The notes under the pieces are model-generated. The model was not told where the DNA came from. It saw only the letters and a list, made by a program, of their open reading frames with translations, and searched no databases. A program made the translations under genes and the position numbers. 64,000 nucleotides of DNA, from positions 9,637,560 to 9,701,559 of the forward strand of contig HG738140.1 of NCBI GenBank assembly GCA_000499405.2, given 5' to 3'. This document shows, piece by piece, positions 1-64,000 of this stretch. Origin of the DNA: Onchocerca volvulus (Eukaryota; Nematoda; Chromadorea; Rhabditida; Onchocercidae). Position 1 is the stretch's first letter. Each line of letters opens with the position of its first letter.

Positions 1-1529
1 AAAATTTGCTTGAATTTCATTATTCAGCACCTCTTAGTACATCTATTTTTGGAACTCCATAGGTTGCATCAATTTATTCTTTCATTTAACTTTCTCATGT
101 GTATTCTGTGTAGCTCTAAAAGAATGAAAAAATTCAATTTAGCAAAATGAGAAAGATGAGAGTCAACAGAACAAAAAAAAGAAAGAATTGTAAAATGAAG
201 GAAGAGAAAGAATATGATTAAAATTCATAGAATCAATGTCATTTTTATTCGCTGCTAAGCTTCTGTATATTAGGTTTATGACGACGAAATGCAATTAATT
301 ACAGCTATTATCACCGTTATTTTGTCATATTACACTAGGAATATCTAATGACAGGTCTATTTTCACTCACATTCACTTTCAACAAACGAATTCCTCTTGT
401 CATAATCATATCTTCAGTCAAAGAAATTTAGTTGACACTACGAAATACATTCTAAAGAAACGCTCTTCTGTCTCATTCTTCCACTTTCCTTCCTTTATCT
501 GAAAGTGTCATGCAATTTGCATAAGTTCCGATAAAAAATTGATGACATCAATCAGTCGAGCAGAAATTTTTCAGACAGAATAGACAGGGATAATGAAATG
601 TCCTGGTAAATATTTAACATAGTTATGGATATCCAATTACATTTTGTGCAAAATTACATTTATAGTTCTTCTTAAATTTATTGAAAAAACCACATTTGTT
701 CAGCAATCTAATCAAATTTTTCCAAATTCAGAAAACTCATCGGATTTGCATGTCTTGTGGTTTGAAGAAAATATTCATATAAATGAAATAGAATAACTGA
801 AGTAAAAAATTAAAAACAAATTTTCTCGATCGTAAAATGAAAATTTTACATATCGATTTGATCTACTTATAACGTGGATTTCGATCATGTCGATTATCAC
901 TCGATAAGACTTGTATTAACTCTCACTTCACTTGTATTAACTCTCATTTTATAATTTATAAGTTTCAATGAAATGAGTTTTTTTTTTTTCCTTTCTTGAC
1001 AATAATAAAATCTAAAAAATCACTTGCTAAAACTAATAGATTAAATTGCACAACTCAAATTATCATGATTGGTCAGAAAAACATTTTTCTTTTGAAACTT
1101 GAAACTTGACAGCGATAAACGGCACTATTTATTTTCATGGCTCCAATGAAATCAAAATATCTGCTGACTGAAGAAGTATTTTGAAGAAGTTTTCATTGAG
1201 CAAAAAGAATGAAGCCCTCAGTATAAAATATATTTGAATATTACTTGTGAAAATAAATTCTTGAAGTAATCGACAAATTTCCTCTCAAGACCTATCTGAG
1301 AGTATAAGATTGTTCTTAAAGCAAATTGAATTCCTTTCTTCCATTTAGCATATTTTAATACAAATACGGTGTTTTAGTTTTGTCAGCATTGATGCAGCAT
1401 ATCGTATTCTTCGATATGATTTTGAAATGTGAAAGCTGCTGGAAGAAGAAATGTTCTAGTAATTTCATGAATTTACTAACTTTTATTATTTCTCAACATT
1501 AATTTCAATTTTTCATTCCGTTTTTCATT
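1..1529. other. AT-rich intergenic DNA, no gene seen
   Basis: I found no reading frame with splice logic or a family motif on either strand. The only small structure is a near-perfect tandem pair of about 20 bases at 910-951, two copies of a unit beginning cttgtattaactctca. Confidence 0.6.
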
Positions 1530-2600
1530 ACCTGTTATTCTCCATCTGGAATATTATTCATGATGAGTATTTTTTATTGAAACTGTTATCAATTTTGTGG
1601 AATTGCATTACCTGGATTGAATGGAAGTTAGAGGACTTTCTCAATAACGCGACATATTTTAAGATGGAGAAGATGATCGAATCTACAATAATTCGTGTTT
1701 CACTTGCAGTGTTGACAATCACAGACAATGGATAAACTGCTGATTTTGCTGAATTGATGGAAACGAGTTTTTTTTTTAGAATCAAACTAGTCGAAACAGT
1801 ACTAAGTCATAGTCGTGGAACGGATAATTCCATATTCTGAGTATTGTCTGGAAAGAAAAAATTTAGTGATGCAACACTCGTTTAAAATGAATTCATTTAA
1901 ATATGTTACTTTCATATAATCAAGTTTTACATCCTCATTTCCAGTCAAAAACTCAATTCCACTTATTTGTATTTCTCTTTCGTTTTTTATGGCTTGCTCT
2001 ATTAAAAATCTTTATGTACATACCGCTACGGACATTACAACTAATTGACTCTATGAAATCTTGAATATAGCATATGAAGAAATTTTGCTATTTTTGACAA
2101 AGTTGTAGTTGGGAACTTGTTTTTTCTTAACGAGAAATGAACTGTGAAAAAAAAAAAAAAAAAAAGGTTGAAAATATAATCTTAAAATGTTGAGAGACAA
2201 AAGGAATGCAAGAACTTCAATTCAATTCTGAGGAAACGAATGGACATTTGAAAGTAAAATTTTTTATTAAAAAGATATAGTTTGCAGTATATGAAGAAAA
2301 ATCGTTATTATTCCAGTCTAATTCTTCCAGTCTAAAAACCAACTAAAGTATAAAAATAATCGATGAGTTCCGTATGTGGTTTTGAGATGTCAGCACTAGA
2401 ACTATTTGTTGACAGTTACTTATTTTTTAATCAATGTCATTCAGTCGTGCAGTACTTTTTATGACTTTCTTGATTTTTGGATTAGCAGCTACTAGTGCCC
2501 AGCTTTGACTAAAAACAATTTTAAATACAAATGCTGTACAAACTTCTTTAGTTAGTTTGTAAACCTTACTTGCTTTAACAAAATTCAAGCTGATTATATC
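1530..2600 (+). repeat. Left arm of a large imperfect inverted duplication
   Basis: The reverse complement of this arm matches 3045-4200 along nearly its whole length. Conserved islands are spread through it, for example the block around 1862-1910 against 3786-3836, the block around 2340-2430 against 3211-3320, and the outer end around 1540-1620 against 4100-4190. The arms differ by many substitutions and small indels, so the duplication is not recent. The left arm keeps two outward-facing (minus-strand) open frames, 1558-1785 and 2427-2669. Neither resembles a family I recognise, and the second is broken in the right arm. Confidence 0.85.
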
Positions 2601-3044
2601 TGAGAAAGTGACTAAAATTGATTCAAAAATAGACTTCGATAAACTTTTCCGGTAAGCACTCATCAACAAGAAAGGGTTGAGATAGTTTTTTATAAAACGA
2701 TAAATTCAAATTCTTCTATTCAAGTTCCTTTTTTTGCAACCTTTAAGCGCAATGATACATCTTAATTCAATAACAGATGGTGGCATGTGGCAGTGGCATG
2801 GTGGTTTGGATAGGGAATGTCATTGAAGTAATGATAATTGCAACAGCATAAAGATTTTTGCAATTATGCATTCATGTCTACTTGAATAGCAACTATATTT
2901 AATATCTTTTCCTGGAATTAAAAAATAATTAAATCGGTAAATTAAGTCTCGCTTCAAAGTTCAGTTTTGTTATCTTCATTTAGTTTGGAGAAATATTTTC
3001 TAAAATTAATTTAAAAAAAAGAAAGGGTCGTATAGTGGCTTGTT
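2601..3044. other. Spacer between inverted arms
   Basis: This is about 440 bases of AT-rich DNA separating the two arms. I see no reading frame or repeat of note. The exact inner ends of the arms are uncertain by some tens of bases because similarity fades gradually. Confidence 0.55.
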
Positions 3045-4200
3045 CTATTAAAAAAGAATTTTGTTGAACAAGTGATGTTAAAAATTGACTAAAGAAGTTT
3101 GTACAGCGATTGCATTTTAAACTTTTTTTTAATCAAAGCAAAACGCTAGCAACTGTTGATTGAAAAACAAAAAAAGGCATAAAAGTACTGGCAGGATTGA
3201 ATGGAATTAATTTAAAAATAAGTAACTGCCAACAAATGGTTCTTGTGCTGATACTTCGAAACTGCATTATGAAGGCAAATGTGACTCATCGATTATTTTT
3301 ATACTTCAATCGGTTTTTAGGCTAGAATGATATCAACTTTCCCTTGTATGCTATAAAATCTAACTTTCCCACAAAAATTTTACTTTCAGCTGTCCACTGT
3401 GTTTTCTCAGAATTGAATTGAAGTCCGTTCATTCCTTTGTTTCTCAACAATTTAAGATTATATTTCAAACCTTTTTTTATTTTTTTTAATATAATGAAAC
3501 TCTCATATAATACTTATTATTAAAGTAAATAATTTCTTGTCTTCATCTGGCACATTCATAAAAATAGTTGCTAACTATAACTTTGTCAAAAATGGCAAAA
3601 TTTCTTCAATATGCTGTATTCAACATTTTACAGGATGGAAAAGTTTTTACGTTCGTAGTTATGGTATATATAACGATTTTTAGTACAGAAAGCAATAATT
3701 GGTGAAAGAGAAACTGGTGAAATGCAAATAAATGGAACTGAGTTTTTGATCAGACAAATGAAGAATGTAAAAGTTGACTCTATGAAAGAAACATATTTAA
3801 ATGAATTCATTTTAAACGAGTGTTGCATCACTAAATTTTTTCTTTTTCTCCAGACAATACTCAGTATATGGAATTATCCGTTCCACGAATATGACTTAAT
3901 ACTGTTTCGCTTAGCTTAATTCTAAAAAAGAAACTCGTTTCCATTAATTCAGCAAAATCAGCAGTTTATCCATTGTCTTTGATTGTCAACACTGCAAGTG
4001 AAAGACGAATTATTGTAGACTCGGTCATCTTCTCCATCTTAAAAAATGTCGCATTCTTGAGGAAGGTTAAAATTGACAGGTTACAAATTTCTTCTTGATT
4101 TCCATTTAATCCATGCAGTGCGATTCCACAAAATTGGCAATAACTTCAATTAAATACTTAATCATAAATAATATTCCAGATTGAGAGTAACATGTATCTA
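3045..4200 (-). repeat. Right arm of the large imperfect inverted duplication
   Basis: This is the inverted partner of 1530-2600. It keeps the outward-facing frame matching the left arm's 1558-1785 frame (here plus strand, about 3915-4100). The counterpart of the left arm's 2427-2669 frame carries stops here. Weak similarity may run on to about 4235, which would leave the arm ending roughly 100 bases from the mreB-like fragment. Confidence 0.85.
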
Positions 4201-4329
4201 CCGAAATGTATTATCACATTCTTTTTAATGTTATCGTCTAGGAGATCTATATTAAATAATCTGATTTGATTTGATGAAAAACCACTTTTTTTTTGTTACA
4301 TATATATATATATGTATGACTTTACCAGA

Positions 4330-4650
4330 TAAAACTATCCTCTTATCAACTATATCAGAAGAAAGCTCAGGAGGAGTACTCTCTAATGCTGTCCCAATGG
4401 CAGAGATTATTTGATGCACAAACTCTGTTAAACTTTCTACAACCTGATATTCTGATAAAAGCACCTTTTTTGGCATACCGCTCACTAAGTCTCTGCCTTT
4501 TACCATCATTTCCTCTTTATTATTTTCACTCGGTAAACTAGCTGAACCTAGGCTTTTTTTAATTTTTTCAGCTATTGTTTCACCAATCAACAAATTACCA
4601 TTTTCACGAATGTATGACTTTATTGCAAAGAGGGAATGATATATATATTG
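4330..4650 (-). pseudogene. mreB: Wolbachia-like mreB fragment in nuclear DNA (lateral transfer)
   Basis: The minus-strand frame encodes about 100 residues that follow the C-terminal half of bacterial MreB, the actin-like rod-shape protein. Recognisable in order are AIKSYIREN, LLIGETIAEKIKKSLGSA, MVKGRDLVSGMP, a helix ending in ALESTPPELSSDI, and VDKRIVLSG. In MreB this last motif runs into a glycine-rich GGG; here similarity stops abruptly at LSGK and becomes low-complexity AT DNA. At the N-terminal side the frame stays open to 4806, but the match becomes ragged beyond AIKSY, where the actin-like phosphate-2 region should be. No start, stop or catalytic N-terminal half is present, so this is a fragment and not a working gene. 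Animals lack MreB. The alpha-proteobacterial wording and the nematode setting point to Wolbachia. The single bacterial insert sits between AT-rich flanks and close to the ALG6 3' end. Confidence 0.85.
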
Positions 4651-4985
4651 TGTGATTATTATGACTACTGCCAGGCTAGATACTATAGCTGTTATAATAT
4701 AATTGATTGTTCCTGTATATATTATACGATTTATCGCAGTTATCATTCGTTGATATATGTGTGTGATAAAATTAAAGATTATTTCCGATTGAATTTGAAA
4801 AGACAAAAATTTATTACAAATGAAAAATTGGATAAAATAAAAACCAAATACAATTTCTGCATGCTGGCAATAACTGCTATAAATTAGAGCTTTACAGTTT
4901 CAATTAACACTAGCTAGCACTAGCAATAAATCATATGGATTGTATTCAAGCAATAAAATGGCAGAACCAAAAAAATTACTGCGCA
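4651..4985. other. Short intergenic stretch downstream of ALG6
   Basis: AT-rich DNA between the mreB-like fragment and the stop codon of the minus-strand ALG6 gene. Its part nearest 4985 should contain the ALG6 3' untranslated region and polyadenylation signal. I see no other feature. Confidence 0.5.
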
Positions 4986-7900
4986 TTAGAATCCATGAAC
5001 TGAAATAAGGAAAGATTCTACAATTTTCAACTTCCTAAACTTGAATCTCAATATAATCAGATTAATATACAAGAAAAACATTATGAAATGAATGAAACAA
5101 TAAACTGCTATTAAGAGAGAAAAAATATGAGGAAATCGTGTTGGTGGCGTAAAAAGTAAACTTGCCAAACATAATATTAACGATATCAAACAGCTTCCAT
5201 GAACAATCAGTTGCTAAAAATAAATTCCATCAATCCCGAGATATATAAAAAAGTGGCAGTAAACTTAAGGATAATTCATGTAATACTGATACTGGAAAGT
5301 CAGACAAACCTTCGAAGACCAAAACTTTTGGAATAAAAAACTTTATTTCAAATAGATGGCAATTTTATTTTAAAAGTACCTTAAAAATCGGAAGTTTTGA
5401 GAATGATGAATATGTAATAGTATAATAAAAGATAAATAATGCTAGATGAATAGCATTGCCATCTTTGATGCATAATGGATAAAGGCTGAAACAAAAAAAG
5501 CATACTTTCAAGAAACTAGTTAAATAATTTTTACCTTTTTTAATCCACAGTTAACTGCAAATAGAAAAACAGAAAGAAGATTCCATTTGCGCAAAAAAAA
5601 CCATATTTAAAATAACTTAATGACTGCACTCTTTAAGGGACAGCATAAACACTCATTAATTTGTTGTGCTTAATACAAGAAACTTAATAAATTTGAAGCA
5701 TGAAAAAGCTAAGAGGATATTGGAAAATAAGAAATATAAAGATTGAGCTTCATCCCTTTCCCGCTTTTCCTTCCTTTCTCCTCTCCCTTTTTTTTTTTTT
5801 TTTTTTTTACAAAATGAGGACTATAGTGAAATGCTTTTTTATCATCTTTTTTTTTCATTTTGAAAGGATTCATGTTACCATAACATTAATTTCAGGTATT
5901 TTTGACAGCTAAGTTAATCAATAGAACTACATCTGTAATCTATACTAAATAAATGAAATTATTAAAATGTCCAATATGTGGCTTCTTAGTAATAATTTTT
6001 CATTTTAAAAAAGATTGTTAAATTCAATAAGGGTGAAGAAATCAACAAAAAATGCAATAACCTCGTATTTGAGATGATTAATAGCCAGGAAACAAATGCA
6101 GGATTCTCATTCCATAACAATATAGCAGGCCTGTAATAATAAGCTATTAAAACAAAATAATTTAGATCTCTTTAAGATCTAAGATATTATAGAATTGAAA
6201 AAAAAAGCCAAATAAACTTACAGTGCTACAAGAAGAATGGATTTTTCATGAACTTGAAATGAAAACAAAAAGAAGGATAGACTGGATGCCAATAAACTAT
6301 ATTTAAAGTTGGTTATTGTCGGACGATAAAATAAGCATAATAAGCAGGGAATATTCGTTACAAAAACCGCTATGGTGCTAAAAACAAAAATTTCGTAAAT
6401 CATCAGATCCACTAGTAATAAAATTTAATTGCGATTGCAAACAAAAAATCTAACCGAATTAAATTTTAAAAAACAAAAAATTGAAGGTAGATACCTCACG
6501 CGCAATAAAACGAATATTTCAAAATTACTTTTCAATTTGTATAATATATTAATAGCACACCAAAAATTCGCCACTTTGTCCTAAATAAATGTTATTTGAC
6601 AAAGCATTTAATAACTGTATCTTGAGAAAAGATAGAAATATTAAGTGAAGAAATTTTATTTTTATACCTCGAAAATACCACGATAAAATGGGAAAATCCG
6701 ATGCAAAATTTGTATTAAATCAGATCTGGTGACAAGAAAAGGAAGCCAGACGAACAGAAATGTAACAGTGACAGTAATAAATATTACAAATAATTGCTTT
6801 GCCCATGAAAGATATCTGCAGAACATAAAATCAAACTAAAACATAAAATCATGTTCATCTCGTTCCCCTTTAATAAATAAAAATAATATATGCCACTACA
6901 TATTTTTTCTCTTTCGCTTCTGTACTAACAAAATTAAACGAAAAAACCTCTGGCTCGTGATTAGTCGATTATTACTCGGAAATGATCTTGACAATAAATA
7001 AATCGCAACCGGTAAAGCATGATATAACTCCATTTGCTTGAAGTTTAGTGCTAGTACAAAAAACATTGAACCAAGTTTAAAGAAACTTGAAACAAAGCAA
7101 GCGAATGAAAAGAGGAATAAACCAAGTGATACGTGATTGTATCTAAAACCATAAATAGCTAAAATACGATACAAGAAATTTGCTCGTTTAAAAAAAAAAT
7201 GCATGAAGAAAAAATTTTTTTTGCAGTAATTTCTAATAACGATAACGGGACAAATGCTATAAGTTTAACCTTGTATGAAAGAAAAAACTGAAGTTTGAAT
7301 ATTTCCGGCCAGAGAACTTAATTTAAATAAGAAGAATCATATATGAAATATTTAAATGAAAAATTCAAAACCAACTGAAAATGGCCATTATCCACTACCA
7401 ATAATCCTGGATAGAGCACAGCTACAGCACAATAATTGAGCTGCAATACAAACGTTTTTAACCTGGTGCCTTTTTGGAATTGATTAGGAATTATCAAAAC
7501 ATTGATCATAGACATTATTTTTGAAAAAACTAGGAAGTCTTATCTGGTTTTAAAAAGTATTCATAAAATAATTATCCATTTTTATAATTTTAAAAAAGAT
7601 AACTTCAAGTAAAACTAGCCATTCTATGAGATACAGTGTAGCGGAAGAAACCAATTGAAAGTAACAACGAAGAAACATAAACTATCCAATAAGTTACTAA
7701 AACAGTAATTCGCATGAAGATTTTGTGAGATTCCGTCTCGATTCCTCTTGATATATGTAGTTCGACCCATGAACGATTCAGCTTATTCGCTCTGAAAAAT
7801 TATCTTCTGAATTAAAGGTAACAATAAAAAACAATACTGAGGAGTAAATTCAGATGCGAGCTCTCAAATCATATAAATAACTCAATACTATTTTGAAAAA

Positions 7901-8971
7901 AAGTAAAACCAATCACAAAATTACATACATATAATGTGTTATATAATCAAGAATCACTACATTGCTGTATAGTGATTCTCGATAATACGACACATTTTTC
8001 AATGATCTTGTATAAAAAAATCCTATCTTTAGTTTTTCAATCAATAAAATATTAAACAATTATTGCTTATAGTAATCGGTTATTAATACTGTTGTAAGAA
8101 AAATCTATGTTCATGCATTCAGTTTATATCTAGTTATTATAATAACGGTACTTAAATTCAAAACTAACTGGAGAAAAATACGGATGGACTTACATACTGC
8201 CGAAAAGCCAACTATGATAAGCCGTCAGAGGTGGATAATCTAATCCCCAATAATTCAAGTCATTATCACTACCATTTATGTACCTATAAAAACAATTAGC
8301 TCTGGCATAGTTCATATCAAAATCTTATATTTACAGAAAGATTTAGGGAAAAATACGACCGTAAAAGATTTGAAATTGTTAAGAAGATACTTCTTATTAA
8401 GAGAAACTTAAAATATGCGTACAAAAAGCCCTAAGCTAAAGAAATTTAATTCATTTGAGTAAGCAGCCTGGAAATATGTGATGGCCTGTAAGAACAATCT
8501 GACTTATCAATAAAAGTGTATGATTACCACTGATTAACAGGCAAATGATATGTGATTTCCATCCAATGTCTTTGAGCTTCATAATCACCATACATCGGCG
8601 GAGTAGCATGACCTGGAAGACGGTTTCTTATTAAAAGAATAAGGTACGAGTCAGGTGTGTCAAAAATATCATCAATAGCACAACATGAAGAAGCAATATA
8701 AAATCCTTTCTTTCTAGCATTTAAAATGTAACGAATTTATTTCAAATGTGGTGTGAGCGAATGAAAAAGATCTGAGAAATGAATGGTAAAGAAAGTAAAG
8801 TTATTAGAATCATTTAACTGATGAAGATTTGGGTAGAAACAAACCAGAATATGACCCCAATGATAACGCAACCTGGACAGTGATAGCGAAGCATAGAAGG
8901 GCAAGGAAAGATGCTTGATCTGTCGTACTGATAACAAATCTCTTCTTATTCTTGCAGCATCCCATCTCCAT
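4986..8971 (-). CDS. ALG6: ALG6, dolichyl-P-glucose:Man9GlcNAc2-PP-dolichol alpha-1,3-glucosyltransferase
   Basis: Adds the first glucose to the lipid-linked oligosaccharide on the lumenal side of the ER, before N-glycan transfer. Twelve exons: 8971-8845, 8612-8528, 8283-8194, 7791-7635, 7440-7376, 7142-6930, 6815-6668, 6580-6495, 6377-6222, 6130-6062, 5485-5380, 5213-4986. All phases close and give 509 residues, close to the roughly 507 of animal ALG6. Motifs: [13 protein letters not shown] near residues 51-63 with the family's lumenal acidic residue, [14 protein letters not shown] near 82-95, [19 protein letters not shown], and [16 protein letters not shown]. Many hydrophobic segments fit a multi-pass GT-C fold. 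The start at 8971 lies 8 bases after a tttcag acceptor, suggesting trans-splicing; ATG at 8965 is a possible alternative. The least certain junction is exon 4 to exon 5 (7635 to 7440). ALG8 is a relative, but the wording fits ALG6. Confidence 0.94.
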
Positions 8972-9786
8972 CCCTTCTCCTGAAACATCGCACGAACTCA
9001 AAGGGTCATCCTCGAAGTCACCTGTCCATCCCATCCTACCTGACCAACTCCAACCTGTCTTTATTCCTTTCACCGCTATTTGTACCCAAACCCATCTCCG
9101 TTATATATCCGTTTGCCTTTTGAGAGTTTATCTCTCGAATTCCCATTCATTTTTCTTTCTTTTCCTTTGCTTTTGCTCTTTTACTACGGAATCTTATCAG
9201 TCCTTGTCTTATCTCCAATTTCTACGCTATTTGTCCATTGTTCGATAATCATTAATCTCTAGCAATACATTCTTTTTCTCTGGACTGATGCATCAAATTT
9301 CCCTTTGCTCATTTGAAAAATCTATCTGAAAACTTAACACATTCAACGCAGTGTCTGAGTTTATCCAGCATTTTTGATGGAAATAATGCTTGAGAATTCT
9401 TGCTGCTATCAAGAAGAGCAAATTAATATATCAATGATTTATCAGGTGTTTACCAGAATGCCAAAATATTAATCAAATTGATAGAAATACAATCATTAAT
9501 TAGCTTCTATTTAAGTTTCGTTGTTTTTTCTATATTATAAATGGTTTTTAATGAGCCGCTTGAATGTTTTTACCGAAGAGTATTTTTGTTACAAAGATGA
9601 GTGTAACTGTGTTTGGACATGAAATAAATACATGTCGAAGATTGTTTTTTGCAAAAAACTTCAGGTAAATGAGGAAGATATTGTCTATCCAAAATTTTTT
9701 TTTCTCTGAATATGCAGATTTTAATACTTCAGAAGCAAAAATATAGCGATCAGAAATTCGGAAAATTTTTCAATATATATTATAGA
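8972..9786. other. Intergenic DNA between the COMMD-like gene and ALG6
   Basis: Contains a pyrimidine-rich block at about 9090-9250 and the probable ALG6 leader acceptor near 8980. No coding exon could be supported. The two flanking genes read in the same direction, so this is also the place where an operon-type intercistronic region would lie. Confidence 0.5.
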
Positions 9787-11692
9787 TTAATAAGTAAGCA
9801 CTGTTTGTTCCAGGTGGATTTGCTTCTGCAATTTATCGGTAGTGTTTTTCATTTGACGTAAACAAATCATCAATTCTTGCTTGAATGTGATACCGTAGCA
9901 ACCTCGAAACCTCAACGACAGCACTCTTTCCAGATCTTCATACACCGTACCAGAAAGAGTAGCAAGCATTTCGCGCATTTCCAGCTCAAATAAATGAAAA
10001 CACTAGCTAAATTCCTCATAAAGAATAAGAGTTTCTCAAGATTCCATTTCTAATTTATCTGAGTTCTCATTAATATTGTAGAATTGAATTTAGAGTTACT
10101 TCTGTTTCGAACAATTCTAATTGCAGATTTCAGATCAAATCAATCCAAGAAAATGAAAATAAGCTAAATTCGAGCAACTCATGTACATAGTGACTTCGAA
10201 ATATCTTAATGGAGTGTCAAAAGCGCCTATAGCATTCACTCTTCTCTTCACGACTTTTTCCAACTTTTTATCACTTAATCCAGAATATGATCTTTCAAAT
10301 TTTCTTTAATTTACCGAAAAATTCGAGACAAACATGCTGGTCACTGTCAGTCCTTCTACCTAATCACAATCCATTCCGATCTATGATCTTAGATTATCAT
10401 TACTTTCTATTAACAAATTGATAGTATTTAAGCTAGAAGAAACCTTGCACTTATTAAATTTTAGTAACCAGTCCACTTTCGTTTCACTGATCTTCGCTGT
10501 GTCAATATTTATTCGGATAAGTTTTTCTGATGCGGCCATTTCGATATCCAAATTTATTAGAAAAGGCAATACTTCGTCCTGAAATTCAATGATTACATTG
10601 CACTATTCACATATACTTTCTTTTTTTTCATTCTCAACATTTATCTTTTTGAAAATATGCAGTGTTTTCTTAACAATCAATAGTTATAAAAATTTTCAAA
10701 TATTCTTAGAATTTTTCATAAATCAAGAAAAATCATCGAAAAAAAAAGTGATTAAAAACTGCAATTCGGAACAAAAATGACCTCCAATTCACGGAGCAAA
10801 CTGCGGGCATTTGCCGATTCATCACAGACATTCATAGCAAAATCTATCAACAGATTGATGATGGTTTTTAACTGCAAACTGCTTGAATTATATATGAAAA
10901 GTAGATATTATAGAAGTGTAAATTCTGTTACTAAAAAGTTATGGTTATTGCGATAGCATTTATACGGTTCGACAGAAGCTTTAGACTATGCTTAGAGGAA
11001 GGGGGAAGGGAGTACAAAAGTTCAGTTTTGTGGCTCTCAGAAGTTAAGATCAATGAGATATTTTTCCAACAAAAAGTAGAGGAAAATCAAATAATTAGCG
11101 ATAAGAAAAGGTAAAAAGGAGAAGTAACATCAATAATTCCACAGTACAATCATCTCCGTTATGGTTCAGGGATGAAAACGTCCGGAACAAAACCTTGTTT
11201 TGCTTTCTTTATTTTTTTTATCTTTGTTCTTATCAATTATTTTCTCTCCACTTATTCGCTGTTTTTCAAAATCTCATAGGAAAATACTTTAGCTGTGTAA
11301 TGATATGTCCTTTAATATTATTAATTATTAATTGAACTATAAAAGCAAAAATTAGATATCAAAAGTCAACTACAATGGGTGATTTCCATCCATATAACAA
11401 AGTATGATAATATGATATCGTTATATTCAAGTTGCTACAAATGACAGTAGATCATCTTCGATGTCTATATTACTATTATGGCGATATAGATGCAAATGAC
11501 ATATAATTTTACACTTAAATAGATTTAATTCGGAAAAGAATTTTCTTCAGTACAAAGAGTGCTAACTTGATTGCAGAGATGTATGCAAATGGATGCCAAA
11601 TGTTGCTTGTCGACAATAGCATTTTCACAAATCTGCGAAAGTTTATCCGGTGATCCAGTCTTTTGCAGATGCCTACTGCTTATCGAATTCAT
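9787..11692 (-). CDS. Small protein of about 188 residues, possibly COMMD-like
   Basis: Four exons in phase 0: 11692-11567, 10871-10782, 10578-10444 and about 10002-9787. The first three have good donors and acceptors and join without a stop. The last exon is less certain: its acceptor is either gctag just before 10002 or ttgag about 15 bases later. Residues 1-42 begin MNSISSRHLQKTG, and the middle is helical. Residues near 88-115 read as a basic or amphipathic segment ending TKISETKVDWLLKF, which recalls the start of the COMM domain (a tryptophan after a short helix). The family's leucine-rich C-terminal half is not clearly seen. The length fits COMMD proteins (about 170-200), endosomal-trafficking cofactors. 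I treat the family call as tentative and the gene itself as probable. Confidence 0.45.
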
Positions 11693-14600
11693 CGAATTTT
11701 CTACAAAATACTAGTTATGAACTGACATTATGGTAGAAGATATTAATATTTTTTTAAAAATTCAGGCGCAGTGAATAGTATTTGAATCGATAAAAGATTA
11801 TTTTATTGAGTACGAGCCTTTTCACTCTATCCATCACGATTTTAGTGTTTAATAAGGCTTTATTAGAAATCCTGATCACTAAAACTCAATGGTTATGTCT
11901 GTACGAAATTTATTTCTTGAAATTGCATGAAATTTACAGTCTACTCTGTCAAAAGTTTTGTTCTATACATTGTCCAATGAAATCAACATGGAATTATTAC
12001 CATTCAATAGTTTTCACTTTAAATTTTACAAAAATAAACTTAAAGAGTGCGAGTTTTCATTTTAAACTACACAAAAATAGATTGAAAGTCGAAAAAATTA
12101 AGAAGTAGTATTATAAATCATAAATAGAAAGAAATGAAACGACCGCTCAAGCTGATAACCCATTTTAGAGAACGTATTGATACGAAAGGTCATCAATGAG
12201 TTGACAAAATGGTGGTGAGAGAAGTATTACTACCGCAATTTATTATGGTGAAATTTGGCGATGGAAAGAATTCACCATTTTGGCAAACTCCACTATCGAG
12301 AAATAATGTTACCACAGCTGATGCTATCGAGCGATTTTTAATAGCAGTTGAAAAAGAAAAATTGATTTCCATCTCTAATCTCAAAAGAAAAATTAATTGA
12401 TTAGAAATTAATTTTTAAAATTAATTTTTCTCTCCAGGCAGCAATTGGATTGAAAAATTAGTAACTTTGAATTAGAAATTGTAAGGAATACAATGAGCGT
12501 TGGTGAAATGATGTGCATACAATTTATTTCAAATATGGAGATCCGATGGATATTTTTCGGAGATGTCCTATATTCGCAAACAATATGTTCTAAATTCATA
12601 AACAATACAATTTGCCCTCTTCAACTGGGCAAGCATTCAGGCGCGTTTGACAATTCATTACCAATAATTAATTACTTAACTTCTGGAAATATGAAAGCTG
12701 ACTTGAACTTCATTAGATTTATATAATCCAGCTCAAAACAAATGGATATGTAACATAAGATGCGCAGAGGTAGTATAGATCACATTTATATTAATAATGC
12801 CATGTATCGTTGGATCTACTTCTTACTGCAAATAAATTCAATTCAGAATCATAAAAACTTTATTAAGTGCATAAACATCACGCAGGAAAAACTGTGCCAT
12901 TTTTATAGTAGAAGTCAATAGTTCTCTTAAAAAAATTAAACTAGCTGCAGCTGGTCCAAAGCTCGATCAGTGGTAAATAACGGGATGATCAAAAATAGGC
13001 AAGAAATCGAAATTAGTTCAGAATATTTCCATCTGGATTTCAATTATTTAAAATTATTTTCTTTCGTTAAAAAAAAAAAGAAAAACCACAACTTATGAAA
13101 AGCTTAACTGCGCTACCTAAAAAATCATCATCACGATGTATAAATTTTTTTTTTTATATTTCATTATTATCTTTCGCCATTTTTATGATTCTAGATAAAT
13201 GCAGTAAAAAGGTTTGCTGATATTACCACATGCATTTCGTTTTCATATATATTATTTCAATATCATCGTTAATGATAAATTGAAATAGTGCAAATCAAAC
13301 CGAGTTATGAATCTCTTCTTTGTTTACATCTTTACAGTTTATGCGATAGTTGTATGTTGCACGAAATAAAGTTCATAAATACATGAAACTCTATTGAAAA
13401 CTTTTCACAACTGAGGTTTATGTCTTGAATGTTTGTAATGTCGACAGATCACACATGAAAATTTAGAAACGAATTTGACAAAATCCCTAAAGCAAAAGTT
13501 TCCTTCTGATGATATTGCTTGACACATTACATCGTACTGCGTGTCATAATCTTACTTACTTACATAGAAAGAACAGGGCTTGTTAATATAAATCTTATCA
13601 TTTTCAACTGATATAAGAAAGTGAAATAATTTAGCAAAGGATTCAAATCAGTTCGAAATTAGAATTAAACTAAAAATGTTCCATAAACTATTTCATTCCA
13701 AGTTTTTTTGGCTTTTGCTTTAGAAGTGGTGCTTCCACTGGACATACTAAAAAAAACGTAAAAATAAGTGCAAAATAAAAGAAATTAAAAAATAAGATTC
13801 ATTAACACATTTCCAAAGGTCTTGATGACGACATAATTTAAACTTGCTAGGAATTTTGCTCGTACTGCAGACTGTCCATCAAAACCATAATATCGTTTAA
13901 TTTCAAAAAGTTCTCTTTTCCTGGAGAATAGAATTTTGTTATCAAATAAAACACAGTTTATTCGAAAATGATAACTATCGAAAACTGAGAAATCAATTAC
14001 AAATACTGCTTTTTGATTCGAGAATTTCATACATCATTATTGCAATCCATTTCAATCATTCTATAGACATCATCATTATTATTAGTAAAAATCTTATTGA
14101 ATATTATTCTTCTAATCATTAAGCTCACTACCAAGTTTATCTGCATGAAAATATGAATTTAACATACAAATGAAATGAACTGAAAGTAAGAATAAACGAA
14201 ACTTGCAACAAATGAAAATAAAACTAGACATTAACATGCAAACAGATTCAGCCATATTTTTGAAAGCCTGTTGTTGCGAAAAAAAAACCTACAACTTACC
14301 ACTTATACATGATGTCTATGAAATTATTTAACCTGGATCACAAACTTTAGGACAAATTACTGTAAATTAGTAAATTATCTTATAGCTTTTATGCAGTTAT
14401 GAAAATTACAGTTATTCTGTTGAGAACTCGCTACTATATAAAGAAAACTTTCCAGTGTACTGCACAAACACAAAATGCTATAAATTCTATTAACATCATT
14501 AATTGCCATTATGAAATCGATTATGGACTAATTATGAATTGCAGGAATCAAAAATCGGTTTTTCAGACATTGATTAGTTTAATTTTGGAATTTATGGGGT

Positions 14601-15201
14601 TAAAATATTCAAACAATGTATTTTCATCAATTTTGGAAAACCACAAAAATGAAAATCAAGTGGATTAAAATATACATAATGTGATTTAAATAGAAACTTT
14701 TAATGTGCATTGCCAAACTAAACGACTATAACCAAATAGAGTCTTGCACTATTTCCATATCAATAAAGCTTAAAATTTTAAATGTTCATATGTTTGATTA
14801 ACAAATAGGTAAAGGAAAAAAAATTCTAATTTAACATCAATTTATGAAGCTCAGCAAATCGATAATAAGACAACAGGAAGTTTATATAACTAGTTTAAGA
14901 AAATGTTCTGTTCGTCTTTAATTTCACATCTCCAGTGAGAGCCACTTTTTTGTTTGGGGCATTTTTAACCATTTTAATAGAAATATTCTCTGTTAAACAC
15001 TCTAATGTGCTATTATCTTGATGTTGTTTTAATTATGCAAGTATAATATTGTGAAAAATATAAAATTCACTTGTTTTCTAAATGATAATTCCATCACAAC
15101 TACGCCATTTGCAACGATGCTAATAACTTAATACTTTTTTATTTTCTTTTTCAAATGAATTTTAGAAGCAGAAATGACTCTATATTGTTACTCTTAAAAC
15201 T
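11693..15201. other. Intergenic region with decayed or unassignable frames
   Basis: About 3.5 kb with no gene I can support. Frames worth noting are 12134-12400 (plus, one in-frame TGA after HQ, then WQTPLSRNNVTTADAIERFL-like protein text), 12493-12726 (plus), 13785-14030 (minus) and 14399-14668 (plus). None shows a family motif or convincing splice sites. A short inverted repeat of aaaaattaatt type lies near 12388-12435. Confidence 0.45.
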
Positions 15202-15262
15202 TAGTACAAATTGTAGAAGCAGAACTGACTAAAAATTATTTCTGCCTCTGCAATTTGTACTA
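15202..15262. ncRNA. Candidate pre-miRNA-like hairpin
   Basis: The segment folds on itself: arm agtacaaattgtagaagcag pairs with the 3' arm that ends tttgtact. This gives about 22 pairs with one mismatch and one G-U wobble across a loop of about 14 bases. The size is typical of a miRNA precursor, but a foldback repeat is equally possible. A partial direct copy of the inner arm (agaagcagaaatgact) lies just upstream near 15165. No known seed was recognised, so strand and function are open. Confidence 0.3.
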
Positions 15263-16285
15263 TTTGAAAAGCTAAGCGTCGCGCTTTCATGATAATAAAA
15301 CCTTTAAGAGCAAATGAAAAAATTATAACAAATTTCACAAAAATAAGTAATCTTATACATACGGCATGCTTACCTCAAAAATAATTAGTATTACTAAGTT
15401 GTTTTTTACTTAAGCTTGATCTATTTTTTAACTTGCTAAACTTCACCTTGTTTTTATCACCAATTTCTATCTTTGTTTTTTATTATTTTTCCTACTCCAG
15501 TAAAAGATATATTTCAATAAAAACGAGAATGCGGTTCAACCCACGCAAATTTGACATATCCTAAAAATTATATAACCATTCCATATTTGTTTGTATCACC
15601 GCAGTTTCTGTTTCATTTTGACGCTCTAAGCTGTTTCTGTTGAAGAACTGATAAAGAAATTTCGCCGTACTATGCGAAAAATTCTAAACGAATTTAAATT
15701 TAGGAAAAATAAAGTTCAAAATTAAAAGTAGGTACAGAAAGAGAAACGCATTAATAAATAGAGCAAACATAGCAATAACAAAAAGTTGCGATCAATTTCT
15801 ATATGTTTGCATTAAAATTGTTGAAAAGATGATCACCAACACTCCAAGAGAGTAAATTTCTCTCAAAACCATTCCTCCACTCAATTAAGTGGCAAATTTA
15901 TGTCATAGAAACGTGAGAGTCAAACAACTTATTTTTGATCTTAATTATGTTAGTGCGGATAATGATCTCTTTGAATGGCCGATACACGAACGACGACAAC
16001 CATGCAAAAATAACGCAGATCAAGGGGATGGCATATCGATAGAAGAAAGATGACAGATGCCAGTTGTCCTCGATTGTCCGATCAGTGACATATCGACTAT
16101 CTAAATATTGTGTGTTCTATTGTTATTCTGTTATCTGTCTTCTTAATTTTGATTTGCAGGATTTTTCAATCAATTGACAGGATCATGTGACTTAAATGTT
16201 ACATTCTCCAAATACAGTTCTTCCAGAAGTTATCAGAAAATAATAAATATTCTATTAATAACGATATCTACGACATAGCTCCACG
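15263..16285. other. Upstream region of the P450 gene
   Basis: About 1 kb of non-coding DNA. It should hold the promoter of the plus-strand cytochrome P450 gene, but I could not pick out a specific regulatory site. There is no spliced-leader acceptor immediately before the ATG at 16286. Confidence 0.4.
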
Positions 16286-19200
16286 ATGTATAGCTTTCAA
16301 TTTGTTTTATTATTCGGGATGTTGATTATAGCGATCTGTACAGTTTTAGGTTACAAAACACAGATCTCGTTTATTTACTTGGTACGTTCATTGGTTTCAA
16401 CATAAATTAACGTGAGCAAGTGAAATAGATGTTGAAGCAAACGTCACTTTTTGATATATGCAAAAGTTTTTCACATAAAAATATTTCAAAATATCTCAGT
16501 CCTTCTTTAATTTTAAAATCGAAATATTTTGAAATGAAGGAACAATCCGTTTTTTTCAGCCGATACCACCATCATTGGTGTTACTAGTTGCAGCATACAT
16601 TTTTTACGATTTACGCTGGAAACGGCGATTACTTCCACCGGGGCCAACTCCATGGCTATTTTTCGGCAATATTCTCCATTTCATGTTTTACGAATCCATA
16701 GATGATATGTTCCTTACATGGAAGCAAAAGTACGGTAAGGATATTAAGTTTTTTTTCTGTGCTTGAAATCCTTTGTAAAAAAAGAAAAAAAAAAAGTCTT
16801 GTTAAATGATTTCAGTATTACCATCATGTGATTGTCAGACTCTTATAATTCACGAGTCATTTATATGTTATCCATTAACTAGAAAAGATATACTGTTTAT
16901 GAGAAAAAAGTTAATAATTTGCCTAAGAAAAGTGATCGATTATTTGTGCATCAGATCTAAATTTCTCATGTCCAAAACAATTCCAATAATACTTCAATCG
17001 CAATAATTCGCTCTCATCTAACAAATGAAAATTCTAAAACTGAATGAGCTACAGAATGGATAATGAATAAATGAATTATTTCATTTATGATTGTATTTTT
17101 TCTTAAGAATAATTATCTTGCATCCGATTATATTGCAATACATCGAGATCTTTGGCTGTTGCTCGAACAATTTTGATTATTTGAACGCAACATAGGTGGA
17201 CATAAATAAATGCATTCTCTCAAAAAATCATTTGAGTAAAATTAATTGGTCGAAAAGTATTTTCTTGCAAAAGAAAGAATTTTATGATTTAGGTAACTTG
17301 GTCACATTTTGGATTGGACCAATACCTCTGGTAATGGTTACGGACATGGAAACAATGCGCGAATACTTTATACGTAACGCTGAAATATTTAGTAATCGAT
17401 GGCGGAATTATGCAACCGACTTCTTCATGGGTATTGACAAATTTTTAATAGCTAAATAAAGATAAAAAATGTAATCATGAAGATTGGAGTTTACTATTTC
17501 ATTTTCATTAATTAATTTTTTGCAGAGCATTTTTTAATTTCTCATTTTCCGAAAGCCGAACATAAATCATATATGAATGTCGGAGTAATCTATATTTTCT
17601 TTTGTTGATATTTATGATACTAAATTTAATGGGAGAGGAATATGTTTTGAATTCGCTCGCTATTCGCTTAATTTTATTTGCATCTTGCACGGTGTTGTAA
17701 CATTATAGGTGGTGCAAATGGTATAATTCAAATTGACGGTGACAAATGGAAGCAACAGCGACGCTTTGTGCTTCGAATATTTCGAGATTTTGGAGTTGGC
17801 AGGATACTGATAGAACAACAAATCATGAAAGAAGTCGAGATTTTCATAGATTATCTGGAAGCGAAATGTACTGCACATGCGATGAATCTATGCACGATGC
17901 ATGCCGTTTGTGTGGGCAATATCATCAATAATATATTGTTTGGTTATCGATTTCCACAGGTAATAAAACACTATTACACACTTAGTTTAATACACACTAA
18001 GTGTGAAATGATACAATTTTATTCAATCTAAATGATTTGATTTAAACTAACTGAAGATATTTTGTCAGGGAAGTGAGGAATTCAATTCTTTGCATTCGTT
18101 ATTGGATTCTCATTCGCGATTGGTTTTGCATCCTCTGATGGGATTGTATATAACATTGCCATCAACTACAATGATTCCATTTGTAAATTATAAATGGAAA
18201 CAATTCAAGAATCTTCGAGATGAACTGTGGGAATTCATTTCCAGAGAAGTACAGGTATGATTGATTTGGCATCACTCCATTATTTCTTCTGCTAGTTTTT
18301 ATCAATAATATTACATATCTATTCATTATTGCCAATTGATCGCTTACGTAATCAATTATCATTATTTAATGATTCAGAAACACATAAAAACATTCAACTG
18401 CGATGAATCTCCAGAGATCACAGATTTCACATATGCATATCTATCAGAAATAAATCGCAGAGAAAAAGCTGGTGAGCCGAATGAATATTTCAGGTATTGA
18501 ATTCAGTATTTGAGATCTCTTTTAAAACTATGAACATTCAATCGAGCAATATTTTTCTACGGATAATTCCATTCTTCTTCCTATCACTATTTAAATTTGT
18601 CCTCGCAGGTATTAAAATTGAATAAAGCGAATTATTTATTGAACAGTGGTTTATTACTAATTGTTGTTTGTTTACTGTAGAAAATCAGTTCATGTAAGTT
18701 TTTCAGATATAAACTTTTTGAATCTTCTTTACTCATTTATCACATGGAAGGTGGATCATTTGCATTTCCTGATTGCAGTGAGTGGCAGTTAACGATGCTA
18801 CTATTGGATCTATTTTTTGCTGGAATGGAAACAACAGTGACAACATTGAAATGGGCATTCCTTCTTTCAATAATCCATCCTGACGTGCAAACAAAAGTTC
18901 AGAATGAGTTGGATGGAATTGGAAACAGAATTACGCTTGCTGATAAACCAAAATGTTCGTATACAATGGCTACCATCCATGTAAGTTGCTTTCATACTTC
19001 ATTCATTGCTCTTTTTTGCAGCTATTTTATTACTCATATTGCTACAGTTTTTATAGCTTTAGTTAAGTAATTACCATGTTTGGATAATCTGAGAATATGG
19101 AAGACAAAGGATATTAAAACAATGATTTTAATTAATGGAGTAAGAGTTTGACAAGGAAAATAAACTTAATAGAGGAAACTTAGAAAGTAGTAAGTTCTCT

Positions 19201-19964
19201 GACAACTTTTGCTTAGATACGATGAAACGATTAAAGTTGCACTAATTTATTAACAGGAACCACACAACTTATCTTTTGAATATTTTTTTTTACAGGAAAT
19301 CCAACGCTTCGCAAATATTTTACCCATTAATTTATTGCGAACCGTCGCGGAAGATGTTGTCATGGGGAAATATTATTATCCAGCAGGAACACTCTGTATC
19401 CCACAAATTTCCATAGCAATGAATGACCCCGAAAATTTCGAAAAACCAAGGGAATTCCATCCGGAACGTTTCCTGGAAAATGATGGATTTACCCTTAAAA
19501 AGTAATGTTTATTTTCTTTAAAAACCAGAAGTATTTGTTAGTTTTTTGGATCTGTACTTACTATTAATTACAATGGACGATACAAAATAGAAATCCAGCA
19601 ACATGCTTTTGATTGTGATAATGCGAGGTAATTCATGAATCAGAACGATTGAAGAAATTTACTTAAACTTCCCTAATGAATTTCTTAAATTTCAAATCTT
19701 AAAAGTTTATTCACTTGATTTAGTGATTAATCAGCAATAAAATTTTTTAGGTATGATGCATTTTTTCCATTTTCCATCGGGAAACGACAATGCTTGGGTG
19801 AATCATTAGCGAAAGCCGAGCTATTCCTTATTTACGCCAACCTGATGAGACATTTTCGTTTCCGGACTGTGCCAAATGAACCGAATCCCTCAACAAAACG
19901 ACTTTTCGGCTTGACAACTTCACCGCCTCCATACAAATGTCTTGTGGAGAGAAGGATAGTTTAG
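16286..19964 (+). CDS. Cytochrome P450 monooxygenase (nematode microsomal, CYP2-clan-like)
   Basis: A haem-thiolate monooxygenase anchored in the ER membrane; the substrate is unknown. Nine exons: 16286-16381, 16560-16734, 17293-17430, 17709-17959, 18069-18254, 18378-18493, 18707-18980, 19296-19501, 19751-19964. Phases close to give 551 residues, somewhat above the usual 490-520. In order: an N-terminal hydrophobic anchor (LLFGMLIIAICTVLG, then a second hydrophobic run in exon 2), basic and proline-rich hinge RRLLPPGPTPW, helix-C WKQQRRF, I-helix AGMETT at about 359-364, K-helix ExxR (EIQR, 413-416), PERF, and the haem loop FSIGKRQCLG with Cys495. The C-terminus SPPPYKCLVERR is typical of nematode CYP2-clan enzymes (the CYP33/34/35 type). 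All signature residues are intact and no frameshift is seen. The subfamily cannot be assigned by eye. Confidence 0.94.
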
Positions 19965-20824
19965 ATACTAATATTATTTTACTCAGGAAAATAGGAAATT
20001 ATAGCTTTGAACAGAATTTTGTTAAATACATTAAATCAAAAAGTTATGCTCTAAATAATTTCAGGAAATTTTTCGATTTTATTAAATTGATTTTTATGAA
20101 AAAACAAATTTGGTTCACTAAAATCAATTTGTCAAAAAAAATTCCATTATGCTAGCTGATACAATGAAATTTTTTGTAAAAAGATCAATTGAATTGTTAA
20201 AGAGAATAAGACAATTAGAAAAAGCCGATTTGTAAAATTCAAAACTTATCAAAACTTTTATAATTTTAGCTAAGTTTACTTATTTGACAAATATTTAAAT
20301 TGTTCGTTCTACTGCTGCATTCCTGTTGTGTACATTGCATAGGTTTGTATTACATGTAAAGTTATTCTGTAAGTTATATTTACTAAAATTTGTTTGAATG
20401 TTTTATGAAAGTATATTGTCTGTCTGCACACTGCGAAATCTTTCATACTTATCTTTATATTTATTGAGTTGAAGAGATGATTTGCGTCATTAAGTATTAT
20501 CTTTTATCAAAATATGTCTTATCTTTTTCTCCCTTCTCAAGAAATATAATAGAAGAAAAAACTGCACTCTTCTTCTCTCGCAAAATTATGATATGTTTAC
20601 TATGAATTTCGTGAACAAAATATGAAGTCATCTAAAACTAAATTGTTACATATCACATGATATTTATGAATTTGATATTTTATTTAAATAGATATTTGTA
20701 ATTCATTCTTTAATCTAATCCATCTATTTTACTGAATTTCAAAAAGTAGCAAGTGATTAATTGCTTTCAATTCATAAAATTTATTAACTCAAAAAAAAAA
20801 AAAAAAAAAAAATCAAAATTGAGC
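19965..20824. other. P450 3' flank
   Basis: AT-rich DNA after the P450 stop codon. A poly-A run of about 22 bases near 20792 precedes the foldback repeat. An open frame at 19937-20155 is an extension in another frame and is not supported as a gene. Confidence 0.45.
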
Positions 20825-21022
20825 CGAAAATGTCGCTTCCATCCTCTTTAGAAAAACTGAAGTATCTGTAGATAATTTTTGCCAAAGTACGATCCAACTG
20901 TCTACTTTTCTCATTGAAAATTCTCAACTCAAAAGCAAATATGAATGAACAATAAGCAAGGAGCAGGAGTTAAATCTACAGATACTTCAGTTATCCTAAA
21001 GAAGATGGAAGCGAAATTTTCG
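20825..21022. repeat. Foldback (hairpin) repeat with 49-base arms
   Basis: Left arm 20825-20873 and right arm 20974-21022 are inverted copies that differ at only about five positions, separated by a 100-base loop. Similarity continues weakly a few bases outward on both sides (aattga against tcaatt). The arrangement resembles a miniature inverted-repeat element, or a long hairpin that could be cut into small RNAs. It encodes nothing. Flanking poly-A (near 20792) and poly-T (near 21180) runs are close by but not symmetrical. Confidence 0.8.
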
Positions 21023-21173
21023 CAGGAGTCAATTAGAAAAAAATGGATGGGACAGAATGGTCTGTAAGAATTTTCGTGGAAGTAATGCCTGTCAATCAGT
21101 TGATAAGGAAGCAATAAATCCAATTGACACAGCAAAATTTACGACATTTTCAGTTGGTCCCATAACTTCCCAT

Positions 21174-21204
<31 letters not shown>

Positions 21205-23879
21205 TTGAGAAATTTGAATCTCCGTTCAGTTTCTTTGCAATAAAAGAGATTTTAGATGCTCTCATTTGCTCTCCAATAGCACTTTTAACCAATATTCTCA
21301 TCACTAACTATCATTTAAAAAATTAAATCTCGGTGAAAACCTTCGAAATGAATAAAAAAGGCAAACAGAACAAATCACAACATGATCATTAATATTCTTT
21401 AACTTATCACTAATCATATATTGTTCAACAATCAAAATAGGACGATATGCTCATTCAAGTTTCTCAGCATATTATTTTTGATGTATTTGCACAGATCTCT
21501 GCGAACGTCCCAGACATTAATTATATCTCGAAAGATAATATTAATTTGGAATTATGAATAACATTCGATTACATTTTAATGAGATTTCTTTGAAACAGTT
21601 CTATTTGTGGTTATTTGAATAAAGAAATTCTCGAAATTTTTCGGAAAACAAATCAGTAACTGAAAATTCATAGATTCTTCAAAATACTTCAAATAAATTT
21701 GGCAAACAGCAAAATAACAAGTGACAAAATATTCATTTTGAAAAACAGAAGTAGAAATCTATGAAATTTTTTAAAAAAAATTGAAGACAAAAATCTCGAG
21801 ATTATTTTAGATTCCATGCCGAGAAACAGCAGTATACTTGCATCATCTACATTGCAACTATGAACACTCTCATGGCATTTAACATAACTTTGGTATTATT
21901 TAGTTGACAAATGTACCGATTGTTAGTTGGAAAGGATCGTTACATATACCTGACTGATTCTCAATATCAGTGGAGAGAAAAGTGCCGCTTAGAGCAGAAG
22001 CAGAACAGTTACAGTAATTCGAACAGGAATCTTCAGTGACATCTAATATGCCGACAAATAAAAGATTCTCGTGCCTCATTTCTGTACCAGGAAATTGCTG
22101 AGCGCAACGAATTGTAATATTTAATCCGCTTTATTTCTCCTTTTCACTGCTATATTTCAGAAGCGAAAAATAACTGGAAAGGTCACGAAGAATGGACATA
22201 TTGCCTTCTAAAATGACCTCAGGGAACCAATTTGTTAATGTATCCGCTGAAATCAAAACAGATGAAATGCTTTTACTATTTGAATTGAATGAATCAAGGA
22301 AATCTGTCAGAAATTTTGTCAAAAAATTTCCTAAATTTGAAATACCTGAATATATTTTATATAATTTTGCAATACATTATACATAGAAATATTTTTTCCA
22401 CTTGTACATATATTTGATACATGCATATTTGCAAATGTTTTTCAAAATTTCATAAAGTTTGATGTAAAGTTGAATAATAGATGTAATGTTACAATGGCAA
22501 TTAATATAGAGAGAAAGAGAAATGGAGAAAAATCATGCAACAGCAACAGTAAGTAAAATTTTCTGTGAAAAAAATTAAGTAAGAGAACAATACAATTTTT
22601 CTAAAGTCAATGAAATATGAGTAACTATTAAAATATCTTATCATTGTTGTTGATATTGTTTTAATATAAATTCACATAACTTGTACCTATTTCCGAGCAA
22701 CTGTTATGCCATTCATAATTTCAAGATTTTCTTTGAATATCCATCATTTTTTTCGTAGCTAAGTTACTGATTGTTCCTCGATTTTTCTAGCACAAAAGTT
22801 TACTTCTTGTTAATGGTATTGATTTAAGTTTGTGATTGACAAGCTTTTTGAATTGAACAATGATAAACCTAAATTTTCGACAAAGAATTCCAGTGACCTG
22901 ATTGTAAAAAAAAAAGTGAGAAAATAAAACACAAAAACTAATGATATAAATCAGTTGGAAAGCAGGAAAACAGCTTTAATATAGAAATAGCTCATCGAGT
23001 ACTCAAGAGAAAATAGTAATTTACATGTCCATAAAACTGTCCAGTTCCGAATAAGAAATAAATAAATTTTTTCTCAAAACTATTATCCAAATTAAAGGTA
23101 TGTGCATATTGCATACTGCTATACGTTATTAAATTAGATCCCATGTGGCCTATCGCCATTGATAGTTTAGAGATGAATCATATATAAGTTTCAACTAGGC
23201 TTTTTATTCTCTTGATTTGCTCATCTAAAGTTTCAAATATTTATGAGTTGTTAAAATTTGTGATTTGAGGTGATTTTTATAAAAGACAATGATATATTTA
23301 AGACAGAAGGCTCCTGGCTCCGAAGCAATGATTAAACGAAGCCTGAACGCTTGTTTTAATAACGATCATAGACAAATACGTAAGACATTCTCGATCTAAA
23401 AGTTGAATCCGTGAATCATAGAACTGTCAGAAAGAATGAAACGAGATATGAGATATATTACTGGCACAATCACAGTTCGTCTCTCTCTCAACTTTTTAAA
23501 TCCAAATTCAGGAGGCAATCTGTAAGCAATGTCTATGTTAATGTGTCTGTTGGTGTGATTCTACAGCGATAATAATTTATCAATATTTGGAATTATTTCT
23601 TCTGAAAGCCATAAATTTTGCTCCGTTTCAGCCATTGTCGTCGTAAAATTACTCTCAAAAGTCGGTCCTACAAAAAACATCTCTCTTGTCGGATAGTTCG
23701 GTGCTAAAGGGGAAGTTGAATATTTTTAGGGATATCTGTTGCTGATTTCATATAGCTTGCTGTATTGCACAACAACCTTCTTTCTTTATTTCTTTCTCTT
23801 TGGCATAATCTATAGCAAGTTTTACTTCTCTTCTTATTGAATTTCACCAAACTTTATTCCAGAGGGAGGAGCGGAGTAC
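21023..23879. other. Intergenic region between P450 and hlh-1
   Basis: A long T-run at about 21179-21203 and scattered short open frames, such as 22192-22386 on the plus strand with its antisense shadow. No splice-consistent gene or family motif was found. A plus-strand frame near 21907-22030 is protein-like but has neither a start codon nor a clear exon border. Confidence 0.45.
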
Positions 23880-24420
23880 AGTAGTTAGCTAGGAAGCTAG
23901 CCAGAGATTAGCTCGGGATGCTTCGACTTCTTTCAGGAGTGAACAGTTGGCCCAAAGTCAGTTGTTGGTAGTGGACGTTTTTGTTATTGCTGAAGGTAGC
24001 AGCTGTCGAGAGGAAACGAACTTCTGTTACCTCAAAAGTTACGCCAATTGTTCTTCGGAGAGAAGTGAACCTGCTCAAGAAACATCTTCTGATAGTGAAA
24101 AGCTTGAAAGGTAAGTCTCCTGAATGGATGTAAATGCTGGTGAAGAGGATGATAACAGTGATAAGACTGTGATAATGATGTTACTAACTCTAATGCAGCT
24201 ATTTTATTTCATACTAAAGTTTCACACATACATTACACGTCAGCACTATCATCGCTACCACCACCACTACAGCCAGAACAGTTGCCTTTAAGCACAATTC
24301 GGCAACAATTGACCATGAAACATGTGTGCTTCTTCGGCCGTGGAGTTAAGTTTTACATGGGGATACAGCTGTCCCCGCCTGTTGCCACAGATGGCGCGCC
24401 AATTGGCTTATATCTAGTAT
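23880..24420 (+). promoter_or_regulatory. hlh-1 upstream region: E-box cluster and possible 5' untranslated exon
   Basis: A GC-richer block than its surroundings. It carries seven CANNTG E-boxes: 23944-23949 and 23959-23964 (CAGTTG), 24000-24005 (CAGCTG), 24279-24284 (CAGTTG), 24306-24311 (CAATTG), 24321-24326 (CATGTG) and 24366-24371 (CAGCTG). MyoD-class factors bind such sites and C. elegans HLH-1 is autoregulatory, so self-activation is a reasonable inference. A perfect donor (gaaag then gtaagtctcc) ends at 24110. Because the hlh-1 ATG directly abuts an acceptor at 25114, a 5' untranslated exon ending at 24110 is plausible. It would contain a 17-codon upstream frame starting at 23919. Confidence 0.5.
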
Positions 24421-25114
24421 AAGTTTCAGTTTTAGTTGAATTCAGTCTAGTTGGTTTAAGTCAAGCTGTTAGTCCAATCTACCTTTGCTGTTTGGATGAA
24501 ACTTTAGAACAATCTTGCATTCGTTTAGCCTGCTCCTAAGAATAATCTTAATCAGCTATCAGCTTATCTAGCAATGTTTGAACTTGATTGCATGATTTTG
24601 CTGTAGGTACTTTAATCTGAGTAATTAATTGTCTAATTAAGCTGAATAAATCAAGATTCTCAAATGAGAGTTTTCTTGAATAGGAAGAACTGAACAAGTT
24701 TCCAGGATAAAGCCATGTTGAACAATTTTCGCTTTTTTGGTTAGTTTCATAATTATTTTATTGCAATCAAAATTTTTTTCTTAATTAATTTTGTAAAACA
24801 TACTAACCTCAAAATAAAAAGGATTGTATATGTTAAACTTGAAAATATCCGCATAAGAATTTTAATTATGGAAGAGTTAACTTATAGTTACAGGTTGCAA
24901 GGTAAAAAGTTCAGCTGCTTTTTTAAAAAAAAAAAAAAAACTGGAAAAAATAGTGCTTCATGAAATACTAATTTGAAAAGATGGATTCTTGGAAAGAAAT
25001 TTCCGACAAATGTTTGAGTAATAAAGCGAGTAAATGAAGTGACAAACATATAAATGAATTTAAAATATATAAATAAATGATAAATCGAAAACTTAATTTT
25101 TTTCATAATTACAG

Positions 25115-28100
25115 ATGAACCCAGAAGGGTGTCAATACGACCCGTTGTACGGCTACACACAACCACAAGCAAGAATAACGGCAGCACCGGATATCACGAC
25201 TTTAACACCTTTTGCACCTCAAGCAACATCTCTTGGAGAATATTCATCCGCGCATGCCCTTTCCACCTATGACCCGTACAGGTAATCCTCTTCATTTAAG
25301 CTTTCAGCAAATACATAACGCCATAATCATATCCTTTATTTTCCTTTCATCGTTTAAAAGTTGAAGTTTAGCATTCTTCCAATTTTTTTGACCTATGATT
25401 ATACCAAGAAATGTAAATTGATCGAATCTACTGGTGGTTTAGATAACTTGATTGAGAGGCTCGAATGCGTTATTTTGGAGACCATCACCACTGGTTTGCA
25501 GTAAGAAAATTTTCCTTTGAAATATTATTTCACTTCTCTTTGGAAAAGTTTCTTCTTTACAGATATCCGTCCTATTATCCATCTTACGGTCCGACTACTG
25601 GCTCTACATCCTTTTATACCACAGATTTACTACCATTTTCGACAAATCGGAACAGTGCAGATTTTCCAAAATCAGTTCGATCTGATCCTGAAATTACGAA
25701 AGGTATCAAACAGGAACAGGATATTAAAGAACAGGGTTCATTTTTCTTGTTTACTTATTCGAATATTTTTAAAAAATACTGAGAATAGAAGGGTAGCATT
25801 AATTTGGATTCAGTTTTGTTTGCAAAAAACAAAGTTCGGATTTTGCTTCAAAAAGTCAAATACATTTATGGCTTTGCTGGCCTTCAAAATTTGCAATGTT
25901 TATGAAAAATATGGAATGTCTATGTTAATTTGTGTTTGTTAGAGAACGTTGTTTATGACTCTGTTGATCTTTCTAATTCCACTGAACAGACATTCAAATC
26001 TAATCTAGTTTGAAATCAAAAATCAACCGCGAATACTTTCAATAAACTGAATGCATCAAATTAAAAAAATGATTGAATTACCTTTCTAAAAGATAATTCT
26101 TTGTACAATGTCATTCGGTTCTAAGTTGATAATATTGATCGTAATGGTAACATTAGCATTTTTCATTGTCCTTTAATGAAAATATTTCGTAGGATGCAAG
26201 TGAAAGTCTAACATATTTTGCTTCACTATTTTAGTCTTATTTCATCATTTATCTTCGCCAAGCTCACACTATTCATTGTTGATTAAGAGGACATGGAAAA
26301 TCTAAAGTTTCTAATATATTAGTAAAAAATTTTTGGTTAAACTATTGCAATGTAGACGAAGAAAGAGAGTGGAATTCTAAAAAATTTTAGAATTAATTTC
26401 GACAACGGGCGGTTCAACCACTGATATCACAGAATCGCATGTGGAATTAATTCAGACAAGTACCGCTGCAGCTAATACTTCAACCGTTGTGCAACAACAA
26501 GCTGAGACTATACAAATACCGCGAAGATGTAAGTTTTTTAAAATTATCCCAAGCATGATTTAACAATCAATTCAGTTGAAAATCGATTTAATTGTGAATC
26601 TTTTGGATATTCAAATTTTGAGCATCAGAAATTTTTAATTTATACTCTTAAAAATTTTTAAAATGCTTATAAAATTTTCAAATTCTCAGCGAAAATGCCT
26701 CTAAAGCAACACTTCTGCTGATTTCTTAATTACTAAATTTTCGCTGTCCGCTTTCTATTTAATAACCTATTTGTTTAATTATTTACTTACTCTTTTAAAG
26801 ATAAACAACTAAGCTATTAGAATGTACTCCAACATGCAAAATTGTAGTGGACAGAAGAAAAGCAGCAACAATGCGCGAAAGACGACGATTGCGCAAAGTA
26901 AACGAAGCGTTTGAAGTTGTCAAACAAAGGACATGCCCTAATCCGAACCAGAGATTGCCGAAGGTTTTTTGACTGTCCCATTTATAATATGAAACTTTTT
27001 GTGAACGGTTCTAAAAAAAACTGTTGAATTTAAAAATTCACTCAATTTTTCGGAAAAAAAATTGCGAAAAATCTTTCGACCCTTCGACTCTTCAATTTTT
27101 ATGAACACTTCGGGAAAAAGGTTCTCGAACTTTTTGAGTTTAGGTTGAAATCTTGAGAAGTGCGATTGAATATATCACAAAACTGGAAAATATGTTGCAA
27201 AGTCAGGGAAAAATGACAAAAATCATGGCCGCTAATCAAGGAATTCACTTGTCGGATAACGATGGCCAAGATTATGTTGTTAGTTGATTTTGATTTTTTT
27301 GTTAAAATGTTGGGAGGGAACGATATTATAGGATGGTTGATGAACGCTTTTATACAGAAAGTTTTAAAAAATTGCTGAGAAAAATTGTTTGGCTAAAAAG
27401 TAAGGCTTTAATTTACTTGAATGAAGGTGTTAAAATTATTAGCAATAGTTAAGATAGAGAAAATCTGCATAATTTTTCCGAAAAATTTGAAATCGAAATG
27501 TGCTTTTTTTTCCGGACGTTTTCGGGGCAAAATTTTTTAGCTATAAAAATTCATTTCTAAGTTTTATTTCTGATTTTTACCGTTGAATGATTCAAACACT
27601 GCAAGATAATTTTACATTAAACTTATATTTATTAGATAGAATGACATATGATTTACTCTTTATTTTACTCCATTTATCTCTGATTTTTTAGTAAGTTTGA
27701 TAAGCAATGAAAAAGTCAAAAATCAAAATAATCAATTACTGTAAGAACTTTGGTTCCTGTCATTAATGCGAAATATCATCGCTGAAAAATTTATTACTGC
27801 ATTGTAGCAGCTGTGGATGTTATATATCAGTGATTTATTTGATGAGATATCTATCCGACACGCTGAGAAAACTTTTTTTCTTAACTTTTTCGAGTTAATA
27901 CATAAAAATTTGATTTGTCAATAGGAAAGGAACATAGTTTTGGAATTAAAAGTAAGAGAAATTTTGAACTGATTTCGATGTCATGTGGATATGCCAGCAA
28001 TCAGGAATGAAAGCTAATATATTAGCTTTTAACAATTTTGAACGGAGAATCCAGTCACTTTCAACTGAAATCATTTTTCATCCATGATTACCATCTCGGA

Positions 28101-30260
28101 CTTACTATTAAATTTAAGCTTTATATTTAAGAATGAAATCAATAAGCAACTTAGACTGCATATCTATCGGAGATCTAAAAGAATTTTTTATTTTAAAGTG
28201 ACAAAAACAAATGACATATTTCAAATTATAAATCATTTTTAATTGTAGTCTGTACATAATACGTCCAGCAACGGTTCAACGGCAACTTATTACGAAAATA
28301 AAATGGGAACATTTACGGAGGAGAATGAAGATTTCGGAAGTGTAAGCACCAGCGAAAGCCCTCATGAAGCAAGTCAGATTCATTAATTGAAAGCAAAGTC
28401 ATAAAAGTTTTTTGATTTTAATTTGAAATTCGCTTATTATAAGTCAGATCTAAACATTTCTAATATAAGAGGTCTGAGAACTAATTTTTCATTTTCTGAA
28501 ATCTTCACTCATTAAGAAAAGAAAAATTTAATTTCCGAAAGATTTTGAAAATTCGTAAAAAAAAAAATTAATAATTCTTAATTTGATTCTCTTTGATTCT
28601 ATTTTTCGGCACCAGTTTATTTTTCAGTTTTTTAGACTAACAAAATCATGACTGCTTCCTGTACTTCTCATTCTGGTTCTTGAAATACCATCAAACGTCA
28701 TTCTTAACTTCTAGTATAACATGTAATCATATTTTCAAATCTTAGCAGTTTCCAAGCCTTTTTAAAAAATATTTTGTTTTCCATTTTCGTATTGAAGAAT
28801 CGCCACATTTCTTCTAATCGACTGAAATAAAAAACATCTAGTTCATCGGACAAAAAGAGAAAATATCTGAAAAATGTTATCTATTTGCAACAGAAGTGGA
28901 ATTCTTCCTATTTTTTTTCACAGCAATCCAGATAGAAATTAGATCAACCAAATAATCTGAAAACATTTCTTGAATTCTCCATAATTTCAAATCCAAAATA
29001 TCTCATTCATCATATTTAACATAGCGAGCAGTATGGAACTTGTTTTGGCTTAGCAATTATGCATATATAAAATGATTTAAAAAATTCAAGTACTGAAATT
29101 TTGACAATTTTAATTGTCGAATTGCTCTTTAACCATAATTTCCTTCCATTTCCTTTAAAATAATCGGATATGAAGGAAATTAGCAGAATCATATCATTCT
29201 TTGGAATTCTATTCACATTTCGGGTAATTATCTGCTAGTGTATTTAGATTATGTGTAAATTCACTATCACTAAAATTTAATGACAAGCAATACCACTCGT
29301 GTCCTACGCATGAAATCAAACGCATTTTGTTTCTAAAAGACGAAAAAAGGAATAGAAAAACAAATTTTTCTTTTCCTTTTCTGTTCAGAGCCATTTGAAA
29401 GCAAATTCCAATCATTTCAATTAAAATCTCGAAATTGACTCATTCGGTGTACTGTAACTGGTGTCAGTCATCTTAGAAGCTTAAAGCTTGCAGTGATTGA
29501 TGTCTTATCCACCTATTTTATTTCTCCAATTGATCCTTAACTCATCGGTTTATTTGATTATAGAGCGACGTTTAAAGAGTTTCAAACGAGATCATCACAG
29601 AGAAAGGGCGGTAAAAGTTCTTTTGAAATTAGTGGTGCCAAGAGTGAAAATGCACAATTTACGAGAGAAGTAAAGTTTTGTGGATAGATGAAGAGAATGC
29701 GAAATTTGAGGAATTTCGGGCAGTAGTTGGATATTAGCTTAAGTGAAGCAGAGATTCTTCAAGTAGAAGAGTGGTATACGACAGCAGTGTAATATGCGTC
29801 AGTTGTTCCTACCTGACCTAAAGTTCCTATCTAAATAGATCTTTCTTTAGTTTCTGGGGATAGATCAAATTTTAGTAGATCGTATTTTACAAATTTTATT
29901 TTCCAAAAATCTGAAAATTTTTTAAAACATCTCTCTTTCTTGTTTTATTAAGAATGAATAATCGAATATTTATTTGCTTTAATTAAAAAATTTCAGAAGA
30001 AAAATTTTCAATTTAAAATATTTTTCACATATTTTCGCCTAAAATTTTATGCTGTTTTTCCATATATGATTAAATAATCCAAAATATTTGGGTTTTTCAA
30101 ATTACATTTCGAAATAATTTATGAAAATTGGTGAATTTCAGAGAAAACGTCGGGGAAGAAAAGCTCTTTAGAACGGCTTTCACGTATTGTGGACAGCATT
30201 GCAGCTGATGAAGACGAGGGAACGGTAGAAGGTTCGGGGAGTGAACCTTCTGCTGTTTGA
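25115..30260 (+). CDS. hlh-1: HLH-1 / MyoD-family bHLH myogenic transcription factor
   Basis: Nuclear bHLH factor that specifies body-wall muscle in nematodes. Exons: 25115-25281, 25563-25735, 26391-26528, 26848-26963, 27144-27278, 28249-28341, about 29566-29610 and about 30144-30260. This gives about 327 residues; the C. elegans protein is 324. The N-terminal region has [20 protein letters not shown] and the KQEQ stretch found in the C. elegans protein. The bHLH spans about residues 161-215: basic [19 protein letters not shown], loop [11 protein letters not shown], helix 2 [11 protein letters not shown]. The C-terminus keeps [14 protein letters not shown], the conserved end motif. The start abuts an acceptor (tacag then ATG). 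Introns 6 and 7 are less sure. To stay in frame both small 3' exons must use the second AG of a tandem AGAG acceptor. The 15-residue exon at 29566, with KRDHHRERA like the C. elegans RDHH segment, could also be skipped without frameshift. Confidence 0.95.
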
Positions 30261-33200
30261 TAAGTGATATTGTTTGTCTATCTCTTTTGTCGCATTTGAT
30301 GAAAAATCAGATTTATAGAGAAATAGTTCGGCTTGTATATTTGAATGATATAATTTAGTGATGTGTTTGGATTCATCGAAATCATAAAAACCAGTTTTAA
30401 AAATTATTTCATTCAATTCTGTCGTCTCAATTTTTGTATAAAAATAATATTTGCAACACGTAACCATTATTAATTAATGAAAGAGTAACTTTATTACTAT
30501 AATTAATTAGTAAGCGATGTAGTACATAATTTCTTGTCTGAGTGATTATTTTGTGTTCAATTCTTATTAAAAAATTCTTATAAATAATTGTAGCACAAAC
30601 TAACAATCGATTATAAAATATGTTGTTGCGTTCATTTAAAGTTTCAAATTTTTCACTCTATGATTAGTTACAGTGCAACAACACTTGATATATGTGTATT
30701 AATGTGATGTTTTGAAATTCATCCGATTTATGATCAAACCTGCATTAAATTATTACTTTATTCAAACCAATTATTCCGCTACTTTTGTATTTAAACAAGT
30801 AATATATGAAAGAAATGATGGATGAGTCAATCAAAGGATGCAATCCTTTTATTTTGCTCTTTCCACGCAATTCTTAAACAAATTTTGGTGGTTTCCAGTT
30901 TTGATTTGGAAAGTTTTTGCAAAATATTAGGAATTTTTGGGATTTGGAGAAGAAATTGAAATTGAATTTTAAAATAAAGGCGGAATTATGGAAAATTAAT
31001 TTCGAAATATTTATGAAAATATCAGTAAGAATCTCAATACTTGTCATTAATCAATCTGATTTCTTAACTAAATTATGAATTTTTGTAGTATTTAGTTGTA
31101 ATCTTATCATACTTTTGCATTTTTTGCTTAGTTCATGTTATGTACAGAATCAGTAGAAAGTTTTATATTAAATATATTTGATAGTGAAAAATTTATCTGT
31201 AGAAAGACATTAAATAAATAGAATGTGGGATTCGTAGCAAGCAGGTGGAACAGGTATCACAGCAACGATAAGCAAGTAGCAGAAAGTTTCAAATGGAAGT
31301 GCTTCTGCTGTCTGTAGAGAGAAGGTCGTAATTAAGAGATGAAGTAATTAATGCAACAGCAACAAATAGATGCTAATATTGCACAGAATGCAAAAGAATC
31401 TTAGATGAAATATGGACAGTTCAGTTGCTCGTTTGATAACTGATTTTGTCGTTTTATTTCTTGCCATCTGCAACAGTTGCTATCAAATTCATTCATCGTT
31501 TTAAGCATTGGAAGCACAACAAGTATCTAAATTGTTGCCATCGGATATGGCGGATATCTTGTCTATATGAGAATCGTCGCCTCAGGGCATGGCAGACATT
31601 TCGTTCATATGAATGAGTTATCAGTCAGTTATCAGTTTTGCAGTAAAGAATGACTGAAGAGGCAATAAAACTGTGAAGCGAGCTAATAATGGCAAAAAGT
31701 TTCGTCACTCTCCTTGCAATATCATCAAGTGAATGATTTGGTATGAATGCAAGAAAAGAGAGTGGAATACTTGGTGACAACTTGGAGACAGAGAGGACAA
31801 GCAAGGATTTACAAAGAAAAAGTATCAGAAAACGATCAAAAAGCAGATCTGTAAGCCATTTTTGGTAGCTTTCGTCTACTCATTTAGACCCGTTTTCTCA
31901 AGCATCTTCATCATTACCTGCTTTCAACTTGCTCTTCTCAACCTAAAAATGATAAGCAATAGGAGATGACAAATAAAAGGAAGAAAACACTCAAAGAAAT
32001 ACCCTGATGCACACAATCATACATTTTTCATGGGTATTCTCCTGCATTTGCTTTTTTAGAAATATCCGTTCTTTCGTTAAGAGAATACCTAAAATTGACA
32101 TCTCTTACACTTACTTTTGTTCAATTCCAGGTCATCTTTGTAAGTAGCATAAGGAGATGATCTCCGTGAAACATTCCCATCTTTATCAATGCAACAGGAA
32201 CGCTTTTATCAAAAATTGCTGCATGCATACAAATATTTCATAAAATTGAAAATATCAATCCTTTTTAGCTCTTCGTTTGCTTGATTTAAAAAAATAATTT
32301 ATGAAGTTTCGATACGACGCTCTAAGAATTGCGTCTGATCTTGAAAAAATTATTAACTCTCTTTTTTGAGCTAATCTGAAGTTGATTTTATGATTAATTC
32401 TAATCATAGGTAGTAGACATATGATCCATGGCTTTGGAGCAAAATATTGTAGCATCTTCGACAACATTGAATAATGAAATTCAGATTCACAATACGCAGA
32501 TTGGTTGCACTTCCTTGCTATTGATAACGGTGAGTTGATTTTTCCTGACAAATATTATGGTTCGATGTTCAGTTTTTTCATTTTACTTAAAAGAAACTTT
32601 TCTAAATAAAGACGCAACAAATAATTAACAACATCATATACTTTGACGCATAATATGTGCTTTTCTATATATACTGAAGTTTGTCTCATTTGCAATATTT
32701 TCTACTATCATTTTCATATTTATTGCTTCTTATCTTAAAGTAATGACATCTACTGTAAAAAAATGCTCACATATCATTTTCTGTATTGAAAACTTCGAGT
32801 TTCAAACCATTGAAATCCTGAATTCTAAGCTCTGAAATCACGCTTCCAGATCAGATATATTTAAGATTCTTTGAAGTTCATTGCTGAGGACTATTGCCTT
32901 CAGAAGCATTATGTCTTTTCTGATGTCAAAACAATTTTCATCAATAAGTGCAACAGAATTTATTATATATGGGTAGTCTTAAAGTTCATCATAAGTAAAG
33001 TGCGATGGAAAGAGATGATTTTGTTCATGTCAAGCCGTGGTACCGACAAATTCATTGAAATTGAGCCTGATAAGACTTTATCAAGTTTGGTGAAAAGAAC
33101 TGATTAATCTATCAGTTACTTGCTAAGTAAATCATAAGTAAAGTGAGATGGAAAGAGATTGGTATGTTTTCAAGTTGAACGGCGATAACTTTGATGTAAA

Positions 33201-34887
33201 GTAGTGAATATATCCTGCGAATTTTGAACAATGTTGTAAATGAGTAAAAGCAAATTATATCATTCTGTTCTTTCGCCTAAGTTCACATCGTTATATTTGT
33301 TTCCATTGTTTCTTACAAAAGCATGAAAACAAATATACAAGCAAACATTGCCGTTCATTGTTTTTACCGCAAATTGCATCCTTCTGCGAATAGAAACAAA
33401 AGTAAACAGAAAAAAACAACAAGCGGCTCTTTAGTGAGCTGGATTTTGGTCTCTTTTTTTTTTGGATATTTGTTGATGGCAGCAAAAAATAGAATTCTGC
33501 TGCATATTTCGATAAAATTTGTTAGCACCGCGAAGAGCAGAACAACTGGATGGAGAAAACAGAGAAGGGAATTTCAATTCATTTGTTTGAGACTGAGATG
33601 ACAAAGACAAGATAGAAGGAAGTGAGAAGTCGACATTTAACTTTTTTCAGTTTATCAGAATTCTAGCTAAGTTTTTTTAAACGGAAATATGAAAATAAAT
33701 AAGTGAAACAGGAAAATATTTGGGTTTTTAATAAACGGTGAAAGCGGAACGTTGGCGTTCATTTAAAAATGACTTTTGGAAAAAAAAGTTTCTTGCCATT
33801 CCCTTAAATATTCCCAATAGTTTCTTGAATAGAACCGCAATTGAGCATACCACTTAAAAATTTCCAAACACACGAAGACTTATTTTGAGAGACTTTAAGC
33901 GATAAAAATTGATAAAATCTCTAATAAGTTGAGTTCTTAGTATTGATGTGATTATATGTCAGCTTTCACGAAATACTTGTTTTCTTACAGAATGACAATA
34001 GTTGAGCAGTGCTAACACACAAGATTACAAATTTCGAGAAGCCTACCAATTCGACTAATTCTAGTTGATCCAAAATCTCAGCAATATAGCCGATAGATGA
34101 ATTAAAAAGAAATGTAAGATAGCTAACATCATGAATTCCTCCATCAAATTTCTATAGTGAGATGATACCAAGAAAAGCGTTATACTGATTAACTGAAACA
34201 GCTGTAGTGATGCAATCCTGATAAGAATATTAATATGACAAAAAATCTGATATTCATGATTTTCAGCAAGATCTGAAAAGCTCATGAGAGTCGAAACAGC
34301 AAATTTTCAGACTAATAAGATGAATAAGGATCGAATTTCTGTTCAAATAGTTAGTACTTAGAATAGTTGTCAAGATACAGATTACAAAAAGGAGCAGGAA
34401 AATTGCTCATTGATTTTTTTAATTTTAATTGGAAAATATGCTTCTATAATCACAACACGCTTGGAAAATTGCTAAATATGTGAAAAATGTATTCACGTAT
34501 CATAATAGTGCTCCAATCATTTTTTTTTCCATGCTTAGTAATTCATAATTCTCACTTAAATAATTATGCATTGTGGGAGATAAATTAACTTGCCTGACTT
34601 ACATATCCGTGGTTCACTTCAAAAAAACCATTTGATTGAGTTTTCTGTCATCATTGCAAAAACATCAATGCAAAGATAGCGAAAAATGAGACATAACATT
34701 TTGTGCTGGAGCAGCGCTCATCAAATATAACTGATAAGACTGTATATTCTCATTGCAGGGATATGATAACGCCTTCCGCTTCACGTCAGCTCTGTCTTGC
34801 ATTGTTCCAGAACTACAAAGGTATCTACTGCCATTTACTTTGCCACCAACTTCATGCACCACAAACTCTCCGAGACAGTCTGGAAGT
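30261..34887. other. Long intergenic region downstream of hlh-1
   Basis: About 4.6 kb without a supportable gene. Small structures: a diverged 30-base tandem duplication around 31547-31615 (ggatatggcggatatc against gcatggcagacatttc), and a direct repeat at 32988-33017 and 33131-33159. Open frames at 32255-32551, 32871-33107 and 33323-33601 lack motifs and splice support. Confidence 0.5.
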
Positions 34888-35954
34888 ATGAAGAAGAAGA
34901 AGAAGAAGAAGAAGAAGGAGGCACAATCTAAAAATCCTTGTAAATTGATTGCCACTACTACGCCGCAAGCTACTTCTTGTACGTTACTGAATTTCTCTAT
35001 GATTTTGCATGATTTTACCATAAATCATATCATTGCCGATTGTTATTGATAATATTATATCAAAATCGATAAGAGTACATATTTGGCATTATATATATGA
35101 ATTCGAACTTTGCTATAAGTTCTATAACTAAAGCTACTCTAATATATGCAATTTTTTCAATCAATGTTTGGCGATAACTTATCTTCTGCTACTTATTCTA
35201 TGAATTACTAATGTAACTTTAACTTTTAATTACTAATTTTGCAAAAATTATCCTAAATAAACCGTACAATGAGCATTTCTCTATTCCTTTAAGCAAAAAA
35301 TAAACTTGGACGCCTGTACAATCCTGGTCGACCGCTTGCAATGGAAGAAAGGCAGAAAATTTTGCAGCTTTACAAAAACGGCCACAGAATAAGTCATATT
35401 GCTCGTATTATTGGAGTGACGCATAGCTGTGTTTCGAAAATTATGACAAGGTTTGATATTAGTTGTTTAAAATGTAAAATGTTGAAGAAAAAGGACTTCA
35501 AGACGGCGTAACTTCATCTTCATTTCATTCTTCATCTAGTGAAAAGTAACAAAAAACTGTTGTTGCTGATCGGAATATTCGATCAAAAATATTCGAATTC
35601 CGATCAATATTCGATCATTTGAAATTTTTTTTTTGTGTTTACATATGCCATAAGAATATGTAAATACAAAAAAAAAAAAAAAAAAAAAACATTCAAATGA
35701 CAACGACAAAATCTTTTCTGTTAAATGAAAATTTGTTATTTCATAGATATCGACAAACAGGTTCAATGCAACCGTGTACCACATATTCTTCGAAGAAGAG
35801 AAACATGAATTGCAACGGTGATATAAATGTTGGTTTAGTCTCGGATAATAATTATCAGAAATTACACAGAAGCTGTACGGTTGATGCTACCTTGAGTGGT
35901 ACCAGTCGACCAGTCAAATCCTATTTAATTCAAAGGTATGCACACTTTAGTTAA
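34888..35954 (+). CDS. PAI-only paired-domain protein (NPAX-like)
   Basis: Probable DNA-binding factor with only the N-terminal (PAI) half of a Pax paired domain. Exons 34888-34978, 35294-35450 and 35747-35954 close in phase to give 151 residues. After a start MKKKK followed by about nine lysines (an AAG repeat), the paired half runs from about residue 33 to 92: KNKLGRLYNPGRPL, helix EERQKILQLYKNG, then HRISHIARIIGVTHSCVSKI, and RYRQTGSMQP. That is the complete helix-turn-helix of PAI. No RED half, octapeptide or homeodomain follows; the tail is short and serine-rich. C. elegans has small npax genes of this type. The first exon is less secure: it could begin at the acceptor before 34759 or further upstream. 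The last exon could instead splice at 35935. Exon 2 uses a TTTAAG acceptor. Confidence 0.78.
35568..35605. repeat. Small palindromic cluster in the NPAX-like gene intron
   Basis: A 9-base perfect inverted repeat, gatcggaat and attccgatc, encloses repeated attcgat/attcgaa motifs, and another attcgatca copy follows. It lies in intron 2 of the Pax-like gene. It could be a binding-site cluster or chance in AT-rich DNA. Confidence 0.35.
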
Positions 35955-37008
35955 AGAATATATATCTGAAGAGTATGTGGATAATATTTCCAAAATATAT
36001 AATTTTTAAAAAATAAAAAATTGCTGCTGAAATTTTATTATTTTGAAGCATTTCAGGATATTAAATTTTTTTTAAATGAGAAGTAATCACATGAATGAAT
36101 TGATTTTCATGCAAACTTTAAATTAGTAAGATTCCTCTAATTTTTCAACAAAAAAAGAAAATAATTTTTTGCCCTGTTTATAGCATATTATGCGAAAGAT
36201 AATTTATGGTTTGGAGTGTGAAGAAATTTGGAGTAACTACAACTTAATGGTACTCCATCCAACTCAATGGTACTTCATCTGGAAGTGATGCTGCCTTAAA
36301 TTATTGCTTTTGTAAAAAATGATGTATTTGATTTGCTGTATAGTTATACAAAATATTAAACAATAAATTTAATAATATCATGTGATTCATTATCAAATTT
36401 TTATCAAATTTTTTTATTTTTTTTTGCCTGTTTTCTAATTATCTTCAAAAGATATTTTGATTAGGATATTATTTGCTATTTAAAAAGTTTAATTACGAAA
36501 CAATCAAAACAATAAAATGAAATGATGAAAATTTGATAAAGAATCATTCATTAGTTTTTTAGAGACGAAATACATTGATCTATAGCGGTTTTTTAGATTT
36601 TTGATCAAACTAGTCGATCATGTCATTAGGGTTTAATGTGTTTTATCATAACTGTTCAGACTTGATACGTTGTTCCGAAAATTATGGTGTAAACATGTAA
36701 GTGTATTTTTCTAAGTTTGAATGATTCCTAATATAAATAAATGAATATTTTGTTTGAATCGCTATTAGTATATTTATGTGAGCAGCAATAATGCATCAAT
36801 GTGAAATTTTATTATTCAAATTTTTAATTTATGTTTCGCAAAATTATGTGAAGCACAGTATTCTGACAATTAATGAATAAATTTCTCACTGGAATTCTGA
36901 AACCACGAAATACTTGGGAATTATTTCTAATAAAATTCAAGAAGTACTACTATTATTGCTGTACTATTCAATAAGTATACTTTTCAATAAAAATAGCATT
37001 AGAAAGAA
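35955..37008. other. Convergent intergenic region
   Basis: AT-rich DNA between the 3' ends of the plus-strand Pax-like gene and the minus-strand phosphatase. The only visible structure is a tandem 20-base pair at about 36239-36280 (aacttaatggtactccatcc, then a near copy). Confidence 0.5.
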
Positions 37009-39801
37009 CTATTCTGCCTTACAAGTGCTTGCATAAGTCAAATAGGACTCAAAAAATTCTGCGATTTTTTCTTTAGCAATTTTTTTTGCGTTTATGTATT
37101 CGCATAATGTCCTATGCAAATATATGTATTGTCCTTCCGTTTGTACGGCACCAGCCCGTTGTGCTCGTATTTCTTTTATTACATCCAGAACCTAAAATAA
37201 AGATCAGAAATTGCGCTCGAAATTGTAATATATCTTTTCTGAACGATTAAAATTTGCGGAGCACAGCACCGCAACAGCACCGCTAAGGAATTCGTTAGAC
37301 GTAGTCAAGATTTAATTTTTTGCTTCTTGATGTTAAAAAAAGATCAACTTCATCTATTGGCCAAAAAATAATTCGCTAATACGAGTGATACTGAAACTAT
37401 TTGAGAAACAAAATTAGATTACATCATTTTTATTATGAAAATAGTAAATCTTACATTGAGATCTTTCCCTTCAAGAAGGATCTTTAAGCAGATCTCGCAT
37501 GCAACAATTGTTCCCGATCTGCCAACACCTGCTGAACAGTGAATAATTGCTGTACTACGAGGATGATCTCGAATTTGTCGCAGAATTCGTAGCATTCCCA
37601 TTCCAGAAGTTGGCACACCAAAATCTGAAATTATTCTTTTATCTGAGAAGTCTGGTACTATTTGTTTTTAAATATATTAAAACTATTTACGATTCAGGGT
37701 TTTCAGGATTCAGAATTGTTGGAAGATTGGAATTATAGCAATTTTTGTATATTCAATGTAGTCTATTTTAAATGACCTTTTATTTTCATAACTTGTTCAT
37801 TTGTTAAATTTGTTTCAAAAAATTACTCACAAGGTTTGGATTTCAAAAATTATTCTCTGAAAGCCTTCAATGTTTCAGAAACATCAAGTTCAAAAAAAGA
37901 TTATAAAGAAAGGAATTTCATATGAAATTTGAGAAAAAAACCAAACTATTTATCTCACCTGGCCAGTCCAACCATTTAAAAAGTGTTAATACAAATGCTG
38001 GATTATCCTTCACAGAGACTTTTATTTGAATCGCTTCAAAAACCTAATGAGTTCTCCAGTAATATTTTTAGAACAAAATTTTGGAACTGACGACTGTCAT
38101 AGAAAGAGTACAGATTTAACATTCTTCCTGGCAATTTGATTAAAAAATAGTCGAATAAAAGATAATTTCGCTCGATGAATTTTGGTTATTATAATTTTGG
38201 GGAAAGAAAAATAAGATCAAAACTGAACTGAACCTTTTCTGTAGATGGTGAAGTTTTTCGAACGTTTTGAACGGTAACCTTGCCATATTGCTTTGTTTCT
38301 CCCTCATTCAATGGAAAATATTGGAAGCATTTTTGTCTACCGCCTTCTATCACTTTACATAACATGACGATAGCTTTTGGTTTCTCTTGCCATACTAATC
38401 GCCAAAAATCATTCACCGTCGAATCCATTGGGCCCTTCAACACTTTTAATTTTACGATAGCGAAATATATAAATAATTTTGAATGCAGCGGTGTCCTGAA
38501 CAGATTAAGTGGAGTATGATGTATACTAATATATTTAATGACATAACTTTTCGAGCCATTTTACAATGGACATAGACAATCCAGACAGCATAATTAAAGT
38601 GAATCCATAAGGAAGTCTTTCACACCTGTGTACAGATATAATTGTTGGGAAGATTGCAGAGCGACGTCCGAACGTAATTAGCATGAATGTAATCTCTGTC
38701 CGGAGGTACATTGAATCTTCAAAACAAAATATTATCCAATTAATTTTATGCACATTCCTTTCTCATGCACTTGTTGAACTTTCTCAATATTTGCGTATCA
38801 AATGTATCAGATGCAAAAAAGAAAAAAAAAAAAAAGAAAAAAGAAATCTTAGCATAAGCGATAGGCAAATTACTTCAATATAACTCTTGTGTGATCGTAG
38901 CAAATGACATTAGCATATCGATTGCAATCCTTATTTCGATCAAATGCTGCTTGTGAGTTTACTGTCGGTACAAATGTTTTCAAGGTTGCAAACTCTGCTC
39001 GCAAGCCTTCTATTTCTTGAAGAAATGGGATTTCTTTTGATAAAGTTTAAAACTATGACTTTTAGCAAACTTATGATTCGTAATTAATAGAATATTTTAT
39101 TCAGTGGAAAGAAAATAAACTATTTTCAATCAAGTGTTCAAATATTTAATCAAAAATTTCTACATGTAAAATCGAATGGTCAATTATATAATGGAACACA
39201 GGTAGACCTAACGAGTACCGTTCTTTTACGAAAGAGACAACATCTTGTAGAATTTTTTTGGCAAATCTTTATTCAGATGATAAAATGGAATAAGTAACTT
39301 TCAGTCTCATTTCGGTAATTACAAAATTTTTGTTTCATTTCGATAATTCAAAAAATTTCCTTGTCTAATATCATTATATGGAAGTACTCAAAACTGAATG
39401 AAATTTCAAAAGCTCAATGATCAAGAAGAAGAAAACTTCAAATCTTCATATCAACTCTATAAAGCATTCTTCTCTTCTATGGCTAGATGAACCACATGAT
39501 TCTATTAATTCACTATTCTATATCATCAATCATGAATGACAGTGAGCCTGTTTAAAATTTGGCAATCGATATTCGGTTCTGTTGGGAATCTGCATAACGA
39601 AAATTGAAAGAGTAGGAATTATCGTTTAGTTGCGATTTATTATCTTTATAATATCGTTCTGCAAAACTTTTTTTTCTAAAAATCATTTCTTAGCAAACAA
39701 ATAGCTATGCTCAAAAAAGACTTTCGGAGCAAAAATTTCCCATTTGCCATCTTTACAGCTTTGCATTCACCAAATCGACAAATTGAAATTTTCAAATTAA
39801 A

Positions 39802-39856
<55 letters not shown>

Positions 39857-39994
39857 AATAATACTTTTAGCAACAGTAGCGAGAGCAAATTTCTCAAATG
39901 CTGCATCGGGAGCTGATTTTTTCTTTGTTTTTGCCGATATGACTATTCCTTCATCATCTTCTACCGTGGCCATTGTTACTAACGCTTCCTCCAT
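37009..39994 (-). CDS. Cytosolic protein tyrosine phosphatase, single catalytic domain
   Basis: Removes phosphate from tyrosine residues. Seven exons: 39994-39865, 39015-38874, 38716-38626, 38434-38234, 38043-37959, 37624-37455, 37191-37009. Phases close to give 333 residues, normal for the compact nematode PTPs. A short lysine-rich leader precedes the catalytic domain, which begins near IEGLRAEF. Motifs in order: phosphotyrosine loop NRYANVICYDHTRV, DRDYIHANYV, CTQGPMDSTVNDFW, WPDFGVP with Asp217, signature HCSAGVGRSG with Cys246 and Arg252, and the Q-loop TEGQYIYLHRTL. All catalytic residues are present, so it should be active. No signal peptide or membrane segment is seen. Three of its acceptors end in AAG rather than CAG. 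Intron 1 begins with a nine-base donor stretch followed by a 51-base homopolymer. The start is the first in-frame ATG of exon 1; an upstream ATG at 40037 is in another frame. Confidence 0.93.
39805..39855. repeat. 51-base poly-A tract (poly-T in the phosphatase intron)
   Basis: An uninterrupted run of 51 A on the plus strand lies in intron 1 of the minus-strand phosphatase, nine bases from its 5' splice site. It is the longest homopolymer in the window. Its true length may be mis-assembled. Confidence 0.95.
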
Positions 39995-40038
39995 TGTGCT
40001 TTCCTTCTTGCTTTTCCTCTGTAACTCTTTCTATTCAT

Positions 40039-40103
40039 TTTCTGCTGTTTTACGTCATTACGAGTTTGGCAATTAAACTTGAAATGACGTAAAACAGCAG
40101 GAA
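40039..40103. ncRNA. Near-perfect hairpin, candidate pre-miRNA or foldback
   Basis: Arms tctgctgttttacgtcatt and its reverse complement pair without a gap for 18 bases. After a single A/A mismatch the pairing continues for seven more (cgagttt with aaacttg, one wobble), leaving a seven-base loop. The outer end adds two or three pairs, giving about 28 paired positions in about 65 bases. The size and small loop match an animal miRNA precursor. It lies 45 bases upstream of the phosphatase start, so on the minus strand it could be in that gene's 5' leader. The arm contains tgacgt, a CREB/ATF half site, so a regulatory palindrome is another reading. Confidence 0.45.
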
Positions 40104-41818
40104 CTAAACTTAATATTACAATTCATCATTTGTTATCATCTGTTGGTCGTTCAACTGTCAAGTTTAACTTATTTAGTTATTCACTATCTTTCCCATTTCT
40201 TGCATTTATCAGAGGAAATTAAAATATTTTGCAATTTGTTCAAACCTTTCAATGGCACTTGGAATATATCAGAAAAAGAAAAAACACTGGCTCAATTCAT
40301 GACAAAAACTACTACAATTTTTGAAAATTCTGTAACTTTATTATTTTGACCATCATATTCAACAAAAAACATCGATATCTAACAAAAAAACATATTATCA
40401 GTGCAGGAATCCCAAACCTTTCAAACTTCCACCTTCAACTACTCACGTAACATTCCGAAACTTCAGACAGACAAACTCACCCTTCTGGATTTCTTGCGCT
40501 TTACCATCCTGCACTCCCGACACTAACTTCATCTAATAATGACTCTTCACAACTGTTCAAGTCTTTTATAATATGCAAAATGTGCAAATATAAGACATAA
40601 TTTAATAGTGTCTGAAACATAAATGAAAGAATTAGAATTCATTCAGATATTTTAAATTTTGCATTATATAGAATGACTTGAAAAATAAACACAGTGCACT
40701 AGAATTCCAAAATGTTGCTTAAATTGTCTGATATCCTTCTTAACTCATACACAGCAGTACAACCATTAAAACTTTCTTTGATTAAGAATCTCGTACACTA
40801 ATTACAACATCGCTTATGCTGTTAAATGCTTGAGTTTCATCACAGTAAAGACTACAGAAAGGACCTCAATGGCCTAAAAGATCTAACATGTAATAATGAT
40901 ATATTTAATGTAGAAATTATTTCGATGTTCAGTCACTTACAGTTTCAGATTTTCTTTGGTGAACGAGCGAAACTTCTGCTCATATGTATGCAGTTGAATT
41001 GCATTCTAGAAATTCAGGAAAAGATATCACACAAACTGTAGTAAGACTATTTTAGAGAGTAAAATCCATAAATGTTGTTAATATAATCTAATACATATAA
41101 TGAAACATTAAATTCCAAGCAGTGAAAATCAGTCAACTACAATAGACATTGGAATTAATTTATGGACAACTATTAAAAACAATAATTCAAGGTAATAACG
41201 AAGAATTTTTTCATTCAATATTTCCACTTTATTAATTTATTTAAGCTTCTATCAAATCCGCATAATGAATTGCGAACAACTCGTGAAGATTAAATCACAA
41301 GAACGTTTTCTGAAGTATGGAAAGACTGCCACTACCATACTTATACATTATATTCACAATTTCCATATATTATAACGCCAATTCAAACTAATTAATTTTC
41401 ACATATATGTTATAATACTAATCCAAATTTATTATAAACATCATAATTGGCAGGATATTAAAATCTATTTCTTCTTTTTCTAATAACTTACAAACAAATC
41501 CCACATTAAAGGTGAAAGGAAGTAATCCTTAAAAGCAATAGTCTAGGACATAACCATTCAATTACGAATTTTATTCCGATTCATTTGTATTTCCAAATAA
41601 AAATCCAAATATATACAAAATTAATATTTATAAAACATCGAAAAATTTTAAGTAATAAGGAACAACGGCAAACATATCTGCAAATATATAGATAATACAG
41701 ACAGTGAACATATATTTGCACGCGCATATTAAACTAATTGAAAAATAATCATTTTAATCGATGTTAACTCACGTTGCAAAAATGGAGAATGCAGTTACAG
41801 CAAAATTGGAATGAAAAA
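40104..41818. other. Intergenic region between phosphatase and TTC9-like gene
   Basis: About 1.7 kb of AT-rich DNA, upstream of the phosphatase and downstream of the TTC9-like gene, both on the minus strand. Open frames at 40143-40349 and 40826-41041 have no motif. I see no defined regulatory site. Confidence 0.5.
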
Positions 41819-44537
41819 TTAGTTTTGCTGCTGGAGATTCAAGCGATGTTCGCTAGATGAATTCGCAGTAGCATTCCCATTCATTGTTATTACTTGATTC
41901 GCAACACCAACATTAAATTCCTGTAATGATGAAATACGAGATGAAATTATCAAATAATATTCAACTAATGCTTGTTTTATGAACAAACTGATTTAAAATA
42001 AATGATGCACAAATTGATTTTGCCAAACAGTTCATACAATTTGCATATGCATATCGCCACAATAACCGATATAATGCAAAGCAAATGCTGATTGATTTCA
42101 ACGCATTTTTTTTACCGGTAGCTAAAGATTTTAAACAAATATGAGCTCACATTTTTTCTTGGAATTACAAAGTTTTACAAAAACATTTAAGTAATATTTT
42201 GCAAAAAATAGTAACTACAGAAAATCTGCAACAAAAAGTTTCAAAGATATCACTGAGAAGAAAGTTTAACCTGTAGCAAATGTTGACCATTTATTCTAGC
42301 TCCAAATGGACGTGAAAAATTACGTCGAATTTGATCATCTCGCCGTCGTCGTTCTTCTGCTAATAACTGCTGACACTCTTCAATTATTATTTGTGCTCCA
42401 CGGTCTTAAAGTTATCGAATTCAAGTTTACTATTTATCATTTCACATGAGATTTCAACATGGATTAATTCTCAATTAATAACAATTACTTATCAATTATC
42501 AAAGAAACAATCACTTTATTTTAAATGTTTCCTATTAGGAATGAATATAAAGAGCCACAAGAGAATGAACTAACAGAGTTATCATAACGGCAAGAACATC
42601 ATTAACATATGAACGTCATTCAAAAAGTAAATGAATACAAAAACATACTACTGCAACTGCATTTTTGCAGTACTGCAATTGCTTTTTCGTACATGTTCGC
42701 TTTTGAGAGCGCCAATCCTTTACGATATAAAGCTTTTTCATTCGAAGGTTGCATCGACAACACCTATGAAAAGGTTTGATTACATAAAATCACAGAAACT
42801 GGAATTATTTGAAAATTTTGCGTTCTCAACTTGAAACTTTTGCTGAAAATTCTTAAAAACTATTTGATTCAACTCAGTCAAAGAGAATAACATTGACTAA
42901 TAGTTGGTTTATATATATATATATAGTAACTAATACCATCATCACCACTATGATTTACCTTGTCACAGTATTCCACAGCACGAAGAAAATCGGATTCAGT
43001 TCGATTCGGCCCCTTCAAAATGCATGCTGCTAAATTATTGTAACACTTCAATGTGATATCAGTTGCTTCTGTTTTCATTTCTTCACCTCGACTTGTTGAA
43101 CTGATTCTTCTGCGCCTTCCAAATTTTTCTGTATTCTGTATCTAGTATAGAATAATGAGAAAGACATTAAGAATCAGTATAACGAATAAAAATATAATAC
43201 AGCAAGGTACAGAAGAATTAGTCATTCTGAATAAATAGAATAAAATTTGAAATCCTTATCTTCTAATGATATTAAACACGGAAGATTGTGAGAAGATAAA
43301 TGTGCTGCATATCTTACATAACTTTCATCATAAAAATGGGACAACTATCATTTGAATTGGTACGATAAGCAAATGCCAAACAAAGCTTACTGCTAATTCA
43401 CTAGTAACATCATTAACATCAACAACTCTACTGCTTCCTTCCATACTTCCACTTTCTTCCTCCTCGTCTATCGTCTCATCAATAGTGCGTTCTATACGAG
43501 CCAAGTCTAAAAAAGAATGAAATCTTGATAATATTTGATTTCAATAGAACAAATTAATAAAGTAACAATATTTAGCGTAATACTAATGCAATGATTCCGA
43601 TCTTGTAGTCATTAAAAACTTTTGAGAAAACAAAAGAAAAACTGTTTTTAAAAAGAAAAGATCTTCAGTTAACTATTAAGTTGGTGATCCCCAACGATCT
43701 TCCAGTTTTTTCAAAAAGTATTAAACTGGATGTAATTCAGAAAATTAGAAAAAATGAAACAAACAGTCTGATACCAACTTTGCAATCCAAATGGTGAAAG
43801 CTGCTGAATCGCTCGAGCACGAAGTAAACATTGGTGATATAAATAAATCGCTGCACTGAAATTCTAACTTATGAAAATATCAAAAATTCAGCAATTGTGC
43901 AAAAAGATGCTAATACTCTTTATGGACATTTAGAATTAAGTGGCTTGATCTATGAATATTTAACAGAAGACTATAATAATTATTGAAAGTATGAAGTTAA
44001 AGATGAATATTAACAATAAATCGTGGGTCATACATGCATGTACGGACACAAATAAATGATCATAACGTGGCGGAAAAAATCAACGAATAATTTTATAAGT
44101 AATGATTCGATCATTCTGCTGCCAGTAAAACAGTGATAAGAGTCTAATCAAAAGTTTCAATCCTCATATATTTTATTTTCATTTTGGAAGCGACGGGAGA
44201 ACTATATTTGAAAAAATAGATATTGAATAAAAATGTACGCTGCTATTAACTTAAATTAAAATTTAAAGAATTCTCACAAAAACAGAAAGATTGAAGAAGA
44301 ACATACAAAAATAAAAACCTATAACATGAAATATTTATTAAACTACCTTTATTGTTAGGTAAAGAAGAAAAAACTTAGCGAAAAATCTCAAGAATGAAAA
44401 TTTAAGAAAAAAACTAACGCATAATTTTTTTCACTGTATCGAGCATTTGCTTGCTCCTTAAATCGATATGCTTCACTCAAACTGTAAGCATCTTGAACCG
44501 CCTTGTCCACTTTCGACAAATCAGAATTACTTACCAT
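41819..44537 (-). CDS. TTC9-like tetratricopeptide repeat protein
   Basis: Probable TPR scaffold that binds a partner protein, in the cytosol. Seven exons: 44537-44419, 43855-43779, 43506-43391, 43135-42959, 42763-42649, 42404-42271, 41920-41819. Phases close to give 279 residues. First TPR: AYRFKEQANARYSEKNYAAAIYLYHQCLLRARAI (split here by position, about residues 21-55). An acidic insert follows (ETIDEEEESG). A second TPR block starts near residue 118 with LKCYNNLAACILKG, continues RAVEYCDKVLSMQPSNEK and ALYRKGLALSKANMYEKAIA. This order and the YCDKVL/ALYRKG pair match vertebrate TTC9 best. FKBP8-type immunophilins also carry such TPRs, but no PPIase domain is present. The C-terminus is basic, then Asn/Gln-rich. 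The ATG lies five bases after a tttttag acceptor, consistent with trans-splicing. ATG is immediately followed by a perfect donor-like gtaagt. Confidence 0.75.
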
Positions 44538-47232
44538 CAACACTAAAAATCATGATAAATAATTGGCCAATAATCTTCCCATACCTGATTATGTCTAAAT
44601 ATCCGTCCGGTAACTTTCTTTACGGATAATTTTAAAAAAGAAAATGAGCTAAAAGAAAATGAAATTGCAAAAGCAATTCAGTCACAATTCCATCCACTTC
44701 TTATGAGAACATGTCGCTCTCTTTCTCATCAATTCAGCGAAGGCTTCATCCATACATCAATAAACTCAATGACATAAACATTCATCCCAAGCTTTCTACA
44801 ACTTCCCTCGTAAACAACGAATCTTGATTTCAAGCAAAGCTGGCATAAGTCCAAAACAGGTTTCGCATCATTGTTTACTCATTGTGCAAAATTTCCATCC
44901 ATCAATTTGTTTATATCGATAGACAAGAATTTAGTGGTTAGCCGATTAGTATAGCAAGATTTTACGCTGCATAAGTAAGCGGGTAGGGTCAGGTCACATC
45001 CACTTCATAGTTAACCTCATATAGAGCACTTCCTTCGCTCCCAAGGTCAATTCACTTCATGGTTGACCATTTTTATATAGAACACTTCCTCCCCTGAATC
45101 TTATATAACTACCGAAATCTATGTCTTTGCTAAAAGTTATTTCAAATACGAGAAATCATTCTCATTTACCCCCTTTCTCTCCGTAATTCCGAAGAAAATA
45201 CTTATGCCAGTTTACAAAAATTGTAAAACAAGACCATTGAATGCGAGTCCAGAAAAGTACAGCAGGACTGTTCAATGATATCTGTATGTATTGTATTGAT
45301 TTAGTTTTCGAAAATATTCGAAATATCATGAACTAACACATAACAGAGTGAAAGGCAATCAAACATAAAGCAAACACACTGCAAATCCATCTGGATATGG
45401 TTACCGCATATGCGTGCATGCATGTCCATATGAAGTAGTGCATGTTTAACGTTTCGTGTGAATTTCAGTAACTGCACAGATTTAGCAGATTTTCTTCAGT
45501 TTCAGATACCTTTTTTAGCGAAGCATTTCAATCTGATTGTAAAGTACCTACCAATTAACACAATCTAATGACTTTTATGGTATCAAAGCTTCATTCCTCA
45601 GATAATCAGTTGTTGAATTTGATAAAACATTTCAAAAATGTTTGAAATCATTATAGCGATATTTAGTTTGGTTTTTTCCATGGATTCAGTGGTAGTGATT
45701 GAATGGTGAGGCACGTTATTCTTATTATTGTTCTAGATAAATGTAGTATATTAGAACGTTCTGAACATAAAATTTTCTTACTCGTCAATGTTGATAGCTC
45801 GTTTATTTCAAGAACTGACTTTAACTTATTTATATAAGTCTGCAAACAGACAGAGTGGTTTTTGTCTAAAATATCACTGAATCGGTATTTGAAATCTTGT
45901 CTTGCTTGATGTGAAGTCAAATGAAAGAAAATAATTAGGCGAGGATGAGTGTGGGAAATCGAATTAACAAGGAGCAGTAATGAACCTCAAAAAGGAGAAA
46001 GACTTCTATTGACATAATCCACGTGTGTTTTTAGGAATTGGCACAAATAATAATTGCGATAAAGAATTTATTGATTGACGGAGAAATGATTCTTTGTCTA
46101 CGTTACGAAACAGTGATTGGGAATGTTCAAAAAAAATTGATCACTAGGTTATCCTTTTCTTTGTCGCTCGTAGAGATCGCGTAGAAAAGTGCCACTCAAC
46201 TGAATTGCTTCAACTTTGTCTGGCATCGAAGTCCTGAACTTTTAAACCCTTCGAGCGCTCCTTTCTCTTGAGGTCAGCTTACATGAATTCCAATGTATCT
46301 TCTCTCATAATTGATCGAATGGAAGAATATTGCTCCTAGTCTTGGACGAGATATCCTATTTGTAACGTAACTAAATGATTTTAATTCTTTATATAGTGAG
46401 AGTTCGTTTATAGTTCAGACCAAAAGATAATAGAGGATAAATAAATCAATAATTATTCATGTGGAGACCAAATCGAAAGATAAGACAAATGAATTTACTA
46501 GTTATTTCAAGATACAAATACTTTGGTTATTTTAACAAATAAATTTGCAAAATATTTATAAGGGAACTATTCCGGCATCGTTAAATTTTGGAAGCAATAT
46601 ATACTGACATCGATAATTGAATTTTATATTTCATTTGTAAGTCCATACTGAAAAATGAAAGCTAAGAAAAAATGTTTCCATCTCAAAACATTTTCTCGCT
46701 AAAAAATTGAAATGGGAAAAAGAAAAACTAACGCAAGTATAGCTCTAAAGACCTTTTTTGAAAATTTTTCCAAACAAAGGAGCATTATTAATAATATCAA
46801 GTGTAAAATAGATATGTAAAATAGAGAACAGATAAGGATCTTGTTTGAATATCATGATTAAAATTTTCATTATTAATCAATAAATGACAAGTATTTCAGA
46901 ATGACATGCAATATTCATAGATTTCTATCGGTTCTGACATCGCTAAACCTTTCAAATTGGTAAGTCAAACATTTTTTTGTCTTTTTTGCGCGAATAGTTA
47001 ATTACTAAAGTAATCAAATACTTTCAATAATCAGCAATAATATGTGCAATACAAATTTCATATTTCATTTGATTTCATTTCCATGCTGTTATATTATTCT
47101 TAACTAAAGCAAAAAAAATTTAGCTGAAAAATTATAATAGATCTTACTGAAATAGACTTGTTATGATAATGTTAATATCATATGAAATTACTAACGTCAG
47201 AGAAATAACTTATTGACGGAATATTTTTGCAG
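44538..47232. other. Intergenic DNA upstream of the TTC9-like gene
   Basis: No supported gene. Around 44998-45090 there are two diverged copies of a cacttcatagttaacc-type unit followed by a tatagagcacttcc motif. Frame 45663-45920 (minus) has no motif. Confidence 0.45.
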
Positions 47233-47397
47233 TTATTATTAGTATTGTTGCTAGTCATATTGGCAGCATCCGGCAGCAAATCAGGCTGGTGCATTTGGTT
47301 AACGCTTATTTTACAGCTTATTAGCATGTCACTTATCATTTTCAGCCTGTACACAGAAACTGATAAATTATTTTCAGCCAGAAAATGGATCATTTTC
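47233..47397 (+). CDS. Orphan exon-like frame encoding two hydrophobic segments
   Basis: A 55-codon frame is bordered by a good acceptor (tttttgcag) and a good donor (gtgagt), phase 0 at both ends. It starts with a leucine-rich run (LLLVLLLVILAASG), then SGWCIW and a second hydrophobic stretch (LTLILQLISMSLIIFSLY), ending DKLFSARKWIIF. This looks like part of a multi-pass membrane protein. An upstream ATG exon near 46901-46960 with a gtaagt donor does not join in phase, and no downstream exon was found. The gene model is therefore incomplete or the exon is a relic. Confidence 0.4.
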
Positions 47398-48239
47398 GTG
47401 AGTAATTTTAATCAAATTATAAGCATTAATCAATTAACGCTCAGCTTTTGAATGGATCGAAATTTATTCACCGCAATTAAAGATAGTGAAAAGCAATTAA
47501 ATTCTAATTTCAAAATATATTTGTTCTTTTTATAGATCAAATTTTTTTACTTTTCATGAATATGCAATGGTATAATCTTGGATTTACATGACCTAGATGA
47601 ACACTTTTTTTCGGGTTCATCTGTACACAGTGTTTTATTCTCATTTTAAATATAAAAAAATTGAAAAGAAATGAACTGAAGTGTTCCAATTGTCAGAATA
47701 TAAGTCTCAAATCTATACATCTCTCCAAATTTTACTCTTGGCCTTCCAACTTTCATTCTAAATCAATATAAATTATTGTCTGCTCTTAGCAAATTTGATT
47801 ACATCATCTAGCTGATAGTCTAAATTGAAGGCACATCTAAGATGCAATTGGCATAATAATACATGGAGACACTCAAGTACAACAAAGTGTTGACAATGAG
47901 AGGAGTGCCAAAAGAAGAGTAATTTTACATGCTCTGACTTTGGATTCAAAGAAGAAAGAAATGTTATAGGAAATGTTCCACTCATTTATATTTGTTGCTG
48001 TCAACCTCACTGACACGATTATAATGGTTTCCAAACTGTTTCGCCTTCATTATGCTTTATTCGTGTTGCAGCGGTTATTTATTTTGATAAATTTGGCTCT
48101 TTTTTATTTTAGCGAGATTAAATTAGAAGATAAAGCAATATTCGTCTAATAGTTTTAATGGCATTTTGTTTAGTAAGTTTTGAATACTCCCCAACTAATA
48201 GGACCAACAATTAAAAATCAAATATGGTAAGATGGCAGG
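47398..48239. other. Non-coding stretch
   Basis: AT-rich DNA in which I found no further exon of the 47233 frame and no repeat. Confidence 0.4.
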
Positions 48240-49169
48240 AATGACTGCTAAACCATCCCAACTATGACAATTGATGCTCACTCATGAACTGCGGCAATCG
48301 TTCCCTGAGTAAAACTTCACGTCAAGACTAATATGCCGACGTGACTGTTGAGCAATAATGTGCCTCCCCTCCTGAGGAGACAGCCAAAAATTGTTCCCCG
48401 GGTCTTGGACAAGGCCCTGTATAAAGATTAGACATCTCCACCCCTCTTTACGCATAATCATTTCATTAAGCATCCAATGATCGATCGGTTGTTAAAGTAG
48501 AGTGCAGAGAAAAAAAGGACACTATCTCGTCCATACATGATGGTTGGTGGATTTTTTACTTGTCTCTTCAAATTTCTGTTGTCGCTCAAACATTGGCGAA
48601 TAGTCCGTTGATTGTCGTAGCGGGAGTGAAAAATCTATTGGCATTACATAAGGGAAGGCAAGTACTGTATTAAGTACGAAATCAACTGCTGGTGATGACA
48701 TGATGTGACATGACGTGGCTAACGTGACGTAAAGATGACGGTGGTGGATGATAGATGATGGTAATCCGTGCGTGTATAAATTACATAGTTTCTTGATTCC
48801 ACTGCATTTCATTTTGTAGAAAGTTTTGAAGATGTCAGCTACGCGATCAAGATGTCGATGATGAGGACTGTCATCTTCCTTTATCACATTCGTTTCCCCT
48901 TGAAAATACAAGAATTTGCACGTTTACAAATATTTCCAGGTATTCTTCTTTGGTCGGACGATAATAGATGGAGTAAATGGAGGAATTCTTTACAATATAT
49001 GGATGCATAAAGGTGCTCATCAGATGTCTATTCTCCAAACGTGCAAACTGGTGATTCAGTTGCTGTAAATCGTAGAGCAGATAGAATTGCCGTTGGTGTT
49101 GTTTTTCCGGATTCTATTTCACCAGCTTCCAGCAACTATCCGTCATCTACATTCCCAACATATCCATGA
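48240..49169. other. GC-richer block with long open frames of unknown nature
   Basis: Base composition is visibly less AT-rich than the flanks. It holds a 129-residue minus-strand frame (48522-48911) and a plus-strand frame from about 48900 to 49169, broken only by one TAA at 49008-49010. The plus frame reads LLWSDDNRWSKWRNSL before the stop, and after it VYSPNVQTGDSVAVNRRADR, ending in a Ser/Pro-rich tail. I recognise neither. Short hairpins (cctcccctcctgaggag near 48362) and a gacatgacgtggctaacgtgacg motif near 48710 suggest an RNA or regulatory element as alternatives. Confidence 0.35.
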
Positions 49170-52100
49170 ATTTCCCAGATCAATCCATCGATTTATTATG
49201 CAATAATAATGTTGATATATTCTTCAATGAGTTGGCAGTTGACAATTTCGTATAATTTTTTGCTACAGTTTGGTACTAAATTAGCCACATAAAACAGGCC
49301 AAGTTTGCACTTTTTACAGTGCTATGCTTTATAAGTTATTTTTTGGCTACCAAGACATCGTGGTCAGCAAAAAAGACTAAAATTTTTTTTAAAGCTAAAA
49401 TTCCCGTCTTTCATAATATTTTGTACAAATAATTACAGATATATAATCGGCAAATCAACTACGATTATCAAAATTTACAAGATCACGTAAACAAAAATTT
49501 GGAAATAAAATTATGTAAACAAAATATGATTGCAACACTATGTTCACGCAATTTTTTCGTAGCAATAATCAATGAAAGATTGCTTAAACTTCGAAAAATG
49601 GAAATGAATTCTAAAAATTATCAAATTCGACTATAATAACATAACATATCAATCATTTTTGTAACTTAGAACACCTGTCTTTTTCCAGAATAATTATATT
49701 TGAATAGAATCTTTTTTCATTTCTGTATAAATTTTGAATTCGCCTGCAGTAATTGCTTTCTTTTGATGTACATTTGGATTTAATGACGGGTATTTCGTAA
49801 ATTTAGGATATTGAACTATAAGTGTTCTTCCTGTTTTAACTAAAAAAAACTTTATAAGTAGTTTTGTTGCAGTCTCACTTTTTTCCAAGAAATTTTGAAA
49901 AATAACTCAAAAATTTTTCAAGATTCTTTTAAAATATAATGAGACAAGACGTACCAAATATATTTCCATAGAAAATAATTTTACCAAGAGCTAAGTTTAT
50001 AATTTTAATTTTTTTTAAAATTTATTTATGTTCAATTTTATGAACCATACGAAAATGCTTGAAAACCTTTAAAAAGATCAATTAAGCGAAAATTAAGCTT
50101 TTTATGCCCGAATTCGACTGTAAACAGGAATCTGAATTGAAGAGGCCTGATTTTATTATAATAAAAAAAAGACAATGGAATGAAGATTATTTCTTATCAC
50201 TAGAAATAATGTCTATTCAAAATAACATAATATATTGGATGATACTAAATGCTACGATCATTCAGAATGCGTTTATTAAAATACAATCAAAGTTACGAGA
50301 TTTCAAAATTTCAGTTTTCAGCATAATATTGAATGTTCGATATTAGTCTGCGATTAATTCTGCATTGAACAGATCCAGACAAATATTTATGGAAATAAGA
50401 AGTCGTTTGATCTTCCGATTAAAAAAAAATTTACGAAATTCAAGAATAATTTCGCTGTTTTCTTATTTTTTTCATACCTTCGCAATTTGCATCTCTGTTT
50501 CGGACAGTACGAACTAGATAATTATTACATTGTTATATCCAATGTTAATTTAAATAGCAAGGACTTCATAAAGGACGAATAATAAAACGATAGTTTGGTC
50601 GCACAGTATATTTGAAATTCCGAGAATTCCAAGAAATGCTAGTGATGAGAGGTAACGGAATGTCGTAATGTGTCACTTCATCAGTTATTTAGTTGTTTAG
50701 ATCTTAAAACGGTGAAAAATAAATTTTCACAATTATTTAATTTTTGTCTCTTTCAATTTGTAAGGTTTTTTCCAAAGCGAAAATGAATCTATTTTGCAAT
50801 CAGCGGTTAGATGAAACTGTTTGTGTGGCACAACATTTAGTAGTATTCTCGATTACATATCATAGACTGTAACATATTGTCTAACTAGGTAAGCATTTGA
50901 TTCAGCATGTGATTATTTTATCGTGAATATTCGGGAAAATTTCAAAATTAACGAAGAATTTGATCTTATTGCAGCAATATGTAGCAATAGTTTAGCATGG
51001 ATTTTCAGAGGATTTAAAAGTGGAAGATATAATAATCTTGTGTGAGACGTGTTTCGAGCAGATTGCCTTTAATCAATTTCATTTTTTAATTCAAATTGAA
51101 GTCAAAGTTTAACTTTTCTTTGTTCGCTTGCCAACAAATGAGCGAATCTTTCGATTTTTCAAACGCAACATTTGTATTCATGGCAGTAGCTTTATAACGT
51201 AGAAAGCAATCAGCAAAGACTAGAGCTGGAGAGATAAGATCGATCGCCTTCAACCGCAATCATAATGATGATGATGATGATAACGATGATCATCATCATT
51301 ATCGTTATCATCTTTGCTATCGTCATCAGCCCACTAGTTGAAGGAAGAATGGGAGGAAGAGGAAATACCAATGGACAGCTGTAACATTTGCTCAGTCACA
51401 GCGTTGTTCCTGAAGCTGCTACTACTGATAGCTGTGGTAATATCTAATCTTTGTGTTCATTTTTTTAAACTTTATCGTTACTTGATGTGGCTTTGATTGG
51501 AAGTTCTCAGTAAAGTTAATTAATTAAGCTAAGGTAGTTTCATTTCAGATGCAAGTTTGAATTTCGAGGTCACTGTAAGAATAGAGAAGAAGGAACGAAA
51601 TTAGACTTAAAGCTTTTCATAATTGAAACCAAATTTTATGCATTGTTTATTTCAAATTTGAACTGATTTGCATGGGAATATTTGCTGTATCTAGACAGTT
51701 ATTGGAAATTGTATTTTACTCTTACTTGGAAATTGTAAGGAAAGCAATTAACTAGTTTTTTTTTTTTTTTTTTTGTTTTTGTTTTAGAACTTTCCGAATT
51801 TTCACATTCTTTGAAAATGTTGGGATTAGATTCAGATCATCAATTACTACGAGTTGATACCTTTATCTGCTCATTTTGTTTTTTTTTGTGTCAGCTTATT
51901 TATTTTGCTGAGCAAGTGACATTTCGAAAATACATTGTAGTGAGTGATTCAAGAAGAAAAGTTGGGAAAGCTTTTGATTGACTTTGAAGAGAGAATTGTT
52001 GAAATTGGGAGAAAGTTATGTGATTGGCCATAAGAGGGCTATAGAAAGATGAATTCAAAAAAGGAGACATGACATAGTAGATCTTCTACTGCGAATTTTT

Positions 52101-52307
52101 CATTTATGCAATATTTCCACATACATAATGCACTTAAATTTTTTTTTTCTCCATCTTCTATTCTTAAATCGTTTTTTCAACAAAAGCTAGTTTGTTAAAA
52201 TTTTAAATAAAATGCCTTTCAATGAGGTAAAGATGAACGACAGAATTTTAGCTTGTGACATATAATCGTTCAAGGATTAAGACAAGCAAGCCTTCGGCCT
52301 TTAGGTA
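49170..52307. other. Intergenic region upstream of the conserved unknown gene
   Basis: Mostly AT-rich. A candidate first exon, 51371-51436, starts MDSCNICSVTALFLKLLLLI and ends at a gtaata donor, but it has no partner. Just before it a GAT/ATC microsatellite palindrome at about 51263-51312 can form a hairpin of about 15 pairs. A T-run of 18 lies near 51757. Confidence 0.4.
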
Positions 52308-55300
52308 ATGTCAGCTGAAGGGTTTTGGTTATTTGATGGCTTGGAAGAGGAACCATATGGCCTTTTACCGCTTGTGAATTTATCTGGAAAAGGTGGACCA
52401 ACATCCACGAAATTTGTCGAAAGAATTGGCTCATATCAATGGTATTTGAATGACGAAACACCCACCATCATTGTCAGTTTTTAGCATTTCTTACAATAAA
52501 AAACTTGGTTTGAAAGTAATAAGTTTGTTGTTACTCAATTCGAAATTAGCTAATTTTTAATTTGCCGCATGGCGTGATATTTTTAAAACAACTTTTCAGT
52601 TTTTCCTCCATCTTTTTCTTGAAAGCAAATGACAACTTTTATATATTATGATTTAATAAATTACAAATATATATTGTAAGAAAAAGACTTATTTATCAAA
52701 ATTCTTTGAATGTAAAAATCCATTAAAACTGCAATTAATTTCATAGAAGTTCTGATTTTACAATGAATAATGCCATCTTTCAATATCCGATTAGACTGCT
52801 GGTGATTCAGTCATGATTAACGACTAAAACTTAAAGCTCATTTTTATTTAGATGCCTGGAATGCCTTTGGAATCTTTCTACTGGGCAGGTGGCAAATTAC
52901 AACAAGATCACGGTGTGATTATATACGATGTTAATCACTTAAAAGTTTGCTTTTTATCCATTCAAAGAGCATAAGAGATTTAAATAGAATCTAAGTTTAA
53001 ATTTTGTATTTTTTAAATACATATAAGAACCTTTAGATTTGCAAAAATCAGTTAGCAGGAGCTTTACTCTTGTTATTTATGAGGCATCATGAAGTTAATT
53101 GTCTTTCATCTTTACAAATCAGGGATTTTTCCTAGCCACTGTTCAAAAACATAATTTTTGGCTTGAAACCAACTTTGTCGTTATTGATAGCAGATTTGCT
53201 CGATTGATAGAAAGCTGCTAATCTGACAATTAGATTACAAATCAAGTTGAAATTGGCACTCCACCTGAAAATGCCAATAGTGCGTCATATCCTATAGTTG
53301 TTCATTAATGGAAGCATTAAGTTTTAAAATCAACTTATATCAATGTCTTGCAGATTCCAACTGGTCCCTTAGATACAGCCATATTAGCTGCACATTATAC
53401 AACAACAAAAGCGAAGAAACCAATTAATTTCAATGACTACAACTTTATCACTGATGCTGTAAACTTGCAAAAATTGTTCGCATTTGCGCAGGAAGCTGGT
53501 GATGGATTGTTTCGAATTGATGCAGAACGAGTGGGGAAAACCGTTTTATTAACGAGGTAATTCGCATAGAGAGAGTCACGTCTAAAACCGCAAAACGGAT
53601 TTGAATTAAATTTTTATTTACTTCAATTTTTTATGATTCCACTAATTAATGACACTGCTCAGTTTGATTGGATTTCATCAAAAGCATTTTTATAAACTAA
53701 TAGCTCTACATTAAAATAATTTCACTTTCTAATTTTCTGAGCGCATTTCAGAACTACGATCAGTATATCATAAAGTAATATGATGGCATTGTTTATAAGC
53801 CTGTTTTGTCATACTTTTTCTACAGCAATAATTCGTGAAAAAAAATTCATCTATTGGTTAAAAAAAAAAAAAAGGAAAGAAAAAAAACTAGAAATAGAAT
53901 TTGTCCTCCTTCTCCAGAAATTCTTCTGTTTTCAAAAAATTTTCAAATTTAAAGTTTTGTGCAACTTTATATTAGAGCTAGCTATAACGACAGTATTTTT
54001 TAGGATGGAAGCATCAGATCTCATGGAAATTGGTCATGTAACATTTGATCAAGCACTAAAACGAAAAATGACGAAAGCGAGGTCAAAGTTCACTACTGGT
54101 CCATTTTTCCAGCTCATTTCTTATCAATTTGGCCAATTCAAACTACTGGTACGATTCGAAGTTGATTGCGCTGATTATGCTGCTGTGAAAATGCAAAGGT
54201 AAGAATTTTACAGTTTTGCTGATTTATCTCAGTATTGTAATTATTTTATTTATGAAAAAATGAAATTTCATCTGAGAATAGAAACAGCAAATTAAATCTT
54301 CAAGGATAGATTGCAAGAGATTGCACTAAGAAAGAAACTTCAAAATTTGAAATTTCACCTTTTAAAAACTTTAGACCTGGTTCTTTCATACGTCGTCCGT
54401 TTAATTTCAATGATCTAATAATCTCCCAGAAATCTTTCATTTTCTTTATCGATTTAAAATTATGATGGTATGAAAATTAAAAATAAGAAGATTTTTCATC
54501 TCGTTTTAGCATAAGGATTATTTCAAGATATCTTGAAAATTTTCAAAAACAGTGATTTTAAGAGCTGTAAGCTAAGTAAATATTTATTTGAGAACATATC
54601 TTACCACGAGATCTGAGATCTATTGTTTCGATGACTTAGGATATGAAATATTCTATAATCGAAATTCTTCACTGTCTATCCTCCAATCTGGACAATTTCG
54701 AAATTATACATTTAAAATTGCAAAATTCTAAATCAACCCAATATACAAATAACAACAATGTTGATGAAGATAATAATGAATGAAATGAATGATTGAAAGA
54801 TTGAAAAAAATTTGCGAAATATGTTTTATTCCATTTGGTCGTTGAATCATTCATGTTGCAGCGACAACCATTTGGAGAAAGAAGGCGAGTCGGAACCAAA
54901 AAAAGAGAAGTTCAATGAAAATAATGTAATTTCATATATGGAATTCGGTGAAGTTCCACGGAATATTCCGTTACAACTGTTGACAACTTATCCACAAGGT
55001 GCTGGATTTCCATTCTTCACATGGGCACAAATGTTTTTCACTGCCGCAGATCAGGTTTGTAAATCAATTGCAAGCGAAAGAGGTTGTGAGAATAATTAGT
55101 CCAACATCATGATTTTACACAAATTTGAATAACGTCTGAATAAGAAATATACTGCAATACTGAGCTAAAATATTTATAAAATAAACCTTCTGTAGGAGAT
55201 TGTCGGCTGGTTCAAAGGAAATGGCGATTTTGGAAAACCAGCACTGAACGCTCTATCGGACATTTCTAAACTAATTAAACCATTGCCCTATGTGGTACTG

Positions 55301-55498
55301 TCAAAAGTTCATGACTGCTTAGATAAAATTGCAAAATTCTTGATAAAAAATGATCCTGAATTTAAATGTGCTTTGATATGGAAAGGCAAAAATCATCTAG
55401 AAATTTTTGCTAAAACGAGTACCACTGGGGCTGTTTCACCTGGAGTAAAAGAATTGATGAAGACACAATGCAAAGAACTGGATGAATCAGAAGAATGA
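52308..55498 (+). CDS. Conserved protein of unknown function (resembles a fungal family)
   Basis: Exons 52308-52472, 52852-52944, 53354-53556, 54004-54198, 54862-55054 and 55196-55498 close in phase to give 383 residues. The ATG lies three bases after a ttag acceptor, so trans-splicing is likely. There is no signal peptide or membrane segment. Distinct motifs: SYQWYLNDETPTIIMPGMP near residues 42-60, FNDYNFITDAVNLQKLFAFA, GLFRIDAERVGKTVLLTR, then SYQFGQFKLLVRFEVDCAD. The C-terminal third has FPFFTWAQMFFTAADQ and a last exon with helical, lysine-rich text. From memory these motifs, in this order, recall fungal proteins often mislabelled geranylgeranyl pyrophosphate synthetase. No prenyl-synthase aspartate-rich motif is present, so that name should not be used. 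The function is unknown; the gene itself is secure. Confidence 0.82.
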
Positions 55499-56196
55499 AA
55501 GAAGGATATGCAAGTGATAAAAATTTTAAAAATTCATTCATGAATTTTATATATATTGAAAATATGTTTAAAATTTATACATTGGAAAAAGAAATTATAC
55601 TGAAAATTAAAAATATAACATCTGTTATAGCGTATTCGAATTAAACATAATGCATCGAAACCATAAACGAATGTTTTGTCTTCGCATAATCCGAAGAAGA
55701 TTTAAGGTTTTCAAACTGATTAAAGTTTATAGATTCATCTCATCATCCTTCACTATTTTTTATGATGTCAGGCGAGTTGCAGCATACTCGAAATTATTTC
55801 TGAAATGAATCAAGCATAAAAACGAACTTTTTTTCGTAAACTAGAGATTGAGTTTTTCGATTCCTACATTCCAATATCGAATGATTCAAAATGGATTTAT
55901 GTTAAGAATTGTTGACTTCTCAACATTTTGATTATATCGTATTGAGGAATATCATAGTTTATGTTACATAGATGCTTTTTCATAACTATTTGAAATCCGT
56001 CAGAATTAAAACGACTTGTACATCTACGAATTTGAGGTTATATAAGAATTTATTAATTCATTTTACAATCCGAGAAATATCAAAATTATAAATAGGAAAG
56101 ATGATAAAAGCATAACGTAAGTCATATCACAATCTTGACATAATTAAGCCAAAGAAAATTAGAAACACATGTTCTTAATATCCGTTAGTGAAGGAA

Positions 56197-56234
<38 letters not shown>

Positions 56235-56419
56235 ATACAGTACTATGGCAATCGAAATCTATGTACAATTATTTGTAAGGTAATTTAAAAAAAACTACGA
56301 GAAACTCCTAAAATGTGTGCACTAAGTTTCCCATTGGAAATTGAAAAAAGTCAGATGAATAAATCACGCAGATATCTCAAAAATCACTTCGTTTTTACCG
56401 AAATATGTAATTATTGTTT
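55499..56419. other. 3' flank of the conserved unknown gene
   Basis: AT-rich DNA containing a 32-base A-run at 56200-56231. No coding or structured element was found besides this. Confidence 0.5.
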
Positions 56420-56660
56420 TCTATACATGTGTAAATCCTTTACACTTGCAATAATCTAAAATTATTTCAAGACAGTTGGCATCAATTTCTCGATCAATAA
56501 TCAAAGCAATGCTTTCTAATATTGCTTAGGAACGAGAAATGTAGTAAGAAAAATTCTTTCTTATAGCATGAACTTATACTGTGCAGTACCAGCATAACTT
56601 GCTCGAGCAGTTGCAGAAGCATTTTTGAAGATGTAAAATGTATTCACTGATATAAATAGT
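56420..56660. repeat. Foldback-type repeat, copy 1
   Basis: This segment shares two blocks with 57560-57750. The first (about 56425-56540, with cagttggcatcaatttctcg) occurs there inverted. The second (about 56548-56590, attctttcttatagcatgaacttatact) occurs there in direct orientation. A shortened inverted copy of the first block also follows at about 56600-56660, so the element looks like arm, centre, inverted arm: a miniature inverted-repeat design. Confidence 0.65.
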
Positions 56661-57406
56661 AAATTGCTTATAAACTCCGCAATTCTTTTTTTTTATTTAC
56701 TAATTTTACTTCATTTGAACTCTTACTTTTATATTTGCCGTACTTTTATATTTACTTTTATATTTGCCGTCCCCAGATTCATTTCTAGACTGATATCGTA
56801 AAAGTAACAAAGTTTTCTTCAATCAAATATTTCTTTCCATCACATCTTGATACATTATTATAATTTATAAACCATTTTTCATTCATAATTAAGAATCTAA
56901 ATTTTACTGAAAATTTTGCAGAATACTTTACATGTCTATATAATTATAATAACACTGCTTAACCGTATGAAAATTAAAAATTGAAATGATTTCTTGCAGA
57001 ATAATAACTGTTACTTAATTCAGAACCGAAGTCAACTGGTTTGAAAATGAAACTGATTCAGTATTGAAATTCAAATGAGTGGATCACGATCATATCACTT
57101 TCTTGATGCTTGGTAATTTTTTCAAAAATACAAATTTTGTCAAAATCATATGTATAGATGATGATCAGGTGAGATAAAATTATTGCATTGTTTTTAATCG
57201 ACAGCTTTCATTGCGGTTGATTGCATTGATACTAACAGTAGTGCAATAAAAATGGGTGAGTTTTCGTATGTTTCAGCTTTATTTCTGTTAAAAATGCAAA
57301 ATTTTTTGATATTTTAGAAAAAATATATCAGAATACATGATGAGTCTGCATCTCATTCCGATTGCTGATTTAATCAAATAAGTAAAATTAGTAAACAAAA
57401 AACGAA

Positions 57407-57505
57407 ATGAAACGATATGCGAAGTTTATAGGCAAATTCTGTGTCATATTGTTTTTATCAATGGATACATTTTGCATTTTCGAAAATACTTTCACAGCTG
57501 CTTGG
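57407..57505 (+). CDS. Candidate first exon with signal peptide
   Basis: ATG followed by 32 sense codons up to a strong gtaagt donor. The text MKRYAKFIGKFCVILFLSMD begins like a secretory signal (basic start, hydrophobic core), then reads FENTFTAAW. It could open a gene whose later exons are 58860-58989 and 59046-59116, but intron phase does not match directly (phase 0 here, phase 2 needed), so an intermediate exon would be required. The call is weak. Confidence 0.35.
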
Positions 57506-57559
57506 GTAAGTTATACTAATTCTTTCTTATAACAAAAAAAAAAAAAAAAAAAATTGAGA

Positions 57560-57750
57560 AAAATTAAGATAGGGAAAATTCTTTCGTATAACATGATCTT
57601 ATACTGGGCAATATTTGCCTCCACGTTTCTCATTTCTAAACAGTATTAGACAGCATCGTTTTAACCGCTAATCGAGAAATTGATGCCAACTGTTCTGCAA
57701 ACGTTTTAGATTATTGTAGTGATTGCAAAGAATGTAAAATACATGGATCT
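57560..57750. repeat. Foldback-type repeat, copy 2
   Basis: Partner of 56420-56660. It has the central block direct (attctttcgtataacatgatcttatact) followed by the inverted arm, in a fuller form (cgagaaattgatgccaactg and onward to aatgtaaaatacatgg). The left arm is missing or unrecognisable beyond an A-run near 57534. Confidence 0.65.
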
Positions 57751-58859
57751 TTTATCAGTATCAATGACTTCGATGCAATTTAGGTCAATAATATGATGTC
57801 AAAAATCGAGGATGGCAAAATGCAAAAATTAGATGAACTACATCAGATAATCAGTTCAAAATATTATCAAGAATTCTTAAACTCATTGTGTAAATAGTAT
57901 TTATTTTCAACAAAATAATCCCATAGCGTCACAAATTTCTTCATCAGATCAAGAATCATCTGATGTGTAGGCGAAGACGCGCTGCATCAATGATACTACG
58001 ATTCATTTCATGAAGCATTTCGTGGTGATTGCTGCTGATAAATGTTTAAAAGATTAAGAAATATGTCCCATAGTGCTTTTTACATTCATTGCCAGTTTCT
58101 CATCAAAGTAGTAAAAGAGATTCAGCTCAGGATTCCCAATGGCGCGCAGTAAAGATAAAGTAGCATTTACTTTTGCCATTATATAAAATAATCAGTGATA
58201 ACCCAAAAAATATAGCTATCAAGAAAAAAGAACGTCAAAAGCGGCAAATCGAAGAACCAGCATATTTGGGAGCTACTCGAATATTTACAAAACTTGACAA
58301 TACTGTTGCTAGCATGATAACAACTGTGGCAATTCATGAGTTGAATGATATGAATGTGTTCGTTCATTCTCCATCGATCACTAACAGGCTTCGAAATATA
58401 TATCATTAATTTAATTATATCATTTCCTCTATATGATAATTAGAAAATTCTTTTGGAAAAAGAAAAAGAATGCACAGCAAAATAATTCTGAGCTTGAATT
58501 ACCACTAAGACTAAATCAGTATTGATTTATCAGGATAATAATGATCATGGCAGGAAATACGAATAAATATGCTTTAAATGCAAGAAAGAGAGGAAGCCAA
58601 TATTTGAAATTTCAGTTAAAAATTTAATTTAGCAAACTTTTCGTTTCAGTTTCATTTTTGTTTTTAGTTATATCGCAACAAAATTAAATTGCTTGAAATA
58701 TGTTGCAAAAACTATTCAGATGATCAACAACCAAACTGATAATGGCAGCATGTTTGTTTTCTCATTCATTCAATTATGTTTTGAAGCACTTTTCATTAAT
58801 TATTAATCAATCTGTTCTTATTTCATATAAATAATGATAAAAAAAGTGATTTTTGCAGA
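57751..58859. other. Region with one lone open frame
   Basis: Frame 58173-58409 (plus) is protein-like, KKKERQKRQIEEPAYLGATR onward, and follows an aataatcag acceptor. Its phase does not join to neighbours and no motif is recognised. The remainder is AT-rich DNA. Confidence 0.35.
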
Positions 58860-59116
58860 ATATGGATTTTCATGTTGATTATTTACTGGATGTTAATGCC
58901 AGTATTCATTTGGATTGCAATTATTTTATTCATGTGGAAAAATCTTCGATACCATTGGCGTAAAATAATCATACCGTTAGCAACAGCGGTAAGCTATCAT
59001 AAAAACCTTGACAAAACAATATTACTCGAAATATTGCAGCAAATTTTTTTGAGATATATTTTTGTTAATCCAAGTATCTTAAACGAAAGTGCACATTTTA
59101 GAAGCATTGTGAGGTA
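58860..59116 (+). CDS. Candidate exon pair of a small membrane protein
   Basis: Exon a (58860-58989) has a ttttgcag acceptor and gtaagc donor. In one frame it encodes a strongly hydrophobic segment rich in Trp and Met (IFMLIIYWMLMPVFIWIAII), then basic YHWRKIIIPLATA. Exon b (59046-59116) has an attgcag acceptor and gtaagc donor and continues in frame as QIFLRYIFVNPSILNES to SIVR. A possible last exon follows the acceptor at 60526. It is open in two frames, one acidic (EHDEIDWSSEENP, stop 60630) and one basic. No family was recognised, and the joined model is not proven. Confidence 0.35.
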
Positions 59117-60859
59117 AGCGGTAATCTATTAAATGCAAGAAACGAAATTATAACAATGCCAGCATGGGATGGTTAGTTGATTTTTCACAAAAAATTATCC
59201 AGTATTTCGATGTATTTTTTTCACTGAAGTTATTTCATTTGTAATTAATTAATTAAATGTCATTTCGGGTTTCGTAGAAATAGTTTCATCAAGAAGACTT
59301 TTCTTTGAATTTTTCATGTCATTGGTTTTGAAAGAAAATATTTTCTGCATATGTTCCGTCTCTAACAATGTCTATACTAAGAATTGCTACGAGGAAATCT
59401 ACGATCCAACTGCTCCGTTGGCACTGATGGTTTAGCAAATTTGAAGTTATAGTCGAGAAGATATTTAGATAGCATAAATATAAAAAGCAGAAAGTTATTA
59501 TCAGAAGCATTAATGAATTGATTACTGATTGGTTGATCTTTTGAATGATATTCCTATGTAGAGATACGGAGAAAAAACAAAATCTCTAGGCAGTAGTATT
59601 CCCAACAAAAAAGCAAATGTTGTCCGAAATCAAAAATTATATGCTTATCGAAACTAGCCATGAACAAATTATCTGCGCATTTTGATAATTTGTTTTAAGT
59701 GAAATTATTTTTCTTCTTAATCATTCCCATCTGTTTCCAACCACCTTTAGTATTATTGGGATTTTTATTACCAAGAATTAAACAGAAGCGAAACTATGAG
59801 CTGTTAATACAAACAAAATAATCAATCTGAAATTATTTTTTTTTGTCGTATGAAACCTTTCTTTTTTTATTTTTTCTAAATGATATATTGAATCATTTTT
59901 TAGAATTCCTTCATATAATTTTTTCCATTATTCTATATCTTCTTGGATATAAAATTTCCCTGAAATTTTCGTAAAATGATTTTCAGTGATTGTTTTATTT
60001 TTACCATCATTGAAGTAACTTCATGCGACAAGAAATAAAAAAAAATATTATTGACATCACAAAGTTGACTTCAAGTACAAATCTATAATGTTACTTTTTA
60101 ATAACATAATTTTAATGCCTTTTACATCCTGAAAAGTTTGTCAGATAAAAAATAAACACAGAACATGACTGCAAAATTAGTTTACAAATTCTCAAATCAT
60201 CCTAAAGACTTCATTTACTATATTGAATTACTTCGAAATATATTTGGGCATATATGAATTGTCTCGATTTACTGCATTATTCCAGTGGTACTGTTATTAA
60301 AATCATTGTTAGAATTGAGTATGAAGATGGATAAAAATATAAATTAAGATGAAAATGAAATTAGTAACTTGAACTAATAGAAAATGAAATAAAAGCTAAT
60401 CTGATTTATTTTGCATTGTTTCATATTTTTAACATTATATTCAATGTTGTTACTTTCAGGTAAATTATTTTAAAATAAATATGAAATGATCTTAGATATA
60501 ATAGAATAACTGTACATTTCATTTAGGCGTTCTGGAAGCTCGTTTCGAACAGACAACCCAGTCAGAACATGATGAAATTGACTGGTCATCAGAAGAAAAT
60601 CCAGCTGAAATGCAGGATGAAAAAAAATAAAGGAAGAGTATCAAACAGTGAAATGATAATACATATACGATTCTAAGTTTTTACCAACTAAATCATTTCT
60701 AGAAAATTTGAGACCTATAAAAAATTTCAATAAATGAATTCTTGCTGTTCAAAGTACTCAACAGTAAATCATTCTCGTTTTGTTATATATTAAGTGGATA
60801 TAACCTAGTTGATGCAGCAACAAATGGATTTCATCTGAAAAACTGAAAAATTATGAACA
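59117..60859. other. AT-rich DNA with one possible terminal exon
   Basis: Apart from the open stretch 60527-60630 after a tttcatttag acceptor, I see no coding signal or repeat in this 1.7 kb. Confidence 0.4.
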
Positions 60860-61780
60860 ATGGTGAAAAGTACTAGCATGGTTAAAGGAAGAAAAATCAA
60901 ATTAGCTGGAATGGGAATTCAAATTCAAAGAAGGCTATGAAAATGAAAGAGGAAAAACTATCGCAAAGGTAACCCCTCAGATTCCTATCCAAGAAATAGG
61001 ATTTAAAGATGGAAATCAGTAAACGGTTAAGATTACTAAGGACAACTGCTTACATCCTCAAATTCATAAAACTAACAACAAGACAAAAATTACTGTGCAA
61101 CTAATATCAATTGAGAAAGATTGACTCACAAGTGAAGAATACAGACTGACAGAATGAATATTGATCGAATAAGTACAATCGGAAAGATTAACCAAAGATT
61201 AAGTAAATAAATGGAATCTTTATTACAGTGGAAGGGAAAAACCATGGAGATTAAAGAGTTGATTTGAAAAATTCAGAGCTAGAAGAAAATAGAAAACATC
61301 CACATCTATACCCAAGGCATAATCCCGTAGCTGAACTTCTCATACAACGAAAACATAAAGAATTATATCACACTAAAATTACTTACACTCTATCGGAGAT
61401 AAGACGTAAGTTTTAGATACTCAAGCAAAGAACAAAAATCAAAAGAATCATAATAAATGTACGGTATATAAAAGATGGACTTCTAAACTGTCCCAATTTT
61501 CAGTCTTGTCTGGTCTTCCAGAATCTTGAGTCAAACACTCTAAAACTTTCCTTCAAGTTGGATTGGACCATCTGGATCCTTTTTAATCAGAGGCAATGGC
61601 GTAACAAAAAGAATGGATATCCCATGTCTCATATGTTTCACATGTTCCACGATACGTGGTCCGGTAATTTCTTCAGGAATTTATTTCAGAAGTATGAAAA
61701 TTCACCGATATTATGAAAATAGAGATCTTTGCAGCCTTTGAGCCAAGGAGATTCAAAAATCGAGGGACCGAATATTTCGC
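60860..61780 (+). mobile_element. Decayed BEL/Pao-type LTR retrotransposon relic (pol fragment)
   Basis: Several plus-strand frames, interrupted by stops and shifts, read like the end of a BEL/Pao polyprotein. The clearest block, about 61294-61420, reads KHPHLYPRHNPVAELLIQ and then a helix ending TLSEIRRKF. This matches the zinc-binding start of the integrase region in this superfamily. About 100-250 bases further on, GLDHLDPF, NGVTKR and CFTCSTIRG-like text corresponds to the beginning of the integrase core. Upstream, 60860-61060 fits the linker between RNase H and integrase. No LTRs or intact frame were found. The element is dead, and its real ends are not visible. Confidence 0.75.
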
Positions 61781-63653
61781 AACTGAAAAAATTAATCTTC
61801 ATCTCCCTTTACTTAAATTTAAAAATCAATTTAATCTTATATACATCTGTAGTTGAATTAAATTTGTAAAAAAAAAAAAAAAAAAAAGAATTATTCCATA
61901 ATTCTATTCTCGAACATTCCATTTGGGAGCCAATTATAGATTCTTTTAGCATATTTTCTGTATATGAATTTTTTAGAGAAAAGATTATTCCACGAGTGAA
62001 TTGGAATAATATGTTTGCAGGAAATTGTGCCATTCCAGCAAATATATCGCATCAATAGCGTTACCTTGGAATTGCGAAAATATTTGTTTCCTTTTTTAAT
62101 TATAAATTTCTCCCTATTGATGCGCTGGGGGATAGAACTATTCAGAATTGGAAAGAATGGGAATTTTCAGAGCGAAATAAAAATAGCAAGTATATTAATT
62201 CTTTATTATGCATTATTGTAAAAATGAAGTACTTTGATTTCAGATTCCTAAACTGGAATTTGGATAAAAAAGAACTTCAATTTCAAATCCTATATCTTTT
62301 TATTTGGATACTTCCTAATACTTGAATTATTTTATAATCAATGTTAAATAATAAAACTGATGCAGTAGTGATAGCGACTATCATTTTGCTCATATATTTC
62401 AAATTGATTGTACGAATTTCTTGCGAACCGAAATTAAAGATTTTGATGCAATATTTGAGTACCTCGGATTTGCATCATTTCACGTAAAACCAAACATTTA
62501 CTGCGATTAATTCTACTGAATCTCATTACATATAATTTCGGCAGCATTTCGGAAAATTCATGGTTGTAAGTGTAGTAGTGGAAATTCATTATCCCAACAA
62601 AACATTTTTCTTACATCATAAATTTCAATCAGTTATTCATGATCCTTTTCGAACTTCCGAATTTCATGGAGTATTTTTGCTTAAGCGATAAAGTTTACAG
62701 ACGTTTGAGACAGTTCAGCAACTCCTAAGATTTCTAGTCAAACATTATTTTGCTACGAAAGGAACAAAAATAAAATGGACTCTAACAAGAGTCGGCCTCT
62801 TTTTTCTTGCTTTAAATTCATTTCTGGTAAGTTTGAATAAAATTTAGTCCCTTGCTTATCTTTTGATGAAAATTATGCTTTGCATATAAATCGTACGATA
62901 GCTGGAATTAATTGGGCTCAATATTAATTGGAATTGCAAAGCATTTGACCAAGTGTTACAAAAAAAAAAACTTTTTGTAGCATGAAAATGTAACATTATA
63001 ATTCATTTTGTCTTCAAAATAGCAAATTTCGGGCCAATTTATAAACAAATTCAAATATTCATTCTAAATAACTCATCCATATCCATTCGATTACAAATGA
63101 AACGCTGGAATAAGCCACGATCAATTTCTTTCACTTACAGGTCATTACAAATTGCTATTCCAATAAAGGAAATATATAAAGTCTAACTTAGTTAAATAAT
63201 CAACCGCATTAAGAAAGACTTTTTGGTATGCTTATGTATTGCTAAATATTTTTATTGCATTAAAAACAATACAAAAACAAAAAAAAAATTCAGTATAGGT
63301 CTTCATTTGATTTCACAAATTCCATATTTTGGTGAAAAAGGAGGGTAAGAGAACTTAATTTTCTTTTGAACATCACATCCACTCCATGTGAATAGAATTT
63401 TTTACATAAAATGAAGCACTGATTTTTGAATAAATTCAACTATCTGAAACTAACCGCTATTCTTAAAATTTGATTTGATCTTCTCAAATGTCATTCCTCA
63501 TAAAAGCCTTTCAATTTTTAATTTCCAAAAAAAGTTTTCAGAATCAGTTTAAATAAATTTCAAAATTAGTGACAAAGACATCTCAAGGATTACCGATTAT
63601 CTATATTATTTATTAGGAATAATTTCGTCGATCTTTATTGTTTTACCTTATTT
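61781..63653. other. Intergenic DNA
   Basis: Contains an A-run of about 19 at 61867-61886 and open frames (61809-62033, 62015-62221) without motifs. The final part should include the 3' end of the minus-strand membrane-protein gene that starts beyond the window. Confidence 0.45.
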
Positions 63654-63970
63654 TTAGTCTCCTTTTCTAAAAATTCCTTTCCAAGAGATTATTATGTAAT
63701 AAGCGAATCCATACAGTGCCAATATGATACCGTATGTAATTGCTGGCAAAAACAATTCCGAAACTATAAAATTAAAAAATTTAGGTACGAGAAATCTTGG
63801 CTGAAAATGATGGTTACTGGATTACCACCATTGGATATCAACTTCCACACTTACAAATAATGTAGCGTATATGAGAGTTTAATAAAGGAAATATCACCTT
63901 TTCCACTATCTCGTTTGAGGACGTAGATTCGATAGAAGAATACAAATAAAGTTAATATAGCCGACGTTAT
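63654..63970 (-). CDS. C-terminal exons of a membrane protein (partial)
   Basis: Two minus-strand exons, 63970-63898 and 63763-63654, join in phase and end at TAA. Together they encode 60 residues with two hydrophobic segments: SAILTLFVFFYRIYVL, a short polar linker KRDSGKVSE, then LFLPAITYGIILALYGFAYY, ending in a basic tail KGIFRKGD. The lysines near the C-terminus are compatible with ER retention, but this is inference. Earlier exons lie beyond the right edge. I do not recognise the family. Confidence 0.6.
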
Positions 63971-64000
63971 CTATAATTTTTGTTTTACGGTGAAGCATAA

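Follow-up and report, generated by a model that had tools for sequence, protein, structure and literature searches.

How did part of a bacterial mreB gene come to lie beside a nematode gene, and what has become of it there? The locus is found in Onchocerca volvulus, in a stretch of 64,000 nucleotides (the window) that covers positions 9,637,560-9,701,559 of a 16,048,563-bp contig (C5) in the 94.7-Mb assembly. An earlier note had described it as a Wolbachia-like mreB fragment inserted in nematode nuclear DNA. This is almost certainly a nuclear Wolbachia transfer, or nuwt: a short stretch of mreB, derived from a Wolbachia of supergroup C in the Onchocerca lineage, would have entered a break in AT-rich intergenic DNA 3′ of the host gene ALG6, and would have undergone neutral decay since.

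Identity and extent of the fragment

Base-by-base alignment with the mreB gene of wOo, the Wolbachia strain carried by Onchocerca ochengi, delimited the fragment.

4324-4626, minus strand: Wolbachia-derived mreB fragment (nuwt), from blastn, base-by-base alignment, Pfam and tree

It comprises 303 bp, or 101 codons, with no stop and no indel. The earlier figure of about 100 codons was therefore right, while the span then given, 4330-4650, has to be replaced by the coordinates above. In blastn the best match was wOo (94.7% identity over 303 bp ungapped, E 1e-133) and the second-best named match was wDi, the Wolbachia of Dirofilaria immitis (90.1%); this ranking covers 80 of 238 loci, wOv, the Wolbachia of O. 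volvulus itself, not being among them. The search against Wolbachia genomes that had been suggested gave matches in 37 of 41, again with wOo at the top. The translated fragment matched the Pfam profile MreB_Mbl (E 1.5e-28), and all three significant matches in NCBIfam were to MreB. Blastn and Pfam matches of this strength cannot be due to chance.

The fragment corresponds to codons 206-306 of the 358 in wOo MreB, the other 257 being absent. It thus falls within the C-terminal half of the protein, as had been proposed, but does not represent all of that half, as the last 52 residues are missing. At both ends the identity with wOo is lost abruptly, and the DNA immediately outside the 303 bp differs from the neighbouring Wolbachia sequence. 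The coding end reads IVLSG, where wOo continues with three glycine codons that are absent here, which bears out the abrupt stop described at a glycine-rich motif. Compared with bacterial MreB (Pfam PF06723), the fragment shares 101 codons of the C-terminal half and differs in being no more than a fragment, which lacks a complete actin-like ATPase domain and is not a working MreB.

Setting in the host genome

The features of the surrounding DNA that bear on the locus are:

4976-9034, minus strand: ALG6 (alpha-1,3-glucosyltransferase), an intron-bearing host gene, from Pfam Alg6_Alg8 exon matches and UniRef mapping
4810-4815, minus strand: AATAAA (TTTATT on the plus strand), putative ALG6 poly(A) signal, inferred from sequence
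1529-2586 and 3056-4196, no strand assigned: arms (about 1.1 kb each) of an imperfect long inverted repeat, about 75% identical

On the evidence of the assembly the fragment lies in host nuclear DNA, in a 16-Mb contig with ALG6 adjoining and a nematode-type SmY RNA further along the window. The best database match of ALG6 was the O. volvulus protein A0A8R1TJF0 (UniRef; 89% over 92% of a rough gene model). When this protein was mapped piecewise onto the window, from 9034 down to 5106, five pieces aligned at 93.5-97.4% and four at 49-63%; the latter seem to be alignments across introns or past exon ends. The stop codon was read from the sequence at 4976-4978, closing a final short exon, FMDSNAQ-stop. 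Insertion inside ALG6 is ruled out by this mapping: the fragment starts 349 bp past the stop codon, on the same strand, and the AATAAA that lies between the two is likely to be the poly(A) signal of ALG6. On the low-coordinate side, inspection by eye of 11 open frames revealed no recognisable gene. The earlier description of the fragment as lying between intron-bearing eukaryotic sequence therefore holds for the ALG6 side, outside the ALG6 exons; what was seen on the opposite side is the inverted repeat.

The inverted repeat stops 128 bp short of the fragment. No second copy of it was found in the genome as searched, save for a 30-base match. Identity rises to 91-94% in inner blocks 226 and 84 nt long, and similar short open frames are present on both arms within the best-kept blocks. 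Elsewhere in the window, a gene for SmY spliceosomal RNA, a family known from nematodes, scored above the Rfam gathering score at 48360-48437 on the minus strand.

Junctions of the insert

Three features were seen at the ends of the fragment:

4312-4324, minus strand: 3′ junction copy TAAAGTCATACAT, which copies the 13 bases from the fragment's fifth base (4610-4622) and is followed by a TA tract
4297-4316, no strand assigned: self-complementary 20-mer on the low-coordinate side, which contains the TA dinucleotide tract and overlaps the junction copy
4627-4649, no strand assigned: high-coordinate junction, with 12 bases without assigned origin (4627-4638) and then a shorter TA tract

Read along the coding strand, the final ...TCTGGT of the fragment gives way to AAAGTCATACAT and then to the TA tract; the first base of TAAAGTCATACAT is the last base of the fragment. 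The copy was noticed post hoc. It is the longest exact match to the fragment at the far junction, at 13 nt, a length reached by about 0.2% of random 30-mers from the window. Copies of at least 11 bases were observed at 3 of 60 junctions (30 nuwt loci, the mreB locus included) against 0 of 120 control stretches; one of the three is at the mreB locus itself.

The junction copy, together with the TA tracts on both sides, suggests capture by end joining. The chromosome would have broken in the AT-rich intergenic stretch 3′ of ALG6, within a TA tract; a short piece of mreB would have been captured there by end joining, a short templated copy of the start of the insert being made at the far junction during repair of the break; and the insert would have decayed neutrally since. 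The junctions are well preserved and offer a modest hint as to the way in which the DNA of a symbiont gets into the chromosomes of an animal. The broader proposal that Onchocerca nuwts enter by templated end joining, with the mreB insert as a clean example whose fixation came before the separation of O. volvulus from O. ochengi, is a tentative one and rather unlikely to hold.

Two general preferences of nuwts for their site of insertion were also considered. TA tracts as a general target were rejected: among the 30 loci they were seen at the two junctions of the mreB locus alone and at 0 of 58 others, with a background of 85 in 7530 flank positions and 46 in 3190 window positions. A preference for inverted repeats was unsupported, since repeats of at least 80 nt within about 1.5 kb were found at 4 of 30 loci against 6 of 37 window segments. 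These 37 background segments overlap, two of the six positives being the repeat of the mreB locus and the other four being two features counted twice each; the mreB locus is one of the 30 and not one of the 4, the second arm of its repeat lying beyond the stretch examined.

Substitution pattern and alternative origins

Between the fragment and wOo there are 16 differences, of which 11 are nonsynonymous and 5 synonymous. When wDi was taken as the outgroup, 10 of these changes were private to the fragment, 5 lay on the wOo side and 1 was ambiguous. Nine of the private changes are nonsynonymous and one is synonymous, whereas wOo and wDi, over the same stretch, differ at 25 positions, 20 of them synonymous and the other 5 nonsynonymous (Fisher P 0.0002). 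A contrast of codon positions over all 16 differences pointed in the same direction, more weakly (P 0.022). Under neutrality a nonsynonymous share of 0.70 is expected, and nine changes in ten are compatible with it (P 0.30). The fragment has been released from bacterial coding constraint, and the pattern of private changes fits neutral decay. The earlier note had called for such a comparison with living Wolbachia mreB.

The note had also been correct that the frame is open, and this raises the possibility that the fragment has been domesticated, either because the surrounding open frame (184 codons; 215 from stop to stop) is expressed or because the fragment is part of an extended ALG6 3′ UTR. 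The open frame without indel would suit such a role, as would the position 349 bp downstream of ALG6 on the same strand. Yet the frame would be expected to stay open by chance alone with a probability of 0.82 after 10 random substitutions and 0.72 after 16, so its openness is no sign of function. The nine-to-one excess of nonsynonymous private changes also argues against domestication, as do the loss of 257 of 358 MreB codons, the likely poly(A) signal, which comes before the fragment, and the annotated O. volvulus ALG6 protein, which terminates at FMDSNAQ, upstream of it. Domestication is therefore very unlikely, and the fragment is most likely without function.

A chimeric assembly or contamination, in which a read or contig from live Wolbachia was stitched into a worm scaffold, appears more improbable still. 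A source was at hand, as O. volvulus carries wOv (Cotton et al., PMC5310847), and misassembly is possible at the TA tracts by the junctions. However, wOv and wOo are reported to be 99.51% identical genome-wide (PMC5310847), against 94.7% for the fragment and wOo. A stray piece of live mreB would therefore be expected to show about 1-2 differences from wOo in 303 bp, and 16 were observed. Nor would live mreB show a pattern in which 9 of 10 private changes are nonsynonymous; the sequence past the 303 bp is unlike the DNA next to mreB in Wolbachia, and comparable short fragments are dispersed over large contigs.

MreB and actin have a common fold, but the idea that the locus is a eukaryotic actin-like exon resembling MreB is refuted by 94.7% DNA identity with Wolbachia mreB over 303 bp, and a closer match to eukaryotic actin than to bacterial MreB was not seen in Pfam, NCBIfam or PDB, the last giving eight matches to E 3e-10 that were all MreB and six weaker ones (E 0.009 or above) that were designed or ribosomal proteins, with no eukaryotic actin in the list.

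Placement and relative date

The fragment paired with wOo, with support 97/94, in a 38-row maximum-likelihood tree and so nests inside Wolbachia diversity; its end branch is 0.053, against 0.012 for wOo. The rows were named Wolbachia and Neoehrlichia loci together with loci newly cut from the search of 41 genomes, the weakest matches being left out. Of the 25 sites that distinguish wOo from wDi, 19 carry the wOo base in the fragment, 5 carry the wDi base and 1 carries neither.

The changes on the wOo side, which make up 5 of the 16 differences between fragment and wOo when wDi is the outgroup, give some indication of age. Since wDcau shares the wOo base at two of these five sites and carries neither base at a third, three of the changes are fairly safe and two are doubtful. 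Given a 0.49% difference between wOv and wOo, the wOo branch should have gained about 0.7 changes after those two separated. By hand calculation, the Poisson chance of at least five is about 0.001, of at least four 0.007 and of at least three 0.04. On this reckoning the source lineage probably branched off from the wOo line ahead of the split of O. volvulus and O. ochengi, and the insertion is probably older than that split, an estimate that assumes a genome-average rate of evolution for mreB and is built on three to five changes.

The insertion may be of use as a dated marker. Should the source lineage have branched off before wOv and wOo parted, as seems probable, O. ochengi would be expected to share the insertion, and perhaps also O. 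flexuosa, which has no Wolbachia; were it present in the latter, it would there be a true relic of a lost symbiont.

Other Wolbachia-like fragments

The statement in the earlier note that filarial genomes carry Wolbachia fragments is amply supported in print. For the O. volvulus genome, Cotton et al. (PMC5310847) report 531 putative nuwts, 486 of them longer than 100 bp, mostly fragmented and largely non-functional; the same paper describes the living wOv, whose 956-kb genome was assembled alongside that of the worm. As O. volvulus is host to wOv, the suggestion that the locus might be a fossil left by a lost symbiosis does not stand. A 2025 study of 22 filarial genomes (Vancaester et al., PMC12693587) describes hundreds of supergroup C nuwts in Onchocerca, with a mean length of 434 bp, some groups of which are common to all the Onchocerca species examined. 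Its cases of lost symbiosis are Wolbachia-free species, O. flexuosa and Loa loa among them, whereas the host of the mreB fragment is infected. The fragment resembles the nuwts of the first paper in species, in source lineage and in being short, degraded and one of a dispersed set, and those of the second in its supergroup C origin and its shortness. The word mreB does not occur in the main text of PMC5310847, nor is the gene named in that of PMC12693587. Among the titles and abstracts listed by a literature search, none named an mreB nuwt in O. volvulus. In the respects tested, the locus is an ordinary member of a class already documented, and with hundreds of such fragments in print for the species a single one carries little weight.

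The same picture emerged when a single 20-kb stretch of wOo was searched against the host genome. There were at least 42 matches, the mreB fragment included, and the longest of those listed was about 500 bp; scoring took in 40 of the 71 first-look candidates, so that these are lower bounds. The matches are short pieces scattered across large contigs, and no intact copy of the 20-kb stretch was among those listed. No second full mreB and no live Wolbachia contig was found in the assembly, the 20-kb query giving short pieces only. One other mreB match was seen, of about 81 bp, on contig C2 at 14674924-14675006; it is 88% identical to wOo and more diverged than the fragment described here.

Further Wolbachia-like sequence was looked for in positions 1-60000 of the window with whole Wolbachia genomes, and two weak matches stood out. 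A 127-bp segment at 32988-33114 is 83% identical to a wOo gene which we take to be a malonyl-CoA acyltransferase (fabD). The other, at 15404-15513 (78% to wDi, E 1.8e-17), was not among the matches listed for wOo in the same search, where 40 of 126 candidates were scored. Matches at 2249-2280, 3038-3088, 3440-3469, 36136-36162 and 57283-57337 were put down as probably due to chance (27-56 bp, E 1e-4 or weaker), and in 40001-60000 none of four Wolbachia genomes gave a match, with 40 candidates scored per genome. Finally, 159 bp of a small contig (C81:2747-2905) are 100% identical to wOo, with a 13-base copy at one junction; this would be either a nuwt of very recent date or a stray piece.
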